Assembly: GCF_000308575.1 (NCBI RefSeq)
Contig: NZ_BAFZ01000161.1
Span: forward strand, 1 to 64,000
Reading direction: 5' to 3'
Source: Nocardia exalbida NBRC 100660
GTDB taxonomy: Bacteria > Actinomycetota > Actinomycetes > Mycobacteriales > Mycobacteriaceae
Length of the DNA: 64,000 bases
Below the pieces are notes generated by a model. That model did no database searches. It had not been told where the DNA came from and saw only the letters and a program-made list of their open reading frames with translations. Shown in pieces: positions 1-64,000 of this stretch (position 1 is the first letter of the stretch; every line of letters starts with the position of its first letter). The position numbers were made by a program, and so were the translations under genes.

Positions 1-40
1 GCTGCCCGGTGGCAGTCGACTTCACGAACCGTGTGACATT

Positions 41-1150
41 TCAGCCGGGTTGGAAGAACGCCAGCACCTTCTGTGCGGCGTCCGGTGACATCAGCAATTC
101 CTGCATGTCCGCGGACATCCGGGCGGCCGCGCTGCTGCGTTCGAACATCTCGCGTTCGTATTCTTCGATGGCGGCGGGAAAGTCGTCCGGGTGCGCGGCC
201 AGCGCGAGGCCGAGCAGGGCGCCGTCGAGCAGCGCCATGTTGGCGCCCTCTCCCACCGGCGGCATCAGGTGCGCGGCATCGCCGAGCAGCGTGACGTCCG
301 GCCTCGACGGCCAGGTCAGACCGGCCGGAAGAGCGGTGATCGACCGCGGCACGACCGTGTCGTCGCAGGCCGCGATCAGCGCGGTGAACCGTGCGTCCCA
401 GCCGGGGAGCAGGTCGATCAGCCGGGCTCTGGCGGCGGCCGGGTCGTCGAACGGGATCCCGCTGGTAGCGAACCAGTCCTCGGCGGTGTTGTAGAAACTC
501 AGGCCGATGCGAACGCGTCCGTCGCCGTTGCGCTGCGCCGCCAGGGATAGTCCGTTGCCGAGCACCCAGTAGTTGCCGCGCCCGACCATCGCCGCGAGGT
601 CGGGGTGCGTGCGGTCGATGTCGGGAATGCCGAGTTCGACGACGTTCTGGCCGATGTGCGCCGGGCGGGCGTCGGTGAGCAGCGCGCGAACCCGGGACTG
701 CGCGCCGTCCGCACCGACCAGCAGGTCATACGTCGCAGTGCTGCCGTCGGCGAAGCGCACCAGGCCGTTGTCGGCAGATTCGAACGCGTATCCCCAGCGC
801 ACCATGCCTTCGGGAAGCGAGTCCAGCAGCAGGTTGCGTAGATCGGCGCGGTCGACCTCGGGTCGATCGAGCGGGGCATCGTCGGGGGTGTCCTCCTGGA
901 GCAGCAAGGTGCCGTCCGGGTCGAGAAGACGCATGTCCTGGCCTTCACCACGGGCGATCGCCAGGAACTGGTCGATCAGACCGGCCTCGCGCAGCGCCCG
1001 CTGGCCGGAGTGGATGTCGAGCATGCCGCCCTGACCACGCGCGCCGCGTGACGATTCACGTTCATACACGACAGCGTCGATGCCGTTCACGTGCAGCATT
1101 CTGGCGAGGGTCAGGCCGCCGAGTCCGGCTCCGACGATGGTGATGGTCAT
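41..1150 (-). CDS. FAD-dependent monooxygenase (TetX/PHBH-like)
   Basis: Group A flavoprotein hydroxylase, expected to use FAD and NAD(P)H to hydroxylate a small aromatic or drug-like substrate in the cytoplasm. Seen: N-terminal dinucleotide fold GAGLGG at residues 7-12, a DG motif in LLVGADGAQSR, and the second FAD motif GDAAHLMPPVGEGANMAL near the C-terminus. The 369-residue length fits the TetX/PHBH family. The start is the ATG at 1150, because AGGAG lies a few bases upstream; an in-frame ATG 36 bases further up has no such site. It is transcribed divergently from a TetR gene across a region with two copies of a near-palindrome, so it is probably repressed by that regulator. The substrate is unknown; antibiotic inactivation is possible but not shown. 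Confidence 0.85.
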   Translation of the reverse strand: MTITIVGAGLGGLTLARMLHVNGIDAVVYERESSRGARGQGGMLDIHSGQRALREAGLIDQFLAIARGEGQDMRLLDPDGTLLLQEDTPDDAPLDRPEVDRADLRNLLLDSLPEGMVRWGYAFESADNGLVRFADGSTATYDLLVGADGAQSRVRALLTDARPAHIGQNVVELGIPDIDRTHPDLAAMVGRGNYWVLGNGLSLAAQRNGDGRVRIGLSFYNTAEDWFATSGIPFDDPAAARARLIDLLPGWDARFTALIAACDDTVVPRSITALPAGLTWPSRPDVTLLGDAAHLMPPVGEGANMALLDGALLGLALAAHPDDFPAAIEEYEREMFERSSAAARMSADMQELLMSPDAAQKVLAFFQPG

Positions 1151-1163
1151 GGTCGCTCCTTCG

Positions 1164-1191
1164 ATACACTGCATTGCCCAATACACTGTAT
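1164..1191. promoter_or_regulatory. Tandem TetR-type operator
   Basis: Two near-identical 11-mers lie 17 bases apart in the divergent spacer: ATACACTGCAT (1164-1174) and ATACACTGTAT (1181-1191). The second is a palindrome around a central C (ATACA-C-TGTAT). They sit just upstream of both starts, where a TetR dimer could block both promoters. Binding is inferred. Confidence 0.55.
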
Positions 1192-1218
1192 CGAAACGGG
1201 CGATGTATTGTCAGCGGC

Positions 1219-1899
1219 ATGCTGGTCTGGGAGAGGCCGGAGCCGCCGGATCGACCGGTGCCTGCTCCGCTGAGCCGGAAGCGGATCGTACGAGCAGCGA
1301 TCCGACTGGCCGACGCCGACGGCTTGGCGGCGGTGTCGCTACGCAAGGTCGCCGCCGCACTGGACGTGGGGCCGATGCGGCTCTACAGCTACATCGCCAC
1401 CAAGGACGAATTGCTCGACCTGATGGTCGATGCCGTCTACGCCGAGATCCGGCCGGTCGGAGACGGTTGGCGAGAGGTGCTGCGCTCCGTCGCCGAAACC
1501 ACCCGACAAGCCGCTCACCAGCATGAATGGTTCGCCGACCTGATCGGTGGACGGCCCCAGCTCGGCCCGCACGCGCTGGCCAGGGGGGAGGCTGTGGTGG
1601 CCGCGATGGGCGGCGTCGACGTGGACACCGTCATGCCGGTGGTCGACGCGGTCAATGCATACGTGATCGGCGCTGTGCGCCGGGAGATCACCGAGCGGCG
1701 CGCCGAGCGGGCCACCGGGATGGACAAGCGGCAGTGGCAGGCCGCCTTCGGACCCTATCTGGAGCGGACTTTCGCAACAGGCCGCTTCCCCGCGCTCGCC
1801 ACCGTCGTACGCGATGCCGCCCACCTGGATGCCGACCAAACCTTCCGCACCGGCCTCGAGTTCCTCCTCGACGGCATCCAAGCCCGCATCGCGACCTGA
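1219..1899 (+). CDS. TetR family transcriptional regulator
   Basis: DNA-binding repressor, probably controlling itself and the divergent monooxygenase. The N-terminal helix-turn-helix is visible (SRKRIVRAAIRLADADG, then VSLRKVAAALDVGPMRLYSYI, then KDELLDLMVD), in the form typical of regulators with the TetR_C_1 ligand-binding domain; the rest is helical. The chosen start at 1219 (MLVWERPEPP) gives 226 residues; an ATG 45 bases upstream would overlap the operator sites. The ligand is unknown; by analogy with TetR/TetX pairs it could be the monooxygenase substrate. Confidence 0.85.
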   Translation: MLVWERPEPPDRPVPAPLSRKRIVRAAIRLADADGLAAVSLRKVAAALDVGPMRLYSYIATKDELLDLMVDAVYAEIRPVGDGWREVLRSVAETTRQAAHQHEWFADLIGGRPQLGPHALARGEAVVAAMGGVDVDTVMPVVDAVNAYVIGAVRREITERRAERATGMDKRQWQAAFGPYLERTFATGRFPALATVVRDAAHLDADQTFRTGLEFLLDGIQARIAT

Positions 1900-2053
1900 C
1901 AGCGCGGCCGAGAGACCGAACGAGCGCCTCCTGTCTCGCGCGAGGCGCGTTCGCCAAGCGAGCGATTCGTTGCAGCGGGCGCGCCGACAACCGGACAGGA
2001 CCGATCCGCGCCGCGTGATCGCGACCACAGCCTTTCGCAGTGCTCGACGGACC

Positions 2054-2605
2054 TCACTCGACGAGATAGCGCAGCATCACCACGGTGTCGAAGTGCCTCG
2101 TCTCGGCCAATCGGAGCCGAATGCGCTTGTCCAGCGCGGGGAACATCGGTGTGCCGCCGCCGAGCGCCACCGGCGAGAGAAACAGCTGGTACTCGTCGAT
2201 GAGCCCGTGCGGCATCAGCGAGGCCGCCAGGCAGGCGCCACCGACTTCCATCACGCCATCGCCGCCGGCCTTGAGCCTGCGGACCTCCTCGACCGCGTTC
2301 TCACTGACCAGCGTGCTGTTCCAGTGCACCTCGGTCAGCGTCCGGGAGAAGACGACCTTCGGCTTCTCCGTCCAGAGCCTGCCGAACTCACGCTCGATGC
2401 GCGACGCGTCCTCGGGCAGTTGCGGCCAGTACTCGGCCATCAGCTCGTACAGGCGACGGCCGTGTAGCGAGATCTCGATCTGGCGGTAGCGGTCGTTGTG
2501 GAACTGGTGCAGCTCCTCGTCCGGGTTGCTCCAGTCGATGCTGCCGTCGCGGTCGTTGATGTAGCCGTCCAGGGACACGCCGAACCCGTAGATCAATCTC
2601 CTCAT
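2054..2605 (-). CDS. Dihydrofolate reductase family protein (RibD C-terminal domain)
   Basis: NADPH-dependent reductase fold of the RibD C-terminal/YwjB type. Seen: the N-terminal strand and SLDGYI motif (LIYGFGVSLDGYINDRDGSI), the GRRLYELM segment, the strand VVFSRTL, and the glycine-rich cofactor region GGDGVMEVGGACLAASL. The 183-residue length is normal for the single-domain family, which includes many proteins of unknown substrate in actinobacteria. A purine-rich stretch precedes the ATG but its spacing is not ideal. It stands on the same strand as the amidase upstream, 76 bases from that gene's stop. Confidence 0.8.
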   Translation of the reverse strand: MRRLIYGFGVSLDGYINDRDGSIDWSNPDEELHQFHNDRYRQIEISLHGRRLYELMAEYWPQLPEDASRIEREFGRLWTEKPKVVFSRTLTEVHWNSTLVSENAVEEVRRLKAGGDGVMEVGGACLAASLMPHGLIDEYQLFLSPVALGGGTPMFPALDKRIRLRLAETRHFDTVVMLRYLVE

Positions 2606-2681
2606 GACCTGGTAGACCTCCTCGGCGCTCGAAACTCATCGGCGGTCATCGGGACGAACTCGCAGGCCGTGTCCGTCTCTC

Positions 2682-4139
2682 CTAGGCGAAACCCGGCGGT
2701 GGGCTGAATCCGCCGAACTCCTGCTCGATCAACTCCGCGAACCGCAACGTGGTGCGGTCTTCGAGATAGGGGCCGATGATCTGCATGCCGTAGGGCAGCC
2801 CTTCGGGTGAACGCCCGATCGGTGCCGCGGTTGACGGTAGCCCGATCAGCGTCGCGATACTCGCCCAAACGAGGTGGTAGTTGTAGGGGTATGTGGTGCC
2901 GTCGATCTCGGTCGTGCGGGTGTTCATGTCCGAATGGTCGTGGGGGAAGGCCGGTGTCGGCGTGATCGGGCACAGCACCACGTCGAATTCGTCGAACAGG
3001 CGTCGCCACTTGTCGGCGAGGCCGATGCGAACCCGGTCCGCCCTGATCCAGTCGCCGTGGCTGGCCACGAACGCTCGGCCGATGACCGCCTCCGTGGTGT
3101 CGGTGTTCGGCGGAATATCGGCGACGGCGGCCTGGAGCGTGCGATAGGTCTCGACCGGCGCGTCCGCGCCGAACTGCGACATCAGCAGTGTCAGGTAGGT
3201 GTGCGCCGTCAGGGTGAGGTCGGGCAGCAGCGCGCTGTGCCGGGCGACTGCGGCACCGGCCTTCTCGAGTCCTCGCGCGATGCGGTCGAAACCGTCACGG
3301 ACGACGGTCGACGTCGGCAACAGCGGATGAGTGTCGACGACCAGCACCCGGAAGTTGTCGAACTCGTCGCTGCGCGGCGGTGGCAGCGCCAGTTGGTATG
3401 CGACCGCCTCCACCTCGTCGGGGCCGGCGAGTAGCAGGGTCGCCATCGTCAGGTCGGCGGCGCTGCGCGTCATCGGCCCGACCACGGCGAGGTCTTGCGG
3501 AGCCGGCAGCGCGGGCGTGCGAGGTGGCGTGTTTCCGCGACCGGGAAGCAGTGTCCGTGACGGCTTGTGAGCGAAGATGCCGCAAAAATGCGCTGGTACT
3601 CGCAGCGATCCGCCGATGTCGGAGCCGAGCGCGAGCGAGACATACCCTGCCGCGAGCGCGGCGGAGGAGCCGCCGGATGACCCGCCGGGCGAGCGCGCCA
3701 AGTCCCACGGGTTGTTGGTTGTGCCGTAGATGTCGTTGTAGGACTGCCAGTCGTGCAGAGCCCGCGGCACATTGGTCTTGCCGATGACCACCCCGCCTGC
3801 GGCCTTGACCCGTGACACCAGCGCCGCGTCCTCGTCGGGCTGCCAATCCTTCGCGTCGGGGAATCCCCACGTGGTCGGCAGGCCTGCAATGTTGAAGGAT
3901 TCCTTCACCGCCACCGGAACGCCGAGTAGCGGTGCCTGCTCACCGCGCGCCAGCGCTGCGTCGGCCTGCTTCGCGGCGGCGCGGGCGCGGTCGAAATCCC
4001 GCACCACAACGGCGTTGACCTTGTCGTCGAATTTTTCGATCCGCCCGATGGTCAGCTCGAGCAGTTCGGTGGCGGAGATGGTCTTGGCCTGTAGCGCGGC
4101 CACCTGTTCACGCAGAGTCGCAAACTCCGGTCCGGGCAT
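2682..4139 (-). CDS. Amidase (amidase-signature family)
   Basis: Hydrolyses amide bonds with a Ser-cisSer-Lys triad. All three residues can be placed by spacing: Lys79 in GVPVAVKES, Ser154 in SPGGSSGG and Ser178 in GSDIGGSLR. At 485 residues it is full length. The ATG at 4139 is preceded by AAGGAGACATTC, a good ribosome-binding site; a longer frame upstream lacks one. GatA of the tRNA amidotransferase is unlikely because no gatB or gatC is nearby. It is probably a stand-alone amidase of the aryl- or fatty-amide type; the substrate cannot be read from sequence. Confidence 0.88.
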   Translation of the reverse strand: MPGPEFATLREQVAALQAKTISATELLELTIGRIEKFDDKVNAVVVRDFDRARAAAKQADAALARGEQAPLLGVPVAVKESFNIAGLPTTWGFPDAKDWQPDEDAALVSRVKAAGGVVIGKTNVPRALHDWQSYNDIYGTTNNPWDLARSPGGSSGGSSAALAAGYVSLALGSDIGGSLRVPAHFCGIFAHKPSRTLLPGRGNTPPRTPALPAPQDLAVVGPMTRSAADLTMATLLLAGPDEVEAVAYQLALPPPRSDEFDNFRVLVVDTHPLLPTSTVVRDGFDRIARGLEKAGAAVARHSALLPDLTLTAHTYLTLLMSQFGADAPVETYRTLQAAVADIPPNTDTTEAVIGRAFVASHGDWIRADRVRIGLADKWRRLFDEFDVVLCPITPTPAFPHDHSDMNTRTTEIDGTTYPYNYHLVWASIATLIGLPSTAAPIGRSPEGLPYGMQIIGPYLEDRTTLRFAELIEQEFGGFSPPPGFA

Positions 4140-4716
4140 GAATGTCTCCTTCGCATCCCCGGGTTTCATGCACGCCCGGTAATTCGTGGCCCAGGTATCA
4201 GCCGGGACTCGCTGAACCGAGTGGGAGTCTATCCATGCTCTGCGAATGCTCGAAAGCCATTCCAGCAGAGACTGATTGGTCCAGATAGCAAGCCACACCG
4301 GCGGCGCTTCTCACCAGGCCGCAATGTTGAAGTGCCACCAATCAACAGTCCGCTCGCGCCCGCATGCCGTCTCGGGCATCACCGCCACCGTCGTCCAGAA
4401 CGATTCGAAATATGTCGATTCAACGGAGTGGGCGCGCCCATCACCGAATCGGACAGGATGTCCGGCAAGCGCGCAGCGCAATCTCCACGGTGGAGCAGTA
4501 CGAGAGCCGGGCCGGACGAGCGGCTCGGTTGAAGGCCGCCGAAGACGGATGGATAGTGTCGCGGACTCGTGTTGGAGGAACGTAGTGTTACCGCCGGGAA
4601 CCGCCGGCCCAGCCGTGGGTCGGTGACTCGTCGGCCACGGGTATCGGCGAGCGGGGTTCCCACTCGGACCGGCTGGATTTCCAGTTTCGAACCGGTGGAC
4701 CAGAGCGAGGATGGCA
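4140..4716. other. Gene-free spacer between amidase and HAMP kinase
   Basis: About 580 bases with no convincing coding frame on either strand. It separates divergent genes and must hold both promoters, but no clear -35/-10 pair or long inverted repeat was recognised. Confidence 0.4.
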
Positions 4717-9254
<4,538 letters not shown>

Positions 9255-9255
<1 letters not shown>

Positions 9256-11633
9256 TGACCGACTCGGACGCCACCGGCGCAGCAACCGCGATGACACCGA
9301 ACGCAGACTCGGCCGCGGAGCCCACCGTCACCCGCCTCGCGGCCACCGTGGAGCGGTTGCGTACGGAGATTCAGCGCGCTCAGGCCACCGCCGACGGTCG
9401 AGCGCTGATCGAGATGGCGAAGGGCGTGCTGGTCGAGCGGCTACGGTGTGGGCCCGCCGCGGCGGCGCGGCAGCTCGACGCCCTGGCCGAGCAAGCGGGT
9501 GTCACCTCGTTGGAGGTGGCCGTCGATCTGGTCAACCAAGCCGCGCAAGACAAAGTCAGCGCGGTGGTGGACGAGTTCCTGCTGCGTACCGCGACAGCGG
9601 AGAAGTCCTCGGCGGCTGTGCGATTGCGTACCGCGGAGAGCGGGTTGCTCGCGGCGGGCGACACCCAACACGTCGCGCAATCGGTGCTCGAACACGCCTT
9701 GGCCCCGCTGGGTGCCACGGCAGTGGCTATCTGGTCGGCGGGCCTCGACGCATCGCTGTCCCTGGCCGGTTTCGCCGGCATCGACCTACCAGAGGCCGAG
9801 CGGTGGCGGTACGTGCCACCCGGGGTGGTGACCCCGGCGCGGCTGGCGCTGGTCGAACGCCGGGCGCAGTGGATCGAGGATCTTCGTGTATCGGGGATTC
9901 CGTCGATAGGTGACCGCGACGGCGGCCGGGCAGCGATCCCCGCCGGCACCGGCGGCAAGTTGATCGGCGTGCTGGAGGTGTGCTGGCCGCAGCCCCTCGA
10001 ACCGCAGCCGCCTGGAGTACACCGGCAACTCGAGGCGCTGGCAGAGCTGTGCGCGCACACTCTGGAGTCGGACCTGTCCACCGCGGGTTCGCCGGTCCTG
10101 CCCGACGTCGCCGATCTCGTACTATTGGCCGACAGCCTGTTCGACCCGGCCCTGGTGCTGCTACCTCACCTCGACGGCGACGGCGCGCTCGCCGACTTCC
10201 GTATCCACCACGTCAACAGGTGCTTCATCGACCCGGCCGGCCGCCCACGCGGCCTGATCGACGGCACATTGCTGCTCGAGGTGTACCCGATGGCCGCGGG
10301 CGGGGGCCAGTTGTTCGAGCGGATCGAGCACGTCTTCGCTACCGGTGAGACCTACCGCGCCGAGCGGGTGATGTTGACCGAATTGGTCGGCCAGGTACCG
10401 CTGACCGTCCCGGTCGCGCTCAGCATCAGCCGTCACAGGGATGCCGTGCTCGTGGTGTGGCGCGTGGAGGACGAGACGGCGCGGCTGGCGGCGCTGCTGC
10501 AACACGCTCAGCGCCTAGGACGTGTCGGCGGGTTCGAGGAGAACGCGGCCACCGGCGAAATCACCTGGAGCAGCCAGCTGTACGCCCTCTACGGCCTGGA
10601 GCCTGCCGCCGACCCGATCCCGGTCGCGCAGCTGCCGAGTCACGTCCACGACGACGACTCGGAAGCGGTACGGGGATTCCTGCGAACCCTGCTGCGCTAC
10701 CGTCGCTCGGCCTCCACGGCGTTCCGTCTGATCCGGCCGAACGGCGACGCCCGTCATATTCGGATCATCGCCGAACCGGTGGTCGACACGGCGGGACACC
10801 TGCTCGCCATCCGTGGCGCCTACCAGGACATCTCCGCCCAGCACTGGACCGAGGTCGCGCTGTCGGCCACCCAAGACCGCCTCGCGCACAGCGAACAGCA
10901 GGCCGCCGAACAGAGCAGGCTGGCGCTGCAACTCCAGCAGGCGATCATGCCCGCTGCGCAGCCGTCCATCGAGGCGTTCGGTCTGCGCATCGCGGTGCGC
11001 TACCAGCCCGCCGACCAGGACTATGTGGTGGGCGGCGACTGGTACGACGCGGTGACGCTGCCGTCCAAGCAGATCCTGGTGTCGGTCGGCGACATCACCG
11101 GCCACGGCATCAAGGCGGCCACCGGCATGGTCGTACTGCGCAACGCTCTGCGCGGCCTCGCGGCCACCGGCGCCAAGCCGGGGCAGATGCTGACCTGGTT
11201 GAACCTGGTGGCACATCACCTGACCGACGACATCTACGCCACCGCCATCTGCGGCCTCTACGACCCCCAGACTCGGATACTGCGATGGGCTCGTGCGGGT
11301 CACCTGCCGCCGGTGCTGGTGCGCGCCGGACGGGCGTCCGCCCTGCCTCCCCCTGACGGGATGCTGCTCGGCGCTGTGGCGGAGACGACGTACGAGGAAG
11401 CCGAACTCCAGCTGGAGCCGGACGACATCTTCCTGCTCTACACCGATGGGCTGATCGAGCGCCGCGACCGGCTCTTGGACGACTGTGTGGAGCGGTTGCT
11501 CGCCATGTCTGCCCAGTTCGCCGGAAGCCTGGAAGACCGCCTGGACCATCTGCTCGATCACAGTGACGCCAACACCGACGACGACACCTGCGTGGTGGGC
11601 ATTCAAGTGGGACCGGGCGACGGCACCGGGTGA
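9255..11633 (+). CDS. ANTAR-GAF-PAS-SpoIIE (PP2C-type) phosphatase regulator
   Basis: Probable output of the HAMP kinase. The 792-residue protein has an N-terminal ANTAR-like three-helix segment (ALIEMAKGVLVERLRCGPAA), a GAF-like domain (about 120-270), a PAS domain (about 410-530, YALYGLEPA) and a C-terminal SpoIIE/PP2C phosphatase with the metal-binding motifs VGGDWYDAV, VGDITGHGIKAA, ARAGHLPPVL and LYTDGLIERRD. Family members dephosphorylate anti-sigma-factor antagonists. The ATG at 9255 shares its A with the TGA of the kinase gene (TGATG), indicating translational coupling. No anti-sigma pair lies nearby, so the target must be elsewhere. Confidence 0.9.
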
Positions 11634-11790
11634 GCGGCCGGTCAGCGGCGGCGGGTGTACGACACTCCCAGAAAATCTATCGTGGCGATAGTAGACATTC
11701 ACCGTAGGTGCGGGTAATTTCTGTGGGGCGAACGAAGAAGTAAGTCTCGAGTGGCACGGGAGATGACGAACTGCCCGTGAAGGTGAAGAC

Positions 11791-11839
11791 GGCGGGCGCG
11801 GCTGCGGGACTGTGACATTCGGCAGTCCCGCCGCCCGCC
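11791..11839. terminator. Strong hairpin after the kinase/phosphatase operon
   Basis: Two-part stem: GGCGGGCG (11791-11798) with CGCCCGCC (11832-11839), and GCGGGACTG (11804-11812) with CAGTCCCGC (11823-11831), with a five-base bulge and a ten-base loop. There is no U-tract. It may end the operon or belong to the leader of the next gene. Confidence 0.55.
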
Positions 11840-11988
11840 GGGCATTCAAGGTGAGATGCACGAAGAAATGAAGTACCCGTGAACAGAAAGGAGGAGTTGC
11901 CTACCGTCGCGTCGCCCACCGGCGTGTGTAGCTCGGGCGGCGACCGAAGCTCGGATACTTGTCGGAAGATGGTTAGTAATTCCCCTTA

Positions 11989-12018
11989 GTGCCCCGGTGC
12001 CATCAGGCACCGGGGCAC
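11989..12018 (+). promoter_or_regulatory. Perfect 13-bp hairpin just before the MerR-like gene
   Basis: GTGCCCCGGTGCC (11989-12001), loop ATCA, GGCACCGGGGCAC (12006-12018). It ends ten bases before the GGAGG ribosome-binding site of the next gene. It is positioned to influence initiation or to terminate transcription in the leader. Confidence 0.6.
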
Positions 12019-12039
12019 TCGTCGCATGGAGGCACCACG

Positions 12040-12489
12040 ATTTCTGAACCCACGACCGCGAACGAGAAGTTCGACGACGAGGACTACCCCGCCTACACGA
12101 TGGGCCGCGCCGCGGACCTGCTCGGCACGACCCAGGCGTTCCTGCGCAGCCTGGACGAGGCGAAACTGATCACCCCGCAGCGATCCGCCGGTGGGCACCG
12201 CCGCTACTCCCGCTATCAGCTGCGCATCGCCGCGCGCGCCCGCGAACTCGTCGATCAGGGCACACCGCTCGAGTCGGCCTGCCGGATCATCATCCTCGAA
12301 GACCAGCTCACCGAAGCCCTGGAACGTAACGCGGCATCGAACCAGGACCGCGACGGACGCTTCGAACCGGAGACTGCACGATCAACAGCAGGCGCAAGCC
12401 TCGGGGACGCCGGCCCATCGCCACTGTCCAATGCCACGACAGTGGATATCGGCTCAGCACCGGCACACTCCCGCCCGCGCTGTCGATGA
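12040..12489 (+). CDS. MerR-like helix-turn-helix regulator with apparent ATT start
   Basis: Small actinobacterial DNA-binding protein. The MerR-type winged helix is clear: YTMGRAADLLGTTQAFLR, then AKLITPQRSAGGHRRYSRYQL, then RAREL and an ILEDQL helix; the tail is low-complexity. Coding similarity to the family starts at about FDDEDYPAYTMGRAA, before any ATG. The only good ribosome-binding site, GGAGG at 12028-12032, lies seven bases before an ATT codon, so ATT is taken as the start (149 residues). Alternatives are GTG at 11989 inside the hairpin, with no ribosome site, or ATG at 12100, which would cut into the conserved domain. Likely autoregulated through its structured leader. Confidence 0.7.
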   Translation: MSEPTTANEKFDDEDYPAYTMGRAADLLGTTQAFLRSLDEAKLITPQRSAGGHRRYSRYQLRIAARARELVDQGTPLESACRIIILEDQLTEALERNAASNQDRDGRFEPETARSTAGASLGDAGPSPLSNATTVDIGSAPAHSRPRCR

Positions 12490-12604
12490 CGAACTGCTCA
12501 CGCTGATGCCTCGGTCGATGCGGAGCGTCGCGGGAACATTCGTCCTATAACCGGCGACGTCGGCCGGTCGATAGTGATGGTCCACTTTCGAGGAGGACCC
12601 CACC

Positions 12605-13447
12605 ATGGCCGATGACACTCTCGACGACTTCCAGCGCGATGCCTTCACCTACGAAGGCAAGACCCGCACCCTGTTCCGCAAGGGCGCCGGACCCGCCGTG
12701 ATCGTCATGGCGGAATTTCCCGGCATCTCGCCGCACGTCTTCGACTTCGCGCGGCGAGTCGCGGCCATCGGGTGCACGGCGGTCGTTCCGCACCTGTACG
12801 GCACTCCCGGCCGAGATCCGAGTCCCGCCGCGCACGGACTCGCCTCGGCGCTGGCGAACGTTGCCGGACAGTTCGGCCCGATCTGCGTCAGCCGAGAGTT
12901 CGTCGTGCTCGCGACCGGACGTACCTCGCCGGTCGTGCAGTGGCTGCGAGCGCTGGTCGAGCACGAGCACCACCGCTGCGGCGGACCGGGCGTCGGCTCG
13001 GTCGGAATGTGCTTCACCGGCGGATTCGCACTGGCGATGGCAGTCGACGACCGATTGCTCGCACCTGTACTGTCCCAGCCCGGACTGCCCCTCGGACTCA
13101 CCTCCCGGCAGAAGTACTCCATCGACCTGTCCCCCGCCGACCTGGCCCGCGTCAAAGAGCGCTGCGCGGACGGATTGCCGGTCATGGGGTTGCGATTCCG
13201 CGGCGATCGTCGTTCGCCCGCCGAACGGTTCGAATTCCTGCGCGACCAACTCGGCGACGCGTTCACAGCCATCGAACTCGATGACGCCGACGCCAATCCC
13301 GATGCCGTGCTGAGCCCGCATTCGGTCCTGACCGAACATCTCATCGATGAACCCGGCCAGCCCACCCAGGCTGCGCTGCACCAGGTCCTGGACTTTCTCG
13401 GAGGGCGACTCCTGGCCGATCACCGACCGATCGGCCGGAACCCGTAG
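12605..13447 (+). CDS. Dienelactone hydrolase family protein
   Basis: Alpha/beta hydrolase of the dienelactone hydrolase type, which opens lactones such as those made in chlorocatechol breakdown. The Cys-Asp-His triad is visible: Cys136 in VGMCFTGGFAL, Asp201 in RFRGDRRSP and His239 in SPHSVLTEH. At 280 residues it is somewhat longer than the classic 236-residue enzyme. The ATG follows GAGGAGG. No catechol-pathway genes are adjacent, so the physiological substrate is unknown. Confidence 0.82.
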   Translation: MADDTLDDFQRDAFTYEGKTRTLFRKGAGPAVIVMAEFPGISPHVFDFARRVAAIGCTAVVPHLYGTPGRDPSPAAHGLASALANVAGQFGPICVSREFVVLATGRTSPVVQWLRALVEHEHHRCGGPGVGSVGMCFTGGFALAMAVDDRLLAPVLSQPGLPLGLTSRQKYSIDLSPADLARVKERCADGLPVMGLRFRGDRRSPAERFEFLRDQLGDAFTAIELDDADANPDAVLSPHSVLTEHLIDEPGQPTQAALHQVLDFLGGRLLADHRPIGRNP

Positions 13448-13518
13448 CGACGAACGCACCGCGCATGGTGCAGTCTCCGATCGAGGTTCGCCGAGAACAT
13501 GGCAGCCGCTCGGGCGGG

Positions 13519-14634
13519 TCAGCCTACCGCCACCTCGGCGGCGTCAGCGGTCGCAACGGTCGCGGCAGCGGCCAACTCGGCCTCCTCGACGGTGCATCGG
13601 CCGAGACCGCATGCCGTCGCCACACCGTATGCGGTCCGGCCTGCGGCTGCTTCGAACATGGACAGGCTACGGATACTGTCTTGCGCTCCCTCCGGCGACA
13701 CGACCCCTGCGATGACGCGCCAGTCCTTGTCCAGCCGGCGCAGCGGCCGGTAGAACGCCGGGTCCACCGGGGCCGGATGAGCACCGTAGGCACAGGGGAT
13801 GTGCGCGGGCGGCAACGGCACCGCGCGAGCGCGCAGCTCGCGTGCGAGGGCGTTCAAGAGTTCGACCGCAGGCGCGAGATCACGCGGGGCGAGAAGCTCT
13901 TTGTGCCGGTAGTCGCCGTAGCAAAGGTGCACGATGGTCTGTGCGCCGATAGCGTGCGTCCGCGCGAGGAAGCCGGCCAACTGTCGTGCGACGAGACGGC
14001 CGATCGGCGCCCGCATACCGAACCGCGCCGCTTTCACCAGCGCGAGCTGAGCGATCGGCGACTCCACCTGCCAGGTGATCAGATCACCGTGATCCGCTGT
14101 GAGCTGGGCCATTTCGGCCAGCGCGGCCTCGACGAAGACCGGCAGGTTGCGCAGCGCGGGAGTCACCGTGCGAAGGTGACGCAGCGCGCGCCCGAGCGGG
14201 AGGCCGTCGGCCACCGCAGCGCCGCCGAACACGAAAAGGGCCAGGTCGAGCGGATTAGGTTGACTGATCTGCAATCTGGTGTCGGCCAGTTCGGGTTGCC
14301 TATCACGCAGTGCGCGGAAGGCGGTGACGGCCGCGGCGATGCGATCGACCCGGTCCATCGCCACGTGCCGGGGTTCGAGGACGGCGCCCCGGCGAATGCC
14401 GTAGACGCGCATGTCGGCGTAGTCGGCGAAGTCACCGCTGCGCACGACTTCGAAGACGTCGTCGTGTTTCTCCCGCGCGCGCAGGTACTCCACGACCCAC
14501 GTGGGATCCAGATCCCGTGGAACGCCGGTAAGCCGGTGGCCTCGGCTGCGCTCGACGAACCATTCCAGCACCTCGCGGTCATCGGTCGTCAACGGTGCGG
14601 GCAAGCTGCCCACGAAGTGCACGAGTCGCGTCAT
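13519..14634 (-). CDS. MetE-like TIM-barrel protein (methionine synthase II family, partial architecture)
   Basis: At 371 residues it is about the size of the catalytic C-terminal barrel of cobalamin-independent methionine synthase (MetE is about 750). Features supporting this: the zinc-ligand-like HLCYGD (His236, Cys238) and a C-terminal ATACGLGRCTVEEA (Cys342, Cys347), matching the H-x-C and Cys motifs of the MetE barrel, plus the opening strand VHFVGSLP. The N-terminal folate domain is missing. Such stand-alone proteins may demethylate or transfer methyl groups from other donors. Its 3' end converges on the dienelactone hydrolase gene. The assignment rests on motif spacing only. Confidence 0.55.
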   Translation of the reverse strand: MTRLVHFVGSLPAPLTTDDREVLEWFVERSRGHRLTGVPRDLDPTWVVEYLRAREKHDDVFEVVRSGDFADYADMRVYGIRRGAVLEPRHVAMDRVDRIAAAVTAFRALRDRQPELADTRLQISQPNPLDLALFVFGGAAVADGLPLGRALRHLRTVTPALRNLPVFVEAALAEMAQLTADHGDLITWQVESPIAQLALVKAARFGMRAPIGRLVARQLAGFLARTHAIGAQTIVHLCYGDYRHKELLAPRDLAPAVELLNALARELRARAVPLPPAHIPCAYGAHPAPVDPAFYRPLRRLDKDWRVIAGVVSPEGAQDSIRSLSMFEAAAGRTAYGVATACGLGRCTVEEAELAAAATVATADAAEVAVG

Positions 14635-14923
14635 CGCCTGTCCAACACGTAGTCCTCACAAACGGGCCGGCCGTCCGCTCCCGCGCGCGACCCCGATCCG
14701 TCGGTCATCGAGCAGCATAGGTCGATCGATAGCCAAAAGTTCGCCACTGTTGGGAATGCCGCGACAGCGAACTTCCTGTGAGCCGGTACGGCACAACGCC
14801 TCTCGAACCCCTGCTCGGCGTCGACCCGATCGCCGCCCCGAGGACCCATGCCGCCCTGATCCGGGCGGCGCCGCGACTACAACCGGCTCGGGTCAGCCGT
14901 GCAGGTGGTGACCGTCTCGGCTG

Positions 14924-15301
14924 TTATCCGACAGGGTACGAGTCGAGCCACCAGACGTCGTGTGTAGTCCAGAGTGAACCGTGCCCGGACACACGCAAGC
15001 AGACGTTGTCGTGAAAACTCACCATCAAGCTCCCGTCGTCATCGACGGTGACGTCGTGAACGGTCAGGTTGAGTACATCGGCCAGGCGTAGCAGCCTGAG
15101 TTTTTCGTCGTCCTCTTCCCCTGAGCCCAGGACAGCGGGGTCCGGTATCACGGTGAAACTGCTATCGATGTAGAGGCGGACTTCCTGCGGAGATGCTCCG
15201 TCACGACCATCGGCGAATGTCACGTACGGCCACGCTTGCCGAATGCCGATTTCAACGACGAAGCGTTCGCGCAGGAGGGCGGGGGCATCGTCGCGGTTCA
15301 T
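14924..15301 (-). CDS. Hypothetical protein (DUF6188-like?)
   Basis: A 125-residue acidic soluble protein with alternating strands (EVRLYIDSSFTVI, LTVHDVTVDDDGSLMVSFHDNVCLRVSG) and a conserved-looking C-terminal WTTHDVWWLDSY. It resembles small actinobacterial all-beta proteins of the DUF6188 type, some of which lie near toxins as possible immunity proteins, but no toxin gene is next to it. Its ATG overlaps no other gene. Function unknown. Upstream, 15302-15649 is free of intact genes and contains a recombinase remnant. Confidence 0.55.
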   Translation of the reverse strand: MNRDDAPALLRERFVVEIGIRQAWPYVTFADGRDGASPQEVRLYIDSSFTVIPDPAVLGSGEEDDEKLRLLRLADVLNLTVHDVTVDDDGSLMVSFHDNVCLRVSGHGSLWTTHDVWWLDSYPVG

Positions 15302-15433
15302 GACTGATCCTCGGCGGCTGTGAGGTCGATGTACTCCACGGTCCGGGTCGGCTGAATCAGAAAGAGCATCCAGGTCCTGTCTGTCGATGCAATGTGGTCG
15401 GTACGACGAGAATCTACGGTCCGTCGCGCGCGG

Positions 15434-15541
15434 CTACACCCGGGTTTCGAGACTCGGTCGCGGTGTTTGCCCGAATTCGGGCAAGTACGTGTAGATCGTG
15501 GACCGCGAGACGCTGAGCAGGCGAGCTACCGAGGAGAAGTT
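15434..15541 (-). pseudogene. Remnant of a serine recombinase C-terminal HTH
   Basis: A 35-codon stretch reads NFSSVARLLSVSRSTIYTYLPEF before a stop. This matches the helix-turn-helix at the end of Tn3-type resolvases/invertases (VARxLxVSRSTxYxYLP). No catalytic domain precedes it in any frame, so only the 3' tail survives. It marks an old mobile-element scar just before the type III PKS gene. Confidence 0.6.
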
Positions 15542-15649
15542 CCTCGGGGGTGGAAATTCGCACCCCTGGGTGGGTAGTTGCCGCATATTTGCTCTCCGAT
15601 GATTGGAGGGCACATCGCCGAAGCGTTCAAGTGAGGAAGATCGGGCTCT

Positions 15650-16822
15650 ATGACATCTGCTCTCGACCAGGCACTTCTCACCCGCACTGCCGCGCAAGCG
15701 CGCGAGAACATCCGTATGTCGGCGCCACCGACGACGACCGTACCCGTCATCGAAGCGATTGCGACCGGTTCGCCCAGCCTGGTCCTAGACCAATCCCTCG
15801 CGGCGGAGTCGATGGCTGGGCAGTTCACCGATCAGCAGCAGCAGGACCGGACCAGACGCATCTTTCGCAAGACCATGATCGACACCCGGAGATTCGCGGT
15901 CGACCCGCTGGATGCCCGCATCCACGCACCCAGTGGTGAAGCAGCGACGATCCAGGACCGTATGCGCCTGTTCTACCGCCATGCCGTTCCACTGGCGGTC
16001 GATGTGGCGCGGCGCGCGCTCGACGGTGTCGACCCGGCCGACGTCGGACTTCTCGTCTTCGCCACGAGCACCGGCCTCATCGCGCCCGGCGTTGACGTCG
16101 CGGTCGTCGAAGACCTCGGACTGCCTCGGTCGGTCGCTCGCCTGGTGGTCAACTTCATGGGCTGCGCGGCAGCGATGAACGGAATTCGCGCCGCCTCGGA
16201 CTTCGTCCGGGCCAACCCGCACAAGAAGGCGATGGTCTTGTGCATCGAGCTCCACTCGGTGCATGCCGTCCCCGCCGAAGACGCCAACGACGCGGTGAGC
16301 GGCAGCCTGTTCGGGGACGGCTGCGGCGCGGTCGTCATCGGGGCGCACCGAGGCGACGAGCGGACCGAAGCCGGGACGATCGTCATCCGGGACCAATTCA
16401 CTCATCTGTTCGAGGCCACCGAGGACGGCATCGCGGTCGCCGTCAACAACGACGGCATCACGTGTGAGCTGTCGAAGAACGTACCCCGGTACATCTACAA
16501 CGGCGTTGCTCCCGTCGTCGGAGACGTTCTGCGCCGCAATGGATTGCGGCAGTCGGACATCGATGTGTGGGCAATCCACCCGGGCGGGCCGAAGATCTTG
16601 CTCGAATCCGCGCGATCGCTCGGCCTCCCGCCGGAAGCCTCGTCGGCGAGCTGGAAGGTTCTCGGTGAGTACGGAAACATGTCGAGCGTCTCGCTGATTT
16701 TCGTGCTCGAACGGATCTCCGCTCAGACCGGGGCCGACAAGCCGATCTCGGCAGGCATCGCGTTCTCGTTCGCGCCGGGGATCACGATCGAAGGATTCGT
16801 CTTCGACCTCGTTCGCCGGTGA
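15650..16822 (+). CDS. Type III polyketide synthase (chalcone synthase-like)
   Basis: Homodimeric ketosynthase that extends an acyl-CoA starter with malonyl-CoA to make pyrones, resorcinols or phenols. The Cys-His-Asn triad is intact: Cys172 in NFMGCAAAMNG, His310 in WAIHPGGPK and Asn343 in GEYGNMSS. The 390-residue length is typical. Layout resembles mycobacterial PKS11/PKS18-type enzymes, which take long-chain starters. The start is uncertain: ATG 15650 has only a distant GAGGAAG, and ATG 15716 (MSAPPTTTV) is possible. No methyltransferase or oxygenase partner is adjacent. Confidence 0.9.
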   Translation: MTSALDQALLTRTAAQARENIRMSAPPTTTVPVIEAIATGSPSLVLDQSLAAESMAGQFTDQQQQDRTRRIFRKTMIDTRRFAVDPLDARIHAPSGEAATIQDRMRLFYRHAVPLAVDVARRALDGVDPADVGLLVFATSTGLIAPGVDVAVVEDLGLPRSVARLVVNFMGCAAAMNGIRAASDFVRANPHKKAMVLCIELHSVHAVPAEDANDAVSGSLFGDGCGAVVIGAHRGDERTEAGTIVIRDQFTHLFEATEDGIAVAVNNDGITCELSKNVPRYIYNGVAPVVGDVLRRNGLRQSDIDVWAIHPGGPKILLESARSLGLPPEASSASWKVLGEYGNMSSVSLIFVLERISAQTGADKPISAGIAFSFAPGITIEGFVFDLVRR

Positions 16823-16854
16823 TCGTGCTGTCCGGCGGCCATCCATCGAAGGCA

Positions 16855-16878
16855 CGGGGTGCTGTGTCCGGCACCCCG
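16855..16878. terminator. Bidirectional terminator hairpin
   Basis: CGGGGTGC (16855-16862) pairs with GCACCCCG (16871-16878) across an eight-base loop, lying between the convergent type III PKS and epoxide hydrolase genes. Confidence 0.65.
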
Positions 16879-16898
16879 AGCCGGCGGTGGCGATGTCG

Positions 16899-17921
16899 TC
16901 AGTCGAGGAAGCGCTGCAGTTCCGCGGTGACGAACTCCGGGTTCTCCTCGACGAGCCAATGTCCCGCCCGCGGCACATCCACCGCTCGCACGATATTGGT
17001 CAGGCGCGGGGACACTGTCGCTCGGACCGCATCGAGTTGCCCTTGGGCGGTCATGAGAAGGGTGGGGACATGCGTCGGTGCTGCCGCCATGGTGTCGCGG
17101 ACGTCTTCGTCGAGGGCTCGATACAGCTCGAAGCCACCCGACAGAGCCGCGGGTCTGCTGTAAGTACGTGCGAATTCGTCGATCTCGGCATCGGTGAAGG
17201 GGGCTCGCTCGGATGTGCCGCCGAATGCCGTTCCCTCGAAGGAGACTTGGGGGTAGAAGAGGGCCAGATACTCGCGGACGTCGTCGCCGACCACCGTTTC
17301 CGGGACCCTCCGCTGGGCGTGGAAGGCGAGATGCCAGCTCAGTGAGCGGTATGTGGGCGCATCGATCGCGGGTCCCGGCAGCGGCAGGTCGAGGTAGCCG
17401 AGGCGTGCGGTGTCGGCGGGGAATTGCGTGGCGTACTGGAAGGCGACGGCGGCGCCGAAGTCATGGCCGATGACGCGGGCGTCGCGCACCCCGAGCCGGT
17501 CGGCGATGAGGGTGTGGATATATCGCGCGAGGGTGGCCTTGTCGTAGCCGGTCGGTGAGCCGGTGCTGTCGCCGAGTCCGGGGAGGTCGACGGCGTAGAC
17601 GGTGTGGTGTTCGGCGAGTGCGGGCATGATGGGCCACCAGCCGTACCAGGTCTGTGGCCAGCCGTGGATGAGGATGACCGGCGTACCGCTACCGCCCGTC
17701 ACATAGTGCATGCCGACTCCGTCGGCCTCGGCGAATTCGTGCCGGAAAGTGTCCTCGAACGCGGGGTCGCCGTGGGTGGCGGCAGCGTAGGGGGCGACGT
17801 CGGGGTCGGTCGTGACGCAGGCTGCCGCGCCCATCGTCATCCCGAGGGTGAGCGCGACGGTAGCGATCGCGCGCGCGGATCGGAGGAGGCAGTGCCTCGG
17901 CCACGGGGTCGCGGTGATCAT
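16899..17921 (-). CDS. Exported epoxide hydrolase-like alpha/beta hydrolase
   Basis: Alpha/beta hydrolase with an Asp nucleophile (GHDFGAAVA, Asp154), an oxyanion motif HGWPQTWYGW and a late catalytic His in RAGHWLVEENP: the epoxide hydrolase/haloalkane dehalogenase pattern rather than a Ser esterase. The N-terminus has a signal sequence (hydrophobic ATVALTLGMTMGAAAC) with Cys35 as a possible lipoprotein attachment site. At 340 residues it is full length. It leads a three-gene same-strand run with a DinB-like protein and a methyltransferase upstream (25 and 26 base gaps), so they may be co-transcribed. Confidence 0.8.
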   Translation of the reverse strand: MITATPWPRHCLLRSARAIATVALTLGMTMGAAACVTTDPDVAPYAAATHGDPAFEDTFRHEFAEADGVGMHYVTGGSGTPVILIHGWPQTWYGWWPIMPALAEHHTVYAVDLPGLGDSTGSPTGYDKATLARYIHTLIADRLGVRDARVIGHDFGAAVAFQYATQFPADTARLGYLDLPLPGPAIDAPTYRSLSWHLAFHAQRRVPETVVGDDVREYLALFYPQVSFEGTAFGGTSERAPFTDAEIDEFARTYSRPAALSGGFELYRALDEDVRDTMAAAPTHVPTLLMTAQGQLDAVRATVSPRLTNIVRAVDVPRAGHWLVEENPEFVTAELQRFLD

Positions 17922-17945
17922 GTGTTCCTTTTCCTGGAGAAGACG

Positions 17946-18437
17946 TCAGCGGCCGGTCGTTCCGTCGATCAGTTCGCGGAGAATGTCCGCGTGGCCCGCG
18001 TGGCGGCCGGTCTCCTCGATCATGTGGGTGAGTGCCCAGCGGAGGGTAGGAGCGGGACGGTCCGGTCGCGACCGTGGGACGGGTGCGCCGAGATCGGTGC
18101 ATTCGTCGAGGATCTCGTTCGCACGCTCGACCGTGTCCCGGTAGCGGGCGACGACATCGGCCACGCTGTCGGCCGGTGCGGCCTGGAACGTCGCCTGCCA
18201 ATCGGTGACCTCGTCCCCGAGGAACATGGAGCGCTCGACGACGGTCAGGTGATTCAGCAGGCCGAGCAGGTTCGTGCCCGACGGCACGGCGGCTGTTCGC
18301 ACCCGTGGTTCGGGGGCGCCGTCGACCTTCGCTGCGATCGCGGCCCGCAGGTAGTCGAGGAATCCGCGCAGGATCTCGGCTTCGCTGCCTCCGGTCCGGG
18401 GCGGCGGGGTGTCGTGGCGTCGCGCGGTGGTTGGCAC
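17946..18437 (-). CDS. DinB/DUF664 family protein (mycothiol-dependent type)
   Basis: A 163-residue four-helix-bundle protein of the DinB superfamily. The expected metal-binding histidines appear in LLNHLTVVERSMF and in the C-terminal HMIEETGRHAGHADILRELIDG, the hallmark of actinobacterial DUF664 proteins. Members include mycothiol-dependent isomerases and bacillithiol transferases, so a thiol-transfer or detoxification role is plausible. It sits between the epoxide hydrolase and the methyltransferase on the same strand, which fits a small detoxification unit. Confidence 0.8.
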   Translation of the reverse strand: MPTTARRHDTPPPRTGGSEAEILRGFLDYLRAAIAAKVDGAPEPRVRTAAVPSGTNLLGLLNHLTVVERSMFLGDEVTDWQATFQAAPADSVADVVARYRDTVERANEILDECTDLGAPVPRSRPDRPAPTLRWALTHMIEETGRHAGHADILRELIDGTTGR

Positions 18438-18462
18438 GCTGGTCTCCTTCGTTGGATGCGGG

Positions 18463-19089
18463 TCAGGCGGTGCGGCGAATGAGCAGGACGTGATCGGTGA
18501 CCTCCGCAGTGCGCCCGTCCGGTCCGGTCGCGCTTCGCCGCGGTGCGTCGGCCCGCTCGACTCTCCAGCTCGCCCGGTCCAGCCCGATTCCCGCGGCGAC
18601 CTCGTGCGGGGTCGGATACCGGAGGTCAGGCTCCTGGTTCCATGACCATGGCGCGGTCGAGCCGTGGTCGACCACCAGCAGCCGGCCGCCCGGACGCAGC
18701 GCGTGCGCGCCTGCGCGCAGGACGGTTGCCCGATCCAGGTCGAACGGGGTGTGCAGGTAGTGGGCGCAGATCAGGTCGAACGCGCCCCGCGGGAAGGACT
18801 CGCGCAGGTCATGCCGCTCGGCGGCGACGCGATCGCCCAGGTCGTGCGAGCACGCGAGGCCGATGAGTCGCTCGACCGCGACGGCCGAGATGTCTACGGC
18901 GGTGACGTGCCATCCGCGACGGGCCAGCCACAGTGCGTCGCCGCCTTCACCACATCCGAGGTCCAATGCGTCGCCGGGTGACAGACACGAGACCGTCTCG
19001 GCGAGAAGATCGTTCGGCCGGGGGTCGGCGGCCGCGGGCAGGTCGGCGTAGAGGCCGTTCCAGAACGTGACGGCGTCGGTGGTGCTCAT
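18463..19089 (-). CDS. Class I SAM-dependent methyltransferase
   Basis: A 208-residue Rossmann methyltransferase. Motif I is ALDLGCGEGGDALWLARRG; the acidic residue that binds the SAM ribose follows in VTAVDISAVAVERL; motif IV/V is visible in FDLICAHYLHTP and LRPGGRLLVVDHG. The family resembles tellurite-resistance/thiopurine-type methyltransferases, but the substrate is not known. The ATG at 19089 is preceded by AAGGAG. It is divergent from the XRE-cupin regulator, whose operator-like palindrome lies between them. Confidence 0.85.
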   Translation of the reverse strand: MSTTDAVTFWNGLYADLPAAADPRPNDLLAETVSCLSPGDALDLGCGEGGDALWLARRGWHVTAVDISAVAVERLIGLACSHDLGDRVAAERHDLRESFPRGAFDLICAHYLHTPFDLDRATVLRAGAHALRPGGRLLVVDHGSTAPWSWNQEPDLRYPTPHEVAAGIGLDRASWRVERADAPRRSATGPDGRTAEVTDHVLLIRRTA

Positions 19090-19152
19090 TCGAGACTCCT
19101 TCTGTCGGAACACGTTCAGTCTCGGTAGCCACACCACGCATTGGCACGCACT

Positions 19153-19169
19153 CTTGCCGTTTCGGCAAG
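19153..19169. promoter_or_regulatory. Palindromic operator between methyltransferase and XRE regulator
   Basis: Perfect inverted repeat CTTGCCG-TTT-CGGCAAG, ending eight bases before the start of the XRE-cupin gene and within the divergent promoter region. Likely bound by that regulator. Confidence 0.6.
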
Positions 19170-19177
19170 ATGAGCTG

Positions 19178-19759
19178 ATGGACCGCGAAACAAACGACGT
19201 GCTCGACGCGGTGGGGCCTCGGCTGCGCGCGTTGCGGCGCGACCGCGGAATCACCCTCGCCGATCTCGCCACGACGACCGGCGTATCGGAGAGCACGCTG
19301 TCCCGACTGGAGAGCGGGCAACGCCGGGCAACCCTCGAGTTACTGCTGCCGCTCGCTCGTACCTACAACGTTCCGCTCGACGACCTCGTCGGCGCCCCGC
19401 GCACCGGCGATCCCCGGATACACCTGAAACCGATCCGGCGTTTCGGGATGGTCTTCGTGCCGCTGTCGCGACGGCCGGGCGGAGTCCACGCGTTCAAGAT
19501 GATCATCCCCGCGCGACCGGAACCGCTGGAACCGACACCGCAGACGCACGAAGGCTTCGAATGGCTGTATGTGCTCAACGGCCGCTTGCGGCTCGTGCTC
19601 GGCGAGCGCGACCTGACGCTGCCACCCGGTGAGGCGGCCGAATTCGATACTTCCTTGCCGCATTGGCTGGGCAGCGCCGACGGCGGAGCGGTCGAGCTTC
19701 TCATCCTGTTCGGTCTGCAAGGGGTGCGATCACATGTACGCGCCGACCCCGACCGGTGA
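19178..19759 (+). CDS. XRE family regulator with C-terminal cupin domain
   Basis: Transcription factor with an N-terminal Cro/C1-type helix-turn-helix (residues about 10-66: LRALRRDRGITLADLATTTGVSESTLSRLESGQR...) and a C-terminal cupin (about 105-185: HEGFEWLYVLNGRLRLVLGERDL...LPPGEAAEFDTSLPHWLG). HTH-cupin proteins usually sense a small metabolite through the beta barrel. The ATG at 19178 gives 193 residues; it lies just after the palindrome. It is divergent from the methyltransferase/DinB/epoxide hydrolase run, which it probably controls. Confidence 0.87.
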   Translation: MDRETNDVLDAVGPRLRALRRDRGITLADLATTTGVSESTLSRLESGQRRATLELLLPLARTYNVPLDDLVGAPRTGDPRIHLKPIRRFGMVFVPLSRRPGGVHAFKMIIPARPEPLEPTPQTHEGFEWLYVLNGRLRLVLGERDLTLPPGEAAEFDTSLPHWLGSADGGAVELLILFGLQGVRSHVRADPDR

Positions 19760-19870
19760 ACTCGACCACTTCTTTCGCCGGGGCACGAACACTCCGAGCG
19801 CACTCGACCATGCGCCGGATCGGCTCTCGGTAGTGGTCAACGGGCCAGCCCAGCCGGGTAGCAGAAAGCG

Positions 19871-19902
19871 AATGGGCCTTGCCGGAAGCGGCAAGGCCCA
19901 TT
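19871..19902. terminator. Bidirectional terminator hairpin
   Basis: Perfect 14-bp stem: AATGGGCCTTGCCG (19871-19884) and CGGCAAGGCCCATT (19889-19902) with loop GAAG. It lies between the convergent XRE-cupin gene and the small secreted protein gene. Confidence 0.8.
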
Positions 19903-19920
19903 GGCCGAGCAGTCGACCGG

Positions 19921-20226
19921 CTATTGCATCGGCGCGGGTCCGCATTCCTTGCCCATCACGTCGGGCAGGTGCGCCCATCCGGACGAGCAGCTCACGATCT
20001 CGCCGCCGTTCACCCGGAACGGCTGCGTGATCTCTCCGCTCATCGGTGCACCGTCGGACGCCGTGCAGTCCAGAGCGGTCACCCTGCCCTCCCACACCGG
20101 CGAATGGGACGAACAGTTGTAGCTCCACATCTCCTGCGCGGAGACGGTGGGCGGACAGAACAACAGGGCCGCCGCCGCGGCGAAGAACGGGGGAAGACCC
20201 AGACGAACGAGGCGTGTGGCTTTCAT
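19921..20226 (-). CDS. Small secreted protein of unknown function
   Basis: A 101-residue protein with a typical Sec signal peptide (positively charged start, hydrophobic GLPPFFAAAAALLFCPP, cleavage likely after VSA) leaving about 70 residues. The mature part has four cysteines (NCSSH, LDCTA, VSCSS, KECGP), suggesting two disulfide bonds. The start is supported by AAGGAG upstream. No family was recognised. Confidence 0.75.
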   Translation of the reverse strand: MKATRLVRLGLPPFFAAAAALLFCPPTVSAQEMWSYNCSSHSPVWEGRVTALDCTASDGAPMSGEITQPFRVNGGEIVSCSSGWAHLPDVMGKECGPAPMQ

Positions 20227-20574
20227 GACGATCTCCTTGTCCTGGTTCCGTGCGATCTGAATCGGTAACCGTCCCGGACGGGCCGTCCGAGCGGTATCGA
20301 GCAGAAACTGCGTGGTTGCTCAGGAGAGAACGTGCACACTGCGGGAGGAACGCTACGCGGAGCCGGCCAGGCCGGGTGCGGAATGCCGATTGCTGTGATC
20401 ATCCGGATATGACGGCCGCCCACCGGCGCCTCGAGCGGGCACTTCGAAACTCTACGTGCGGGTAACACCCGCACGCTGTGTAGATATCTGGGATAAAGGT
20501 GCACACTACGCGAGACCGGGTGTCGCACACCTCGCCCGACCGGGCCAACGCTTAGGAGAGGAAGGAACCGGCAA
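20227..20574. other. Divergent spacer upstream of the acyl-CoA carboxylase
   Basis: 348 bases without a gene. It contains the palindrome at 20455-20475, a possible -10 element TAGATA just after it, and two copies of GTGCACACTRCG near 20332 and 20500. It must carry the carboxylase promoter. Confidence 0.5.
20455..20475. promoter_or_regulatory. Palindromic operator upstream of the acyl-CoA carboxylase
   Basis: Perfect nine-base arms CGTGCGGGT and ACCCGCACG around AAC, about 100 bases before the carboxylase start and immediately upstream of a TAGATA hexamer that could be its -10 box. A TetR- or GntR-type regulator is plausible; none is encoded next to it. Confidence 0.5.
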
Positions 20575-23500
20575 GTGTTCAGCCGCATTGCCATCGTGAA
20601 CCGGGGCGAGGCCGCCATGCGCCTCATCCACGCCGTCCGAGATCTGGCTGCGGAGACCGCGCTGCCGATCGAAACCGTCGCCCTGCACACCGACGTCGAC
20701 CGCCACGCGACGTTCGTGCGAGAAGCCGACATCGCCTACGACCTCGGCCCGGCATCCGAGCGCCCGTACCTGGACCTGAAGGCGCTCGAGCGTGCGCTGG
20801 TGGAGACCGGCGCCGACGCCGCCTGGGTCGGCTGGGGTTTCGTCGCGGAGGATCCGGCGTTCGCGGAGCTGTGCGAACAGATCGGTGTCACCTTCATCGG
20901 CCCCAGCCCGGAGGCGATGCGCAAGCTCGGCGACAAGATCGGCGCGAAGCTGATCGCCGAGGAGGTCGGCGTGCCGGTCGCGCCTTGGAGCCGCGGTCCG
21001 GTCGAGACCGTCGACGCCGCCTTGGCGTCCGCGGCCGAGATCGGCTACCCGCTGATGCTGAAGGCGACCGCGGGCGGCGGCGGACGCGGTATCCGGGTGA
21101 TCACCGATGAGGCCGAACTCGTCGACGCCTATGAGCGCACTCGCCAGGAGGCCGCTCGGGCGTTCGGCAGCGGCGTGGTCTTCCTGGAGCGGCTCGTCAC
21201 CGGCGCTCGGCATGTCGAGGTCCAGGTGATCGCCGACGGCCAGGGAACCGCGTGGGCGCTGGGTGTCCGCGACTGCTCGGTACAGCGGCGCAACCAGAAG
21301 ATCATCGAGGAGTCGGCGTCACCGGTGCTGAGCCCCGAGCAGGCAGCCGAACTCAAGGCCTCGGCCGAGCGGCTGGCGATCGCGGTCGGTTACCGCGGAG
21401 CAGCGACCGTCGAATTCCTCTACCACCCCGGTGACGATCTCTTCGCGTTCCTCGAGGTCAACACCCGCCTGCAGGTCGAGCATCCGATCACGGAATACAC
21501 CACCGGTTTCGACCTCGTCCGGGCGCAGCTGCTGGTGGCCTCAGGAGGAAGGCTCGAGGGCGAACCCCCGGTCGAGCGCGGGCACGCCATCGAGGCCCGG
21601 CTCAACGCCGAGGACCCCGACCGCGATTTCGCCCCCGCCCCGGGCCGCATCGCGCGCCTGAACCTGCCTGCCGGTCCGGGTATCCGCGTCGACACCGGCG
21701 TCAGCGAGGGCGACACGATTCCCGCCGACTTCGACTCGATGATCGCCAAGATCATCGCCTACGGCCGTGACCGTGACGAAGCGCTGGGCAGGCTGCGCCG
21801 GGCGGTGGCGCAGACCCGGGTGGTCATCGAGGGCGGCGCGACGAACAAGAGCTTCGTGCTCGACCTGCTCAACCAGCCCGAGGTGATCGACGCCAGCGCC
21901 GACACCGGCTGGATCGACCGCGTCCGCGGCGAGGGCCGTCTCGTCTCGCATCGCCACTCGGCCGTCGCGCTCGCGACCGCCGCCATCGAGGCCTACGAGG
22001 AGGAAGAGCGGGTTCAGCGGCACCGGTTGCTGTCCACCGCCTCCGGTGGGCGTCCGCAGGTACAGCACGAGAGCGGTAGGCCGCTCGATCTGAAACTGCG
22101 CGGCGCGACTTACCGCGTGCGCGTCGCGCGCATCGGTGCCCATCGGTTCCGCATCGGCATCGAGGCCTGCGGCGAAATCCGCACGGCCGACGTCGACCTC
22201 GAGCGCTTCGATCGGCACACCGGGCAGATCGTGGTCAACGGCGCCCGCTACCGCTTGACCATCGGCACCCACGGGCCGATCCACCTGATCGACGTCGACG
22301 GTGTGACGCATCGGATCAGCCGCGACGAAGGCGGTATCGTCCGCTCCCCCGCACCCGCCCTGGTCGTCGCCACGCCGCTGGAGGTCGGCGCCGAGGTCGA
22401 GGCGGGCGCGCCGGTGCTCGTGCTGGAGAGCATGAAGATGGAAACGGTGCTGCGCGCGCCGTTCCGCGCTCGCTTGAAGGAGTGCGGCGTCTCCGTCGGC
22501 ACCCAGGTGGAGACCGGTGCGCCGTTGCTGCGACTGGAGCCGATCGCCGAGGACGACGAGGCCGAGGCCCCCGCGGCGACCGAGTCCGTGGAACTGGACC
22601 TGCCCGGCGAGCCCGGGCAGATCGAGCCGCACGAGCGCACCACCCGCGGTCAGCAGGACCTGCGCAGTCTGCTGCTCGGCTTCGACGTCGACCCGCACGA
22701 CGACCGCCGGGTGCTCGACGAATACCTCACCGCGCGCCGGGCTGCCATCGCGGACAACCGCAGGCCGCTGGCGGAGGAACTCGAGCTGGTGCAGGTCTTC
22801 GCCGACCTCGCCGAACTGACCCACAACCGGTCGTGGGACGAGGACGGCGACCAGGGCCATGTCCACAGTGCCCGCGAGTACTTCCACACCTATCTGCAGA
22901 GCCTCGACGTCGAGCGGGCCGGGTTGCCCGAGTCCTACCAGGCCAAGCTCGCCCTGGCGCTCGGGCACTACGGGATCACCGATCTGGAGCGCACCCCCGA
23001 CCTCGAAGCCGCGGTCTTCCGGATCTTCCTCGCCCAGCAACGCCCGTCCGACACCGCCGCGGTCATCACCACACTGCTGCGCGAGTGGCTGCAGGAGCCG
23101 GTTCCGGACCGGGCGCTGCGCGAGCCCGTCGGTCTCGTGCTGGAGCGGCTCGTGGCCACGACTCAGGTGCGCTTCCCCGTGATCGCCGATCTCACCCGCG
23201 GCCTGGTGTTCGCCTGGTACGGCCAGCCCCTGCTGCGGCGTAATCGCGCCCGCGTGTACACCAACGTCCGCAGGCACCTGCGCCACCTGGACGCGCACCC
23301 GAACTCCCCCGATCGCGGCGAGCGCATCTCCGACATGGTGCGCAGCACCGAACCGCTGGTGCGACTGCTCGGCCAGCGACTGGAGCGCGGCTACCCGGAC
23401 CACACCGTCATGCTGGAGGTGCTGACCCGCCGGTACTACGGCAACAAGGGACTCACCGGCGTGCACACCCACGAGGTGGGCGGCTGCACATTCGTGATCG

Positions 23501-26040
23501 CCGAGCGAGCGGGCTCGAGCCTGGTGTCCACCGCGGTGAGCTTCGACGCGCTCGACACCGCGCTGCGCGGGCTCACCGAACTGGCCGCTGGCGCCGCGTC
23601 CATCGACGCCGACATCTACCTCAGCTGGGAGAAGCAGCCCGGCGACTTCGACGCGATGGCGGCGGCGCTGCACGAGGTCATCGGCACCCACCAGTGGCCG
23701 AGCCAGGTGCATCGCATCACCGCAACGGTCGCGGGCAGCGGCGGCGCGGTGATGCACCATCACTTCACCTTCCGCCCGTCGGCCACCGGCATGGCCGAGG
23801 AGCGGCTGATCCGCGGCCTGCATCCCTACATCGCGCAGCGGATGCAGCTGGAGCGGCTGCGCAAGTTCGACCTCACCAGGCTGCCGTCCTCGGACGACGA
23901 CGAGATCTACCTGTTCCGGTGCGTCGCGAAGGAGAACCCGGCCGACGATCGGCTCATCGCGTTCGCGCAGGTGCGTGACCTGGCGGCGTTGCGCGAGCAC
24001 GACGGCAGGCTGCTCGCGCTGCCCACCGCCGAGAGCACCATCGCCACCTGCGTCGACTCGATCCGCCGGGCACAGTCGCAGCGGCCGTCGGCGAAACGGT
24101 TCAACACCAACCGCATCGTGATGTACATCTGGCCGCCGATCGACGTCACCCGGGCCGAGCTGCAGACCATCGGCGGACACGTGCTGCCCACCGCCGCGGG
24201 CGCCGGGCTGGAGGAGATCCTGCTCATCGCGCGGCAGCGGGACCCGGGCACCGGCGAGCTGACCAAGATCGCCGTCCGCATTTCGTTCGGCGCCACCGGC
24301 AGCACCGAGGTGACCGTCGGCGAGCCCACCGACGAGCCGGTCGAGCCGCTGGACGAGTATCGCCAGAAGGTGCTGCGGGCCAGCAGCCGCAACACCGTGT
24401 ACCCCTACGAACTGACCGGTCTGCTCGGTGATTTCGCCGAGTACGACCTCGACGAGAACCACAGGCTGGTACCGGTCGACCGGCCCAAGGGACGCAACAC
24501 CGCGGCCCTCGTCGCGGGCGTGGTCACCACGCCGACCGAGCGGCATCCGCAGGGCGTCACGCGGGTGGCGCTGCTCGGTGATCCGACGAAGTCGCTGGGC
24601 GCGCTGTCGGAGCCGGAGTGCCGCCGCGTGATCGCCGCGCTGGACCTCGCCGAACGGATGCAGGTGCCGTTGGAGTGGTACGCGCTGTCCTCCGGCGCGC
24701 GGATCTCGATGCGGTCCGGCACGGAGAACATGGACTGGGTGGCGGCGGCGCTCAAGCGCATCGTCGAGTTCACCCAGGACGGCGGCGAGATCAACATCGT
24801 GGTGGCGGGCATCAACGTCGGCGCGCAGCCGTACTGGAACGCCGAGGCGACGATGCTCATGCACACCAAGGGCATCCTGGTGATGACGCCGGACTCCGCG
24901 ATGGTGCTCACCGGCAAGCAGGCGCTCGACTTCTCCGGCGGTGTGTCGGCCGAGGACAACTTCGGCATCGGTGGCTACGACCGGGTGATGGGCCCCAACG
25001 GGCAGGCGCAGTACTGGGCGCCGAACCTGACCGCCGCGCGGGACGTGCTCATGTCGCACTACGACCACACCTACGTCGCGCCCGGCGAGCAGGCGCCGCG
25101 GCGAGCGCAGACCAGCGACCCCATCGATCGTGATGTCTCCGACTTCCCGCACGTCGCGGCGGACAGCGACTTCACGACCGTCGGCGAGATCTTCTCCGCC
25201 GCGAAGAACCGGGACCGCAAGAAGCCGTTCGATATCCGGACCGTGATGCGGGCGCTGTCCGACCAGGACCACCCGGTGCTGGAGCGGTGGGCGGGCATGG
25301 CCGACGCCGAGACCGCCGTGGTGCAGGATGCGCATGTCGGTGGCATCCCGGTGTGCCTGCTGGGCATCGAGTCGCGGGGTGTGCCGCGCCGCGGCTTCCC
25401 GTCCACCGACGGCCCGGACACCTACACCGCGGGCACGCTGTTCCCACGGTCGTCGAAGAAGGCCGCGCGGGCGATCAACGCGGCCAGTGGTAATCGACCG
25501 CTGGTCGTCCTGGCAAACCTGTCCGGCTTCGACGGCTCGCCCGAATCGATGCGGAAGCTGCAGCTCGAGTACGGTGCCGAGATCGGACGCGCGATCGTGA
25601 ACTTCCGCGGCCCCATCGTGTTCTGCGTGATCTCCCGGTATCACGGCGGCGCGTTCGTGGTGTTCTCGAAGGCGCTGAACCCGAACATGACCGTGCTCGC
25701 GCTGGAGGGCTCCTTCGCCTCGGTGCTCGGTGGCGCTCCGGCCGCCGCGGTGGTGTTCGCCGGTGAGGTCGACACCCGCACCGCGGCCGATCCGCGAGTG
25801 CGGGACCTGGAAGCGCGCGCCGCGAACGCATCCGGCACCGAGCGCGCGTCCTTGACCGCGGAACTCGACGAGATCCGGTCGTCGGTCCGGACCGAGAAGC
25901 TCGCCGATGTGGCCGCGGAATTCGACCGCGTGCACGATATCCGGCGCGCTGTCGAGGTCGGTTCGGTCGACGCCGTCATCCGCGCCTCCGAACTGCGGCC
26001 GCGCATCATCGAGGCCATCGAGGCGCGCCTGGCCGGGTGA
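20575..26040 (+). CDS. Single-chain biotin-dependent acyl-CoA carboxylase
   Basis: One 1821-residue chain carrying a whole biotin carboxylase system. Order: biotin carboxylase with ATP-grasp (about 1-450; FSRIAIVNRGEAAMRL, glycine loop KATAGGGGRGIR, EVNTRLQVEHPITE), a linker, a biotin carboxyl carrier domain with the biotinyl lysine in ESMKMET (Lys621), a long central helical region (about 670-1290), and a carboxyltransferase (about 1290-1800; SSGARI, GGVSAEDNFGIGGYDRVMGP). This order is that of eukaryotic acetyl-CoA carboxylase. Actinobacterial homologues carboxylate acetyl-, propionyl- or longer acyl-CoAs. The start is GTG behind a GA-rich region. Substrate range cannot be read directly. 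Confidence 0.9.
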   Translation: MFSRIAIVNRGEAAMRLIHAVRDLAAETALPIETVALHTDVDRHATFVREADIAYDLGPASERPYLDLKALERALVETGADAAWVGWGFVAEDPAFAELCEQIGVTFIGPSPEAMRKLGDKIGAKLIAEEVGVPVAPWSRGPVETVDAALASAAEIGYPLMLKATAGGGGRGIRVITDEAELVDAYERTRQEAARAFGSGVVFLERLVTGARHVEVQVIADGQGTAWALGVRDCSVQRRNQKIIEESASPVLSPEQAAELKASAERLAIAVGYRGAATVEFLYHPGDDLFAFLEVNTRLQVEHPITEYTTGFDLVRAQLLVASGGRLEGEPPVERGHAIEARLNAEDPDRDFAPAPGRIARLNLPAGPGIRVDTGVSEGDTIPADFDSMIAKIIAYGRDRDEALGRLRRAVAQTRVVIEGGATNKSFVLDLLNQPEVIDASADTGWIDRVRGEGRLVSHRHSAVALATAAIEAYEEEERVQRHRLLSTASGGRPQVQHESGRPLDLKLRGATYRVRVARIGAHRFRIGIEACGEIRTADVDLERFDRHTGQIVVNGARYRLTIGTHGPIHLIDVDGVTHRISRDEGGIVRSPAPALVVATPLEVGAEVEAGAPVLVLESMKMETVLRAPFRARLKECGVSVGTQVETGAPLLRLEPIAEDDEAEAPAATESVELDLPGEPGQIEPHERTTRGQQDLRSLLLGFDVDPHDDRRVLDEYLTARRAAIADNRRPLAEELELVQVFADLAELTHNRSWDEDGDQGHVHSAREYFHTYLQSLDVERAGLPESYQAKLALALGHYGITDLERTPDLEAAVFRIFLAQQRPSDTAAVITTLLREWLQEPVPDRALREPVGLVLERLVATTQVRFPVIADLTRGLVFAWYGQPLLRRNRARVYTNVRRHLRHLDAHPNSPDRGERISDMVRSTEPLVRLLGQRLERGYPDHTVMLEVLTRRYYGNKGLTGVHTHEVGGCTFVIAERAGSSLVSTAVSFDALDTALRGLTELAAGAASIDADIYLSWEKQPGDFDAMAAALHEVIGTHQWPSQVHRITATVAGSGGAVMHHHFTFRPSATGMAEERLIRGLHPYIAQRMQLERLRKFDLTRLPSSDDDEIYLFRCVAKENPADDRLIAFAQVRDLAALREHDGRLLALPTAESTIATCVDSIRRAQSQRPSAKRFNTNRIVMYIWPPIDVTRAELQTIGGHVLPTAAGAGLEEILLIARQRDPGTGELTKIAVRISFGATGSTEVTVGEPTDEPVEPLDEYRQKVLRASSRNTVYPYELTGLLGDFAEYDLDENHRLVPVDRPKGRNTAALVAGVVTTPTERHPQGVTRVALLGDPTKSLGALSEPECRRVIAALDLAERMQVPLEWYALSSGARISMRSGTENMDWVAAALKRIVEFTQDGGEINIVVAGINVGAQPYWNAEATMLMHTKGILVMTPDSAMVLTGKQALDFSGGVSAEDNFGIGGYDRVMGPNGQAQYWAPNLTAARDVLMSHYDHTYVAPGEQAPRRAQTSDPIDRDVSDFPHVAADSDFTTVGEIFSAAKNRDRKKPFDIRTVMRALSDQDHPVLERWAGMADAETAVVQDAHVGGIPVCLLGIESRGVPRRGFPSTDGPDTYTAGTLFPRSSKKAARAINAASGNRPLVVLANLSGFDGSPESMRKLQLEYGAEIGRAIVNFRGPIVFCVISRYHGGAFVVFSKALNPNMTVLALEGSFASVLGGAPAAAVVFAGEVDTRTAADPRVRDLEARAANASGTERASLTAELDEIRSSVRTEKLADVAAEFDRVHDIRRAVEVGSVDAVIRASELRPRIIEAIEARLAG

Positions 26041-26064
26041 TCCGATCGCCGTGGTTCGTCACGT

Positions 26065-26103
26065 CCGGCGAGCCCCACCTCCGAGCGGGGGGTGGCTCGC
26101 CGG
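26065..26103 (+). terminator. Hairpin after the acyl-CoA carboxylase gene
   Basis: CCGGCGAGCC (26065-26074) pairs with GGCTCGCCGG (26094-26103), with a GC-rich interior, starting 25 bases after the stop codon. Confidence 0.65.
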
Positions 26104-26408
26104 GCGAGCGGCCGAGGCCGATCCACATCTGGCATCAAGAAGTCCACGAGTCCGACCACGCGCCCGCGCGACACTATTGCAGGCGCTGATCGCCGAAGGT
26201 ATTCCCGCAACGCCCCCTGCTACTCGGCCTGTGAGCGCGTATCGCTACAACGGACGGTTTCCCGTCGCTGTGGCCGGTGGCTTCGCGGAAAGGCGGGCGT
26301 CGCGACAGTGTGCACTCGCAAGGTCGGGGCCGATATCATCGATATGCGACCTTTTCACGATGCTGATCCTTCATAGCGAAGGCGATCCATCCGTGTGGGA
26401 GGTGATCG
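26104..26408. other. Gene-free spacer before the Ser/Thr kinase
   Basis: About 300 bases between the carboxylase terminator and the kinase start. No convincing frame or repeat was seen; it presumably carries the kinase promoter. Confidence 0.4.
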
Positions 26409-28529
26409 GTGAACGGCGTAGCGTTCGGTCGCTACCAGTTGCACGAGCTGATCGGTGAGGGCGGCATGGGCCAGGTATGGCGGGCCTACGACACCGTCAC
26501 CGACCGAATCGTGGCAATCAAATTGCTGCCCGAACAGTACGCCGTCATTCCCGGCTTCCGGGAGCGATTCCGACGCGAGGCTCACGACACCGCTCAACTA
26601 CGCGAACCACATGTGGTCCCGATCCACGGCTACGGCGAAATCGATGGTCACCTCTACCTCGACATGCGCCTGATCGATGGCGCCGACGCGAGAACCCTGC
26701 TCAACCGCGATGGTGCGATGCCGCCGGAGATGGCGGTCGCTGTGATCGCCCAAGCTGCGGCGGCGCTGGATGCGGCGCACGCGCAAAGTTTGGTGCACCG
26801 CGACGTCAAACCATCCAACCTGTTGGTCACCGACAGCGGCTTCGTGTATCTGATCGACTTCGGCATCGCACGCTCGGCCAGCGATACCCCGCTGACCAGC
26901 ACCAGCACGATGATCGGGACGTTGGCCTACATGGCTCCGGAGCGATTCACCAGCGGCGTCGCCGACGCTCGATCCGACGTGTACGCGCTCACCTGCGTGT
27001 TGTGCGAATGCCTGACCGGACTCCCGCCCTACCCGAGCAACAGTGCGGAACAACAGATCGCGGCGCATCTGACTGCCATCCCTCCTGCGCCGAGCGTGCG
27101 GCGGCTCGGCCTGCCGGTCGGGTTCGACGATGTCGTCGCCCGGGGCATGTCGAAGAACCCGGACGACCGCTACTCGACCGCCGGAGAGCTGGCAACCGCC
27201 GCAGGCCGGGCCCTCACCACCGCCCCCGCGGTCGCCGCCGGAACGATCCCCGCATCAATTTCGGCACCCGGCTTCGACGGTCACAGCGCCCGGCCCGGCA
27301 CACCGCCGCCGATCCCCTCCGCAGAACCAGACACGGATCAGAAGTCCACGATCGGCGCCGGACCTTTCGCGCACTTTGGTGGCCTGCGACCCATCAGCTC
27401 CGAATCGGGGAGGATCAGACCAGACGGCACCGCACCGCCCGGACGTAAACGGCCTGTCATCCGGGTAGCGGTGGCTGTGGTCGCCGTGTTGATCGCTGGT
27501 GCGACGGCGGCCGGGATCTGGTGGCTGGCCCAGAATTCGAAGCCTGAGATGGCCTTCGAGGGCAAGTACGAGATCAATTACACGCCCCGAACCATAAACG
27601 GGAAGCCGGACGACGGCCCTCCTGCTACCCGGGTGTGGTCGGTCCGCTCGGACTGCCCATCGCACAGTGAACGCTGCGTAGCCTCGATAACCAGCCAGAA
27701 CCCGTCCGAGCCGGAGAAGACCCCGACTCAGTTCGTCGCGGACTATCGCGACGGCGCATGGATGATCACAAGAGAAGTACCGCCGCAGCCCGATACCGAT
27801 TGCGAGAGCCCGATTACCCACGCACCCCAGATCGTCTCGGCGTGGCAGCGACTCGAGTTCCGATCCGGCGACCCGTCCTGGGCCGGTACCTACGTCGGCT
27901 CCGCCGGCGGGCCCTGCGCGTACATCCAAGAGGCGGGGATGACGCTTGTCCGCGTCGGCGAGATCGACCCGAAGGTCGCCGTCGTCCCGCCCGACACCAT
28001 TCCCGACCGTGTCGACACCCGGCCCCCCGCGCTGATCAGCGGTACTTACGACGTAACCATCACCTACGCTTCGACACCCGATGGTTCCAATTCCCCGCCA
28101 CCGGATAGATTCCGGCAACGATACGACACCATCTGTCTGCGCCGCGGCGACCGCTGCGCCGCAACGACACAAGCGGATCCTCGCGCAGATCCACGCAAAG
28201 ATCCTCGCGCCGTCTTTTCTCCGATGTTCGTGCTCGAGAACGGGGCCTGGCGGACCGGCTACAGCAGTCCCTTTCCGTGCTTCGCGGGATCGAACGAGCC
28301 GCACACCAACGCGACCTTTCATTGGGAGTTGTTCCCGTCGGATGTGGGACCGGACCCCACCGAATTCTTGAAAGGCACATTGATCCGCGACAAAGCAGAC
28401 CCTTGTCCTGAGACCAGCCGCGCCGGCGTCGAAATGCGGCGGGTCACCTCGGTCGGCGGCAGGCCCGCTGTCGCCGGAATCAGTCCCGACCAGCAGCCCC
28501 ATCACCTTCGATACCAGAGATCGTCGTAA
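26409..28529 (+). CDS. Membrane Ser/Thr protein kinase (Pkn type) with duplicated ectodomain
   Basis: Eukaryote-type kinase with an intracellular catalytic domain (about 8-270), proline-rich linker, one membrane helix (about 350-373) and an extracellular domain (about 380-690). Kinase motifs are intact: glycine loop GEGGMGQVW, Lys38, HRDVKPSN (Asp132), DFG (Asp150), APER. The ectodomain shows two similar modules: GKYEINY...RDGAWMITREVPP...DCESP and GTYDVTITY...ENGAWRTGYSSPFPC, each with paired cysteines (SDCPSHSERC and TICLRRGDRC). It resembles mycobacterial PknF/PknH-like sensors. The GTG start is six bases after GGAGG. Ligand unknown. Confidence 0.9.
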   Translation: MNGVAFGRYQLHELIGEGGMGQVWRAYDTVTDRIVAIKLLPEQYAVIPGFRERFRREAHDTAQLREPHVVPIHGYGEIDGHLYLDMRLIDGADARTLLNRDGAMPPEMAVAVIAQAAAALDAAHAQSLVHRDVKPSNLLVTDSGFVYLIDFGIARSASDTPLTSTSTMIGTLAYMAPERFTSGVADARSDVYALTCVLCECLTGLPPYPSNSAEQQIAAHLTAIPPAPSVRRLGLPVGFDDVVARGMSKNPDDRYSTAGELATAAGRALTTAPAVAAGTIPASISAPGFDGHSARPGTPPPIPSAEPDTDQKSTIGAGPFAHFGGLRPISSESGRIRPDGTAPPGRKRPVIRVAVAVVAVLIAGATAAGIWWLAQNSKPEMAFEGKYEINYTPRTINGKPDDGPPATRVWSVRSDCPSHSERCVASITSQNPSEPEKTPTQFVADYRDGAWMITREVPPQPDTDCESPITHAPQIVSAWQRLEFRSGDPSWAGTYVGSAGGPCAYIQEAGMTLVRVGEIDPKVAVVPPDTIPDRVDTRPPALISGTYDVTITYASTPDGSNSPPPDRFRQRYDTICLRRGDRCAATTQADPRADPRKDPRAVFSPMFVLENGAWRTGYSSPFPCFAGSNEPHTNATFHWELFPSDVGPDPTEFLKGTLIRDKADPCPETSRAGVEMRRVTSVGGRPAVAGISPDQQPHHLRYQRSS

Positions 28530-28641
28530 ACCACCTGGCGAGGGCAGGTGATCCGCGAGGATCGGAATGCCCGGCCCCGGGAATCCGACCACGATCCAGC
28601 ACACCGTGGCAGAGGTGGAGTTCGGTAGCGTGCAGCGGGAA

Positions 28642-29880
28642 CTATCCGATGTCGACTACTCGGGCCCATGCGGGCGGTGCGTCCGGAACGTAATCGGGAT
28701 CCTGTTCGCGCCACGAAGTGTTGTTCTGCCGCCGGAACAGGCCCACCACTGTCCGGCAGGGTGGTCGTCTGGCCGGCCAGGGTGTCTGGCCGTCGGTCAG
28801 GATCACGAGGGCGTCGGGGCGGGGTTGGGTTCGCAGTGCTTTGGCGATGCCGGTGCGCAGGTCCGTTCCTCCGCCGCCCAGAAGCGGTATTCGCTCGGCA
28901 CGACACAGCGGGTGCACGATCCTGGCCGCCGCGTCACACGGCAGCACGGTGACCAGGTCGCGGCGGCCGCCCACGGCACGGGAGATAGCCGCCACTTCGA
29001 GCAGCGCGCTGCCCAGTTCGGTGTCGCTGACCGACCCGGATGTGTCGATGAGCACCGAGACCCGAGGTGGCGTGCGCCGCAGACTCGGCAGCACCACGCC
29101 GGGCACCCCGGCCGAGCGTCGCGCCGGTCGGCCGTAGGTGTAGTCCTCGCCCACACCGGCGCCGCAGACCGCCGAGCGGACGGCCGCTCCCAGCAGATCG
29201 CGCCATGGCTGTGGCGGGTGGAACGCCTCTGCCGCCCAGCGCTGCCATGCTTTGGACGCGTTCCCCGGACGGCCGATGATGCCCTGTGCCACCTGGAACC
29301 GGACGGCGTCTCGTTCCTGTTCACTCAGGCCGTCCGCACCGTCCGGTCCCAGCTCCCACTCGCGTTCCAATCCGTCGGCGCCGCTACCGCAGTCGAGCCA
29401 CGCTAAGCCCTGCGTATCCGGCCCGAGCCGGAACCTGCGCAGGTAGTCCTCCATGAGCTCCCCCTCGGGCAACCCCAACGACGCGGGCGTGACAGCGTCG
29501 CCGGGCCGGGCCAGCCCGTCGCCGAACGCGTCGTCGTTGATTTCGCAGTCCGCGGCGATGTTCATCCGCAATCGTTCTGCCGGGCCGGGCCGCTCGTGTT
29601 GCCGGGCGAATCGGTCACTGCGACCGTGATGGTCGCGCAGCAGATGCGACACCTCGTGCACCCACACCGCGGCCAAATCCTCCACCGGAGTCAGATCCAC
29701 GAAAGCCGGCGAAACGTAGCACCGCCAGTGCCGGTCGACGCCCATCGTCGGTACTCGTCGCGACTCGACGACGCACAGGGCGAACAGAGCGGTCGCCAGA
29801 TAGGGCCGAACCCTGGCGGCGTGCAATCGGGCGGCGAAGAGCTTGTCGCGGTCCAGTGTCCCAGGCGCGGTCGCGATCAT
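28642..29880 (-). CDS. Zinc-peptidase/VWA-like protein (DUF2201 type)
   Basis: 412 residues. N-terminal half contains a zinc metallopeptidase-like site HEVSHLLRDH (His75, Glu76, His79) and a second acidic motif ADCEINDD; the C-terminal half is a VWA-like domain with a MIDAS-type motif LIDTSGSVS (Asp279-Thr-Ser-Gly-Ser283) and TDGQTP. This is the layout of DUF2201 putative metallopeptidase/VWA proteins that act with a MoxR ATPase. Its ATG overlaps the MoxR stop codon by four bases (ATGA), so the pair is coupled. Probably a chaperone or protease-like effector; substrate unknown. Confidence 0.85.
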   Translation of the reverse strand: MIATAPGTLDRDKLFAARLHAARVRPYLATALFALCVVESRRVPTMGVDRHWRCYVSPAFVDLTPVEDLAAVWVHEVSHLLRDHHGRSDRFARQHERPGPAERLRMNIAADCEINDDAFGDGLARPGDAVTPASLGLPEGELMEDYLRRFRLGPDTQGLAWLDCGSGADGLEREWELGPDGADGLSEQERDAVRFQVAQGIIGRPGNASKAWQRWAAEAFHPPQPWRDLLGAAVRSAVCGAGVGEDYTYGRPARRSAGVPGVVLPSLRRTPPRVSVLIDTSGSVSDTELGSALLEVAAISRAVGGRRDLVTVLPCDAAARIVHPLCRAERIPLLGGGGTDLRTGIAKALRTQPRPDALVILTDGQTPWPARRPPCRTVVGLFRRQNNTSWREQDPDYVPDAPPAWARVVDIG

Positions 29881-31118
29881 CGGCCTGCCCTCGCGGTGAC
29901 GCGGCCGGCTGCCCGATCCGCTTCCCGGGACACCGACACCACTCCGGCGAGTTGCTCGATCGCCGCGGGCACCTCCCAGTCGTCTCGGCGCAGCGTTGCG
30001 AGAGTGGTTGCGGGAACGACGATCAGATCCGGGGCCCCGGTTGCCGAAGCCTTCACCAACAGCGCCCATGCCGCATCCCAGCGGGATTTCTCCGGGCGTT
30101 TACGGACCGCCGCCACAACTCCGTCGAGAACGGCCTGGCGCAGATCCCCTCGCTCGGGCAATGCGGCGCCTGCCGGATCGGCGAGCAGCGCCTCCGGGTC
30201 AGGGAGGTCCATCCGGTCCAGGCCGGCCAGCAGTTCGAAGCCCGGCCCATCCCCCACCGTGCCCCGGACCAGCAGGGAAAGCACCTCCCGGGACGAACCG
30301 GCCGCGGTGGCGAAAGCTATCAGCCACAGCGTCATCTCCCAGCTTCGAGGCGACGGCCAGGGACCACCCCGGCGGGTTTCCGTGCTGGGAATCTGATGCA
30401 CGAGAGCGGGACGGGCCGCGAGGAGCGTACACACCGCGCGGCGGGCGAAAGCCACTGCCTCACCCAACTTCTCCGGAGCCAGCCGTGGCAGTGTCGCGTG
30501 CGGCCAGGTCCCGCCGAGGCCGCGGACGACGACGTCGTGATCATGGATCCATTGCAGATGCACGAACCTGTTGGCCAGCGGCGGGCTCAGCTCCCAACCG
30601 TCGGCCGCCGAGGATCGCGGGTTGGCCGCGGCCACGATCCGGACACCCGGGGGCAGTTGGACGGCGCCGATCCGCCGCTCGAGGACCAGACGGAGCAGGG
30701 CGGCTTGCACAGCGGGCGGCGCGGTGGACAGCTCGTCCAGGAACAGCAGCCCGCGGCCGGCCCGTACGAGGCGCACGGCCCAGTCCGGCGGAGCCATCGG
30801 GACTCCGTGTTCCGCGGGATCGTCTCCGATGATGGGCAAACCCGAGAAGTCCGACGGCTCATGCACGCTCGCGATGACCGTGGTCAGCGGAAGGTCCAGG
30901 TCGTCGGCGAGCTGGGTGAGGGCGGCGGTCTTCCCGATACCCGGTTCGCCCCACAGGAGAACCGGCAGGTCGGCGGCTACAGCCAGCGCCAAGGCCTCCA
31001 GTTGGGTATCGGAACGTGGTTCGGTGGTTACCTCGCGCAACAGAGTCAGCAACTCGTCGGCGACGCTGAGTCGGGAGGGATGGGCTGGATCGGTGGACGT
31101 GTGGACAGCAGCGAGCAT
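29877..31118 (-). CDS. MoxR-type AAA+ ATPase
   Basis: A 413-residue AAA+ ATPase. Walker A is GEPGIGKT (57-64), Walker B LLFLDEL (124-130), sensor-1 AAANPRSSAADGWELS and an arginine-containing box ANRFVHL follow: the MoxR-family order. MoxR proteins remodel substrates together with VWA-domain partners. It lies between the uncharacterised first gene (57-base gap) and the VWA protein (four-base overlap), forming one transcription unit. A GAGGTGATC stretch precedes the start. Confidence 0.9.
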   Translation of the reverse strand: MLAAVHTSTDPAHPSRLSVADELLTLLREVTTEPRSDTQLEALALAVAADLPVLLWGEPGIGKTAALTQLADDLDLPLTTVIASVHEPSDFSGLPIIGDDPAEHGVPMAPPDWAVRLVRAGRGLLFLDELSTAPPAVQAALLRLVLERRIGAVQLPPGVRIVAAANPRSSAADGWELSPPLANRFVHLQWIHDHDVVVRGLGGTWPHATLPRLAPEKLGEAVAFARRAVCTLLAARPALVHQIPSTETRRGGPWPSPRSWEMTLWLIAFATAAGSSREVLSLLVRGTVGDGPGFELLAGLDRMDLPDPEALLADPAGAALPERGDLRQAVLDGVVAAVRKRPEKSRWDAAWALLVKASATGAPDLIVVPATTLATLRRDDWEVPAAIEQLAGVVSVSREADRAAGRVTARAGR

Positions 31119-31175
31119 GTGTGATCACCTCGAGGGGTCGGCGGAGTCGAGTGGGTGTCGGCGAAGATCGCCGGA

Positions 31176-32582
31176 TCAGTGCGAGGTCGCGTTGCGCGGA
31201 TGCGCGCGCCGGTCACGAGGACGGCGAACCGGGGGAACGCGGCCGATTCCGGGTTCGGACAGGCCTGCTTTGAACAGCCCGTAGGTGATTCGCCGTTGTG
31301 CGGCCGCTTCGAGTGCGACGCGCAGGGCACCGTCGCGCAGTGATACATCGGGGCCGAGCAGTCCCACGACGACGCCCAGCGCGCCGGCGGTGTCACCATG
31401 GTCCAAACGGTCACGAACGCCGACAAGACAGTCCGGATGACGGTGCGCTTCGTCGATAGCCCGCAGGCAAGGAAGCGGGGTACCGGTCAACGCCGCCAGT
31501 AATTCCTCCCGCCGGATCTCGGAAGGGTCGTGGTCCCGGGCGGCCAGGACCCCGTCGACCAGCCCGATCCGATGCTGTTCTCCCCTGCACTGCACGAGGC
31601 GCGGCTCCCCCGGCCGGCTCGGGATGCGGGGCGCATCGGTCGGAGAGTAGTCGGGTACCAGTGCCGAGGCGACCAGCGGATGCAGCCGATCGGCCGCTAT
31701 CGCGCCGGTGCGGATCAGTTCCAGATCAGGTAGTACCCAAGTCGCCGCGTCGGGCAGCACCGGCAGCGCCGAGACGCCGCCGACCGGGTACCCCGACGCG
31801 ATCCGCACCATGGGCGGCCCCGCACCACCGCGGGGACCCGCGTCCAACTCCAGGACCAGCCGTTGCCGACCCCCGAACCGCACGACGAAAGTACCGCTAC
31901 GCCGTCCCTCGGCGCGGCGCAGGATCTCCGCCTCGTCCGCCCATCGGTCGACGGCGCAGCGGCGGACCTGCGGTACCGTCGCCAGCAGCTCGGGATCCAG
32001 CGACGGGCGATTACCTGCGGGGCGCTCTGCCCCGGACCGTATCCCCAGCTCATCGGCCCTGCGCGAGTCCCACAGGTGGCGATGGAGATCCAAGCGGAAA
32101 CGACGATCGGGACGAGGATGCGGATGGAGGCTGGTACCGGCTCCGGCGGCTCCGTCCCACAGCGCGAGGCTGATCCGCTGACCGGCATCCGCCCAAGCCG
32201 GCGCGGTCCGAACGACAAGGTGCACGGCACGCGCGCGACCGCGCCGGTCAGGCGCGGCGTCGTACCGCGCCAAAGCGATTGTCAGACCTGGTCGCAACAA
32301 CCCGTCCGGAGCAACCCTCGGTAGGTGCCAGCGCAGCAGGTCAGGAGCCAGATAGCGGAGATCGGCACGGATTCGAGCGGCGAGTTCGTGCCCGTGGCTG
32401 CGTGCCACCGACCGCAAAGTGAAATCGACATCGAAGCCTGCCGCCGCACTCGCGCCGGCCCAGTCCCCCACGCGCCGGCGGGCGGTAGAAGTTTCGATCA
32501 TGGAGGGCGGCACGGCGAATTCGCGCACGCGCAGCCAGAAGGAAAAGCGGGAATCGTCCCCATTCGTGCGTTCAGTGAGCAT
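31176..32582 (-). CDS. Uncharacterised protein, first gene of the MoxR/VWA unit
   Basis: 468 residues, soluble, rich in Arg and Asp, with no membrane segment and no motif I can name. A region rich in beta strands (about 210-330: GTFVVRFGGRQRLVLELD, MVRIASGYPVGGVSALPVL) is followed by helices with DEAHRHPDCL and a basic tail. The ATG at 32582 sits six bases after AAGGTGA; a GTG two codons upstream is also in frame. Its place before moxR and the VWA gene on the same strand suggests it is the partner or client-recognition protein of that system. Confidence 0.75.
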   Translation of the reverse strand: MLTERTNGDDSRFSFWLRVREFAVPPSMIETSTARRRVGDWAGASAAAGFDVDFTLRSVARSHGHELAARIRADLRYLAPDLLRWHLPRVAPDGLLRPGLTIALARYDAAPDRRGRARAVHLVVRTAPAWADAGQRISLALWDGAAGAGTSLHPHPRPDRRFRLDLHRHLWDSRRADELGIRSGAERPAGNRPSLDPELLATVPQVRRCAVDRWADEAEILRRAEGRRSGTFVVRFGGRQRLVLELDAGPRGGAGPPMVRIASGYPVGGVSALPVLPDAATWVLPDLELIRTGAIAADRLHPLVASALVPDYSPTDAPRIPSRPGEPRLVQCRGEQHRIGLVDGVLAARDHDPSEIRREELLAALTGTPLPCLRAIDEAHRHPDCLVGVRDRLDHGDTAGALGVVVGLLGPDVSLRDGALRVALEAAAQRRITYGLFKAGLSEPGIGRVPPVRRPRDRRAHPRNATSH

Positions 32583-32986
32583 CAGCACTCACCTTGCACG
32601 AATGGAACCCCCAATCTTTCAACAGAATGAGTTGTCATCGCGTCGATCGTAGCGCCCGTTGCCGCCGCCTGCCAGTCGAGTGAGCCCGGCCGGCCGGTAT
32701 TCTCATTGCTACCCGGCAATCGTTTTCGCGGGAGCCGGCTCATCTCGATCGTCGATCGTGACGGGCCATCTACGCAGGCCTGCAACGCACTCGGGAGCAG
32801 GTAGCCGATCACGATGCACGGGTTATGGGGAGACGACCCCGCGGTATGGGCGGTGCTCGAGCGTGGCACCAACCGAATCGCGGATACCGTCCAGCCCACT
32901 GGTTGCCCCGACCCGGCCTGCCGGATGACGACGGGGTGGTCCGACTTGTCTGCGGCGATCACCGCTGATGCCCGCATAGCCGCGTA
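32583..32986. other. Spacer between MoxR/VWA unit and lipase
   Basis: About 400 bases. A 131-codon minus-strand frame crosses it but has no ribosome site and no family resemblance, so I treat it as non-coding. It should contain the promoter of the three-gene unit. Confidence 0.4.
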
Positions 32987-34240
32987 TCAGCAGTTGCTGG
33001 GGGCAGGCTCTCCGCGAACCCGAGCGTCGAGCCATTGCATTACCGCGGGCGCACCCAGTACCGCGGGGGACAAATGCTCGAGCGCGGGGCCCGGTTCGAC
33101 CGAGGGCACCCGCAGCGTCTGTACCCGCACCCCTGCCGTGCACCAACGGCGGAGGGTGTTCTCGATGGCATCGACCGGAATCTGCTGGTCCTCCGGCGAA
33201 TGCCATTCGAAGATCGGTGTTTCCGGCACGCCGACGTACAATTCGAGGCTGTTCTCCTCCACCACCGAGCGGGCTTCGCGACTGTCGAAGATCGAGGTGT
33301 CTGTGATGTAGTCCCGGGCGCTGCCGTCCAGGCCCGAAATCAAGATTTCATTGCTGCAGCTGTTTGCCATGGCCTTGCCGACTTCGAGGCCACGCGGGTT
33401 GAGATGCGCGCTGATCGGCAGCCGATCCGGGTACTCTCGCTCCAGACCGATCGCCGCTGCCATGGCCAACCCGAACGAAGGGTGCGGGTTCAAGCCCAGC
33501 GCCTCGGCCATAGTCAGCAGATTCATCGGTGCGCCGCCGATGGCCGCGCCCGCGAGTTCCAGCTCCGGTGCGTACGCCGGCTGCAACGCGGCCGCCCATG
33601 CGGTGGCAAGGCCGCCGCCCGAGTAGCCGGCCATCACCGTTGGGCTGGACGGCACGGCGAGTGCGGGCAGCCGCTTCACCGCCCGGATGCCGTCCAGTAC
33701 GATCTGGCCACCCAAACGCGCGGCCCCGAGAGCGAATTGCGGTCCGAGGTGATCCGGCAGCGCGACGCTCCAGCCCTGCGCCAGCGCCACGTTCAAGATC
33801 GGCGTGGTCACCGTCAGGTTCAGGTCGTCGCCGTACAGTTTGTGCGAAAGGGCGCAGTCGGTGCCGAGCGCATTGATGAAGTGCTGATAAGACAGCAGTG
33901 GCCCACCCGGCCGGCGGCCGAACGGCGTGAGAACCGTGGTCGTCGCCGCGATCGGTGCTCCACGGGAATTGGTGGACCGGAATTTGACCAGCGTGACGCT
34001 GGAGCCGGGGAAGATCGCCAGCGGCGGCAGCGCCCGTTCACCGAGCACATCACCTGGCAGATATGCCGCCAGATCCGCCGGGGCGGCATAGAACGGGTCG
34101 GGATCGGGCCGCGGATACAGTGGCTCCGCGGTCGCCATCGTCGCCGGGATCAGCCCCAGGGCCACGGCGCAGACGGCACCGAGGGCCCGTGCTAGACCGC
34201 TGAACCTGCCGCCCGGGAAACAAAACAACCGCCCGATCAC
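32987..34240 (-). CDS. Secreted lipase (LIP family)
   Basis: Alpha/beta hydrolase exported across the membrane. Signal peptide: basic start then ALGAVCAVALGLIPATMATA, cut near residue 38. The nucleophile elbow is GYSGGG (Ser207), and the family context (YQHFINALGTDC, LPDHLGP, the late EWHSPEDQQIPV for the catalytic Asp and LEHLSP for His) matches actinobacterial secretory lipases. The mature enzyme has about 380 residues. The GTG at 34240 was chosen because GGAGG lies eight bases upstream; an ATG 54 bases further up is weaker. Likely acts on acylglycerols or esters outside the cell. Confidence 0.88.
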   Translation of the reverse strand: MIGRLFCFPGGRFSGLARALGAVCAVALGLIPATMATAEPLYPRPDPDPFYAAPADLAAYLPGDVLGERALPPLAIFPGSSVTLVKFRSTNSRGAPIAATTTVLTPFGRRPGGPLLSYQHFINALGTDCALSHKLYGDDLNLTVTTPILNVALAQGWSVALPDHLGPQFALGAARLGGQIVLDGIRAVKRLPALAVPSSPTVMAGYSGGGLATAWAAALQPAYAPELELAGAAIGGAPMNLLTMAEALGLNPHPSFGLAMAAAIGLEREYPDRLPISAHLNPRGLEVGKAMANSCSNEILISGLDGSARDYITDTSIFDSREARSVVEENSLELYVGVPETPIFEWHSPEDQQIPVDAIENTLRRWCTAGVRVQTLRVPSVEPGPALEHLSPAVLGAPAVMQWLDARVRGEPAPSNC

Positions 34241-34504
34241 GATCTCGACCTCCACGGGTAGTTCGCGGGCATTCGTCGACCAGCCAGCCTGCATTCAAAT
34301 CCAACCCCATGCGCAAACATCCAGCGACACGCCGGAAAAATGTCGGGCTCCCGCTCCGAACACGCTGGAATGCCGACCGGGGTCAGCACGGCGTCTCGGG
34401 CTCCGTGTGAGAATCAGCGTGAGAAGCGGCCGGACTCTCGCGGAATCCCACCGGTCGAACCTGCGGTGTCGCCGACGCCGCGGCCGAGCGACACAGGTAG
34501 TCCG

Positions 34505-35269
34505 ATGCCCGAAACACAATCCGAGTTCACACGCAGGGAATCCTGGGAGCGGACGACCGGCATTCCCATGATGGTGCTGGCCGTCGTATTCCTCGGCGTC
34601 TATGCCTGGCAGGTGCTCGATATCGAGGCCTCACCTCGTCTGGACGCCTGGCTCACCCGGGTCGACGTGATGATCTGGGCGGCGTTCGCGCTGGACTTCG
34701 CGGTGCGGTTGTGGCTGTCCGGGAGCCGCTTGCGGTTCCTGCGTACCCACCCGGTCGACTTGTTGATCGTGGTGCTGCCGCCGCTTCGCCCGCTGCGACT
34801 GCTGCGCGCAGCCATGCTCGTGATCGGCACGTTGAACCGGAACACGACGACCAGAGCCAGGCTCGCGGTGTTCGTCGGCGCCAGTTCGATACTGCTCCTG
34901 CTGCTGTGCAGTCTGGCGTTCTTCGACGCGGAGTACGGGGCGGCCGACAGCAAGATCCACAATTTCGGTGACGCGCTGTGGTGGTCGATGGTCTCGGTGA
35001 CCACCGTCGGGTACGGCGACGTGTATCCGGTGACGACCGAAGGCCGTTTGATCTCGTTGATCCTGATGACCCTCGGCATCGGCCTGATCAGTTTCGCGAT
35101 CGGCACCACTACCAGTTGGGTGATGGATCAGCTGAAGAGTGTCGAGGCGAATGTGGAGAATACCGATCGGGAGATCACCGAACTCGTCGCCGAGATCCGA
35201 GCGCTGCGCGCCGAAGTGGCCGAGATGCGCTCCACTGTGGTCGTGCCGGATACCGTGCGGGCCGACTGA
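34505..35269 (+). CDS. Voltage-gated-type potassium channel
   Basis: A 254-residue ion channel. Predicted helices start at PMMVLAVVFLGVYAW; a basic S4-like segment (RLRFLRTHPVDLLIVVLPPLRPLRLLRAA) leads into the pore with the potassium selectivity filter TTVGYGD (166-172) and a last helix LISLILMTLGIGLISFAIG. The C-terminal tail (about 208-243) is a heptad-like coiled coil that probably holds the tetramer together. It is the KvAP/ion_trans_2 type. Divergent from the lipase; ends at a strong hairpin. Confidence 0.9.
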   Translation: MPETQSEFTRRESWERTTGIPMMVLAVVFLGVYAWQVLDIEASPRLDAWLTRVDVMIWAAFALDFAVRLWLSGSRLRFLRTHPVDLLIVVLPPLRPLRLLRAAMLVIGTLNRNTTTRARLAVFVGASSILLLLLCSLAFFDAEYGAADSKIHNFGDALWWSMVSVTTVGYGDVYPVTTEGRLISLILMTLGIGLISFAIGTTTSWVMDQLKSVEANVENTDREITELVAEIRALRAEVAEMRSTVVVPDTVRAD

Positions 35270-35296
35270 TCATCACCACCAGTTGCCCGACCCTCT

Positions 35297-35339
35297 CCGC
35301 GGGAAGCATCACGCGACGACCCAGTGATACTTCCCGCGG
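35297..35339. terminator. Bidirectional terminator hairpin
   Basis: Sixteen-base arms at 35297-35312 (CCGCGGGAAGCATCAC) and 35324-35339 (GTGATACTTCCCGCGG) with one mismatch and an eleven-base loop, between the convergent channel and GAPDH genes. Confidence 0.75.
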
Positions 35340-35388
35340 CCGGTCGTTTATCCCCCGGCAGCAGAGTCGGCGACATCCATCGCGGCAG

Positions 35389-36879
35389 TCACCGCGCGGC
35401 GGTCGCAGTCGGCACGCGAGTGTCGTCGGTGTGCTCCAGTCGAGCGCTGATCTGCGGGTAGGTCGGATACTCGATGCCCGAGATGTACTGCACCGTCCGC
35501 ACGACCTGGCACGAGTAGCCGAATTCGTTGTCATACCAGACATACAGGATCGCGGTGTCGTCCTCGACGATCGTGGCATTGGCATCGATGATCGACGCTG
35601 CGCGCGATCCGATGAAGTCGCTGGAGACGACGTCCGTGGCGGCGGTGTAATCGAGGTTCCGGCTCAACGGCCCGGCAAGCGAAACCTGACGCAGGTACTC
35701 GAGCACAGCGCTTTTCGTCGTCTTGCGCTCCAGCTGCAAGTTCAGGATCGCGACCGATACGTCGGGGGTGGGGACACGAATCGAGTTGCCGGTGATCTTG
35801 GCCTTGAAGTCCGGCATCGCCTTCGCGACCGCGGACGCGGCACCGGTTTCGGTGAGCACGAGATTGAACGGCGCGGACCGGCCGCGACGGTCCGCCTTGT
35901 GGTAATTGTCCAGGAGGTTTTGGTCGTTGGTGAACGAGTGAACCGTCTCTACGTGCCCGCGGATGATGCCGTACTCGTCATCCATGGCCTTGAGCGGCGG
36001 AACAATCGCGTTGGTCGTGCACGAGGCGCACGAGAAGATCCGCTGCGACAGGTCCAGGCTGCGGTGGTTCACGCCGTGCACGATATTCGGAACGTCGCCC
36101 TTGCCGGGTGCGGTGAGAACGACTTTCGCGATGCCGGGGCGCAGATGCTGCGACAGCCCGTCACGATCACGCCACCTGCCGGTGTTGTCGATCAGGATCG
36201 CGTCGTTTATCCCGTACGCGGTGTAGTCGATCGTCGTCGGATCATCGCTGTAGATGAACTTGATCACGTTCCCGTTCGCGGTGATCGTGTCATTGCCGGT
36301 ATCGACCTTGATCGTGCCGTTGAAGTGGCCGTGAACCGAATCCCTGCGAAGCAGCGACGCGCGCTTGGCCAGATCGTCGTCGCCTCCCTTGCGAACCACC
36401 ACGGCACGCAGGTTCAGACCGTTGCCCGACCCGGCCTTTTCGATGAGCAGGCGCGTGACCAGACGACCGATGCGGCCGAAGCCGTAGAGGACGACGTCCC
36501 GTGGGCCCGGCGACCGAGCCTTGTTGCCGTTGGTCACCTCGGCCAGCACCGCCGCGGTGAACTCGCGGATCGACAGTCCGCGATCGTCGGTGCGATAGGT
36601 CATGACCAACTGACCGATATCGATCTTGCAGGGGCCCAGATCCAGCTCGCTGAGTACTTGCAGGAAGGGAAGGGTCTGGTCCACCGACAACTCCTCGCCT
36701 TCGATCTGCCTCGCGAAGCGGTGCGTCCGCAGGATGCTGATCACCGACTTGTTCACCAGTGACCGGCTGTGCAGCAGGATCGTCACCCCTTTGCGCCGAT
36801 ACAACGTGCCGATGATGGGAATCATCGCCTCGGCGGCGGCTTCCTGGGCGTTCCAGCGGTCAAGTTGTTCGGTAGTCAA
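35389..36879 (-). CDS. Glyceraldehyde-3-phosphate dehydrogenase with N-terminal extension
   Basis: 496 residues, of which about 125-470 form a standard NAD(P)-dependent GAPDH: Rossmann start VVLYGFGRIGRL, catalytic Cys287 in SCASCTTNAI, His314 in ETVHSFTNDQ, C-terminal VWYDNEFGYSCQVV. The first about 120 residues are an added helical domain absent from glycolytic GAPDH (about 335 residues). This long form occurs in actinobacteria besides the normal gap gene, so a specialised role is likely. No pgk or tpi is adjacent, against being the main glycolytic copy. Start is TTG after GAGGA. Confidence 0.9.
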   Translation of the reverse strand: MTTEQLDRWNAQEAAAEAMIPIIGTLYRRKGVTILLHSRSLVNKSVISILRTHRFARQIEGEELSVDQTLPFLQVLSELDLGPCKIDIGQLVMTYRTDDRGLSIREFTAAVLAEVTNGNKARSPGPRDVVLYGFGRIGRLVTRLLIEKAGSGNGLNLRAVVVRKGGDDDLAKRASLLRRDSVHGHFNGTIKVDTGNDTITANGNVIKFIYSDDPTTIDYTAYGINDAILIDNTGRWRDRDGLSQHLRPGIAKVVLTAPGKGDVPNIVHGVNHRSLDLSQRIFSCASCTTNAIVPPLKAMDDEYGIIRGHVETVHSFTNDQNLLDNYHKADRRGRSAPFNLVLTETGAASAVAKAMPDFKAKITGNSIRVPTPDVSVAILNLQLERKTTKSAVLEYLRQVSLAGPLSRNLDYTAATDVVSSDFIGSRAASIIDANATIVEDDTAILYVWYDNEFGYSCQVVRTVQYISGIEYPTYPQISARLEHTDDTRVPTATAAR

Positions 36880-37053
36880 CGCAGTCCTCGGATTCCTCGA
36901 TATTCTCGCCGCATCGATGCTAGTGAGGGCCGCGATATCACTGCGATCGGATACCCACCGGTGAGATCGCCAGGTCGTGACGTCGATCGAGGCAAGCGGT
37001 TACGCGCAGACCGGCAGGCCGATGGAAGTGCTCGCGACCCATACAGTGCGTAT

Positions 37054-37698
37054 TCAGCAGGTGACGTCCACTTCGGCAGCCTTCTCGAACGACACATGCA
37101 CATGGTCGTAGTGATTGGCGGTCGGGCTCCCGCGGTCTTCCAGGTACGACCATCCGCTGCCGTCGTTGTACCGCTGCCGCCAGATCACGTACGTCACACC
37201 GAAACGCTGCTTGTTGGCCAGCACGAATTCGGCGATCGCGTCGCCGCGCGCGGAATCGGATGTCATGAGATCGAGTGCCAGGCCGGCACCGTGGTCGCCG
37301 TCGGAACGCCCGACGGCCCCGCCGACGTCGGTGAGGCCGAACGTCTTCTTGAGCATGTTGCCCACCCTTGCCACGTGCGGCCTCGTACCGGCGAGTTCCG
37401 TCGGGCACGGGACGGAGGGAGGCGGCGGAGGCGGGTGCTGTGCGGCATTCTTCTCCGACGGTGGTGGCTCGACTGCCGCCGCGGCCGGCACCGGCTGAGT
37501 CATCGGCGGAACGATGGTCGGGACCGGGCGGGCTTCGACGGCGGTCGACTGCGGCGAATCGACCGCCGCGACGTGCTGCGCGGCCGGGCCCGGGCGTATC
37601 GCCACCCACAGCACGACGGCGAGAGTGGCCGCGACACCGCACACAGCCAGAGCGGTGAGCTTTCGGGCTGCGGTTCGTTTGCGGTGTTGGCCAGGCAT
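37054..37698 (-). CDS. Membrane-anchored secreted protein with ARB_07466-like C-terminal domain
   Basis: 214 residues. One N-terminal hydrophobic segment (ALAVCGVAATLAVVLWVAI) acts as signal or anchor, followed by a long Pro/Ala-rich linker and a compact C-terminal domain from about residue 105 (HVARVGNMLKKTFGLTDVGG) ending in HYDHVHVSF. The His/Asp spacing in the domain (DHGAGLALDL, then HYDHVHVSF) resembles the D-Ala-D-Ala carboxypeptidase-like fold of ARB_07466-type domains, so a cell-wall role is possible. This assignment is tentative. Confidence 0.65.
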   Translation of the reverse strand: MPGQHRKRTAARKLTALAVCGVAATLAVVLWVAIRPGPAAQHVAAVDSPQSTAVEARPVPTIVPPMTQPVPAAAAVEPPPSEKNAAQHPPPPPPSVPCPTELAGTRPHVARVGNMLKKTFGLTDVGGAVGRSDGDHGAGLALDLMTSDSARGDAIAEFVLANKQRFGVTYVIWRQRYNDGSGWSYLEDRGSPTANHYDHVHVSFEKAAEVDVTC

Positions 37699-37807
37699 TA
37701 TGTCGGGTACCGGTTACTGTCGGGAGCAGGTCACCGATACATTACGAAATGGTCGCGAAAATGTCACGCCCGTTGGTGCCGGTACAGCACCCTGCCGCGG
37801 CGAACTT

Positions 37808-38887
37808 TTACCGGCTGAACCCCGCATCGGCCGCGGCGGCGGTGAGCGCCTCCAGACCGAACGCCTCGACCGGGCCCAGCGCACCGGTGCCGAGCAGGCC
37901 GCCGTCCAGTGCGGTCTGCGCACCCCAAGCGAGGATCGCGCTGGTGAAGTCATAGGGATCCACCCCGGCCAAGGTCACCGACGCCAGGACGCGGCCGGTG
38001 TCGTCGAATGCCTCGGCGACCGCCCAGGAGCGCGTGCGGGCCCGCGCTTCGCGCCCCGGGCCGCCGGTCGAGCCCTTCACGACGCGTTCGAGCGCGCCTT
38101 CGGCCAGCCGTTTCACCGGCTCGACCCGGGCGACCGCGCCGGTGAGCAAGGAGCCGGCCTGCAGGGCACGAGCAGCCGCGGGCGGCAGGCCGAGGTAGAC
38201 GTCGGCCTCGGGTAGCCGCGGGTAGGCGCGGCTCAGCGCGAGATGTTCAGATCCGGGAATCGACACTCCGGAACGCGGGCGGCCGGCGACGTCGAAGGTG
38301 CGGATCCGTGAGCCGGTGCGCTCGGGCACGATCCGGCCGCCGCGGAGGGCGAAGCCGTGTTCGAACAGCATCCCGGCCATCGACGCTCGGGTGCCACCGC
38401 TGGCGCCGGGGCTGGCGATGAAGTAGCCGATGTCCGCGCGGACGGCGTCGGGCGCTTCGCGTAAGGCGAGACCGGCGGCCAGGTTGCCGGGCACGAAGTC
38501 GAACCCGAACGCGGTCAGCAGGCCCACTCCCGCCTTGCGGGCCTCCTCGTCGCGGTCGAACACCGTGCTGATGAATGGGCCTTCGCCGGTGGAGTCGAAG
38601 TAGTGCGCGCCCGCCGCCACGGCCGCGGCCAGTGCGGGTCCGCCGTATCGCAGAAACGGCCCGACCGTCGTCACCAGCACGTCGCCCCGGTCCAGCAGGG
38701 CCCGTACCGAGTCGGGCTCGGTCACGTCGGCGACCGCGGTCTCCGCGCCACCGAGGTCGGCGGCCAGTTTCTCGAGCGCGGCGGCATTGCGGGCGGCCAG
38801 CACGGGTGCGGCCCCGCGGGCGATCAAAGCTTCCGCGGTCAGGCGGCCGGTGTACCCGGTGGCGCCGAACAACACGATTTTCGGCAT
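37808..38887 (-). CDS. Saccharopine dehydrogenase/trans-acting enoyl reductase-like protein
   Basis: 359 residues with an N-terminal NAD(P)-binding Rossmann fold (KIVLFGATGYTGRLTAEALIARGAAPVLAARN) and the later AGAHYFDSTGEGPFI and FDFVPGNLAAGLAL motifs of the saccharopine dehydrogenase NADP-binding family. In mycolata, relatives include the trans-acting enoyl reductase used in phthiocerol/glycolipid synthesis, but no polyketide synthase module is next to it, so the role is open. It is divergent from the caspase-STAND gene. Confidence 0.82.
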   Translation of the reverse strand: MPKIVLFGATGYTGRLTAEALIARGAAPVLAARNAAALEKLAADLGGAETAVADVTEPDSVRALLDRGDVLVTTVGPFLRYGGPALAAAVAAGAHYFDSTGEGPFISTVFDRDEEARKAGVGLLTAFGFDFVPGNLAAGLALREAPDAVRADIGYFIASPGASGGTRASMAGMLFEHGFALRGGRIVPERTGSRIRTFDVAGRPRSGVSIPGSEHLALSRAYPRLPEADVYLGLPPAAARALQAGSLLTGAVARVEPVKRLAEGALERVVKGSTGGPGREARARTRSWAVAEAFDDTGRVLASVTLAGVDPYDFTSAILAWGAQTALDGGLLGTGALGPVEAFGLEALTAAAADAGFSR

Positions 38888-39084
38888 TGGCAGTCACCTA
38901 CGTTTCTCTTCGTGGATGGACGGGGTGAAGTCGCAGTCACTCCGCACCGAGTGCGGTGTCCCGGCTACAAGATCATGACGGGTGCAGCGGATCCTCGTCC
39001 GGACACGATGGCCGGCATGTTGGGCGCAGTCCTTATCACCGAGTGCTGTTGTGCCCGTGGGTCACCCTGCCCGATAGTTCTTCC

Positions 39085-41925
39085 ATGGCGGAGAGGCTGG
39101 CTCTGGTTGTCGCGTCGGAGTGCGCGGCATTCCCGCGACTCGGGTTCACCGGTGAGCTGGCCGCGGCGCTCTACGCGGCTTTCACCACGGCAGGCCATTG
39201 GCTACCGATCGGAGACGGACCCCTGGTCGACCCCACGGTCATCGAACTCAAGCGGCGCGTCAAAGCCGCGTTCCAGCAGGCCGACGAACTGGGGGCGACG
39301 CTGTTGATCGCCTTCATCGGTCACGGGTTCACCACCAACGACGAGGATTTCTATCTACTCGCCGCCGACTCGGAGATGCCTCTGGATTCCGATTCCGGCT
39401 TCAACCTGGTCAATGCCGTAGCCGAGCAATTGGGCAATACGCGGGCACTGGACGGGCTCATCGTCCTCGTCGATGCGTGTGAGGCCGGTACCGGCGCGAT
39501 CGGCGCGGGGAACCGCTGGGTACGGATGCTGGAGAAGACCGCGGGAAGAATGGAACTGCTGGTCGCATCGGACGACGGCAACGCATACGACGGATGTTTC
39601 AGTCGAACACTGTTGCGCACCTTCGATACCGGCCTACCCGGCAGCGGAACGAATTTGCTGTGCGCCGACCTCACACCGGAGCTGAGCAGCGCGTGCCAAC
39701 AGCAGACCGCACGCCATTTGTCCTTCAACGGCACTCAGGTGCGCCGCGGTGACCAGGGCCTGTGGCTGGTGCCCAACCGGTCCCGTTCCAGAGACGCGGT
39801 GACCGGCAGACCGGCGGCGGGTTTGGTGGATCACCTGGTGCGCAGCGTCTCTTTGACCTCGCATGTGCAGGAGACCCTCGCCGACATCGTCGAAGCAGGC
39901 GGCGATCGATTGCAGGCGTTGATCGGACCGGCCGGGGCCGGGAAATCGACACTGATGTCGCTGCTCATCCGGCCGGGCCTGGTGGAGACGTTGGATTCGC
40001 TGACCGCCGAATTCGTCACCGCGGCCGTCTTCCTGGACGTCACGAGCACCATCGAGTCGGTGCTTCTGGAGCTGTGCGGCCAACTCGGCGCACGGTTCGG
40101 CGCCGAATTCGACGCGGTCCGCCGCGCGGTGCGGGCGGAGCTGACCGACCTGGAGCGGTTCAGCGCCTTCGAAATCGAGATCGTGCGGCCACTGCATCGG
40201 ATGCGGAAGGCGGGCCGGCGCATCCGCGTCCTCATCGACGGCCTCGACCAGCCGGAAGAGGGATGCCGCAGCAGCGTCATCGCCGCCGTCGCCACGTTGA
40301 CCACCGACGAACGGCTGCGTCACGTCCGGCTGATCGTCGGTATCCGGTCGGGTACCGACGTCGTGGATCATCCGGATATCGCGCATGCCCGCCGTGTCCA
40401 CTTGCAACCACCCACCGTCCGAGAAGTTCTGGCGGAGGTGGTCCTCACCGAGGGCGCCATCCCCCACCAACTCGACCGAACGCTGCACGAATTGCCCGAC
40501 GATGTGCGCGGCGGATGGTTGATCCCGCGTTTGATCACCGAGATCGATCGGCGCGATGCGGATATCGACGGCGCGGATCTGAGTTCCCTGGTGGCGTCGA
40601 GGTTCCACGCGACCCGTCGGCGTCGGGTGCACGAAGAGATCGCGCTGCCGGTCGGCGCGCTGCTCGCGGCGGTCGGCGTCGGCCCGACCGCGCCCCTGCC
40701 GCTGGTCTGCGAAGCCCTCCATCAGCTCGGGTGGCCGGTGCCGTTGCCGCGGCTGCGCGACGTGGTGGTCGACCTCGGCGTGCTCGTCGCACGCGGCCAT
40801 CCGGGTCTGGATAACGAAAGGGTCGGACTGTCCCACGCGGCGTTCACCGGCCCGCTGCGACAGATCGTGTGCGCGCAATGGCCCACCGCGCTGTTCGACG
40901 CGCACAGCGCAATTGCCGCCGCGTTCGACGCGGTAACCGGCTCGGATATCGATGCCTACGCGCACACCGCGGCACCCCGACACTATCTGGCCAGCGAGAA
41001 CTCCGCTCGCGCCGTAGCTTTCCTGGACGCCGCGGACACCCACCGGCGTCCGATCGACAATCGAGCGTCCTGGGCCAACTGGCTGGTGGCCTTCCAAGAC
41101 GCATTGCCGCCGGAACACCCTGATCTGTTGGCCGCCCGCGCACGCTTGGCCCGATGGACCGGCGAGGCCGGTGAGCCGTTCGCGGCGCGCGCGATGTTCG
41201 CGGGGCTCGTCGAGGATTGCACCGCGATGTTCGGTCGCGACCATCCGCAGACTCTCCTGCCGCGCGTGCAGTTGGCCAACTGGCACGTCCAGACGGGTGA
41301 TCCCGAGGGGGCGGTGACAATGCTCACCGAGCTGCTGGACTTGGAGCGAGACGAACGGGAGAAGCTGCGGATCCGCGCCGATCTCGGCTTCAGTACCGGC
41401 CAAGCCGGTGACATCGTCGGTGCGCGTGATCAGTACACCGCCTTCCTGCCGGAACTCGAAAGCTTGTTCGGCTCGACTCATCCCGACGTTCTGCACTCCC
41501 GTGACCAGTACGCCCGATGGGTCGGCGAAGCCGGTGACCCGGAACGAGCGCGCCTGCAGTTGCTGGAACTCGTACCGATCTGCGAAAGCGTGCTCGGACC
41601 CGAGCACACCGACACGATGTGGGCCAAGGACAACCTCGCCAGGTGGACCGCGGCCTGTGGTGACCCCGACGGCGCCGCTCGTTTGTATCGCGAAGTGCTG
41701 GCCACGCGCGAGAAGGTCTCCGGCACAGAGCATCCGTTCACTCTCATGACCCGGCGAAACCTGGCCCGGTTCTATGCGGGGCACGGAAGCTACGCCGCCG
41801 CACTGGAACTCGGTTCCGATCTACCGGAGATCTGGCGGCGGCTCTACGGTCCGAATGACCGGGGAACCGTCGGCGTGGCCAGGGATGTCGCAGAATGGAC
41901 GGCCCTAGCCCGAATCGCCCCGTGA
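39085..41925 (+). CDS. Caspase-STAND-TPR protein
   Basis: 946 residues in three parts. (1) A caspase/metacaspase-like peptidase (about 1-230): strands LALVV and LLIAF, catalytic His80 in FIGHGF and Cys132 in VLVDACEAG. (2) A STAND-type NTPase (about 250-640): Walker A GPAGAGKST (281-289), Walker B RVLIDGLDQ, followed by helical and winged-helix regions. (3) TPR-like repeats of the kinesin-light-chain type (about 690-940) with recurring LARW/YARW...GEAGDPERA and VLGPEHTDTMWAKDNLA units. The logic is that repeats sense a signal, the NTPase oligomerises and the protease is released, as in conflict or regulated-death systems. The start is uncertain: no clear ribosome site, and a GTG at 39043 is possible. 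Confidence 0.85.
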   Translation: MAERLALVVASECAAFPRLGFTGELAAALYAAFTTAGHWLPIGDGPLVDPTVIELKRRVKAAFQQADELGATLLIAFIGHGFTTNDEDFYLLAADSEMPLDSDSGFNLVNAVAEQLGNTRALDGLIVLVDACEAGTGAIGAGNRWVRMLEKTAGRMELLVASDDGNAYDGCFSRTLLRTFDTGLPGSGTNLLCADLTPELSSACQQQTARHLSFNGTQVRRGDQGLWLVPNRSRSRDAVTGRPAAGLVDHLVRSVSLTSHVQETLADIVEAGGDRLQALIGPAGAGKSTLMSLLIRPGLVETLDSLTAEFVTAAVFLDVTSTIESVLLELCGQLGARFGAEFDAVRRAVRAELTDLERFSAFEIEIVRPLHRMRKAGRRIRVLIDGLDQPEEGCRSSVIAAVATLTTDERLRHVRLIVGIRSGTDVVDHPDIAHARRVHLQPPTVREVLAEVVLTEGAIPHQLDRTLHELPDDVRGGWLIPRLITEIDRRDADIDGADLSSLVASRFHATRRRRVHEEIALPVGALLAAVGVGPTAPLPLVCEALHQLGWPVPLPRLRDVVVDLGVLVARGHPGLDNERVGLSHAAFTGPLRQIVCAQWPTALFDAHSAIAAAFDAVTGSDIDAYAHTAAPRHYLASENSARAVAFLDAADTHRRPIDNRASWANWLVAFQDALPPEHPDLLAARARLARWTGEAGEPFAARAMFAGLVEDCTAMFGRDHPQTLLPRVQLANWHVQTGDPEGAVTMLTELLDLERDEREKLRIRADLGFSTGQAGDIVGARDQYTAFLPELESLFGSTHPDVLHSRDQYARWVGEAGDPERARLQLLELVPICESVLGPEHTDTMWAKDNLARWTAACGDPDGAARLYREVLATREKVSGTEHPFTLMTRRNLARFYAGHGSYAAALELGSDLPEIWRRLYGPNDRGTVGVARDVAEWTALARIAP

Positions 41926-41994
41926 GCAAGCGGTCCGATGCGGGCAAGCCGACTTGACGGCTATTGACGATCACCGGACGGGTGCCGATAATTT

Positions 41995-42013
41995 TAGTCA
42001 GCGAGACTGACTA
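41995..42013. promoter_or_regulatory. Palindrome upstream of small secreted protein
   Basis: TAGTCAG-CGAGA-CTGACTA, perfect seven-base arms, ending 17 bases before the ATG at 42031. It looks like an operator overlapping the promoter or start of the message. Confidence 0.5.
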
Positions 42014-42030
42014 TTCCGGGGAGTGCCACG

Positions 42031-42489
42031 ATGACCGCAATGTATCGCCACGTCTTGATCCGGCTCGCCGTGTGCGTCGGCTTCGCCGCCGCAACCGCCG
42101 TCGCGTCCATACCCGCCGCCCATGCCGATTCAGAGAAGGTCTTCACCTGGGACCACGACATCAGGGCCGGCGACTGCACGATGTTCCATGGCGCGCGCTG
42201 GGTCTTGCACAACGACGGCATCGCGGAATTCCATGCTCTCGTCACCAGTGGTTCCGACAACGATGCCTGGCTCATGCACGCCGCCCTCTTCGACGCGAAC
42301 CACGTCTATCTCGGCAACATCATCAACGACAAGCCACCGGGCGGCGATATCGGCAAGTTCGTCATCAATCTGCCTTCCTCGGCTGTCCAATACCACTGGG
42401 ATATGGACAGAGACCACCACGACGAGAAAACCTATTCACCACAGGCATTTCAGGCCGTAGCCAGGATCGAGCTGCAGAACCACTGCTGA
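42031..42489 (+). CDS. Secreted protein (DUF6294-like)
   Basis: 152 residues with a signal peptide (hydrophobic VLIRLAVCVGFAAATAVASI, cut after AHA). The mature part begins KVFTWDHDIRAGDCTMFHGARW and ends IELQNHC, with two cysteines (GDC and NHC) likely bridged. This pattern resembles the DUF6294 family of secreted actinobacterial proteins, of unknown function. GGGGAG lies seven bases before the ATG. A palindromic operator precedes it. Confidence 0.75.
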   Translation: MTAMYRHVLIRLAVCVGFAAATAVASIPAAHADSEKVFTWDHDIRAGDCTMFHGARWVLHNDGIAEFHALVTSGSDNDAWLMHAALFDANHVYLGNIINDKPPGGDIGKFVINLPSSAVQYHWDMDRDHHDEKTYSPQAFQAVARIELQNHC

Positions 42490-42534
42490 GCTACCCGCCG
42501 CGGGACAGGGGAAACTCCCTGGTGGTCCGAACTT

Positions 42535-42572
42535 CGGAGCGCTCGGCGGGAGATTCCCAGCCGAGCGCTCCG
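42535..42572. terminator. Bidirectional terminator hairpin
   Basis: Perfect 13-base arms CGGAGCGCTCGGC (42535-42547) and GCCGAGCGCTCCG (42560-42572); the loop itself contains GGGAGATTCCC. It lies between the convergent secreted protein and phytase-like genes. Confidence 0.75.
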
Positions 42573-42588
42573 TGGAGCCTGGGGCGAT

Positions 42589-44187
42589 CTACTTCACCGT
42601 GATCGTGATCGTCCGCGCGCGCGTCTGCGCGGGTAGTGCGGTGGTGTCGACCATCAGCACCTCACCGGTGTCCTGCATGCCGTCGGCGAGGAGTTTCGCC
42701 TTCAGTCCGAACGGCGGCTGATCGCCGGTGGCGGCCTCGACGCCGAAGTCGCTGTCGGCGGCGATGTAGAGGGTCTTGCCCCCGTCACGGGTGGCGACGC
42801 CCTCGATCTTGTCGTGGCCGAAGAACTTGCCGTCGGCGTTCAGGCCGTCCAGCAGGCCACCGAGGTCCAGGCCGGACTTCTTGGTGACGGGGGTGACGCC
42901 CGCCTTCCGCAGCGTGGCGACGCCATCGGCGGTGGACACGGCACCGACCAGGAGTTCCAGTGGCTTCCCGTCCACCAGCAGTCCCAGCCGCGGATCGTAT
43001 TGCGCTCCCCCGACCTTCGCCCGCGGTCCGACATCTGTCGCGCCGGTGATGTCGATGGTCCACAGCTTCTTGTTCGCCTTGGGCGGTTTGTTTCCGTCGC
43101 GCTCGTCGACCAGGAAGGTGGTGTTGCTCAGCGCCGTGATCTCGGAGACCGCGAGCTTCTGCTTCGGCTCCTCCAGCGGATAGACGAATTCCCTGACCTC
43201 CCGGGTCTTCAGATCCACGGTGACGATCCGGGTCATGGGCACCTCGCGCGTCGACACGACACCCGGCTCGTTCAATGCGCTCTGCATGATGCCGACCAGT
43301 GTGCTGCCGTCCGGCGTGACGGTGAGCCCCTCCATACCCTGGTTGGGAGTGCGCAACGAAAGCTCCTCGGGCAGGCCTCGGCCCGGAGCCAGCCGTTCCA
43401 GCTCGGTGCCGCCGGCGTCGAAATGCACAAGGAACGGCCCGTACTCGTCGGACACCCAGAAGCTGCCGTCGGGCATGGCGACCAGGCCCTCGGTGTCGAG
43501 GCCGTGATCAGTGGGCGGCAGGATGGCGCCGTTGAGGTCGCGCATGGTCTCGCCGGTGCCGGCGGAGGTGTCGACCAGGCCGTTGAACGGGCGGCCCGCC
43601 GAATTCTTGAAGGGGATGACGCTTTCCAGCACCGCCTTGGTGCCGACCAGCTTGAACTCGGCGATGCTGGGCGTGAATGCCGGTGCGGGAACGATCTTCT
43701 CGTTCTTGCCTTTGCCGTCCACATTCGGCCCGCGGTCGGTGAGACCATAGAACTCGTCGGTCGATCCGGGCACCGGCGTGAACGCCGACCCGTATCCGCT
43801 GCCCGGCAGGCTCACGCCACCGAACTCACCGAACGGCGGAATATCGGGGGTGAACAATTTCACGGCGTCGGTGGTGGTCACGGTGATGCTGTCGGACCCG
43901 GTGTACCCGGCCGCGGGCGTGTACACCACCGCACCGTCGGTGCGCCTGGTGATCGCGCCGTGCTGCGGATCGGCGATCCCGACCGCGGCGCTGCCGCCGG
44001 TCTCGGCCAGCAGATCGTCCAGCGAGATCACCAAGGGCTGATCTCTGGTGGCGGTGAAGTCTGCCTCCGAGCTCGATGACGAGCAAGCCGACAGAACGGC
44101 GGTCGCGCACACGGCGACCATGACGAGTGGGCTTCGAGTCCCGCGGTGCGTTCTCATCAGCGATACGTACCGTCCGACCCCGATCAT
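42589..44187 (-). CDS. Lipoprotein with esterase-like activity of phytase domain
   Basis: A lipoprotein: signal sequence VMVAVCATAVLSAC with the lipobox LSAC, then a Ser-rich linker, an Ig-like/tandem-95-type stretch (DGAVVYTPAAGYTGSDSITVT), and a beta-propeller-like phytase-esterase domain with the family marks GLTDRGPNVDG, GLDTEGLVAMPDGSFWVSDEYGPFLVHFD and NQGMEGLTVTPDG. It sits on the outer face of the membrane and may cleave phosphate or carboxyl esters. The ATG at 44187 has GAGG at proper distance; ATG 44157 (MRTHRGTRSP) is the alternative. Confidence 0.85.
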   Translation of the reverse strand: MIGVGRYVSLMRTHRGTRSPLVMVAVCATAVLSACSSSSSEADFTATRDQPLVISLDDLLAETGGSAAVGIADPQHGAITRRTDGAVVYTPAAGYTGSDSITVTTTDAVKLFTPDIPPFGEFGGVSLPGSGYGSAFTPVPGSTDEFYGLTDRGPNVDGKGKNEKIVPAPAFTPSIAEFKLVGTKAVLESVIPFKNSAGRPFNGLVDTSAGTGETMRDLNGAILPPTDHGLDTEGLVAMPDGSFWVSDEYGPFLVHFDAGGTELERLAPGRGLPEELSLRTPNQGMEGLTVTPDGSTLVGIMQSALNEPGVVSTREVPMTRIVTVDLKTREVREFVYPLEEPKQKLAVSEITALSNTTFLVDERDGNKPPKANKKLWTIDITGATDVGPRAKVGGAQYDPRLGLLVDGKPLELLVGAVSTADGVATLRKAGVTPVTKKSGLDLGGLLDGLNADGKFFGHDKIEGVATRDGGKTLYIAADSDFGVEAATGDQPPFGLKAKLLADGMQDTGEVLMVDTTALPAQTRARTITITVK

Positions 44188-44228
44188 CAGTTGGCCTCGA
44201 GCTGAACATGAGCCGTCGATCCCCGCAA

Positions 44229-45059
44229 TCATCCGATCATTCTGTCGTGACGCCGCCCTCGAGGAGTGTGGACGCCGCGCGCGGTGGTGCGCGCCGCGGC
44301 CGGCCGGGTGGTCCGGCGCTCCGCTACGCCGGCGAACCCCTCCGAACCCGGGACATCGGATTCGCCCGGCACGTGATCGGCACCGAGGGCGTTGCCGACC
44401 AGGTGGAGTTGACGCCGCTGCGGATCGGTCAGCGAAGGGACGAGCAGGGTCGGCATCCCGACCTCCACGGCTGCGCCATCGCGGGAAGGCCGGTCTCCGA
44501 CCATGAGGGTTTCCTCGGGGCGCGTGCCGAGTTGCTCGCACGTGAGGCGGAATATGGCAGGGTCGGGCTTCTGGATTCCGTGCTCGTTCGACAGGACGAA
44601 AGTTTCGATCGAATCGGACAGCCCTGCCTCGGCGAAGAAGGGCCGGATGTCGAAGTGAATGTTGCTGAGCACGCCTATCTTGTAGCCCTTCTCGAACAGC
44701 GTGGTGAGAGTAGCCGCGGCGTCGGCAGCGAAATGGTTGTAAGTCGGGTCGGAATCCACTGCGAAAAGCGCGTCGGAGAGTTCGGTGTCGAGTCCGGCGT
44801 CCGCGAAGACCGCGTAGTAGGTCTCCCGGTGACGAGCGGCGCTCGTGTTTCCCTGCGGTGATTGCAGGCGGTTCGGTTGGCCGGCGGCTGTTCGAATGTC
44901 CTCGAGGAGGGCGATGGCGGCGGCGTCGTCGTGTCTGCGACCGGCCCGTCGCAGTGCTTCCTGCGTCCAGCGTTGGGGGGAAAGTTCTGAGACGAGAGTG
45001 CCTCGCCAGTCGAAGACGACAGCGCGGAGGTCGTGCGAGTGCGAACCAGAAGATGGCAT
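44229..45059 (-). CDS. HAD-superfamily hydrolase
   Basis: 276 residues. HAD motifs: I in VVFDWRGTLV (nucleophile Asp), II in GVLSNIH, III around the Lys in GIQKPDPAIF, IV in LMVGDRPSRDGAAVEVGM. Motif I has Trp-Arg where classic phosphatases have x-Asp, as in haloacid dehalogenase or phosphonatase-like members, so ordinary phosphatase chemistry is uncertain. The last about 45 residues are a low-complexity basic tail. The ATG at 45059 has no visible ribosome site; it may be translated from a leaderless message. Confidence 0.82.
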   Translation of the reverse strand: MPSSGSHSHDLRAVVFDWRGTLVSELSPQRWTQEALRRAGRRHDDAAAIALLEDIRTAAGQPNRLQSPQGNTSAARHRETYYAVFADAGLDTELSDALFAVDSDPTYNHFAADAAATLTTLFEKGYKIGVLSNIHFDIRPFFAEAGLSDSIETFVLSNEHGIQKPDPAIFRLTCEQLGTRPEETLMVGDRPSRDGAAVEVGMPTLLVPSLTDPQRRQLHLVGNALGADHVPGESDVPGSEGFAGVAERRTTRPAAARTTARGVHTPRGRRHDRMIG

Positions 45060-45179
45060 GGAGGTGAAGGCTATCGGCGAATGGCGCTGAAACCGGCATC
45101 CAGATCCGCGCCCGGCTGCCTGCCGCAGGTTCAGGACAGCTTCGCGAGTCAGAGCCGCTCGTGCGGGTATGCCCGCTGC

Positions 45180-45674
45180 ATGACCGCAGTCGAAGGGCGC
45201 CCCGAGACCGACATCCAACGCTCGATGAGCGGCTACCTCGCCACGATGGCGATGTTCGGCATCACCGTGTCCGTGGTCGCTCTGCTCGGCAGGCTGACCC
45301 ACCGGCAACTGCCGCGAGCCATGAGCGTGCAGGAGCTGGTGGTCACCGCGGTCGCCGCACACAAGCTGTCGCGTACCGCGACCAAGGACACGATCACCGC
45401 ACCCCTGCGCGCACCGTTCACCCGCCCCACCGGCGACGGAGGCCCCGGCGAGGTGATGGAGCAACCCAAGGCCGCCGACGGGTGGAAACACAGCATCGGA
45501 GAGCTTCTCACCTGCCCGTTCTGCTTCGATGTCTGGGTGATCACCGGCTTCACCATCGGTCACGTGTTCGCGCCCCGCGCCACCCGCATGGTCGCCGACG
45601 CTCTGGCCGCGTTGACCGGCGCGGACTTCCTCCACCTCGCCTACGCCACCGCGCAACAGCTCGCCCAGCGATAG
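45180..45674 (+). CDS. DUF1360 membrane protein
   Basis: 164 residues. Hydrophobic segments at about 17-36 (GYLATMAMFGITVSVVALLG) and about 110-135, and the family signature TCPFCFDVWVITGF plus VQELVVTAVAAHKLSRTATKD. DUF1360 proteins are small membrane proteins of unknown function found in actinobacteria and firmicutes. Divergent from the HAD gene with a 120-base spacer. Confidence 0.85.
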   Translation: MTAVEGRPETDIQRSMSGYLATMAMFGITVSVVALLGRLTHRQLPRAMSVQELVVTAVAAHKLSRTATKDTITAPLRAPFTRPTGDGGPGEVMEQPKAADGWKHSIGELLTCPFCFDVWVITGFTIGHVFAPRATRMVADALAALTGADFLHLAYATAQQLAQR

Positions 45675-45881
45675 CCTGCGATCCGTCCGGAGCCTGCGCC
45701 GCCTGCGCGAACAGCGATTGACGCGCCGAAACCCTCGACAAAGATTCCGCGGTCGGCGAAGGAGGGAGCGGCTTCGAGAAATTTCCGCCTCGGATGTCGA
45801 GAACGTCCGGCCGGCTCCGTCCCAGGGATACGAGCGGCCACGGACATGCCGCTCGACGACGCCGACGGAGGAACGATCACC

Positions 45882-46379
45882 ATGCGACCGACCGAGATCA
45901 TCGAGATCCTGAACCGACCGATCAGCCAGGAGCTGCTGGCCCGCGACCTGACCCGCCTGGCCTATGTCGCCACGGATGGCACGCCGCGCAGTATCCCGAT
46001 CGCCTTCACCTGGAACGGCTCGGAGATCGTCCTGTGCACCACGACGAACGCCCCCAAGCTGCCCGCCCTGCGCCAGAACCCGATGGTTGCCCTGACCATC
46101 GACACCGAGGTCCACCCGCCGAAGATCCTGCTCATCCGCGGGCGGGCCGAGCTGGCCGTCGTCGACGGCATCCCGGACGAGTATCTGCGGATGAACGGCA
46201 GCTACGAGATGACACCCGAGCAGCGCGTCGAGTGGGAGGCCGAGGTCCGCTCGCTCTACGACGGCATGGTGCGGATCGTCGTCACCCCGACCTGGGCGAA
46301 ACTCATCGACTTCGAAAACACCCTGCCCAGCGCGGTCGAGGAGCTGATCCGGCAACGGGCCGAACGTCAGCACGCCTGA
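45882..46379 (+). CDS. Pyridoxamine 5'-phosphate oxidase (PPOX) family protein
   Basis: A 165-residue split-barrel flavin/F420-binding fold. Visible: LARLAYV-like first strand (LTRLAYVATDGTPRSIPIAFTWNG), then IVLCTTTNAPKLPALRQNPMVALTID, the usual substrate/cofactor edge of PPOX-class proteins, and ILLIRGRAEL. Probably F420- or FMN-dependent. The ATG at 45882 is preceded by GGAGGA; an ATG 36 bases upstream is possible. It precedes the DGPF/sigma pair on the same strand, with a 42-base gap. Confidence 0.82.
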   Translation: MRPTEIIEILNRPISQELLARDLTRLAYVATDGTPRSIPIAFTWNGSEIVLCTTTNAPKLPALRQNPMVALTIDTEVHPPKILLIRGRAELAVVDGIPDEYLRMNGSYEMTPEQRVEWEAEVRSLYDGMVRIVVTPTWAKLIDFENTLPSAVEELIRQRAERQHA

Positions 46380-46421
46380 GATCGATGCGGCCAGAATGGC
46401 CCCTACTACTTCAAGGAGAAA

Positions 46422-46832
46422 ATGATGGCCAAATACCTGCTGCTCAAGCACTACCGCGGTGCACCGGCACCGGTCAACGATGTGCAGATGGACCAGTGGA
46501 CCCCGGAGGAAGTGGCGGCCCACATGCAGTACATGCAGGACTTCGCCGCGCGGCTCGAGGCGACCGGCGAGTTCGTCGACGGTCAAGCGCTCTCCCCGCA
46601 GGGCACGTTCGTCCGCTCGGACGGCGAGGGCCGCCCACCGGTCACCGACGGACCGTTCGCCGAGACGAAGGATCTGATCGCCGGCTGGATGGTGATCGAC
46701 GTCGATACCTATGAGCGCGCACTCGAGCTGGCCGCCGAGCTGTCCGCGGCGCCCGGTGCGGGCGGGAAGCCGGTGCAGGAGTGGCTCGAGGTGCGGCCGT
46801 TCCTCACCGCGATGCCCACGGTGACCGAGTGA
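46422..46832 (+). CDS. YCII-related DGPF-domain protein
   Basis: A 136-residue ferredoxin-like fold protein with the DGPF signature VTDGPFAETKDLIAGW and the N-terminal KYLLLKHYRG. Such proteins are nearly always encoded beside ECF42 sigma factors and probably sense a signal for them. Its stop overlaps the GTG start of the sigma gene (GTGA), so the two are coupled. An AAGGAG precedes the start. Confidence 0.9.
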   Translation: MMAKYLLLKHYRGAPAPVNDVQMDQWTPEEVAAHMQYMQDFAARLEATGEFVDGQALSPQGTFVRSDGEGRPPVTDGPFAETKDLIAGWMVIDVDTYERALELAAELSAAPGAGGKPVQEWLEVRPFLTAMPTVTE

Positions 46833-47974
46833 ACGAATCGCTGCTGCGGGAGCTCGTGCCCGCGGTGATCGGCGTCCTCGTCCGGCGCGGAGCCGACTTC
46901 GCGTCGGCCGAGGACGCCGTGCAGGAGGCCATGATTCGCGCTCTGCGAAGCTGGCCGGACGATCCACCGCGCGATGCGAAAGCTTGGCTCGTCGCGGCCG
47001 CGTGGCATAAATTCCTCGACGTCACCCGGGCCGAAACCTCGCGGCGAGAACGGGAACTCGCCGTGGAGATCGAGCCGCCGAGCGGTCCGGTGCGGGGCAC
47101 GGACGACTCGCTGTGGCTCTACTTCCTGTGCGCGCACCCGTCGTTGTCCCCCGGTTCGGCCGTCGCGTTGACGCTACGCGCGGTGGGCGGCCTGACGACG
47201 CGGCAGATCGCGGCGGCATACCTCGTGCCCGAAGCGACCATGGCACAACGGATCAGCCGGGCCAAGCGGCGTATCACCGGGCTGCCGCTGGATCAACCCG
47301 GTGATCTGGCGACCGTGCTGCGTGTTCTCTATCTCGTCTTCAACGAGGGCTACAGCGGGGACGTCGATCTGGCGGCCGAAGCGATCCGCCTCACCCGCCA
47401 GCTGGCCGATTCCACCGACGAACCCGAGGTCGCGGGCCTACTGGCGCTCATGCTGCTGCACCATGCCCGCCGCGCGTCTCGCCTCGGGCCGGGCGGTCGC
47501 CTGGTGCCGCTCGGTCAACAGGACCGATCTCGGTGGGACACCGGCCTCATCGCCGAAGGAGTGACGATTCTGCAAGCGGCACTGGCTCGCGACCGGTTGG
47601 GCGAATACCAAGCGCAGGCCGCGATCGCCGCCCTGCACGCGGACGCGCCCAGCGCCTCCGAGACGGACTGGGTGCAGATCGTGGAGTGGTACGACGAACT
47701 ACTGCACCTCACGGGTAGCCCGGTGGTGCGACTCAACCGCGCGGTCGCGGTCGGCGAGGCCGACGGACCGCAGGCCGGCTTGGCGGAGCTGAGCAAGGTG
47801 GATCCCGACCTGCCCCGCTACATCGCGGTCCGCGCCTATCTCCTCGAACGCACCGGCGACCTCGAGCAGGCCGCCGAGCTGTACGCCGAGGCCTCCCGCG
47901 CGGCCACCAGCGCACCGGAGCGCGACCACCTCACCCGCGAGGCAGCGCGGGTCAGGCAGTTACTGCGTTCGTGA
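46829..47974 (+). CDS. ECF42-type RNA polymerase sigma factor
   Basis: A 381-residue sigma factor. Sigma region 2 is near the N-terminus (FASAEDAVQEAMIRALRSWPDD) and region 4 follows (VALTLRAVGGLTTRQIAAAYLVPEATMAQRISRAKRRI). The C-terminal about 210 residues (LRVLYLVFNEGYSG, RLNRAVAVGEADGPQAGLAEL) form the TPR-like extension typical of the ECF42 group, needed for activity in studied members. No anti-sigma gene is present, as is usual for this group; the DGPF protein upstream is the likely partner. Start is GTG at 46829. Confidence 0.92.
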   Translation: MNESLLRELVPAVIGVLVRRGADFASAEDAVQEAMIRALRSWPDDPPRDAKAWLVAAAWHKFLDVTRAETSRRERELAVEIEPPSGPVRGTDDSLWLYFLCAHPSLSPGSAVALTLRAVGGLTTRQIAAAYLVPEATMAQRISRAKRRITGLPLDQPGDLATVLRVLYLVFNEGYSGDVDLAAEAIRLTRQLADSTDEPEVAGLLALMLLHHARRASRLGPGGRLVPLGQQDRSRWDTGLIAEGVTILQAALARDRLGEYQAQAAIAALHADAPSASETDWVQIVEWYDELLHLTGSPVVRLNRAVAVGEADGPQAGLAELSKVDPDLPRYIAVRAYLLERTGDLEQAAELYAEASRAATSAPERDHLTREAARVRQLLRS

Positions 47975-48024
47975 ATACCGGCCCCATTCGGCAGCCCGAC
48001 GACGACCGCCGACCGGGAAACCCT

Positions 48025-49236
48025 TCAACTCGCGATGGGTCCGAGGAGCACAGGTAGAGCGAGCGGCCCGCAAGTGATGAACTGCGGGCTGAGCGGGATG
48101 GAGTCCGGCTCGCACGCCAAGCGCAGCCGGGGAAAGCTGTTGAACAGCGTCGACAGCGCGACCCGACTCTCCAGGCGCGCCAGAGGGGCGCCGAGACAGA
48201 AGTGCGGTCCTCGACCGAAAGCCAATTGATCTCGGTGATCGTGATCGATATCGAAGACGTCGGCGTGCGGATGCCGTCGTGGATCTCGTCCCACCCCGGC
48301 GTACCAGCCCACGATCGCGCCCGCGGGAACATCTACCCCCGCGATGGTGACGTCCCGCAGCGCATACCGATTGAACATGACGCAGGCCGACGAACGGAAA
48401 CGCAGGACCTCCTCCACGACGTCCGACCACCGCTCCTCGGCCCTGGCCTCGGCCAGTTGCGCGGGATGCGAACACAACGCGATGACCGCGTTGCCCAACA
48501 AGTGCACCGTCGTCTCGTGGCCGGCGATGATCACCAACCACAACGTCTGGACCAGTTCGTCGTCGGTCAACCCGCTCTCGTCGTTGGCCTGCAACAGGGC
48601 GGAAGTCAGGTCGTCACCGGGAGTGCGCCGCTTGCGGCCGAGCAATTCGGTGAGATACGCGAGCATTTCCCGCACCGCCGCCTGCGTCTGCTCCCCTGTG
48701 CTGGTGTGCGAAACCACCGTCGTGGTCCAGCGCCGGATCTGCGGTTGTTCGTCGGCGGCCACGCCGAACAGTTCACAGATCACCCGTACCGGAAGGGGTG
48801 TGGTGAAACCGGAGACCAAGTCGATCTCGCCGGTGCGATCGCGAAGGTCGTCGATAAGTTCGGCGGCAATACGCTGGATTCGCGGTTCGAGCGCGGTTAC
48901 ACGACCAGGAGTGAACGCTTGGACGATCGTTCTGCGCACTCGCCGGTGCTCGTCGCCGTCCTTGTTGAGCAGATGGTCGATGTCCGTCAACGCGCGCAGC
49001 GGCCAATCCGCGGGAATGGTGCCGTCGTGCAGTGCGGGGCAGTTACGGGCGTTCTTGCTGAACAGCGTGCCGTCGCCGGCGAGGATTTCGCTCACCGCTT
49101 GGTGGCTGACCGCCAGCCAGGCCGAGACGTTCCCGGGCAGCTCGATCGGAACGAGGGTCCCGCGCCCGCGGATTCGCTCATAGGTGTCGAAGACGGACTC
49201 TCCGGCGGTGGGCAACTGGCTGACGGACTCGGTCAC
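48025..49236 (-). CDS. Cytochrome P450
   Basis: A 403-residue bacterial class I P450. I-helix AGHETT (238-243), ExxR EVLR (276-279) and heme loop FGRGPHFCLG with axial Cys347 are all intact. Overall layout matches CYP107/CYP105-like enzymes that hydroxylate macrolides or other natural products, but no ferredoxin gene or biosynthetic cluster is adjacent. The GTG at 49236 is preceded by GGGGAG at six bases. It lies outside the nearby Tn3 element and so is host DNA. Confidence 0.9.
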   Translation of the reverse strand: MTESVSQLPTAGESVFDTYERIRGRGTLVPIELPGNVSAWLAVSHQAVSEILAGDGTLFSKNARNCPALHDGTIPADWPLRALTDIDHLLNKDGDEHRRVRRTIVQAFTPGRVTALEPRIQRIAAELIDDLRDRTGEIDLVSGFTTPLPVRVICELFGVAADEQPQIRRWTTTVVSHTSTGEQTQAAVREMLAYLTELLGRKRRTPGDDLTSALLQANDESGLTDDELVQTLWLVIIAGHETTVHLLGNAVIALCSHPAQLAEARAEERWSDVVEEVLRFRSSACVMFNRYALRDVTIAGVDVPAGAIVGWYAGVGRDPRRHPHADVFDIDHDHRDQLAFGRGPHFCLGAPLARLESRVALSTLFNSFPRLRLACEPDSIPLSPQFITCGPLALPVLLGPIAS

Positions 49237-49448
49237 GATGTCTCCCCATGGATGCGGACAGGTGGGCCGCACGAAGCCGAACGGAGTGCGGTGCCAGTGA
49301 GTGTGGACAATCCTTGCCCGGCACCGACGTGGAACCGGAAGTCTGTGCCTCAGAACCGGATTCCGCGATCCGAAACCGATGGAACCGAACCGCCGGTCCT
49401 CGATCTCCGCACCCGCGTGGAACTCACCCGCCGACCTCGCATGCTTCG

Positions 49449-49453
49449 CGGTA
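49449..49453. repeat. Target-site duplication CGGTA (left)
   Basis: CGGTA immediately before the left inverted repeat; the same five bases follow the right inverted repeat at 55443-55447. Five-base duplications are the rule for the Tn3 family. Confidence 0.9.
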
Positions 49454-49492
49454 GGCCCGGGAATCCTGAAGCTGTCAGGAAGTGCAAAGTAG
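49454..49492 (+). repeat. Left terminal inverted repeat of Tn3 element (39 bp)
   Basis: Begins GGCCCGGGAATCCTGAAG and ends GTGCAAAGTAG. Identical over all 39 bases to the reverse complement of 55404-55442. Confidence 0.95.
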
Positions 49493-49521
49493 AGGATCCT
49501 GAAGCTGGCCTCGGTGAAATC

Positions 49522-50139
49522 TCAGGCTCGTGGTGCAGCGCTGCTGATGATGCGGTGGATGGTGGAACGGCCGACGCTGTATTCCTCGGCGAGGTCTGCC
49601 AGGCTCGCGTCGTCGTCGGGGTCGTGGTAGCGGCGGTGGATCGTTTTCCGTGCGGCGAGCGGCAGTTTCGGCTGTTTGCCCTTGAGGCGGCCCTTCGCGC
49701 GGGCCTTGGCCATACCTTCGCGGGTCCGCAGGTGGTTTAGGTTGGCTTCGAATTCGGCGACCATGGCGAGGGTTTGCAGGAACAGCTTGCCGAACGGGTC
49801 GGCCCAGTCGTAGACCTGGCTGCCGAGCCCGAAGAGGACATCGCGCTCGCGCAGACTGGTGAGGATCTCGCCGGCCTCGGCCATGTTGCGGGCGAACCGG
49901 TCGAACTTGGTTGTGGTCAGCACCACTTGCCGTCCGGTGACGGCCGCCGCGGCGGAGGTGACCGCGGTCAGCGCGTTGTCCAAACCGGCCCTGTTCTTGC
50001 GGGTGGTGCCGGAGAATCCCTTGTCGATGAAGATCCGCTCGCGCGGTACCGCGAGGGCGAGCAGTTGCTCGGTTTGGATCTCGACGTCTTGTTCGTCGGT
50101 GGAGCAGCGTACGTATCCGACACGGAAGGGCTCGATCAC
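49522..50139 (-). CDS. tnpR: Tn3-type serine resolvase
   Basis: A 205-residue serine recombinase that resolves cointegrates. Catalytic Ser13 is in VGYVRCSTDEQD; other conserved parts are DKGFSGT, TKFDRFARN (active-site Arg region), FLQTLAMVAEFEANL, and a C-terminal helix-turn-helix (SLADLAEEYSVGRSTIHRII). Length is typical. The start is GTG at 50139, 30 bases inside a repeat-rich region that should be its own operator and res site. It lies 30 bases from the left inverted repeat. Confidence 0.92.
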   Translation of the reverse strand: MIEPFRVGYVRCSTDEQDVEIQTEQLLALAVPRERIFIDKGFSGTTRKNRAGLDNALTAVTSAAAAVTGRQVVLTTTKFDRFARNMAEAGEILTSLRERDVLFGLGSQVYDWADPFGKLFLQTLAMVAEFEANLNHLRTREGMAKARAKGRLKGKQPKLPLAARKTIHRRYHDPDDDASLADLAEEYSVGRSTIHRIISSAAPRA

Positions 50140-50169
50140 GTCGGAAATCGTTCCATAGGACGGGGGTTC

Positions 50170-50270
50170 ACCGGAACAGTTCCCGGAACACCTCTACGGA
50201 ACACCCGCGACCAGGGGCGGATTGTTCTCGCCGTGGTGTTCCGGTGGCCGTTCGCCTTACGGAACACTCC
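50170..50270. promoter_or_regulatory. Candidate res site (resolvase-binding repeats)
   Basis: The hundred bases upstream of the resolvase hold CGGAACA four times in direct orientation (about 50172, 50184, 50197, 50260) and once inverted (TGTTCCG, about 50237). Paired inverted copies at this position are what resolvase dimers bind in Tn3 res sites. Subsite borders cannot be fixed by eye. Confidence 0.6.
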
Positions 50271-50364
50271 ATATGGTGGCGAGTCGGCGAGCGCTTACCT
50301 CCGCACCGTGCCGTTTTTGATCGAATGCTGAACACGCCGTTGCTGCGGTGAATGTGACTCGGCC

Positions 50365-51048
50365 TCAGAGTTCACGGGCGCGCAGGTACTCGTCCAGGTC
50401 GGCGGCACTGGCGAGCATGGCGCGCCCCCGGGCGGACAGGCGGGCCTGCCAGTCATGCAAGGTTGACTCCAGCGGGGCGACGCCTCCCGCGGAGCGGACC
50501 TGGGCGATCAGCAGGGCGATCTGCTCCAGCGAGTAGCCGCCCCGTCTGAGCTGGTGGGCCAGGCGGATGTCCCGTACGTCGGCCGCGTTGTAGATCCGGT
50601 AGCCCGTCTGCCGATCGCGGCGCGGCTGGACCAGCCCGGCGTTCTCCCATTTGCGCAGGGTCGCAGGGCGCAGGCCGAGTCGTCTGGCCAGGGGGCCGAT
50701 GAACGTGTGGCCGCGTTCGGCCGGCACGGGTGCCAGCTCTCGGAGCGCAGCGTCGACGGCCCGGAGGGTGCGGCGGTCGTCGAGGAGCCTGCTGTGGCTC
50801 TCGTCGATGAGCCGCAGCGCGTCCTCGGTGGCACCCCGGTTGACCGCCTGCATGATCGAGGTGGCCATCGGGTGACCGTGCCCGGGCACGAGGGCGAGGA
50901 ACGCGCGCAGGGCTTGCGCGTGCAGCGGCGTGTAGGTGCGGTAGCCGTGGACGGTGCGTTCGGCGGCAGGCAGGATGCCTGCCTGCTCGTAGTTCCTGAC
51001 CGCCTGGGTGGACAGGCTGTGCTCGCGCGCCAGGTCCACTGGCCTCAT
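50365..51048 (-). CDS. MerR regulator with two HTH domains (TioE type)
   Basis: A 227-residue regulator with two MerR-type winged helices: LAREHSLSTQAVRNYEQAGILP with GYRTYTPLHAQAL near the N-terminus, and LARRLGLRPATLRKWENAGLVQPRRDRQTGYRIYNAADVRDIRLAHQLRRGGYSL further on. Double-HTH MerR proteins of the TioE group are known from actinobacteria. The ATG at 51048 follows GAGGA. It is divergent from the esterase by 91 bases and is its likely controller, perhaps inducible by the drug. Confidence 0.85.
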   Translation of the reverse strand: MRPVDLAREHSLSTQAVRNYEQAGILPAAERTVHGYRTYTPLHAQALRAFLALVPGHGHPMATSIMQAVNRGATEDALRLIDESHSRLLDDRRTLRAVDAALRELAPVPAERGHTFIGPLARRLGLRPATLRKWENAGLVQPRRDRQTGYRIYNAADVRDIRLAHQLRRGGYSLEQIALLIAQVRSAGGVAPLESTLHDWQARLSARGRAMLASAADLDEYLRAREL

Positions 51049-51139
51049 GGGATTCCTCACCAATTGAAGGTTCGTTGCGGTGGGAGCGGAATTTCCGGGA
51101 AAAAGTTTACACCGAGTGTTCAACGATACTGTTTAAGGC

Positions 51140-52315
51140 ATGGATATCAAGGACACGGCCTCGCCACTCGATGGCGCGAGTATCTCGGCATTCCTGGGGT
51201 CGCTTCCCACCCGGCCCCTGCTGCTCGGGCTGGGCGAGGCCAGGCACTTCGTGGGCGAGCTGGGCGAGTTGCGCAACGAGATCTTCCGACACCTGGTCGA
51301 GCACGAGGGCTACCGGTCGTTCGCCCTCGAGAGCGACTGTCTCATGGGCCTAGTAGTGGACGACTACATCGCGACGGGCGCAGGCACGCTCGATGACGTC
51401 ATGGAACGCGGCTTCAGCCACAGCTTCGGCGTCTCACCGGCCAACCGCGACCTCGTGTCTTGGATGCGGGCGTACAACAAGGAGCATGAGGAGAAGCTGC
51501 GGTTCTTCGGGTTCGACGGCCCCCTGGAATATTGGGCGGCGAGCCCGCGCCAGGCGCTCACCGCCCTTTATGCCCTCCTCGACGGCCCGCTCCCCCGCAC
51601 CGTGGTAACCGAGGAAACCCTCGACACGCTGCTGGGTGCGGACGACCGGTGGTCGAACGAGGCCGCGGCCATGGATCCGTCCCAGTCGATCGGCCGGTCC
51701 GCCGACGCCCAGCAGTTGCGGCTGATCGCCGACGACCTGGTGGCACTGCTCGACACACAGGGACCGCAGCTGAACACCGAGGACAGGGAGCGGGCGGCAC
51801 TGTACGGGCGCACCGCCACCGGCCTGCTCCGCTACCACTACTGGATGGCCGACGCGTCCCCGGCACGGTGGACCCGGCTGTCGGCGCTGCGGGACGCGAT
51901 GATGGCCGCCAACCTGCGTGCCATCGCCGAGAACGGCCCGGCCCTGGTCTTCGCCTCTAACCTCCATCTGCAGCGGAACAAGAGCCTCATGTCGTTCGGT
52001 GACCAGCAGTTGGAGTGGTGGAGCGCGGGGGCGATCACCGGGACACACCTGGGCGACCGGTACGCCTTCCTCGCCTCCGCCTTGGGCACGGCCGGCGACA
52101 ACACCCCGCCCCCCGACACCGTCGAGGGCATCCTGTCCACGCTCCCGTGGGACCACTGTCTCATCGACGCCCGCCGCCTGGCCGAGGCCATCACGACGCC
52201 CGCTCCCCGCATCTCCCACGATTTCGCCTATTTCCCGCTGAATCCGGCCCAACTCGACCTGATCGACGGCATCGTGTTCCTCAAGCAGGCTGTCAGGCTG
52301 GGTCGACCGGGCTGA
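51140..52315 (+). CDS. Erythromycin esterase family protein (transposon cargo)
   Basis: A 391-residue hydrolase of the erythromycin esterase (Ere) family, which opens the macrolide lactone ring using a metal-independent His/Glu mechanism. The key motif LGLGEARHF (Glu33, His36) aligns with the GEGAHF motif of EreA/EreB; ALESD, FFGFDGP and the late NLHLQRNKSL follow the family pattern. At 391 residues it is near the usual length. Preceded by a weak AAGG. Possible product is macrolide resistance, but homologues with other substrates exist, so activity is inferred. Confidence 0.85.
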   Translation: MDIKDTASPLDGASISAFLGSLPTRPLLLGLGEARHFVGELGELRNEIFRHLVEHEGYRSFALESDCLMGLVVDDYIATGAGTLDDVMERGFSHSFGVSPANRDLVSWMRAYNKEHEEKLRFFGFDGPLEYWAASPRQALTALYALLDGPLPRTVVTEETLDTLLGADDRWSNEAAAMDPSQSIGRSADAQQLRLIADDLVALLDTQGPQLNTEDRERAALYGRTATGLLRYHYWMADASPARWTRLSALRDAMMAANLRAIAENGPALVFASNLHLQRNKSLMSFGDQQLEWWSAGAITGTHLGDRYAFLASALGTAGDNTPPPDTVEGILSTLPWDHCLIDARRLAEAITTPAPRISHDFAYFPLNPAQLDLIDGIVFLKQAVRLGRPG

Positions 52316-52420
52316 CGCGCACACGCCTCGATCACTCCGTCATGGTCCTGACATGGTCGATGCAGCGGTCAGGCGTACCGTGCCGAACCGTCGGGAGGGT
52401 CGACCGTCCGAGTACACCCG

Positions 52421-55366
52421 TCAGCTGGCGACCCGTTCTCGGGTGAGGTCCAGGCGAGTGTCCATATCGAGCCGGAACCGGCCGTAAGGATTGATGTTCG
52501 ACCAGAACAGCGGGCTCAGTGCGCGGCGTTCGGTGTCGCCGACCAGATCGTGGAACTGCGGGTCTTCCAGGACGGCTTGCAGCAGAAGGGTATTGATGTG
52601 GACCATCGCCGATTGCAGTAGGTGCAAAGCGAGCATCGATACTTCGGCGTGCTCGCGGTCGGCGCCGGTGAGCTGGGAATCCTTGCCGTAGAACACGACC
52701 GTATTGGCGGAGTTCCAGTTCTCCACCACCTGCAACCCGCTGTTGATCTCCCTTCTGAGTTCTTCCGACGCCAGATAGTCGCAGGCGAAAATCGTTCTCA
52801 CAGCACGGCCGAGTTCTTCCAGGGCCTGGTAGGTGGGGTGTTTCGGGCCACCGCGGGTGAACCGCCGCAGGATCGACTCGCTCTCGGCTGTGCCCAGGCG
52901 CAGCGCGGTCGCGTATTTGACCATCTGGTCGTACTGCTGGGCGATGAGATCCCACCGGATCGGGCGCGTCAGCACCGGTCCCAGCTCGCCGTATACCGCG
53001 GTGTCGTCGGGCCGGTACAACCGGATCGAGCCGATGTTCTTCAGCCGGGGCAGCAGCTTGAACCCCAGCAGCTCGGTGAACGCGAACCCTACGACCGACG
53101 CGCCGTGAGTGTCGACGTAGTTGGCTTCGATCTCGGTGTCGGTGCAGTGCCGCAGCAGCCCTTCGATCATCGCCGCCACCTCCGAACTCGAACACGATTT
53201 GAGCTGGGAGTAGATGCAGACGCGGTTGCGCTCGACGTGCCAGTAGATCATCACCCCCGGGCCGCCGTAACGCTGGTGGTACTGGGTCATCAGATTCGAC
53301 TCCCAGGAGCCGAACTTCTTCGAATCGCTGGCACAGGCGGTGCCCGCACCCCACCAGTTCGGATCTCGGGCGGCGAAAGTGGCGTTCACCAGCTTCCTCG
53401 TCGCGCGGCGCAGGTTGTCGCGGGTGATGAAGTGCCGGCGCACATGCCGCAACGCGGCCTCGGACTCCTCATGCTCGCCGGTGTTCACGATCGCCCGGAT
53501 TCCCATGTTCGTTCCCAGAGCGAACAGGTCGAGCAGGAGCCGTCTTCGCAGCGTGTCGCGATCGATCACCTCCCGTGACGCCACGGAGGTGAACTCTGCG
53601 GTGAAGTCGGTGAGGAAATCGGTGTCTTTGAGCACATCGAGGAGATCGAGGGTTCCCCAACGCCTTGCGACCTCGGCCTTGATCTTCTCTAGATTCTCCG
53701 GCTCTGGCTGTTTGTCCAGCTTCGGCACGCTGATCCACTGCTCACCGCGCCGCCGCGTCAACCGGATACCGCCGGTGGTGTTCTCAGCGAGGCCAGTATC
53801 TAGGCGGGTCAGGGCCTCGCTCATGCGCTGCTTGAGCCCGGCGATGAATTCGGTCGGATCCAGCGGCTGGCGGATCGCGGCGTAGTGCACCTCACGGGCG
53901 GTATCGAAATCGCCGGGCAGATCGTCTTCGGGGTTGCGCCACCGGTTACCGCCCTCGACATAGATCTCGCGGCGGCGGATCGCGTCCCGCAACGCGACCA
54001 GCACGCACAGCTCGTACGGGATGCGCTCGACGCGGTCCTTCTCATCGACCACCGCCTCCCGCCACGCCTTGGGCACCACCCCATCGAGCGGGACGAGAGC
54101 GTGTTTGTCGTAGAAGCGGACCTTGCCGTCGATGCTCGCGTACCGCTGCAACAGCTCCATCGCGACCATGACCGGCCGGTAGGCGGTGTTGTTGCACCGG
54201 AAATCCAGCGCCGCCAACAACGCCGGCAGCATCCGTCGATAGTGGTTGGAGTACGAGCTGCGCAGCACGGTGCGTACCCGCGCCTGGAACACCTGATCGT
54301 TGGCCTTCGCCTCTTTCACCAGCTCCCGCAGCGTCTTCTCCCCGACCACCGGGTACAGGGCCTCGCGCACGATGTCATCGGGGTGGTCCACGGCCGCTTC
54401 GGCGAGGCGGAACAAGATGTTCTCCTTGCCACGCACTCGGCGCAGGTCCTCGGTCAGCTCCTTCTCCACTCGCCGATCCGCCCGCGTGCCGATCTTGTGC
54501 ACCAGCTCGATCAGCAGATCTACCAGCGCGTCGGTGATCTCTCCCGACCGGACCCAACACAACGCCGCCAGCAGCGTCAGCATGGTCGGTGCCGGCATAT
54601 CCCGCAGATCCGACGGGAACATGCGCGCTGCCCGCGCTCGCCAGGCATCGACCAGCTTGTCGCTGGCGTCGGCAAACAAGTCTGCGGGCAGCTCCAGCGC
54701 CCGCACCGCGGCCAGCTTGTCTACTTCCCGCAGCAGCGTCTCGAGACTGACCTTGCCCGGGTCGGACTTCAACTCCGCCAACAGATTCCGGCCACTTGCC
54801 AACGGCGCAGCACCGACAGCGACCAAGTTGTTCAACCGGTCGACCGACAGCTCACTCAGCCGTGAGACGGTCCGTTCGCAGAACTGTTTCTCGAAACTCG
54901 CCCGCGCCGACCCGATCAGCCGGTCGATCCGGCCAGGGGTCGTCGGTTCGATCCGCTCGGCCCGGCAGCGCACCAACAGCGCCTCACGCAGCTGCTCGTC
55001 ACGCAGCTCCACCGGGCACACCTCGGCCGCCAGCCAACCGGTGAGCTTGTCCTCGTCACCGACGCTGAACTCACGGAAGCCGTACACCGCGCGGATCTGC
55101 TCGCGGTGATACTTCGCCGACCGGCCCGACCACGGGTACGCGTCGAACTCGGCAGGATCGACCTTAAACTGCTCGGCCATATAGGAGACCACCGCAGGCG
55201 GAAACTCTTCCGGGCTACGAGGAAACCGAGCCTCCAGCTCGAAGAACTTCAGCAACAGGCCGAACCCGAGGCGAGTCGCGCCCGTCTTGTTCCCCACCCG
55301 CTGCCAGTCGCTCCCGACCAGCGTCCACGACCCGATCAGATCCTCGGTCGACCACTCCTGACGCAC
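52421..55366 (-). CDS. tnpA: Tn3-family transposase
   Basis: A 981-residue DDE transposase of full length for the family. Catalytic residues fit the Tn3 pattern: Asp681 ([10 protein letters not shown]), Asp752 (NYVDTHGAS) and Glu882 ([11 protein letters not shown]). The N-terminal DNA-binding part ([32 protein letters not shown]) recognises the inverted repeats. The start is GTG at 55366, 38 bases from the right inverted repeat. Converges with the esterase gene. No frameshift or stop was seen. Confidence 0.95.
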
Positions 55367-55403
55367 GCCCGGTCACGCTAGACCAAACCCGCCGCTGCCG
55401 AAG

Positions 55404-55442
55404 CTACTTTGCACTTCCTGACAGCTTCAGGATTCCCGGGCC
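55404..55442 (-). repeat. Right terminal inverted repeat of Tn3 element (39 bp)
   Basis: Perfect reverse complement of 49454-49492; ends CCCGGGCC before the right target duplication. Confidence 0.95.
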
Positions 55443-55447
55443 CGGTA
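55443..55447. repeat. Target-site duplication CGGTA (right)
   Basis: Matches 49449-49453. Confidence 0.9.
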
Positions 55448-55517
55448 GAAGGGCGGATTCGCAGATATGGTGAATCCCGTTGCACCGAAGCACTGCGCCG
55501 ACTGCGGAGGTTAACCG

Positions 55518-55952
55518 TTGCGCTCCGCATCCGACACCGACGCGGCCGACATGCTCTTCATCCGATACCAAGCGGCAGCGCCCAACCGTCACGGCCGGTA
55601 CCCCGGAGTCTTCGCATTGGTCAACGGCCTGGCTTGGGCGGGGCGCCTCACTGCACCGCAAGAGCAGTTCCGGCGCCGTGAAAATGACTGGTACCACGAT
55701 AATCTCGTCGATCCCGGACGCCTCGATCCCTCGCCCTACGACCGAGGCCGCCATCCGGAGGCCGAAGCGTGGTTCAAGTCCTCGGCCACTCATTTGATCG
55801 CACGCGTGAACGGCTACCTCGAGATTCTGGACGCCCACGGCATCGAATGGTCCCGCCGGAGCTCCGATGCTCCGGGCCGGATCATCTACGACGATCCCTA
55901 CCAGGTCGTCGTGGAGCGCTGGCGGCACCCGGCAGGCCGAGAAGTCGGGTGA
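55518..55952 (+). CDS. Hypothetical protein next to the transposon
   Basis: 144 residues, soluble, of a type common in Nocardia and Streptomyces genomes: MLFIRYQAAAPNRHGRYPGVFALVNGLAWAGRLT and WYHDNLVDPGRLDP are the conserved-looking parts. Start is TTG at 55518, seven bases after GGAGG. Its own ribosome site survives between the transposon and the gene, so the insertion spared the coding region, but its promoter may have been displaced. Function unknown. Confidence 0.7.
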   Translation: MRSASDTDAADMLFIRYQAAAPNRHGRYPGVFALVNGLAWAGRLTAPQEQFRRRENDWYHDNLVDPGRLDPSPYDRGRHPEAEAWFKSSATHLIARVNGYLEILDAHGIEWSRRSSDAPGRIIYDDPYQVVVERWRHPAGREVG

Positions 55953-55991
55953 GCCCGTGCGGCCGGATTCGCCGGTCCCGCAGCAGCGCGA

Positions 55992-56201
55992 CTATTCGAC
56001 GCCGAGCGCCACCTCTGTCGCTTTGATGAGGACTTTGACGGCCGAGCCCTCGGTGAGTTCCAGGTCGTCGACCGCGTCTCGGGTGATCGAGGAGGTGATC
56101 TCGTCACCGCCGGTGAGCCGGACACGGACCACGGCCATGGCTTCGCCGCGGGTGATGGAGATGACGGTGCCGTCGAGTTGATTGCGGGTAGATAGCTGCA
56201 T
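55992..56201 (-). CDS. Molybdenum-pterin-binding protein (TOBE/Mop domain)
   Basis: A 69-residue single TOBE domain: STRNQLDGTVISITRGEAMAVVRVRL then ITSSITRDAVDDLELTEGSAVKVLIKATEVALGV, the full molbindin pattern. These small oligomeric proteins bind molybdate or tungstate for storage and homeostasis. The ATG at 56201 was chosen because the fold begins there; longer frames upstream show no family similarity. No mod transport genes are adjacent. Confidence 0.87.
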   Translation of the reverse strand: MQLSTRNQLDGTVISITRGEAMAVVRVRLTGGDEITSSITRDAVDDLELTEGSAVKVLIKATEVALGVE

Positions 56202-56390
56202 GTCGGTGATGGTACGCAGACCGATCGCGGATGGTGGGAATTGCCGACTGACATTCGCGGGGAAGCGCGAAGATCGCGACTGCGTTAACGGTGGCCACCG
56301 GTGGCATATCTCCGGCGGATGCCAGCGCATGCGACAACTCGGCCCGAGCCGCAATGGGCGGTTTGCCGGGCGGTGATCGAGTTTGCTGGG

Positions 56391-56768
56391 CTACTGCGGG
56401 CGATCTCGATGTCTCACCGCTGAATGCCCCCCCGTGACCGGTTGCGCCGCCAGCTTCTCCACCACGGCAAGCAGGTCGTCCAGCAGGGCGCGTGTCCCCT
56501 CCATCAGCGCGACGGCCTCGCGCGTCATGGTGTTCACTTCCGCGAGCCGCTCGTCCACCGCCGCGAGGGTGGTCCGAGACGCCACCATTGTCTGCGCTGC
56601 CGTGGTCAGCGTGGTGCTGACGACGTCGAGGGTCGCCTCGGTCCTGGCGAACGTATCCTCCACCCGGCACAAGACCGATTCCACGTCGACGAGAGTTCGC
56701 TCGGCCCGGCCGACCATCTCGAACGGCCCCTTCGTCAGCAGTCCCATGACGTGTTTCACCCTTCCCAT
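56391..56768 (-). CDS. Coiled-coil hypothetical protein
   Basis: 125 residues, helical throughout, with regular hydrophobic spacing over about 20-110 (ERTLVDVESVLCRVEDTFARTEATLDVV...MVASRTTLAAVDERLAEVNTMTREAVALMEGTRALLDDLLAVVEKLAAQ), so it is probably a coiled coil. A membrane or phage-tail-like role cannot be inferred. The start may be the ATG seven codons later (MGLLTKGPFE). Family not recognised. Confidence 0.6.
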   Translation of the reverse strand: MGRVKHVMGLLTKGPFEMVGRAERTLVDVESVLCRVEDTFARTEATLDVVSTTLTTAAQTMVASRTTLAAVDERLAEVNTMTREAVALMEGTRALLDDLLAVVEKLAAQPVTGGHSAVRHRDRPQ

Positions 56769-57133
56769 CTCAGCCCACTATCCGCTGCGCGACACCGTGG
56801 ACGCCCACGCACACCCGGCCGGTAACGCTGGACCGCCGACGGCCCGTAAGTCGCGCCGGTTCGATCGGCGAAACCAAATCTGGAATGCCACTGTTCGAGC
56901 ACATCCGATTCGAAGTAGTTGGCCTCGACCGAGCAGACCGACTCACAGGCACACAGTCGATACATTCATCTGGATGGATATCACCTATGCGATCAACGAT
57001 GTAGTTGCAGCCCACGGGACCATTCGTCGACGAATGGCCGGTCGCGCACGGCATCGCGACTGTGTATGCCAATGCTTCTACCTATTCCCTAGTAAAGATG
57101 CAGCGATCGGCGCAACCGTCGCGGCTCCACCAA

Positions 57134-57149
57134 TTATACTGAAGTATAA
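57134..57149. promoter_or_regulatory. Palindrome TTATACT-GA-AGTATAA
   Basis: Perfect seven-base arms. Same design as the palindrome at 57358-57373 (TTATRCT, two bases, AGYATAA). Candidate distal binding site for the EspR-like protein. Confidence 0.6.
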
Positions 57150-57357
57150 TAATTATGCTTCGGCACACGCGCTACCGCGGCTCTGAATATGACTCGAGTC
57201 ACACCCTTGGCACCCCGGCGGTTGTCTGCGGACAAGCCGTAACCCGCACGCCTGTAGACGAGTTGCGCACGGACCCACCGATACGCCGTAGGGTGGCCCC
57301 GAGCGCCGCCGAGTTCGGTGGCACGACGCAAGGGCTACACGCGCCACGATCGAGTAG

Positions 57358-57373
57358 TTATGCTGTAGCATAA
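57358..57373. promoter_or_regulatory. Palindrome TTATGCT-GT-AGCATAA
   Basis: Perfect seven-base arms, 43 bases before the regulator start. Candidate autoregulatory operator. Confidence 0.65.
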
Positions 57374-57416
57374 CCGCTTATCGAAGAAGAGTTCGAGTCG
57401 ACAAGGAGCGCGCGGT

Positions 57417-57845
57417 ATGGGCAATGGCGCCTTCTCCGACCGCCTCGAGTACTTGTTCCGAACGATGCCGAACCCCGAAGGCAGACGCTATACCGCCGAC
57501 GAGATAGCGCGCCGCGCCACCGACCTCGGCTACCCGATTTCGGCGGTATACGTCGCGCAATTGCGTTCCGGGCTGAAGCAGAACCCCTCACTCAAACATG
57601 CCACCGGCCTGGCCGCGGCATTCGACGTGGACATTCGATTCTTCACCGATGAGGAAGCCTGGCAGCGCGGCCGCCAAGAGATCGAATACCTGCGCCTGAG
57701 CACGGCACCCGGCCTCGAAGCCGTTGCCTTCCGCGCGATGGACCTGTCCCAGCAGTCGTTGGCCTCGTTGATCGACTACCTGAAGTTCCTCCGCGTACAA
57801 GAAGGGCTTCCCCCGGACCCGCCGGATCTGCCCGAACCATCATGA
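57417..57845 (+). CDS. EspR-like XRE regulator
   Basis: 142 residues. The N-terminal half resembles EspR of Mycobacterium (FSDRLEYLFRTMPNPEGRRYTADEIARRATDLGYPISAVYVAQLRSGLKQNPS), with its helix-turn-helix and the conserved SxxYxxQLRSG; then AAAFDVDIRFFTDEEAW and a C-terminal dimerisation helix (LASLIDYLKFLRVQEGLPPD). EspR regulates virulence-linked secretion genes in mycobacteria; here the targets are unknown. It converges with a membrane protein/metallopeptidase pair. Two palindromes in front of it suggest self-control. Confidence 0.85.
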   Translation: MGNGAFSDRLEYLFRTMPNPEGRRYTADEIARRATDLGYPISAVYVAQLRSGLKQNPSLKHATGLAAAFDVDIRFFTDEEAWQRGRQEIEYLRLSTAPGLEAVAFRAMDLSQQSLASLIDYLKFLRVQEGLPPDPPDLPEPS

Positions 57846-57934
57846 TGCGCGACGATGTCCGGCCGGGCGCCTGTTCGACAGCAGTTCCGCCGCGAGCATC
57901 CCGGTAATCGCGGTCGGTGTGCGCGGGAGCCCGG

Positions 57935-58966
57935 CTACCCGTCCGCGCGGTTTGCGCTCAGGACCGATGGGGTTCGGGCGTCGAAAAGCTCTGCGGCAGT
58001 GAGTTCGTAGGCCGCGTGGCGGGGACTGTCGCGCGCTGCGGCGCTGAGCGATTCGTGGTCCAGCCGGTAGGCCGCGGCCAACGCCGGCGCTTCGCGTTGC
58101 AGCAGTCGCAGGGCGTCACTGACCTCGATCAACATGTCGGTCACGCGCGTTTCCGCGCGCCTGCTCACGCGGGAGCGGAATCGCACCTGCGGGTAGCGTC
58201 GCGTCAGCCAATGGTGCAGGGGTGCGAGTCGTTCGATGTAGGAGCGGGCCAGTCGAGCGCTTCGAAGTGTCCCCAGCACGACAGGACCGGTTGTGCCGAC
58301 CACCAGCAGAACACTCACCACGACTTGAAACGAGATGGTGAGGCGTTGCGCCCACAGCGGCGGCATGGCCGGCCATAGACCGACGACAACGAGCACCCAG
58401 ATCTCGTACCCGACGAGCAGGACGCACACGCCTGCCAGCACACTCAGAAGGATTCGCCGCCACTGTCGCTCGCGAACACTGGCGCGAGCCGCCGCACCCG
58501 CCAAGGTGGACATCGCGTGGATCACCACGATCGCCTGGACAGCCCAGTACAGTTGCATCCGCGGATTCCCGGAGAATTCCCGCGCGAAACCGAGTCCATC
58601 CGGCTGCTGCGGCGAAGTCATGAAGAGCGAGACCATAACTACTCCGACAGACCCGTATACCGTGCGTGCCACATGTACCCGTTGTCGCGTCGGCGGATCG
58701 GCTGACAGATAGTTCCGCCAATACAGGGTGGTCAGGACTATTGCGGTCACAGCGCACAGGTTGCTCAACAAGTATGCGGTGTTGACGCGGATAGGTTCGA
58801 ACACGCCCTGGCAGGCCGGAGCGAGCAAGAGGTAGCTGAGCGCGACCAAGCCGAGGATGGCGATGGGCCTCCATTGTCCCCGCGCCCCTTGCGGTGCCAG
58901 CTGCCATGCCAACGCGCCGACACCCACACCGATGAACACCGAGATCGCCCCGGCGAACTGTGCCAC
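57935..58966 (-). CDS. Polytopic membrane protein (MAB_1171c/DUF6545-like)
   Basis: 343 residues with about seven membrane helices in the first 240 residues (for example ISVFIGVGVGALAWQL, IAILGLVALSYLLLA, LCAVTAIVLTTLYW, GSVGVVMVSLFM, LSVLAGVCVLLVGYEI, VVVSVLLVVGTTGPVVLG) and a cytoplasmic C-terminal domain (RRYPQVRFRSRVSRRAETRVTDMLIEVSDALR). The layout resembles the DUF6545 family often encoded beside XRE regulators and ImmA-like proteins. The GTG at 58966 is four bases past the stop of the metallopeptidase gene, so the two form an operon. Confidence 0.75.
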   Translation of the reverse strand: MAQFAGAISVFIGVGVGALAWQLAPQGARGQWRPIAILGLVALSYLLLAPACQGVFEPIRVNTAYLLSNLCAVTAIVLTTLYWRNYLSADPPTRQRVHVARTVYGSVGVVMVSLFMTSPQQPDGLGFAREFSGNPRMQLYWAVQAIVVIHAMSTLAGAAARASVRERQWRRILLSVLAGVCVLLVGYEIWVLVVVGLWPAMPPLWAQRLTISFQVVVSVLLVVGTTGPVVLGTLRSARLARSYIERLAPLHHWLTRRYPQVRFRSRVSRRAETRVTDMLIEVSDALRLLQREAPALAAAYRLDHESLSAAARDSPRHAAYELTAAELFDARTPSVLSANRADG

Positions 58967-58970
58967 TCGC

Positions 58971-59510
58971 CTACTCGATCCGAGTGCGCGGAAAGCCCAG
59001 CGCCGCAAGCAACCCGGCAGACTCACCGGTGCCCGCGTCACTCCACAGGACCGTGCGCAGGGTTTGCCTGGCGAAGTCCTCGGCTTCGCGCTCACTCTCG
59101 GTGTCGTAGGCCGATCGGTATCTGACGTGCGCGAAGCGCGCGATGGCTGCGGGACCGAGTATGGAACACAGCGCCTGGCCAGCGTCGACCCGATGCTCGA
59201 CCGAGGTATGGCCGTACAGGATGTGACCTGCTTCGTGCAGCACGGTGTTGATGCGGGCGATCTCGGGCAGGTCGGCATCGAATTCGATGAGATCTCCCGT
59301 GCCGGTGCGCAGCCACCTGCCCGCCACCGATGGCGGCAGGGTGGAGCTGGCGGCGATGCTGACCGGGATACCACTGGCGGAGGCCAGGATTCGGCCGAAC
59401 GCGGTCAGTGTGAACGGTTGCAGCTGGGCGGTGTGCCGTTGGACTTCGGTGCGGGTTCGACGCTGTGCGCGACGGGTCGAGTTCGATTTCCAAGTACGGA
59501 TCATCGCCAC
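58971..59510 (-). CDS. ImmA/IrrE-like metallopeptidase
   Basis: 179 residues with the zinc motif LHEAGHILYGH (His92, Glu93, His96) typical of ImmA/IrrE-type peptidases that cleave repressors, and AFGRILASASGIPVSI-like features before it. The start is a GTG at 59510 with AAAGGA six bases upstream; longer in-frame starts at ATG 59540 are possible. It lies just before the membrane protein and near the EspR-like regulator, so the three may form a regulatory group. Confidence 0.7.
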   Translation of the reverse strand: MAMIRTWKSNSTRRAQRRTRTEVQRHTAQLQPFTLTAFGRILASASGIPVSIAASSTLPPSVAGRWLRTGTGDLIEFDADLPEIARINTVLHEAGHILYGHTSVEHRVDAGQALCSILGPAAIARFAHVRYRSAYDTESEREAEDFARQTLRTVLWSDAGTGESAGLLAALGFPRTRIE

Positions 59511-59831
59511 CGCCCATCCTTTGCCACACTCGGTCTCCATGATTCTGCCGCAGCACGGGGTGTGGGCGTGCGGCGTCCGCGCCCCCGAATTTCCAGGGCA
59601 TGCTCGCGGAGGTGCGTCGGGCGAGCACGAGTGCGTGGTGGGCAGGGTGCCCGCCGAGGGAATCCGTGCCATCCTCACCTGGCCGACACCACGCTCACCC
59701 GGTTCACCCCAGCAGGACCTCGCCGCGGCGAAGCCGGTCACCCGCCTGAGCCGGCCGAACGGCCGTGACGAAACCTTCCGCTCCGAGATCATCGATGCCC
59801 TGCACGTGGGCCGCATGGAGCGGAACCGTCT
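59511..59831. other. Spacer before the DUF2236 gene
   Basis: About 320 bases between the metallopeptidase start and the DUF2236 stop; long open frames here are in the wrong composition and show no family resemblance. Nothing else seen. Confidence 0.35.
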
Positions 59832-60695
59832 TCACACCAACGGCTTTCCGAGCGCACGCCGCTTGCGCATATCGTGGAGGTAGGTCTCGAATGGATACAA
59901 CCGCCAGCGCTCGGGAAGCACTCGCAGTAGCAGACCGATCGAGCGCATCGTCACCTCGAAGATCCGCTGGCGGCGAGGGCTCCAAGCCAGCCCCAGTTCG
60001 TCGCGGAAATGTTGCGGGAGAAAGCCCGTGGTGAAGAACCGGTTCACCCGGCGGAACGCCCATCGCTCGAGGGGACGGTAGGGCCCCAGATCGACGACTT
60101 CGTCGAGCAGATACGCCCGCACCTCGTCGTCCAGGGTGAGATCCGGCAGCTTCGAGTCCCAGTAGCGCGCGAACGCAGTGCGGTCTCGCGGCCACAGCTC
60201 CGGTCGCATCTGCAACGTGGTTCCGAACCGGCTGGACTCGCGGTACACCTCGTCGGCCAGATCCTCATCCGCCGGGCCGTACAAGTAGGTCAGGGAATCG
60301 ATCGTGCCGCGGTAGAGGCACGCGGCGACCCACAACTGCAGTTCCGGATCGAAGGCGTTGTACTTCACCGGACTGTCGGAGCCGGATCGCACATAACGGT
60401 GCGACGTGTTCACCGCCGCACGATAGGCCGCCCGGTCTTCCTCGGTACCGAGCATCGCCACCGCCAAATAGGTCAGGGTCGTGCGGCCGCGCTTGCGCGG
60501 ATGCAGGGTGTACCGGCCGCTGTCGACCGTGCTCTCGACAACGCCGCGGCCGACCGGAGGGAAGCTCAGCTGCATGATCACGTTGGCCGGGCCGCCCAGC
60601 AGTGCCGCAGGGCCCGCCATGTAGCGGCGGCGGCGGCGACCGAGATCTACCTCGGGTGAGGTCAGCAGCGGTGCCGACGGTTCAGGACTGGACAT
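59832..60695 (-). CDS. DUF2236 oxygenase-like protein (MpaB/Lcp type)
   Basis: 287 residues of the DUF2236 family, heme or di-iron oxygenases related to fungal MpaB and rubber-cleaving Lcp. Recognised parts: GGPANVIMQLSFPPVGRGVVEST, NTSHRYVRSGS, YNAFDPELQLWVAACLYRGTIDSLTYLYGP (the family's heme-ligand region) and the C-terminal FRDELGLAWSPRRQRIFE. A GGGAG stretch precedes the start. Mycolata have many copies, usually of unknown substrate. It is divergent from the acyl-CoA synthetase (218-base spacer). Confidence 0.85.
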   Translation of the reverse strand: MSSPEPSAPLLTSPEVDLGRRRRRYMAGPAALLGGPANVIMQLSFPPVGRGVVESTVDSGRYTLHPRKRGRTTLTYLAVAMLGTEEDRAAYRAAVNTSHRYVRSGSDSPVKYNAFDPELQLWVAACLYRGTIDSLTYLYGPADEDLADEVYRESSRFGTTLQMRPELWPRDRTAFARYWDSKLPDLTLDDEVRAYLLDEVVDLGPYRPLERWAFRRVNRFFTTGFLPQHFRDELGLAWSPRRQRIFEVTMRSIGLLLRVLPERWRLYPFETYLHDMRKRRALGKPLV

Positions 60696-60913
60696 GCCGA
60701 ACTCCCGCGAGATATTGGTATAAGTTACAAATCATTCTCTCAACAACACGCACGATCGGCAACCACGAACCTCGGGTTACCCCGCCTTGCACTCACGCAT
60801 ATGTGAACGCGCATTCTTGTCACGCACTAGGCGTCTTGAGGCGTAGGGGCGGTGTCGGCGGGACAACGCGGACCCGGGATTCGATCGCCGATCGGCCCCA
60901 CTGGAGGTATTCG

Positions 60914-62563
60914 ATGACAAAGACACTGGGATCGCCGCTCGCGGCAGTCCGCTCGATAGCCGACCTGGCATCGGCGGCCGTCGTGCTCGCCAAGCGCGGG
61001 ATGTTCGATCCGGCGCGCCCGGCCGAGACGATCCGCGTGATGCGCGAGGCTTCCGTGTACGGCCCGTTCGTCACCGTGCTGGCACACGCCACCCGCCGCC
61101 ATGGCGCCGCCCCCGCCATCGCCGATGAACGCGGAACACTCACCTTCGCTCAACTCGATCAGCAGTCGAACGCGCTGGCCCGAGGACTCATCGGCGCGGG
61201 GATAAGCTCCGGCACCGTCCTCGCGGCGCTGTGCCGCGACCACCGCGGAATGGTGTTGACGCTCTTGGCGGCCGGGAAGGTGGGCGCCCGCGTCGTGTTG
61301 ATGAACACCGGCTTCGCCGGGCCCCAGCTCGCCGAGGTCGCCGAGCGGGAGAACGTCGGGGCGATCCTGCTCGACAGCGAATTCCTTCAATTGCTCGGCA
61401 CGATTCCCGGATCGGTGCCGCGCATCCTGACCTGGGTGGACGAGGTCGACGCCGTCGAGGCGCAGACACCGACGATAGACCTGCTCATCGCGGCGAACTC
61501 CACCGCGCCGCTGCCTGCCCCGAAACGCCCCGGCGGCCTAGTGATTCTGACCAGTGGGACCACCGGCACGCCCAAAGGCGCCCCACGTGACAAGGTCTCA
61601 CCATTGCAATCGGCGCAATTCCTGCACCGGGTGCCGATGCCGCGCAACGACACGGTCGTGATGGCGGCCCCCATCTTCCACGGCACCGGTCTGTCCCAGT
61701 TCACTCTCGGCTGGGCGTTGGGCAACAAGATCGTCTTCCAGCAGCGCAAGTTCGATCCGCGACGAACCCTCGCCAACGTCGCCGATCACCGCGCCGCCAC
61801 TTTGGTCGTCGTGCCGACCATGCTGCAACGCATCCTCGACCTCGGCCCCGCCGTGCTCGAGCGGTACGACACGACATCACTGAAAGTCGTCTTCACCGCG
61901 GGATCACCCGTCTCGCCGGACCTCAGCAGACGCACAGCCGACGCTTTCGGTGAGGTGCTGTACAACCTCTACGCCTCGACCGAAGTCGCGGTCGCCGCCG
62001 TGGCCACTCCGCACGACATGCGAGTGGCGCCGGGAACCGTCGGCAAACCTCCCGTGGGTTGCCGCGTCGCGCTCTACGACGCGCAACGCAACAAGATCAC
62101 CACACCCGGCGAGGTGGGCACGATCTTCGTCTCCAGCGGGCTCAGCTTCTCCGGCTACACCGACGGCCGGAACAAGGAAATCGTCGATGGTCTGCTGTCC
62201 AGCGGCGACGTCGGCCACTTCGACGCCGACGGCCGACTGTTCATCGACGGCCGCGACGACGACATGATCATCTCCGGCGGCGAGAACGTCTACCCACTGG
62301 AAGTGGAGAACCTCCTGGTCGACCGCCCCGACATCCTCGAAGCCGCAGTCGTGGGCGTCGAGGACGCGGACTTCGGAAAACGGTTGCGCGCTTTCGTCGT
62401 TCCCGCCGAGGATGCCGAGCGCGACCCCCAGGAGATCAAGGACTACGTCCGAGCGAACCTCGCCCGCCACAAAGTACCCCGCGAGGTGGTGTTCGTCGAC
62501 GAGCTGCCGCGCAACGCCACCGGCAAGCTGATGCGGCGCAAACTCGAGGAGACCGACATATAG
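60914..62563 (+). CDS. Acyl-CoA synthetase (FadD/AMP-ligase)
   Basis: A 549-residue adenylating enzyme. AMP-binding motif LTSGTTGTPKGAP, YNLYASTEVAVAA, the hinge/DG region SSGDVGHFDADGRLFIDGRDDDMIISGGENVYPLEVE and a C-terminal catalytic Lys in LPRNATGKLMRRKL are intact. Family resemblance is to FadD12-type fatty-acyl-CoA ligases of mycobacteria. The ATG is six bases after GGAGG. Its stop abuts the stop of the convergent dehydrogenase gene (62563/62564). Confidence 0.9.
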   Translation: MTKTLGSPLAAVRSIADLASAAVVLAKRGMFDPARPAETIRVMREASVYGPFVTVLAHATRRHGAAPAIADERGTLTFAQLDQQSNALARGLIGAGISSGTVLAALCRDHRGMVLTLLAAGKVGARVVLMNTGFAGPQLAEVAERENVGAILLDSEFLQLLGTIPGSVPRILTWVDEVDAVEAQTPTIDLLIAANSTAPLPAPKRPGGLVILTSGTTGTPKGAPRDKVSPLQSAQFLHRVPMPRNDTVVMAAPIFHGTGLSQFTLGWALGNKIVFQQRKFDPRRTLANVADHRAATLVVVPTMLQRILDLGPAVLERYDTTSLKVVFTAGSPVSPDLSRRTADAFGEVLYNLYASTEVAVAAVATPHDMRVAPGTVGKPPVGCRVALYDAQRNKITTPGEVGTIFVSSGLSFSGYTDGRNKEIVDGLLSSGDVGHFDADGRLFIDGRDDDMIISGGENVYPLEVENLLVDRPDILEAAVVGVEDADFGKRLRAFVVPAEDAERDPQEIKDYVRANLARHKVPREVVFVDELPRNATGKLMRRKLEETDI

Positions 62564-64000
62564 CTACGGACTCATCTCGAATGCGCCCGCGTAGCTCATC
62601 ACCTCGTCGTGCAGACGGGCGGTTCGCTGCTCGTCGACGACCGGTTTGCGCAGCACATTCAAGGCCCAATCCTGCTGCGCGGAGGTCGAAGAAGCCTTCG
62701 AGAACAGCCCGAGCGCGTAGGCCGAGAAGTCGCGCACGAATACCTCGAAGATGGAATCCACGATGTCTTCGGATGTACCGACGATCGCGGCCTGCTCCAG
62801 GATGAGCTGTCCGTAGGGCAGCAGCGTGAACAACTCCCCCACCGCCAGTTGGTAGTCCAGATCCTCCAACTGGGCCGGGGTCGGCGGCGCCTCCACCGGG
62901 AACCGGGTGAATCGCTCCGCCTGCTCGATGAAAAGGGCCACGTTGGGCAAGTGGCGGTAATTCGCATAGGCCGACCGCCAGTCGGCGAATCGGACCTTGC
63001 CCAATCCCGCGGCGCCCGGCTGCCGGAACAGCGATTCGTCGTCGCCCGGATCCCGTCGTACCGGCACCGGAGGCAACTGCGCCGGATCGAAGAGGAAGTT
63101 CGGCATGAATTTCAGCGTGAGTGCCATATTGACATGGGCGGTGCCTTCCAGCCGTGGCATGGAGTCGATCGTGCCGCGGGCTGTCGCGAAGTAGCTGTCC
63201 TTCTCGAAACCCTTGGCGGAGATGACATCCGAGAGTTCCCGGAACACCCGTTCGGCCTCACGCGTGACCTTCATCTTGCCGATGGAATTGAACATCACGA
63301 AGCGGCGATCCTCCGGAGTCGAGCATCGCATGTAATCGATCGCTCGTTCATGGTAGAGCCGCATGCCGTTCATGCGAACGTAGCTGTCGGACAGGATTTG
63401 CCGAACCTGCGCGAAATCAGTGACGGGATGTCCGAACAGGATCTTCGCGCTCGCATGGTTGATCGTCTCGTAGAAGCAGTGCTCCACGATGCCCAGCGCG
63501 ACCATACCGATATTGAATTTGCCGCAGTTGACCGCGGCAAGGGCGGAGTCGAATGCCTTTCGGCCCACGTGCAGTACGTCGTCGGCCGACACGGGATAGT
63601 CCACCAGGTCGTAGGCGGAGACGAAATTCTGGCCGTGGATGACGTTCTTGACCAGACGGTAGTTCGGGTGCTGGCTGTCGGCGATGAACCAGACGTAGGC
63701 GTCGGGACCTTCGAGGTCGGTGCGTCGGCCGATGGTCGGCACGATCCGGGCCACGTTGCCGTTGCCGATGTAGTACTTGCTGCCGGTGGCGGTGAACCCG
63801 CCCGCACCGTCGGGGGTGAGCAGCATGTCGGTGGCGTAGATGTCGGCACCGTGATCCTTTTCCGACAGCCCGAAGCCGATGATCCCGCCGCGGTCGAGTT
63901 CCTCGGCGGCACGCAGATGCGCCTTGCCGTTGGCGCTCTGCCAGATGGTGGCGAGACCGAGCGTGGAGACGCCCCACGCGTACCAGTACTGCGATCCGTA
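62564..64000 (-). CDS. Acyl-CoA dehydrogenase family protein, 5' end beyond window
   Basis: 478 residues visible, still open at the right edge, where the frame reads WQSANGKAHLRAAEELDRGG, then GFGLSEKDHGADIYATDML. The FAD-binding style region FGLSEKDHGADI and the substrate core GGFTATGSKYYIGNGN, followed by helical bundle elements (HASAKILFGHPVTDF, MNGMRLYHERAIDYMRC) mark the acyl-CoA dehydrogenase fold of the longer mycobacterial type. The start is not in the window. It faces the acyl-CoA synthetase and so may act in the same beta-oxidation step. Confidence 0.85.
   Translation of the reverse strand, partial: YGSQYWYAWGVSTLGLATIWQSANGKAHLRAAEELDRGGIIGFGLSEKDHGADIYATDMLLTPDGAGGFTATGSKYYIGNGNVARIVPTIGRRTDLEGPDAYVWFIADSQHPNYRLVKNVIHGQNFVSAYDLVDYPVSADDVLHVGRKAFDSALAAVNCGKFNIGMVALGIVEHCFYETINHASAKILFGHPVTDFAQVRQILSDSYVRMNGMRLYHERAIDYMRCSTPEDRRFVMFNSIGKMKVTREAERVFRELSDVISAKGFEKDSYFATARGTIDSMPRLEGTAHVNMALTLKFMPNFLFDPAQLPPVPVRRDPGDDESLFRQPGAAGLGKVRFADWRSAYANYRHLPNVALFIEQAERFTRFPVEAPPTPAQLEDLDYQLAVGELFTLLPYGQLILEQAAIVGTSEDIVDSIFEVFVRDFSAYALGLFSKASSTSAQQDWALNVLRKPVVDEQRTARLHDEVMSYAGAFEMSP

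Follow-up and report, generated by a model that had tools for sequence, protein, structure and literature searches.

A Tn3-family transposon of Nocardia exalbida carrying an erythromycin esterase-superfamily hydrolase and a divergent MerR-type regulator

Proteins with the erythromycin esterase (Ere) fold include the EreA/EreC and EreB/EreD macrolide esterases and the 'succinoglycan biosynthesis' proteins BcR135 and BcR136 of Bacillus cereus. The mechanistic residues of EreC are given as E47, H50, E78, R261, and H289 (PMC7979712), and BcR136 is reported to be without macrolide hydrolysis (PMC6109786). A search with Ere queries (40% identity, >80% coverage) against 502,007 Gram-positive genomes is reported to have returned zero matches (PMC12704417), and for Nocardia cyriacigeorgica an erythromycin esterase (ereA_B, by KEGG orthology) is counted as a macrolide resistance gene (PMC7355893).

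The locus described here lies in Nocardia exalbida NBRC 100660. Its hydrolase has the fold and the mechanistic residues in common with the EreA/EreC and EreB/EreD esterases, but is only 19–20% identical to EreC by structure alignment, and it has the fold of BcR135 and BcR136 at 17–19% identity. It is carried, next to a divergently oriented regulator, by an element that resembles Tn3-family transposons in its full-length DDE transposase, 39-bp ends, 5-bp duplication, and serine resolvase with res. Pairs of a TioE-type regulator and an 'erythromycin esterase family' protein in Streptosporangiales and Streptomyces have their two genes arranged divergently in the same way whenever a regulator accompanies the enzyme, and they share the palindrome block, but in the stretches covered they are not enclosed by a complete copy of the transposon. 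No prior description of the transposon was found among the titles and abstract openings of the literature on TioE, erythromycin esterase, and Tn3 in Nocardia.

The transposon and its insertion site

The element occupies positions 49454–55442 of the window, that is, of the whole 64,000-nucleotide stretch analysed. Its terminal inverted repeats, at 49454–49492 (plus strand) and 55404–55442 (minus strand), are 39 nt each and 100% complementary, and they are flanked by CGGTA at 49449–49453 and again at 55443–55447. We reason that perfect ends of this length together with an exact duplication lie far beyond chance. The transposase gene tnpA (52421–55366, minus strand, GTG start) encodes 981 residues that match PF01526 at 418 bits and the NCBIfam model transpos_Tn3 at 821.5 bits (cut-off 500). 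The protein is alignable to residues 25–967 of Tn4430 TnpA, the sole transposase found with a solved structure, and the catalytic acidic residues in the SD, DT, and E motifs line up in the two proteins. The resolvase gene tnpR (49522–50139, minus strand, GTG start; 205 residues, PF00239 at 111 bits) encodes a serine resolvase that aligns with those of Tn3 and gamma-delta. Beside it, a res array of TGTTCC/GGAACA half-sites extends from 50149 to 50267, with its outermost dyad, GTGTTCCG...CGGAACAC, at 50236–50267; the block is kept in 10 aligned related loci, after which similarity ends. A Tn3-type DDE transposase, ends within the family's range of about 38–40 bp, a 5-bp duplication, and a resolvase gene with res occur together here, as claimed in an earlier note on this DNA, which had called the element complete. 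TnpA would be expected to move it by replicative transposition, and TnpR to resolve the cointegrates at res.

An empty target site was sought in 148 genomes of the genus and was found in G703, where the host flanks, joined minus one copy of the duplication, align across the junction at 93% identity (133 bp of left flank and 1001 bp of right flank), with a single CGGCA in place of the duplication. Farther left, about 740 bp of the window sequence is absent from G703. The draft state of the host assembly (164 contigs) might suggest a false assembly or two repeats paired by chance. However, a single 65.7-kb contig reads through both flanks, the duplication is exact and is matched by the unoccupied site, and all four genes are intact, which makes an artefact extremely improbable. 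The element is best explained as having transposed in the ordinary way into a site that lies upstream of a P450 gene.

The element is present in one complete copy in its own genome and, among 301 genomes of the family, in no other. A 33-base core of the terminal repeat, at three or fewer mismatches, occurs in 9 of 150 genus genomes, its own counted. Likewise, neither the element's complete resolvase nor its two ends together occur at any of 44 loci whose enzyme is close or related to the one carried here, each locus being covered over up to 6 kb. These counts bear on the view of the earlier note that a mobile macrolide-resistance unit of this build would matter for resistance spread.

The nearest kin of tnpR and res differ from the nearest kin of tnpA, a point of difference from Tn3-family relatives. 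The tnpR/res region is approximately 85–89% identical at the nucleotide level to loci carried by 26 plasmids of Rhodococcus and Nocardia, and where a transposase lies in the fetched stretch of these relatives, it is 26–28% or 46% identical to the window's TnpA. TnpA itself is 89% identical (amino acids) to a transposase in genome G134, whose fetched stretch contains no related tnpR, and two further tnpA relatives (L079 and L080) have resolvases at 38–48%. The inner half of the terminal repeat differs in G134 and in a solitary end on contig C115 of the host, and its inner 20 bases (TGTCAGGAAGTGCAAAGTAG) also adjoin related tnpR genes. At first sight the ends look like a mosaic of two lineages. 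In the Rhodococcus and N. farcinica loci, however, the ends on the tnpR side have no matching partner near the transposases and may be truncated.

A regulator–hydrolase pair of probable foreign origin

Two divergently oriented genes make up the cargo, one for a double-HTH MerR (TioE-like) regulator and the other for an Ere-superfamily hydrolase. They lie in a segment (approximately 50333–52329, element positions 880–2876) bounded by the farthest points to which DNA similarity reaches in 38 loci, most of them from Streptosporangiales, with 83–90% identity in DNA and 78–90% in amino acids. The regulator (50365–51048, minus strand) combines two MerR HTH domains in a single chain, with PF13411 and PF00376 each matching in two stretches. 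Its start is most likely at 51048, giving 227 residues, rather than at the TTG codon (51123) chosen in the program-made reading-frame list. The label TioE-like comes from the annotation of a homologue in the same gene order on the plasmid record NZ_CP108163.1, with which the comparison was made. A PADLOC search matched the regulator to one HTH model, of the mad1 family (2.9e-13), which is taken as shared HTH similarity, and gave no match for the hydrolase (51140–52315, plus strand, 391 residues).

Between the two genes, a conserved block at 51103–51139 contains the palindrome TTCAACG-ATAC-CGTTGAA, which ends a few bases before the ATG of the enzyme and in the window reads TTCAACGATACTGTTTAA, with two of the seven right-arm positions changed. 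This block is the presumed operator. The palindrome pattern gave 8 matches, in 7 of the 8 genomes searched, each within about 100 nt of an Ere-family gene, and a reversed-pattern control gave 0; the pattern misses a homologue in G461, the second copies in both G315 and G450, and the native copy of the host itself. Because all matches adjoin such a gene, regulator and enzyme look like a one-regulator, one-gene module. The earlier note had placed the esterase under the regulator's control; the gene pair is as described, and the control is suggested by the conserved palindrome and the neighbourhood. The double-HTH protein would bind the palindrome at the start of the enzyme gene and, on meeting a small molecule, may activate or release that gene alone. 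By eye, no convincing −35/−10 promoter pair was seen. An adjacent regulator above the cut-off is absent in 16 of 43 loci and partial in 2 more, and the palindrome block is still kept there.

A tree built from 82 enzymes places the copy of the window inside a clade of 45 rows (support 100/100), and the native clade of the genus forms a separate one of 9 rows (also 100/100). A homologue occurs in 129 of 148 genus genomes, with best matches of 38–50% identity in all but four. The cargo enzyme is phylogenetically foreign to the genus and probably came from a Streptosporangiales-like donor, and the pair has reached the genus at least twice, G738 being the other case. Its presence outside the genus is patchy. 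Against three homologues, dN is 0.061–0.073 and dS 0.26–0.28. The explanation we favour, at a probability of approximately 0.8, is that a Streptosporangiales-like donor supplied the regulated hydrolase cassette carried by this complete Tn3-family transposon.

Entry of the cargo by recombination inside res was considered and rejected. No crossover within res is visible, since similarity covers the whole outer dyad and ends just after it, at element positions 813–816 (window 50266–50269), in all 14 tnpR loci concerned (L012–L025); five shorter matches to the tnpR region end elsewhere. Two other loci are leads on how the cassette joined the transposon. In Nonomuraea turkmeniaca (L050), the enzyme and a truncated regulator have a Tn3 transposase (61% amino acid identity) and one end of the transposon's type in their vicinity; this end has 11 mismatches and is the only one at 14 or fewer among 44 loci, and 20 shuffled 39-mers gave 16–19 in one locus. 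In Spirillospora albida (L057), approximately 105 bp separate the regulator from a 51-bp resolvase remnant (86% nucleotide identity), with order and orientation unchanged.

The hydrolase and its possible substrates

The hydrolase scores 144.5 bits against PF05139, for which the gathering cut-off is 26.4, and its AlphaFold model (mean pLDDT 87.6) aligns with BcR135, BcR136, and EreC at Z scores of 33.5, 31.5, and 30.1, the last, against 6xcq, over 360 residues at an rmsd of 3.8, which identifies the Ere fold. The five mechanistic residues of EreC, in numbering counted from the H289N chain, correspond to E33, H36, E64, R251 (R261 in EreC), and H276 (H289), and all five are present in 45 of 45 aligned sequences. 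Position 273 is Ser, whereas EreC, BcR135, and BcR136 have His; in the putative actinobacterial subfamily, Ser or Gly often replaces this otherwise conserved His beside the catalytic His. The scores against the NCBIfam models for EreA, EreB, and EreD (29.9, 39.9, and 33.1 bits) are far below the cut-offs of 750, 750, and 800. Of the earlier designation as a putative macrolide-inactivation gene, the Ere-family part stands. The macrolide part derives from the name of the family, and the protein itself lies far outside the validated Ere subfamilies.

The enzyme would hydrolyse an ester or lactone of the compound sensed by the regulator, for self-protection or use; that this compound is a macrolide is doubtful. 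A genuine macrolide esterase, opening 14- to 16-membered lactone rings under a macrolide-induced regulator, would fit the EreC fold with its mechanistic residues, the apparent one-gene regulator, transposon carriage, and the occurrence of homologues in genera known for antibiotic production. However, the low subfamily scores, the greater structural closeness to BcR135 than to EreC, the reported lack of macrolide activity in BcR136 (PMC6109786), Ser273, and a diverged homologue already present in most genus genomes all speak against it, and we regard it as unlikely. It is possible, and we hold this tentatively, that the pair is a physiological actinobacterial module, for endogenous ester turnover or stress, that was picked up by accident and confers no resistance. 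Wide occurrence would lead one to think so, with a match, however weak (E ≤ 0.001), in 89 of 394 genomes across the class in addition to the good matches in most of the genus, and no antibiotic gene cluster stood out in the few neighbourhoods read by eye. This sits less well with the patchy presence outside the genus, with entry into the genus more than once, and with the apparent one-gene regulator.

The intact mechanistic residues, the apparent regulator of its own, and at least two arrivals in the genus are in favour of a resistance role. The broadest form of such a role, in which a double-HTH MerR protein senses a lactone or ester antibiotic that is the substrate of the enzyme and the element is a self-contained, mobile, inducible antibiotic-hydrolysis unit, placing an Ere-superfamily resistance enzyme from a large unrecognised actinobacterial subfamily on a transposon of a Gram-positive host, is rather improbable.

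Within the preferred reading of a transposon with a regulated, foreign hydrolase cassette, the apparent regulon comprises one gene, and the inducer is therefore searchable with a simple reporter. If the enzyme does not hydrolyse an antibiotic, the case shows a family name misleading resistance annotation. If it does, the pair would represent an inducible resistance unit whose transfer between actinobacterial orders has already taken place, and a large number of actinobacterial 'erythromycin esterase family' annotations would gain a tested meaning.

A complete Tn3-family transposon with a modular backbone

The transposon at window positions 49454-55442 is real and complete, bearing out the earlier note, which had described a complete Tn3-family transposon. 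Its 39-bp terminal inverted repeats (49454-49492 and 55404-55442) are perfect complements of each other, CGGTA borders it on either side as a target duplication, and it carries tnpR (49522-50139, minus strand), whose product can be aligned with the Tn3 and gamma-delta resolvases, a res array (50149-50267), and a full-length Tn3-family tnpA (52421-55366, minus strand). The tnpA product scores 821.5 bits against the family-model cut-off of 500, and its alignment with the TnpA of Tn4430 spans nearly the whole length. The cargo is a divergent pair, a double-HTH MerR regulator (50365-51048, minus strand) and an Ere-superfamily enzyme (51140-52315, plus strand). One complete copy is found in the host's own genome, where a solitary end of the same type (L087 7905-7943, contig G000:C115) and a 3' fragment of tnpA (L088 8094-8252, contig G000:C4) also occur.

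The backbone of the element is modular, as is usual in the Tn3 family. Among 72,556 plasmid records, 26 (22 Rhodococcus, 4 Nocardia) carry loci that are approximately 85-89% identical to the tnpR and res region at the nucleotide level, as do related genomes. This similarity stops at element position 813-816, just past the outer res dyad, at all 14 loci compared (L012-L025), and some shorter matches to the tnpR region stop elsewhere. Transposases sharing a stretch with a related tnpR are merely 26-28% or 46% identical to the element's TnpA. The closest tnpA, in genome G134 (89% amino acid identity), has no related tnpR beside it within the stretch fetched, and two other tnpA relatives (L079 and L080) are accompanied by resolvases at 38-48%.

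Origin of the cargo

The cargo is a foreign pair of a regulator and a predicted hydrolase. Exact peptide patterns taken from the enzyme, a query that detects close relatives only, matched 44 loci in genome_contigs (84,980 species). Of these, 38 have 78-90% amino acid identity and belong mostly to Nonomuraea, Microbispora, Streptosporangium and their relatives (Pseudonocardia and Micromonospora contribute single cases), and six have 54-59%, five in Streptomyces and one in Nucisporomicrobium. At the DNA level the 38 are 83-90% identical to the cargo, and their similarity nowhere extends beyond element positions 880-2876 (window 50333-52329). None of the 44 loci, followed for up to 6 kb per side, holds the element's complete tnpR or both of its ends, and Tn3 transposase matches are found at three (L047, a fragment; L050, 61%; L060, 31%). 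At L050 of Nonomuraea turkmeniaca (1093-7155), the transposase (61% amino acid identity) and one related end (11 mismatches) have a truncated regulator and an enzyme match of full length nearby. Spirillospora albida carries a 51-bp resolvase remnant (L057 5041-5127), 86% identical to tnpR at the nucleotide level. About 105 bp separate it from the regulator, order and orientation are those of the element, and it may be left over from an earlier transposon that surrounded the cassette.

In a tree of 82 enzymes, drawn with a midpoint root for display only and with a bootstrap not fully settled, the element's copy falls inside a 45-row, mainly Streptosporangiales clade (100/100), its placement within that clade being poorly resolved, and the native homologues of the genus form a separate nine-row clade (100/100) that includes the host's second copy. 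This diverged native pair (L089 6820-8037 and 8151-8861, contig G000:C105; enzyme 41-44%, regulator 56% amino acid identity) retains the HNxH motif and the left palindrome arm, and lies near a Y-family-polymerase-like ORF and a BlaI-like ORF, both named by eye from translations. Enzyme homologues at E <= 1e-40 are present in 129 of 148 genus genomes, the best identities being 100% in the host, 80% in G738, 67% in G698 (partial, at a contig end) and 60% in G749 (a fragment), with the others at 38-50%.

The enzyme and its putative operator

The enzyme scores 144.5 bits against PF05139, and its AlphaFold model (mean pLDDT 87.6, pTM 0.89) resembles the Bacillus cereus proteins BcR135 (Z 33.5, rmsd 3.1, 360 residues) and BcR136 (Z 31.5, rmsd 3.1, 350 residues) and the macrolide esterase EreC (Z 30.1, rmsd 3.8, 360 residues), with the next structure entry at 13.5. 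In the alignment with EreC (chain of the H289N mutant, along which residues were numbered), H289 and R261 correspond to H276 and R251; the EreC mechanism is that of PMC7979712. Residues E33, H36, E64, R251, and H276 are invariant in 45 of 45 sequences. Position 273, where EreC and the Bacillus proteins have the leading His of their HNxH motif, is Ser in the element's enzyme; across the 45 sequences, 24 have Ser there, 18 have His and 3 have Gly. The dN/dS to three homologues is approximately 0.24-0.26, so the gene has been under purifying selection. The protein is likely a hydrolase.

Its use against macrolides is possible but rather unlikely. The enzyme misses the cut-offs of the curated EreA (29.9/750 bits), EreB (39.9/750), and EreD (33.1/800) models. 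PMC6109786 reports that H40, E68, and H279 (EreA numbers) are conserved in BcR135 and BcR136 as well and that BcR136 is without macrolide esterase activity. A screen from 2025 that covered 502,007 Gram-positive genomes (PMC12704417) detected no Ere sequence with thresholds of 40% identity and >80% coverage.

Upstream of the enzyme, conservation averages 89% in block 51104-51140, compared with 72% in 51065-51103, when 42 further sequences are considered (the host's native copy and 41 loci from the enzyme scan). It contains TTCAACG-ATAC-CGTTGAA, a presumed operator ending a few bases 5' of the ATG, with two right-arm positions changed in the element's copy. The pattern GTTCAANGATANCGTTNAAG, allowing <=2 mismatches, was searched in eight genomes picked for holding Ere-family genes and gave eight matches in seven of them, every one lying no more than about 100 nt from an Ere-family gene; the reversed pattern gave none in the same genomes. 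No match accompanies the G461 homologue, the second copy in either G315 or G450, or the native copy of the host; with this reservation, the module looks like one regulator for one gene. Among 43 loci (L027-L069), the adjacent regulator is complete at 25, partial at two, and not found above the cut-off at 16 (L027, L028, L029, L031, L033-L035, L037-L039, L041, L048, L049, L053, L055, L059). These 16 retain the palindrome block, and their regulator may act from elsewhere or may have been lost.

Insertion and the transposon lineage in the genus

Joined minus one duplication copy, the host flanks align across the junction with another genome of the genus, G703, at 93% identity (133 bp to the left, 1001 bp to the right), with a single CGGCA as target; further left, about 740 bp of window sequence is absent from G703 before similarity resumes. 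Any match to the joined flanks was found in 14 of 148 genus genomes, the junction being covered only by G703 and the host. The insertion is real and is younger than the divergence from G703, unless G703 has lost the element.

Elsewhere in the window, a very long hybrid histidine kinase (4711-9255; seven HAMP stretches, GAF, response regulator) is followed by an ANTAR/PAS/SpoIIE-phosphatase protein (9228-11633), and 20575-26040 encodes a single-chain, 1821-aa biotin-dependent carboxylase with fused biotin carboxylase, biotinyl, and carboxyl transferase domains.

At L090 6534-9742 (G278:C422), two ends of the element's type, spaced about 3.2 kb, flank an epoxide-hydrolase-like ORF, named by eye, with no match to the element's transposase; this is perhaps a non-autonomous carrier. 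G751 holds a decayed sister element, with paired ends about 6.35 kb apart (L133 5236-11588), an ACCAC duplication, different cargo, and tnpA only as a remnant. With <=3 mismatches allowed, 9 of the 150 genomes of the genus, the host counted, contain the 33-base core of the ends, and together with the G751 pair this places the end type in a lineage of transposons that resides in the genus. The pair in G738 is of the same kind as the cargo (regulator 86%, enzyme 80%) and has no match to the element's ends or genes in 17 kb; more than one entry of the cassette into the genus is therefore probable.
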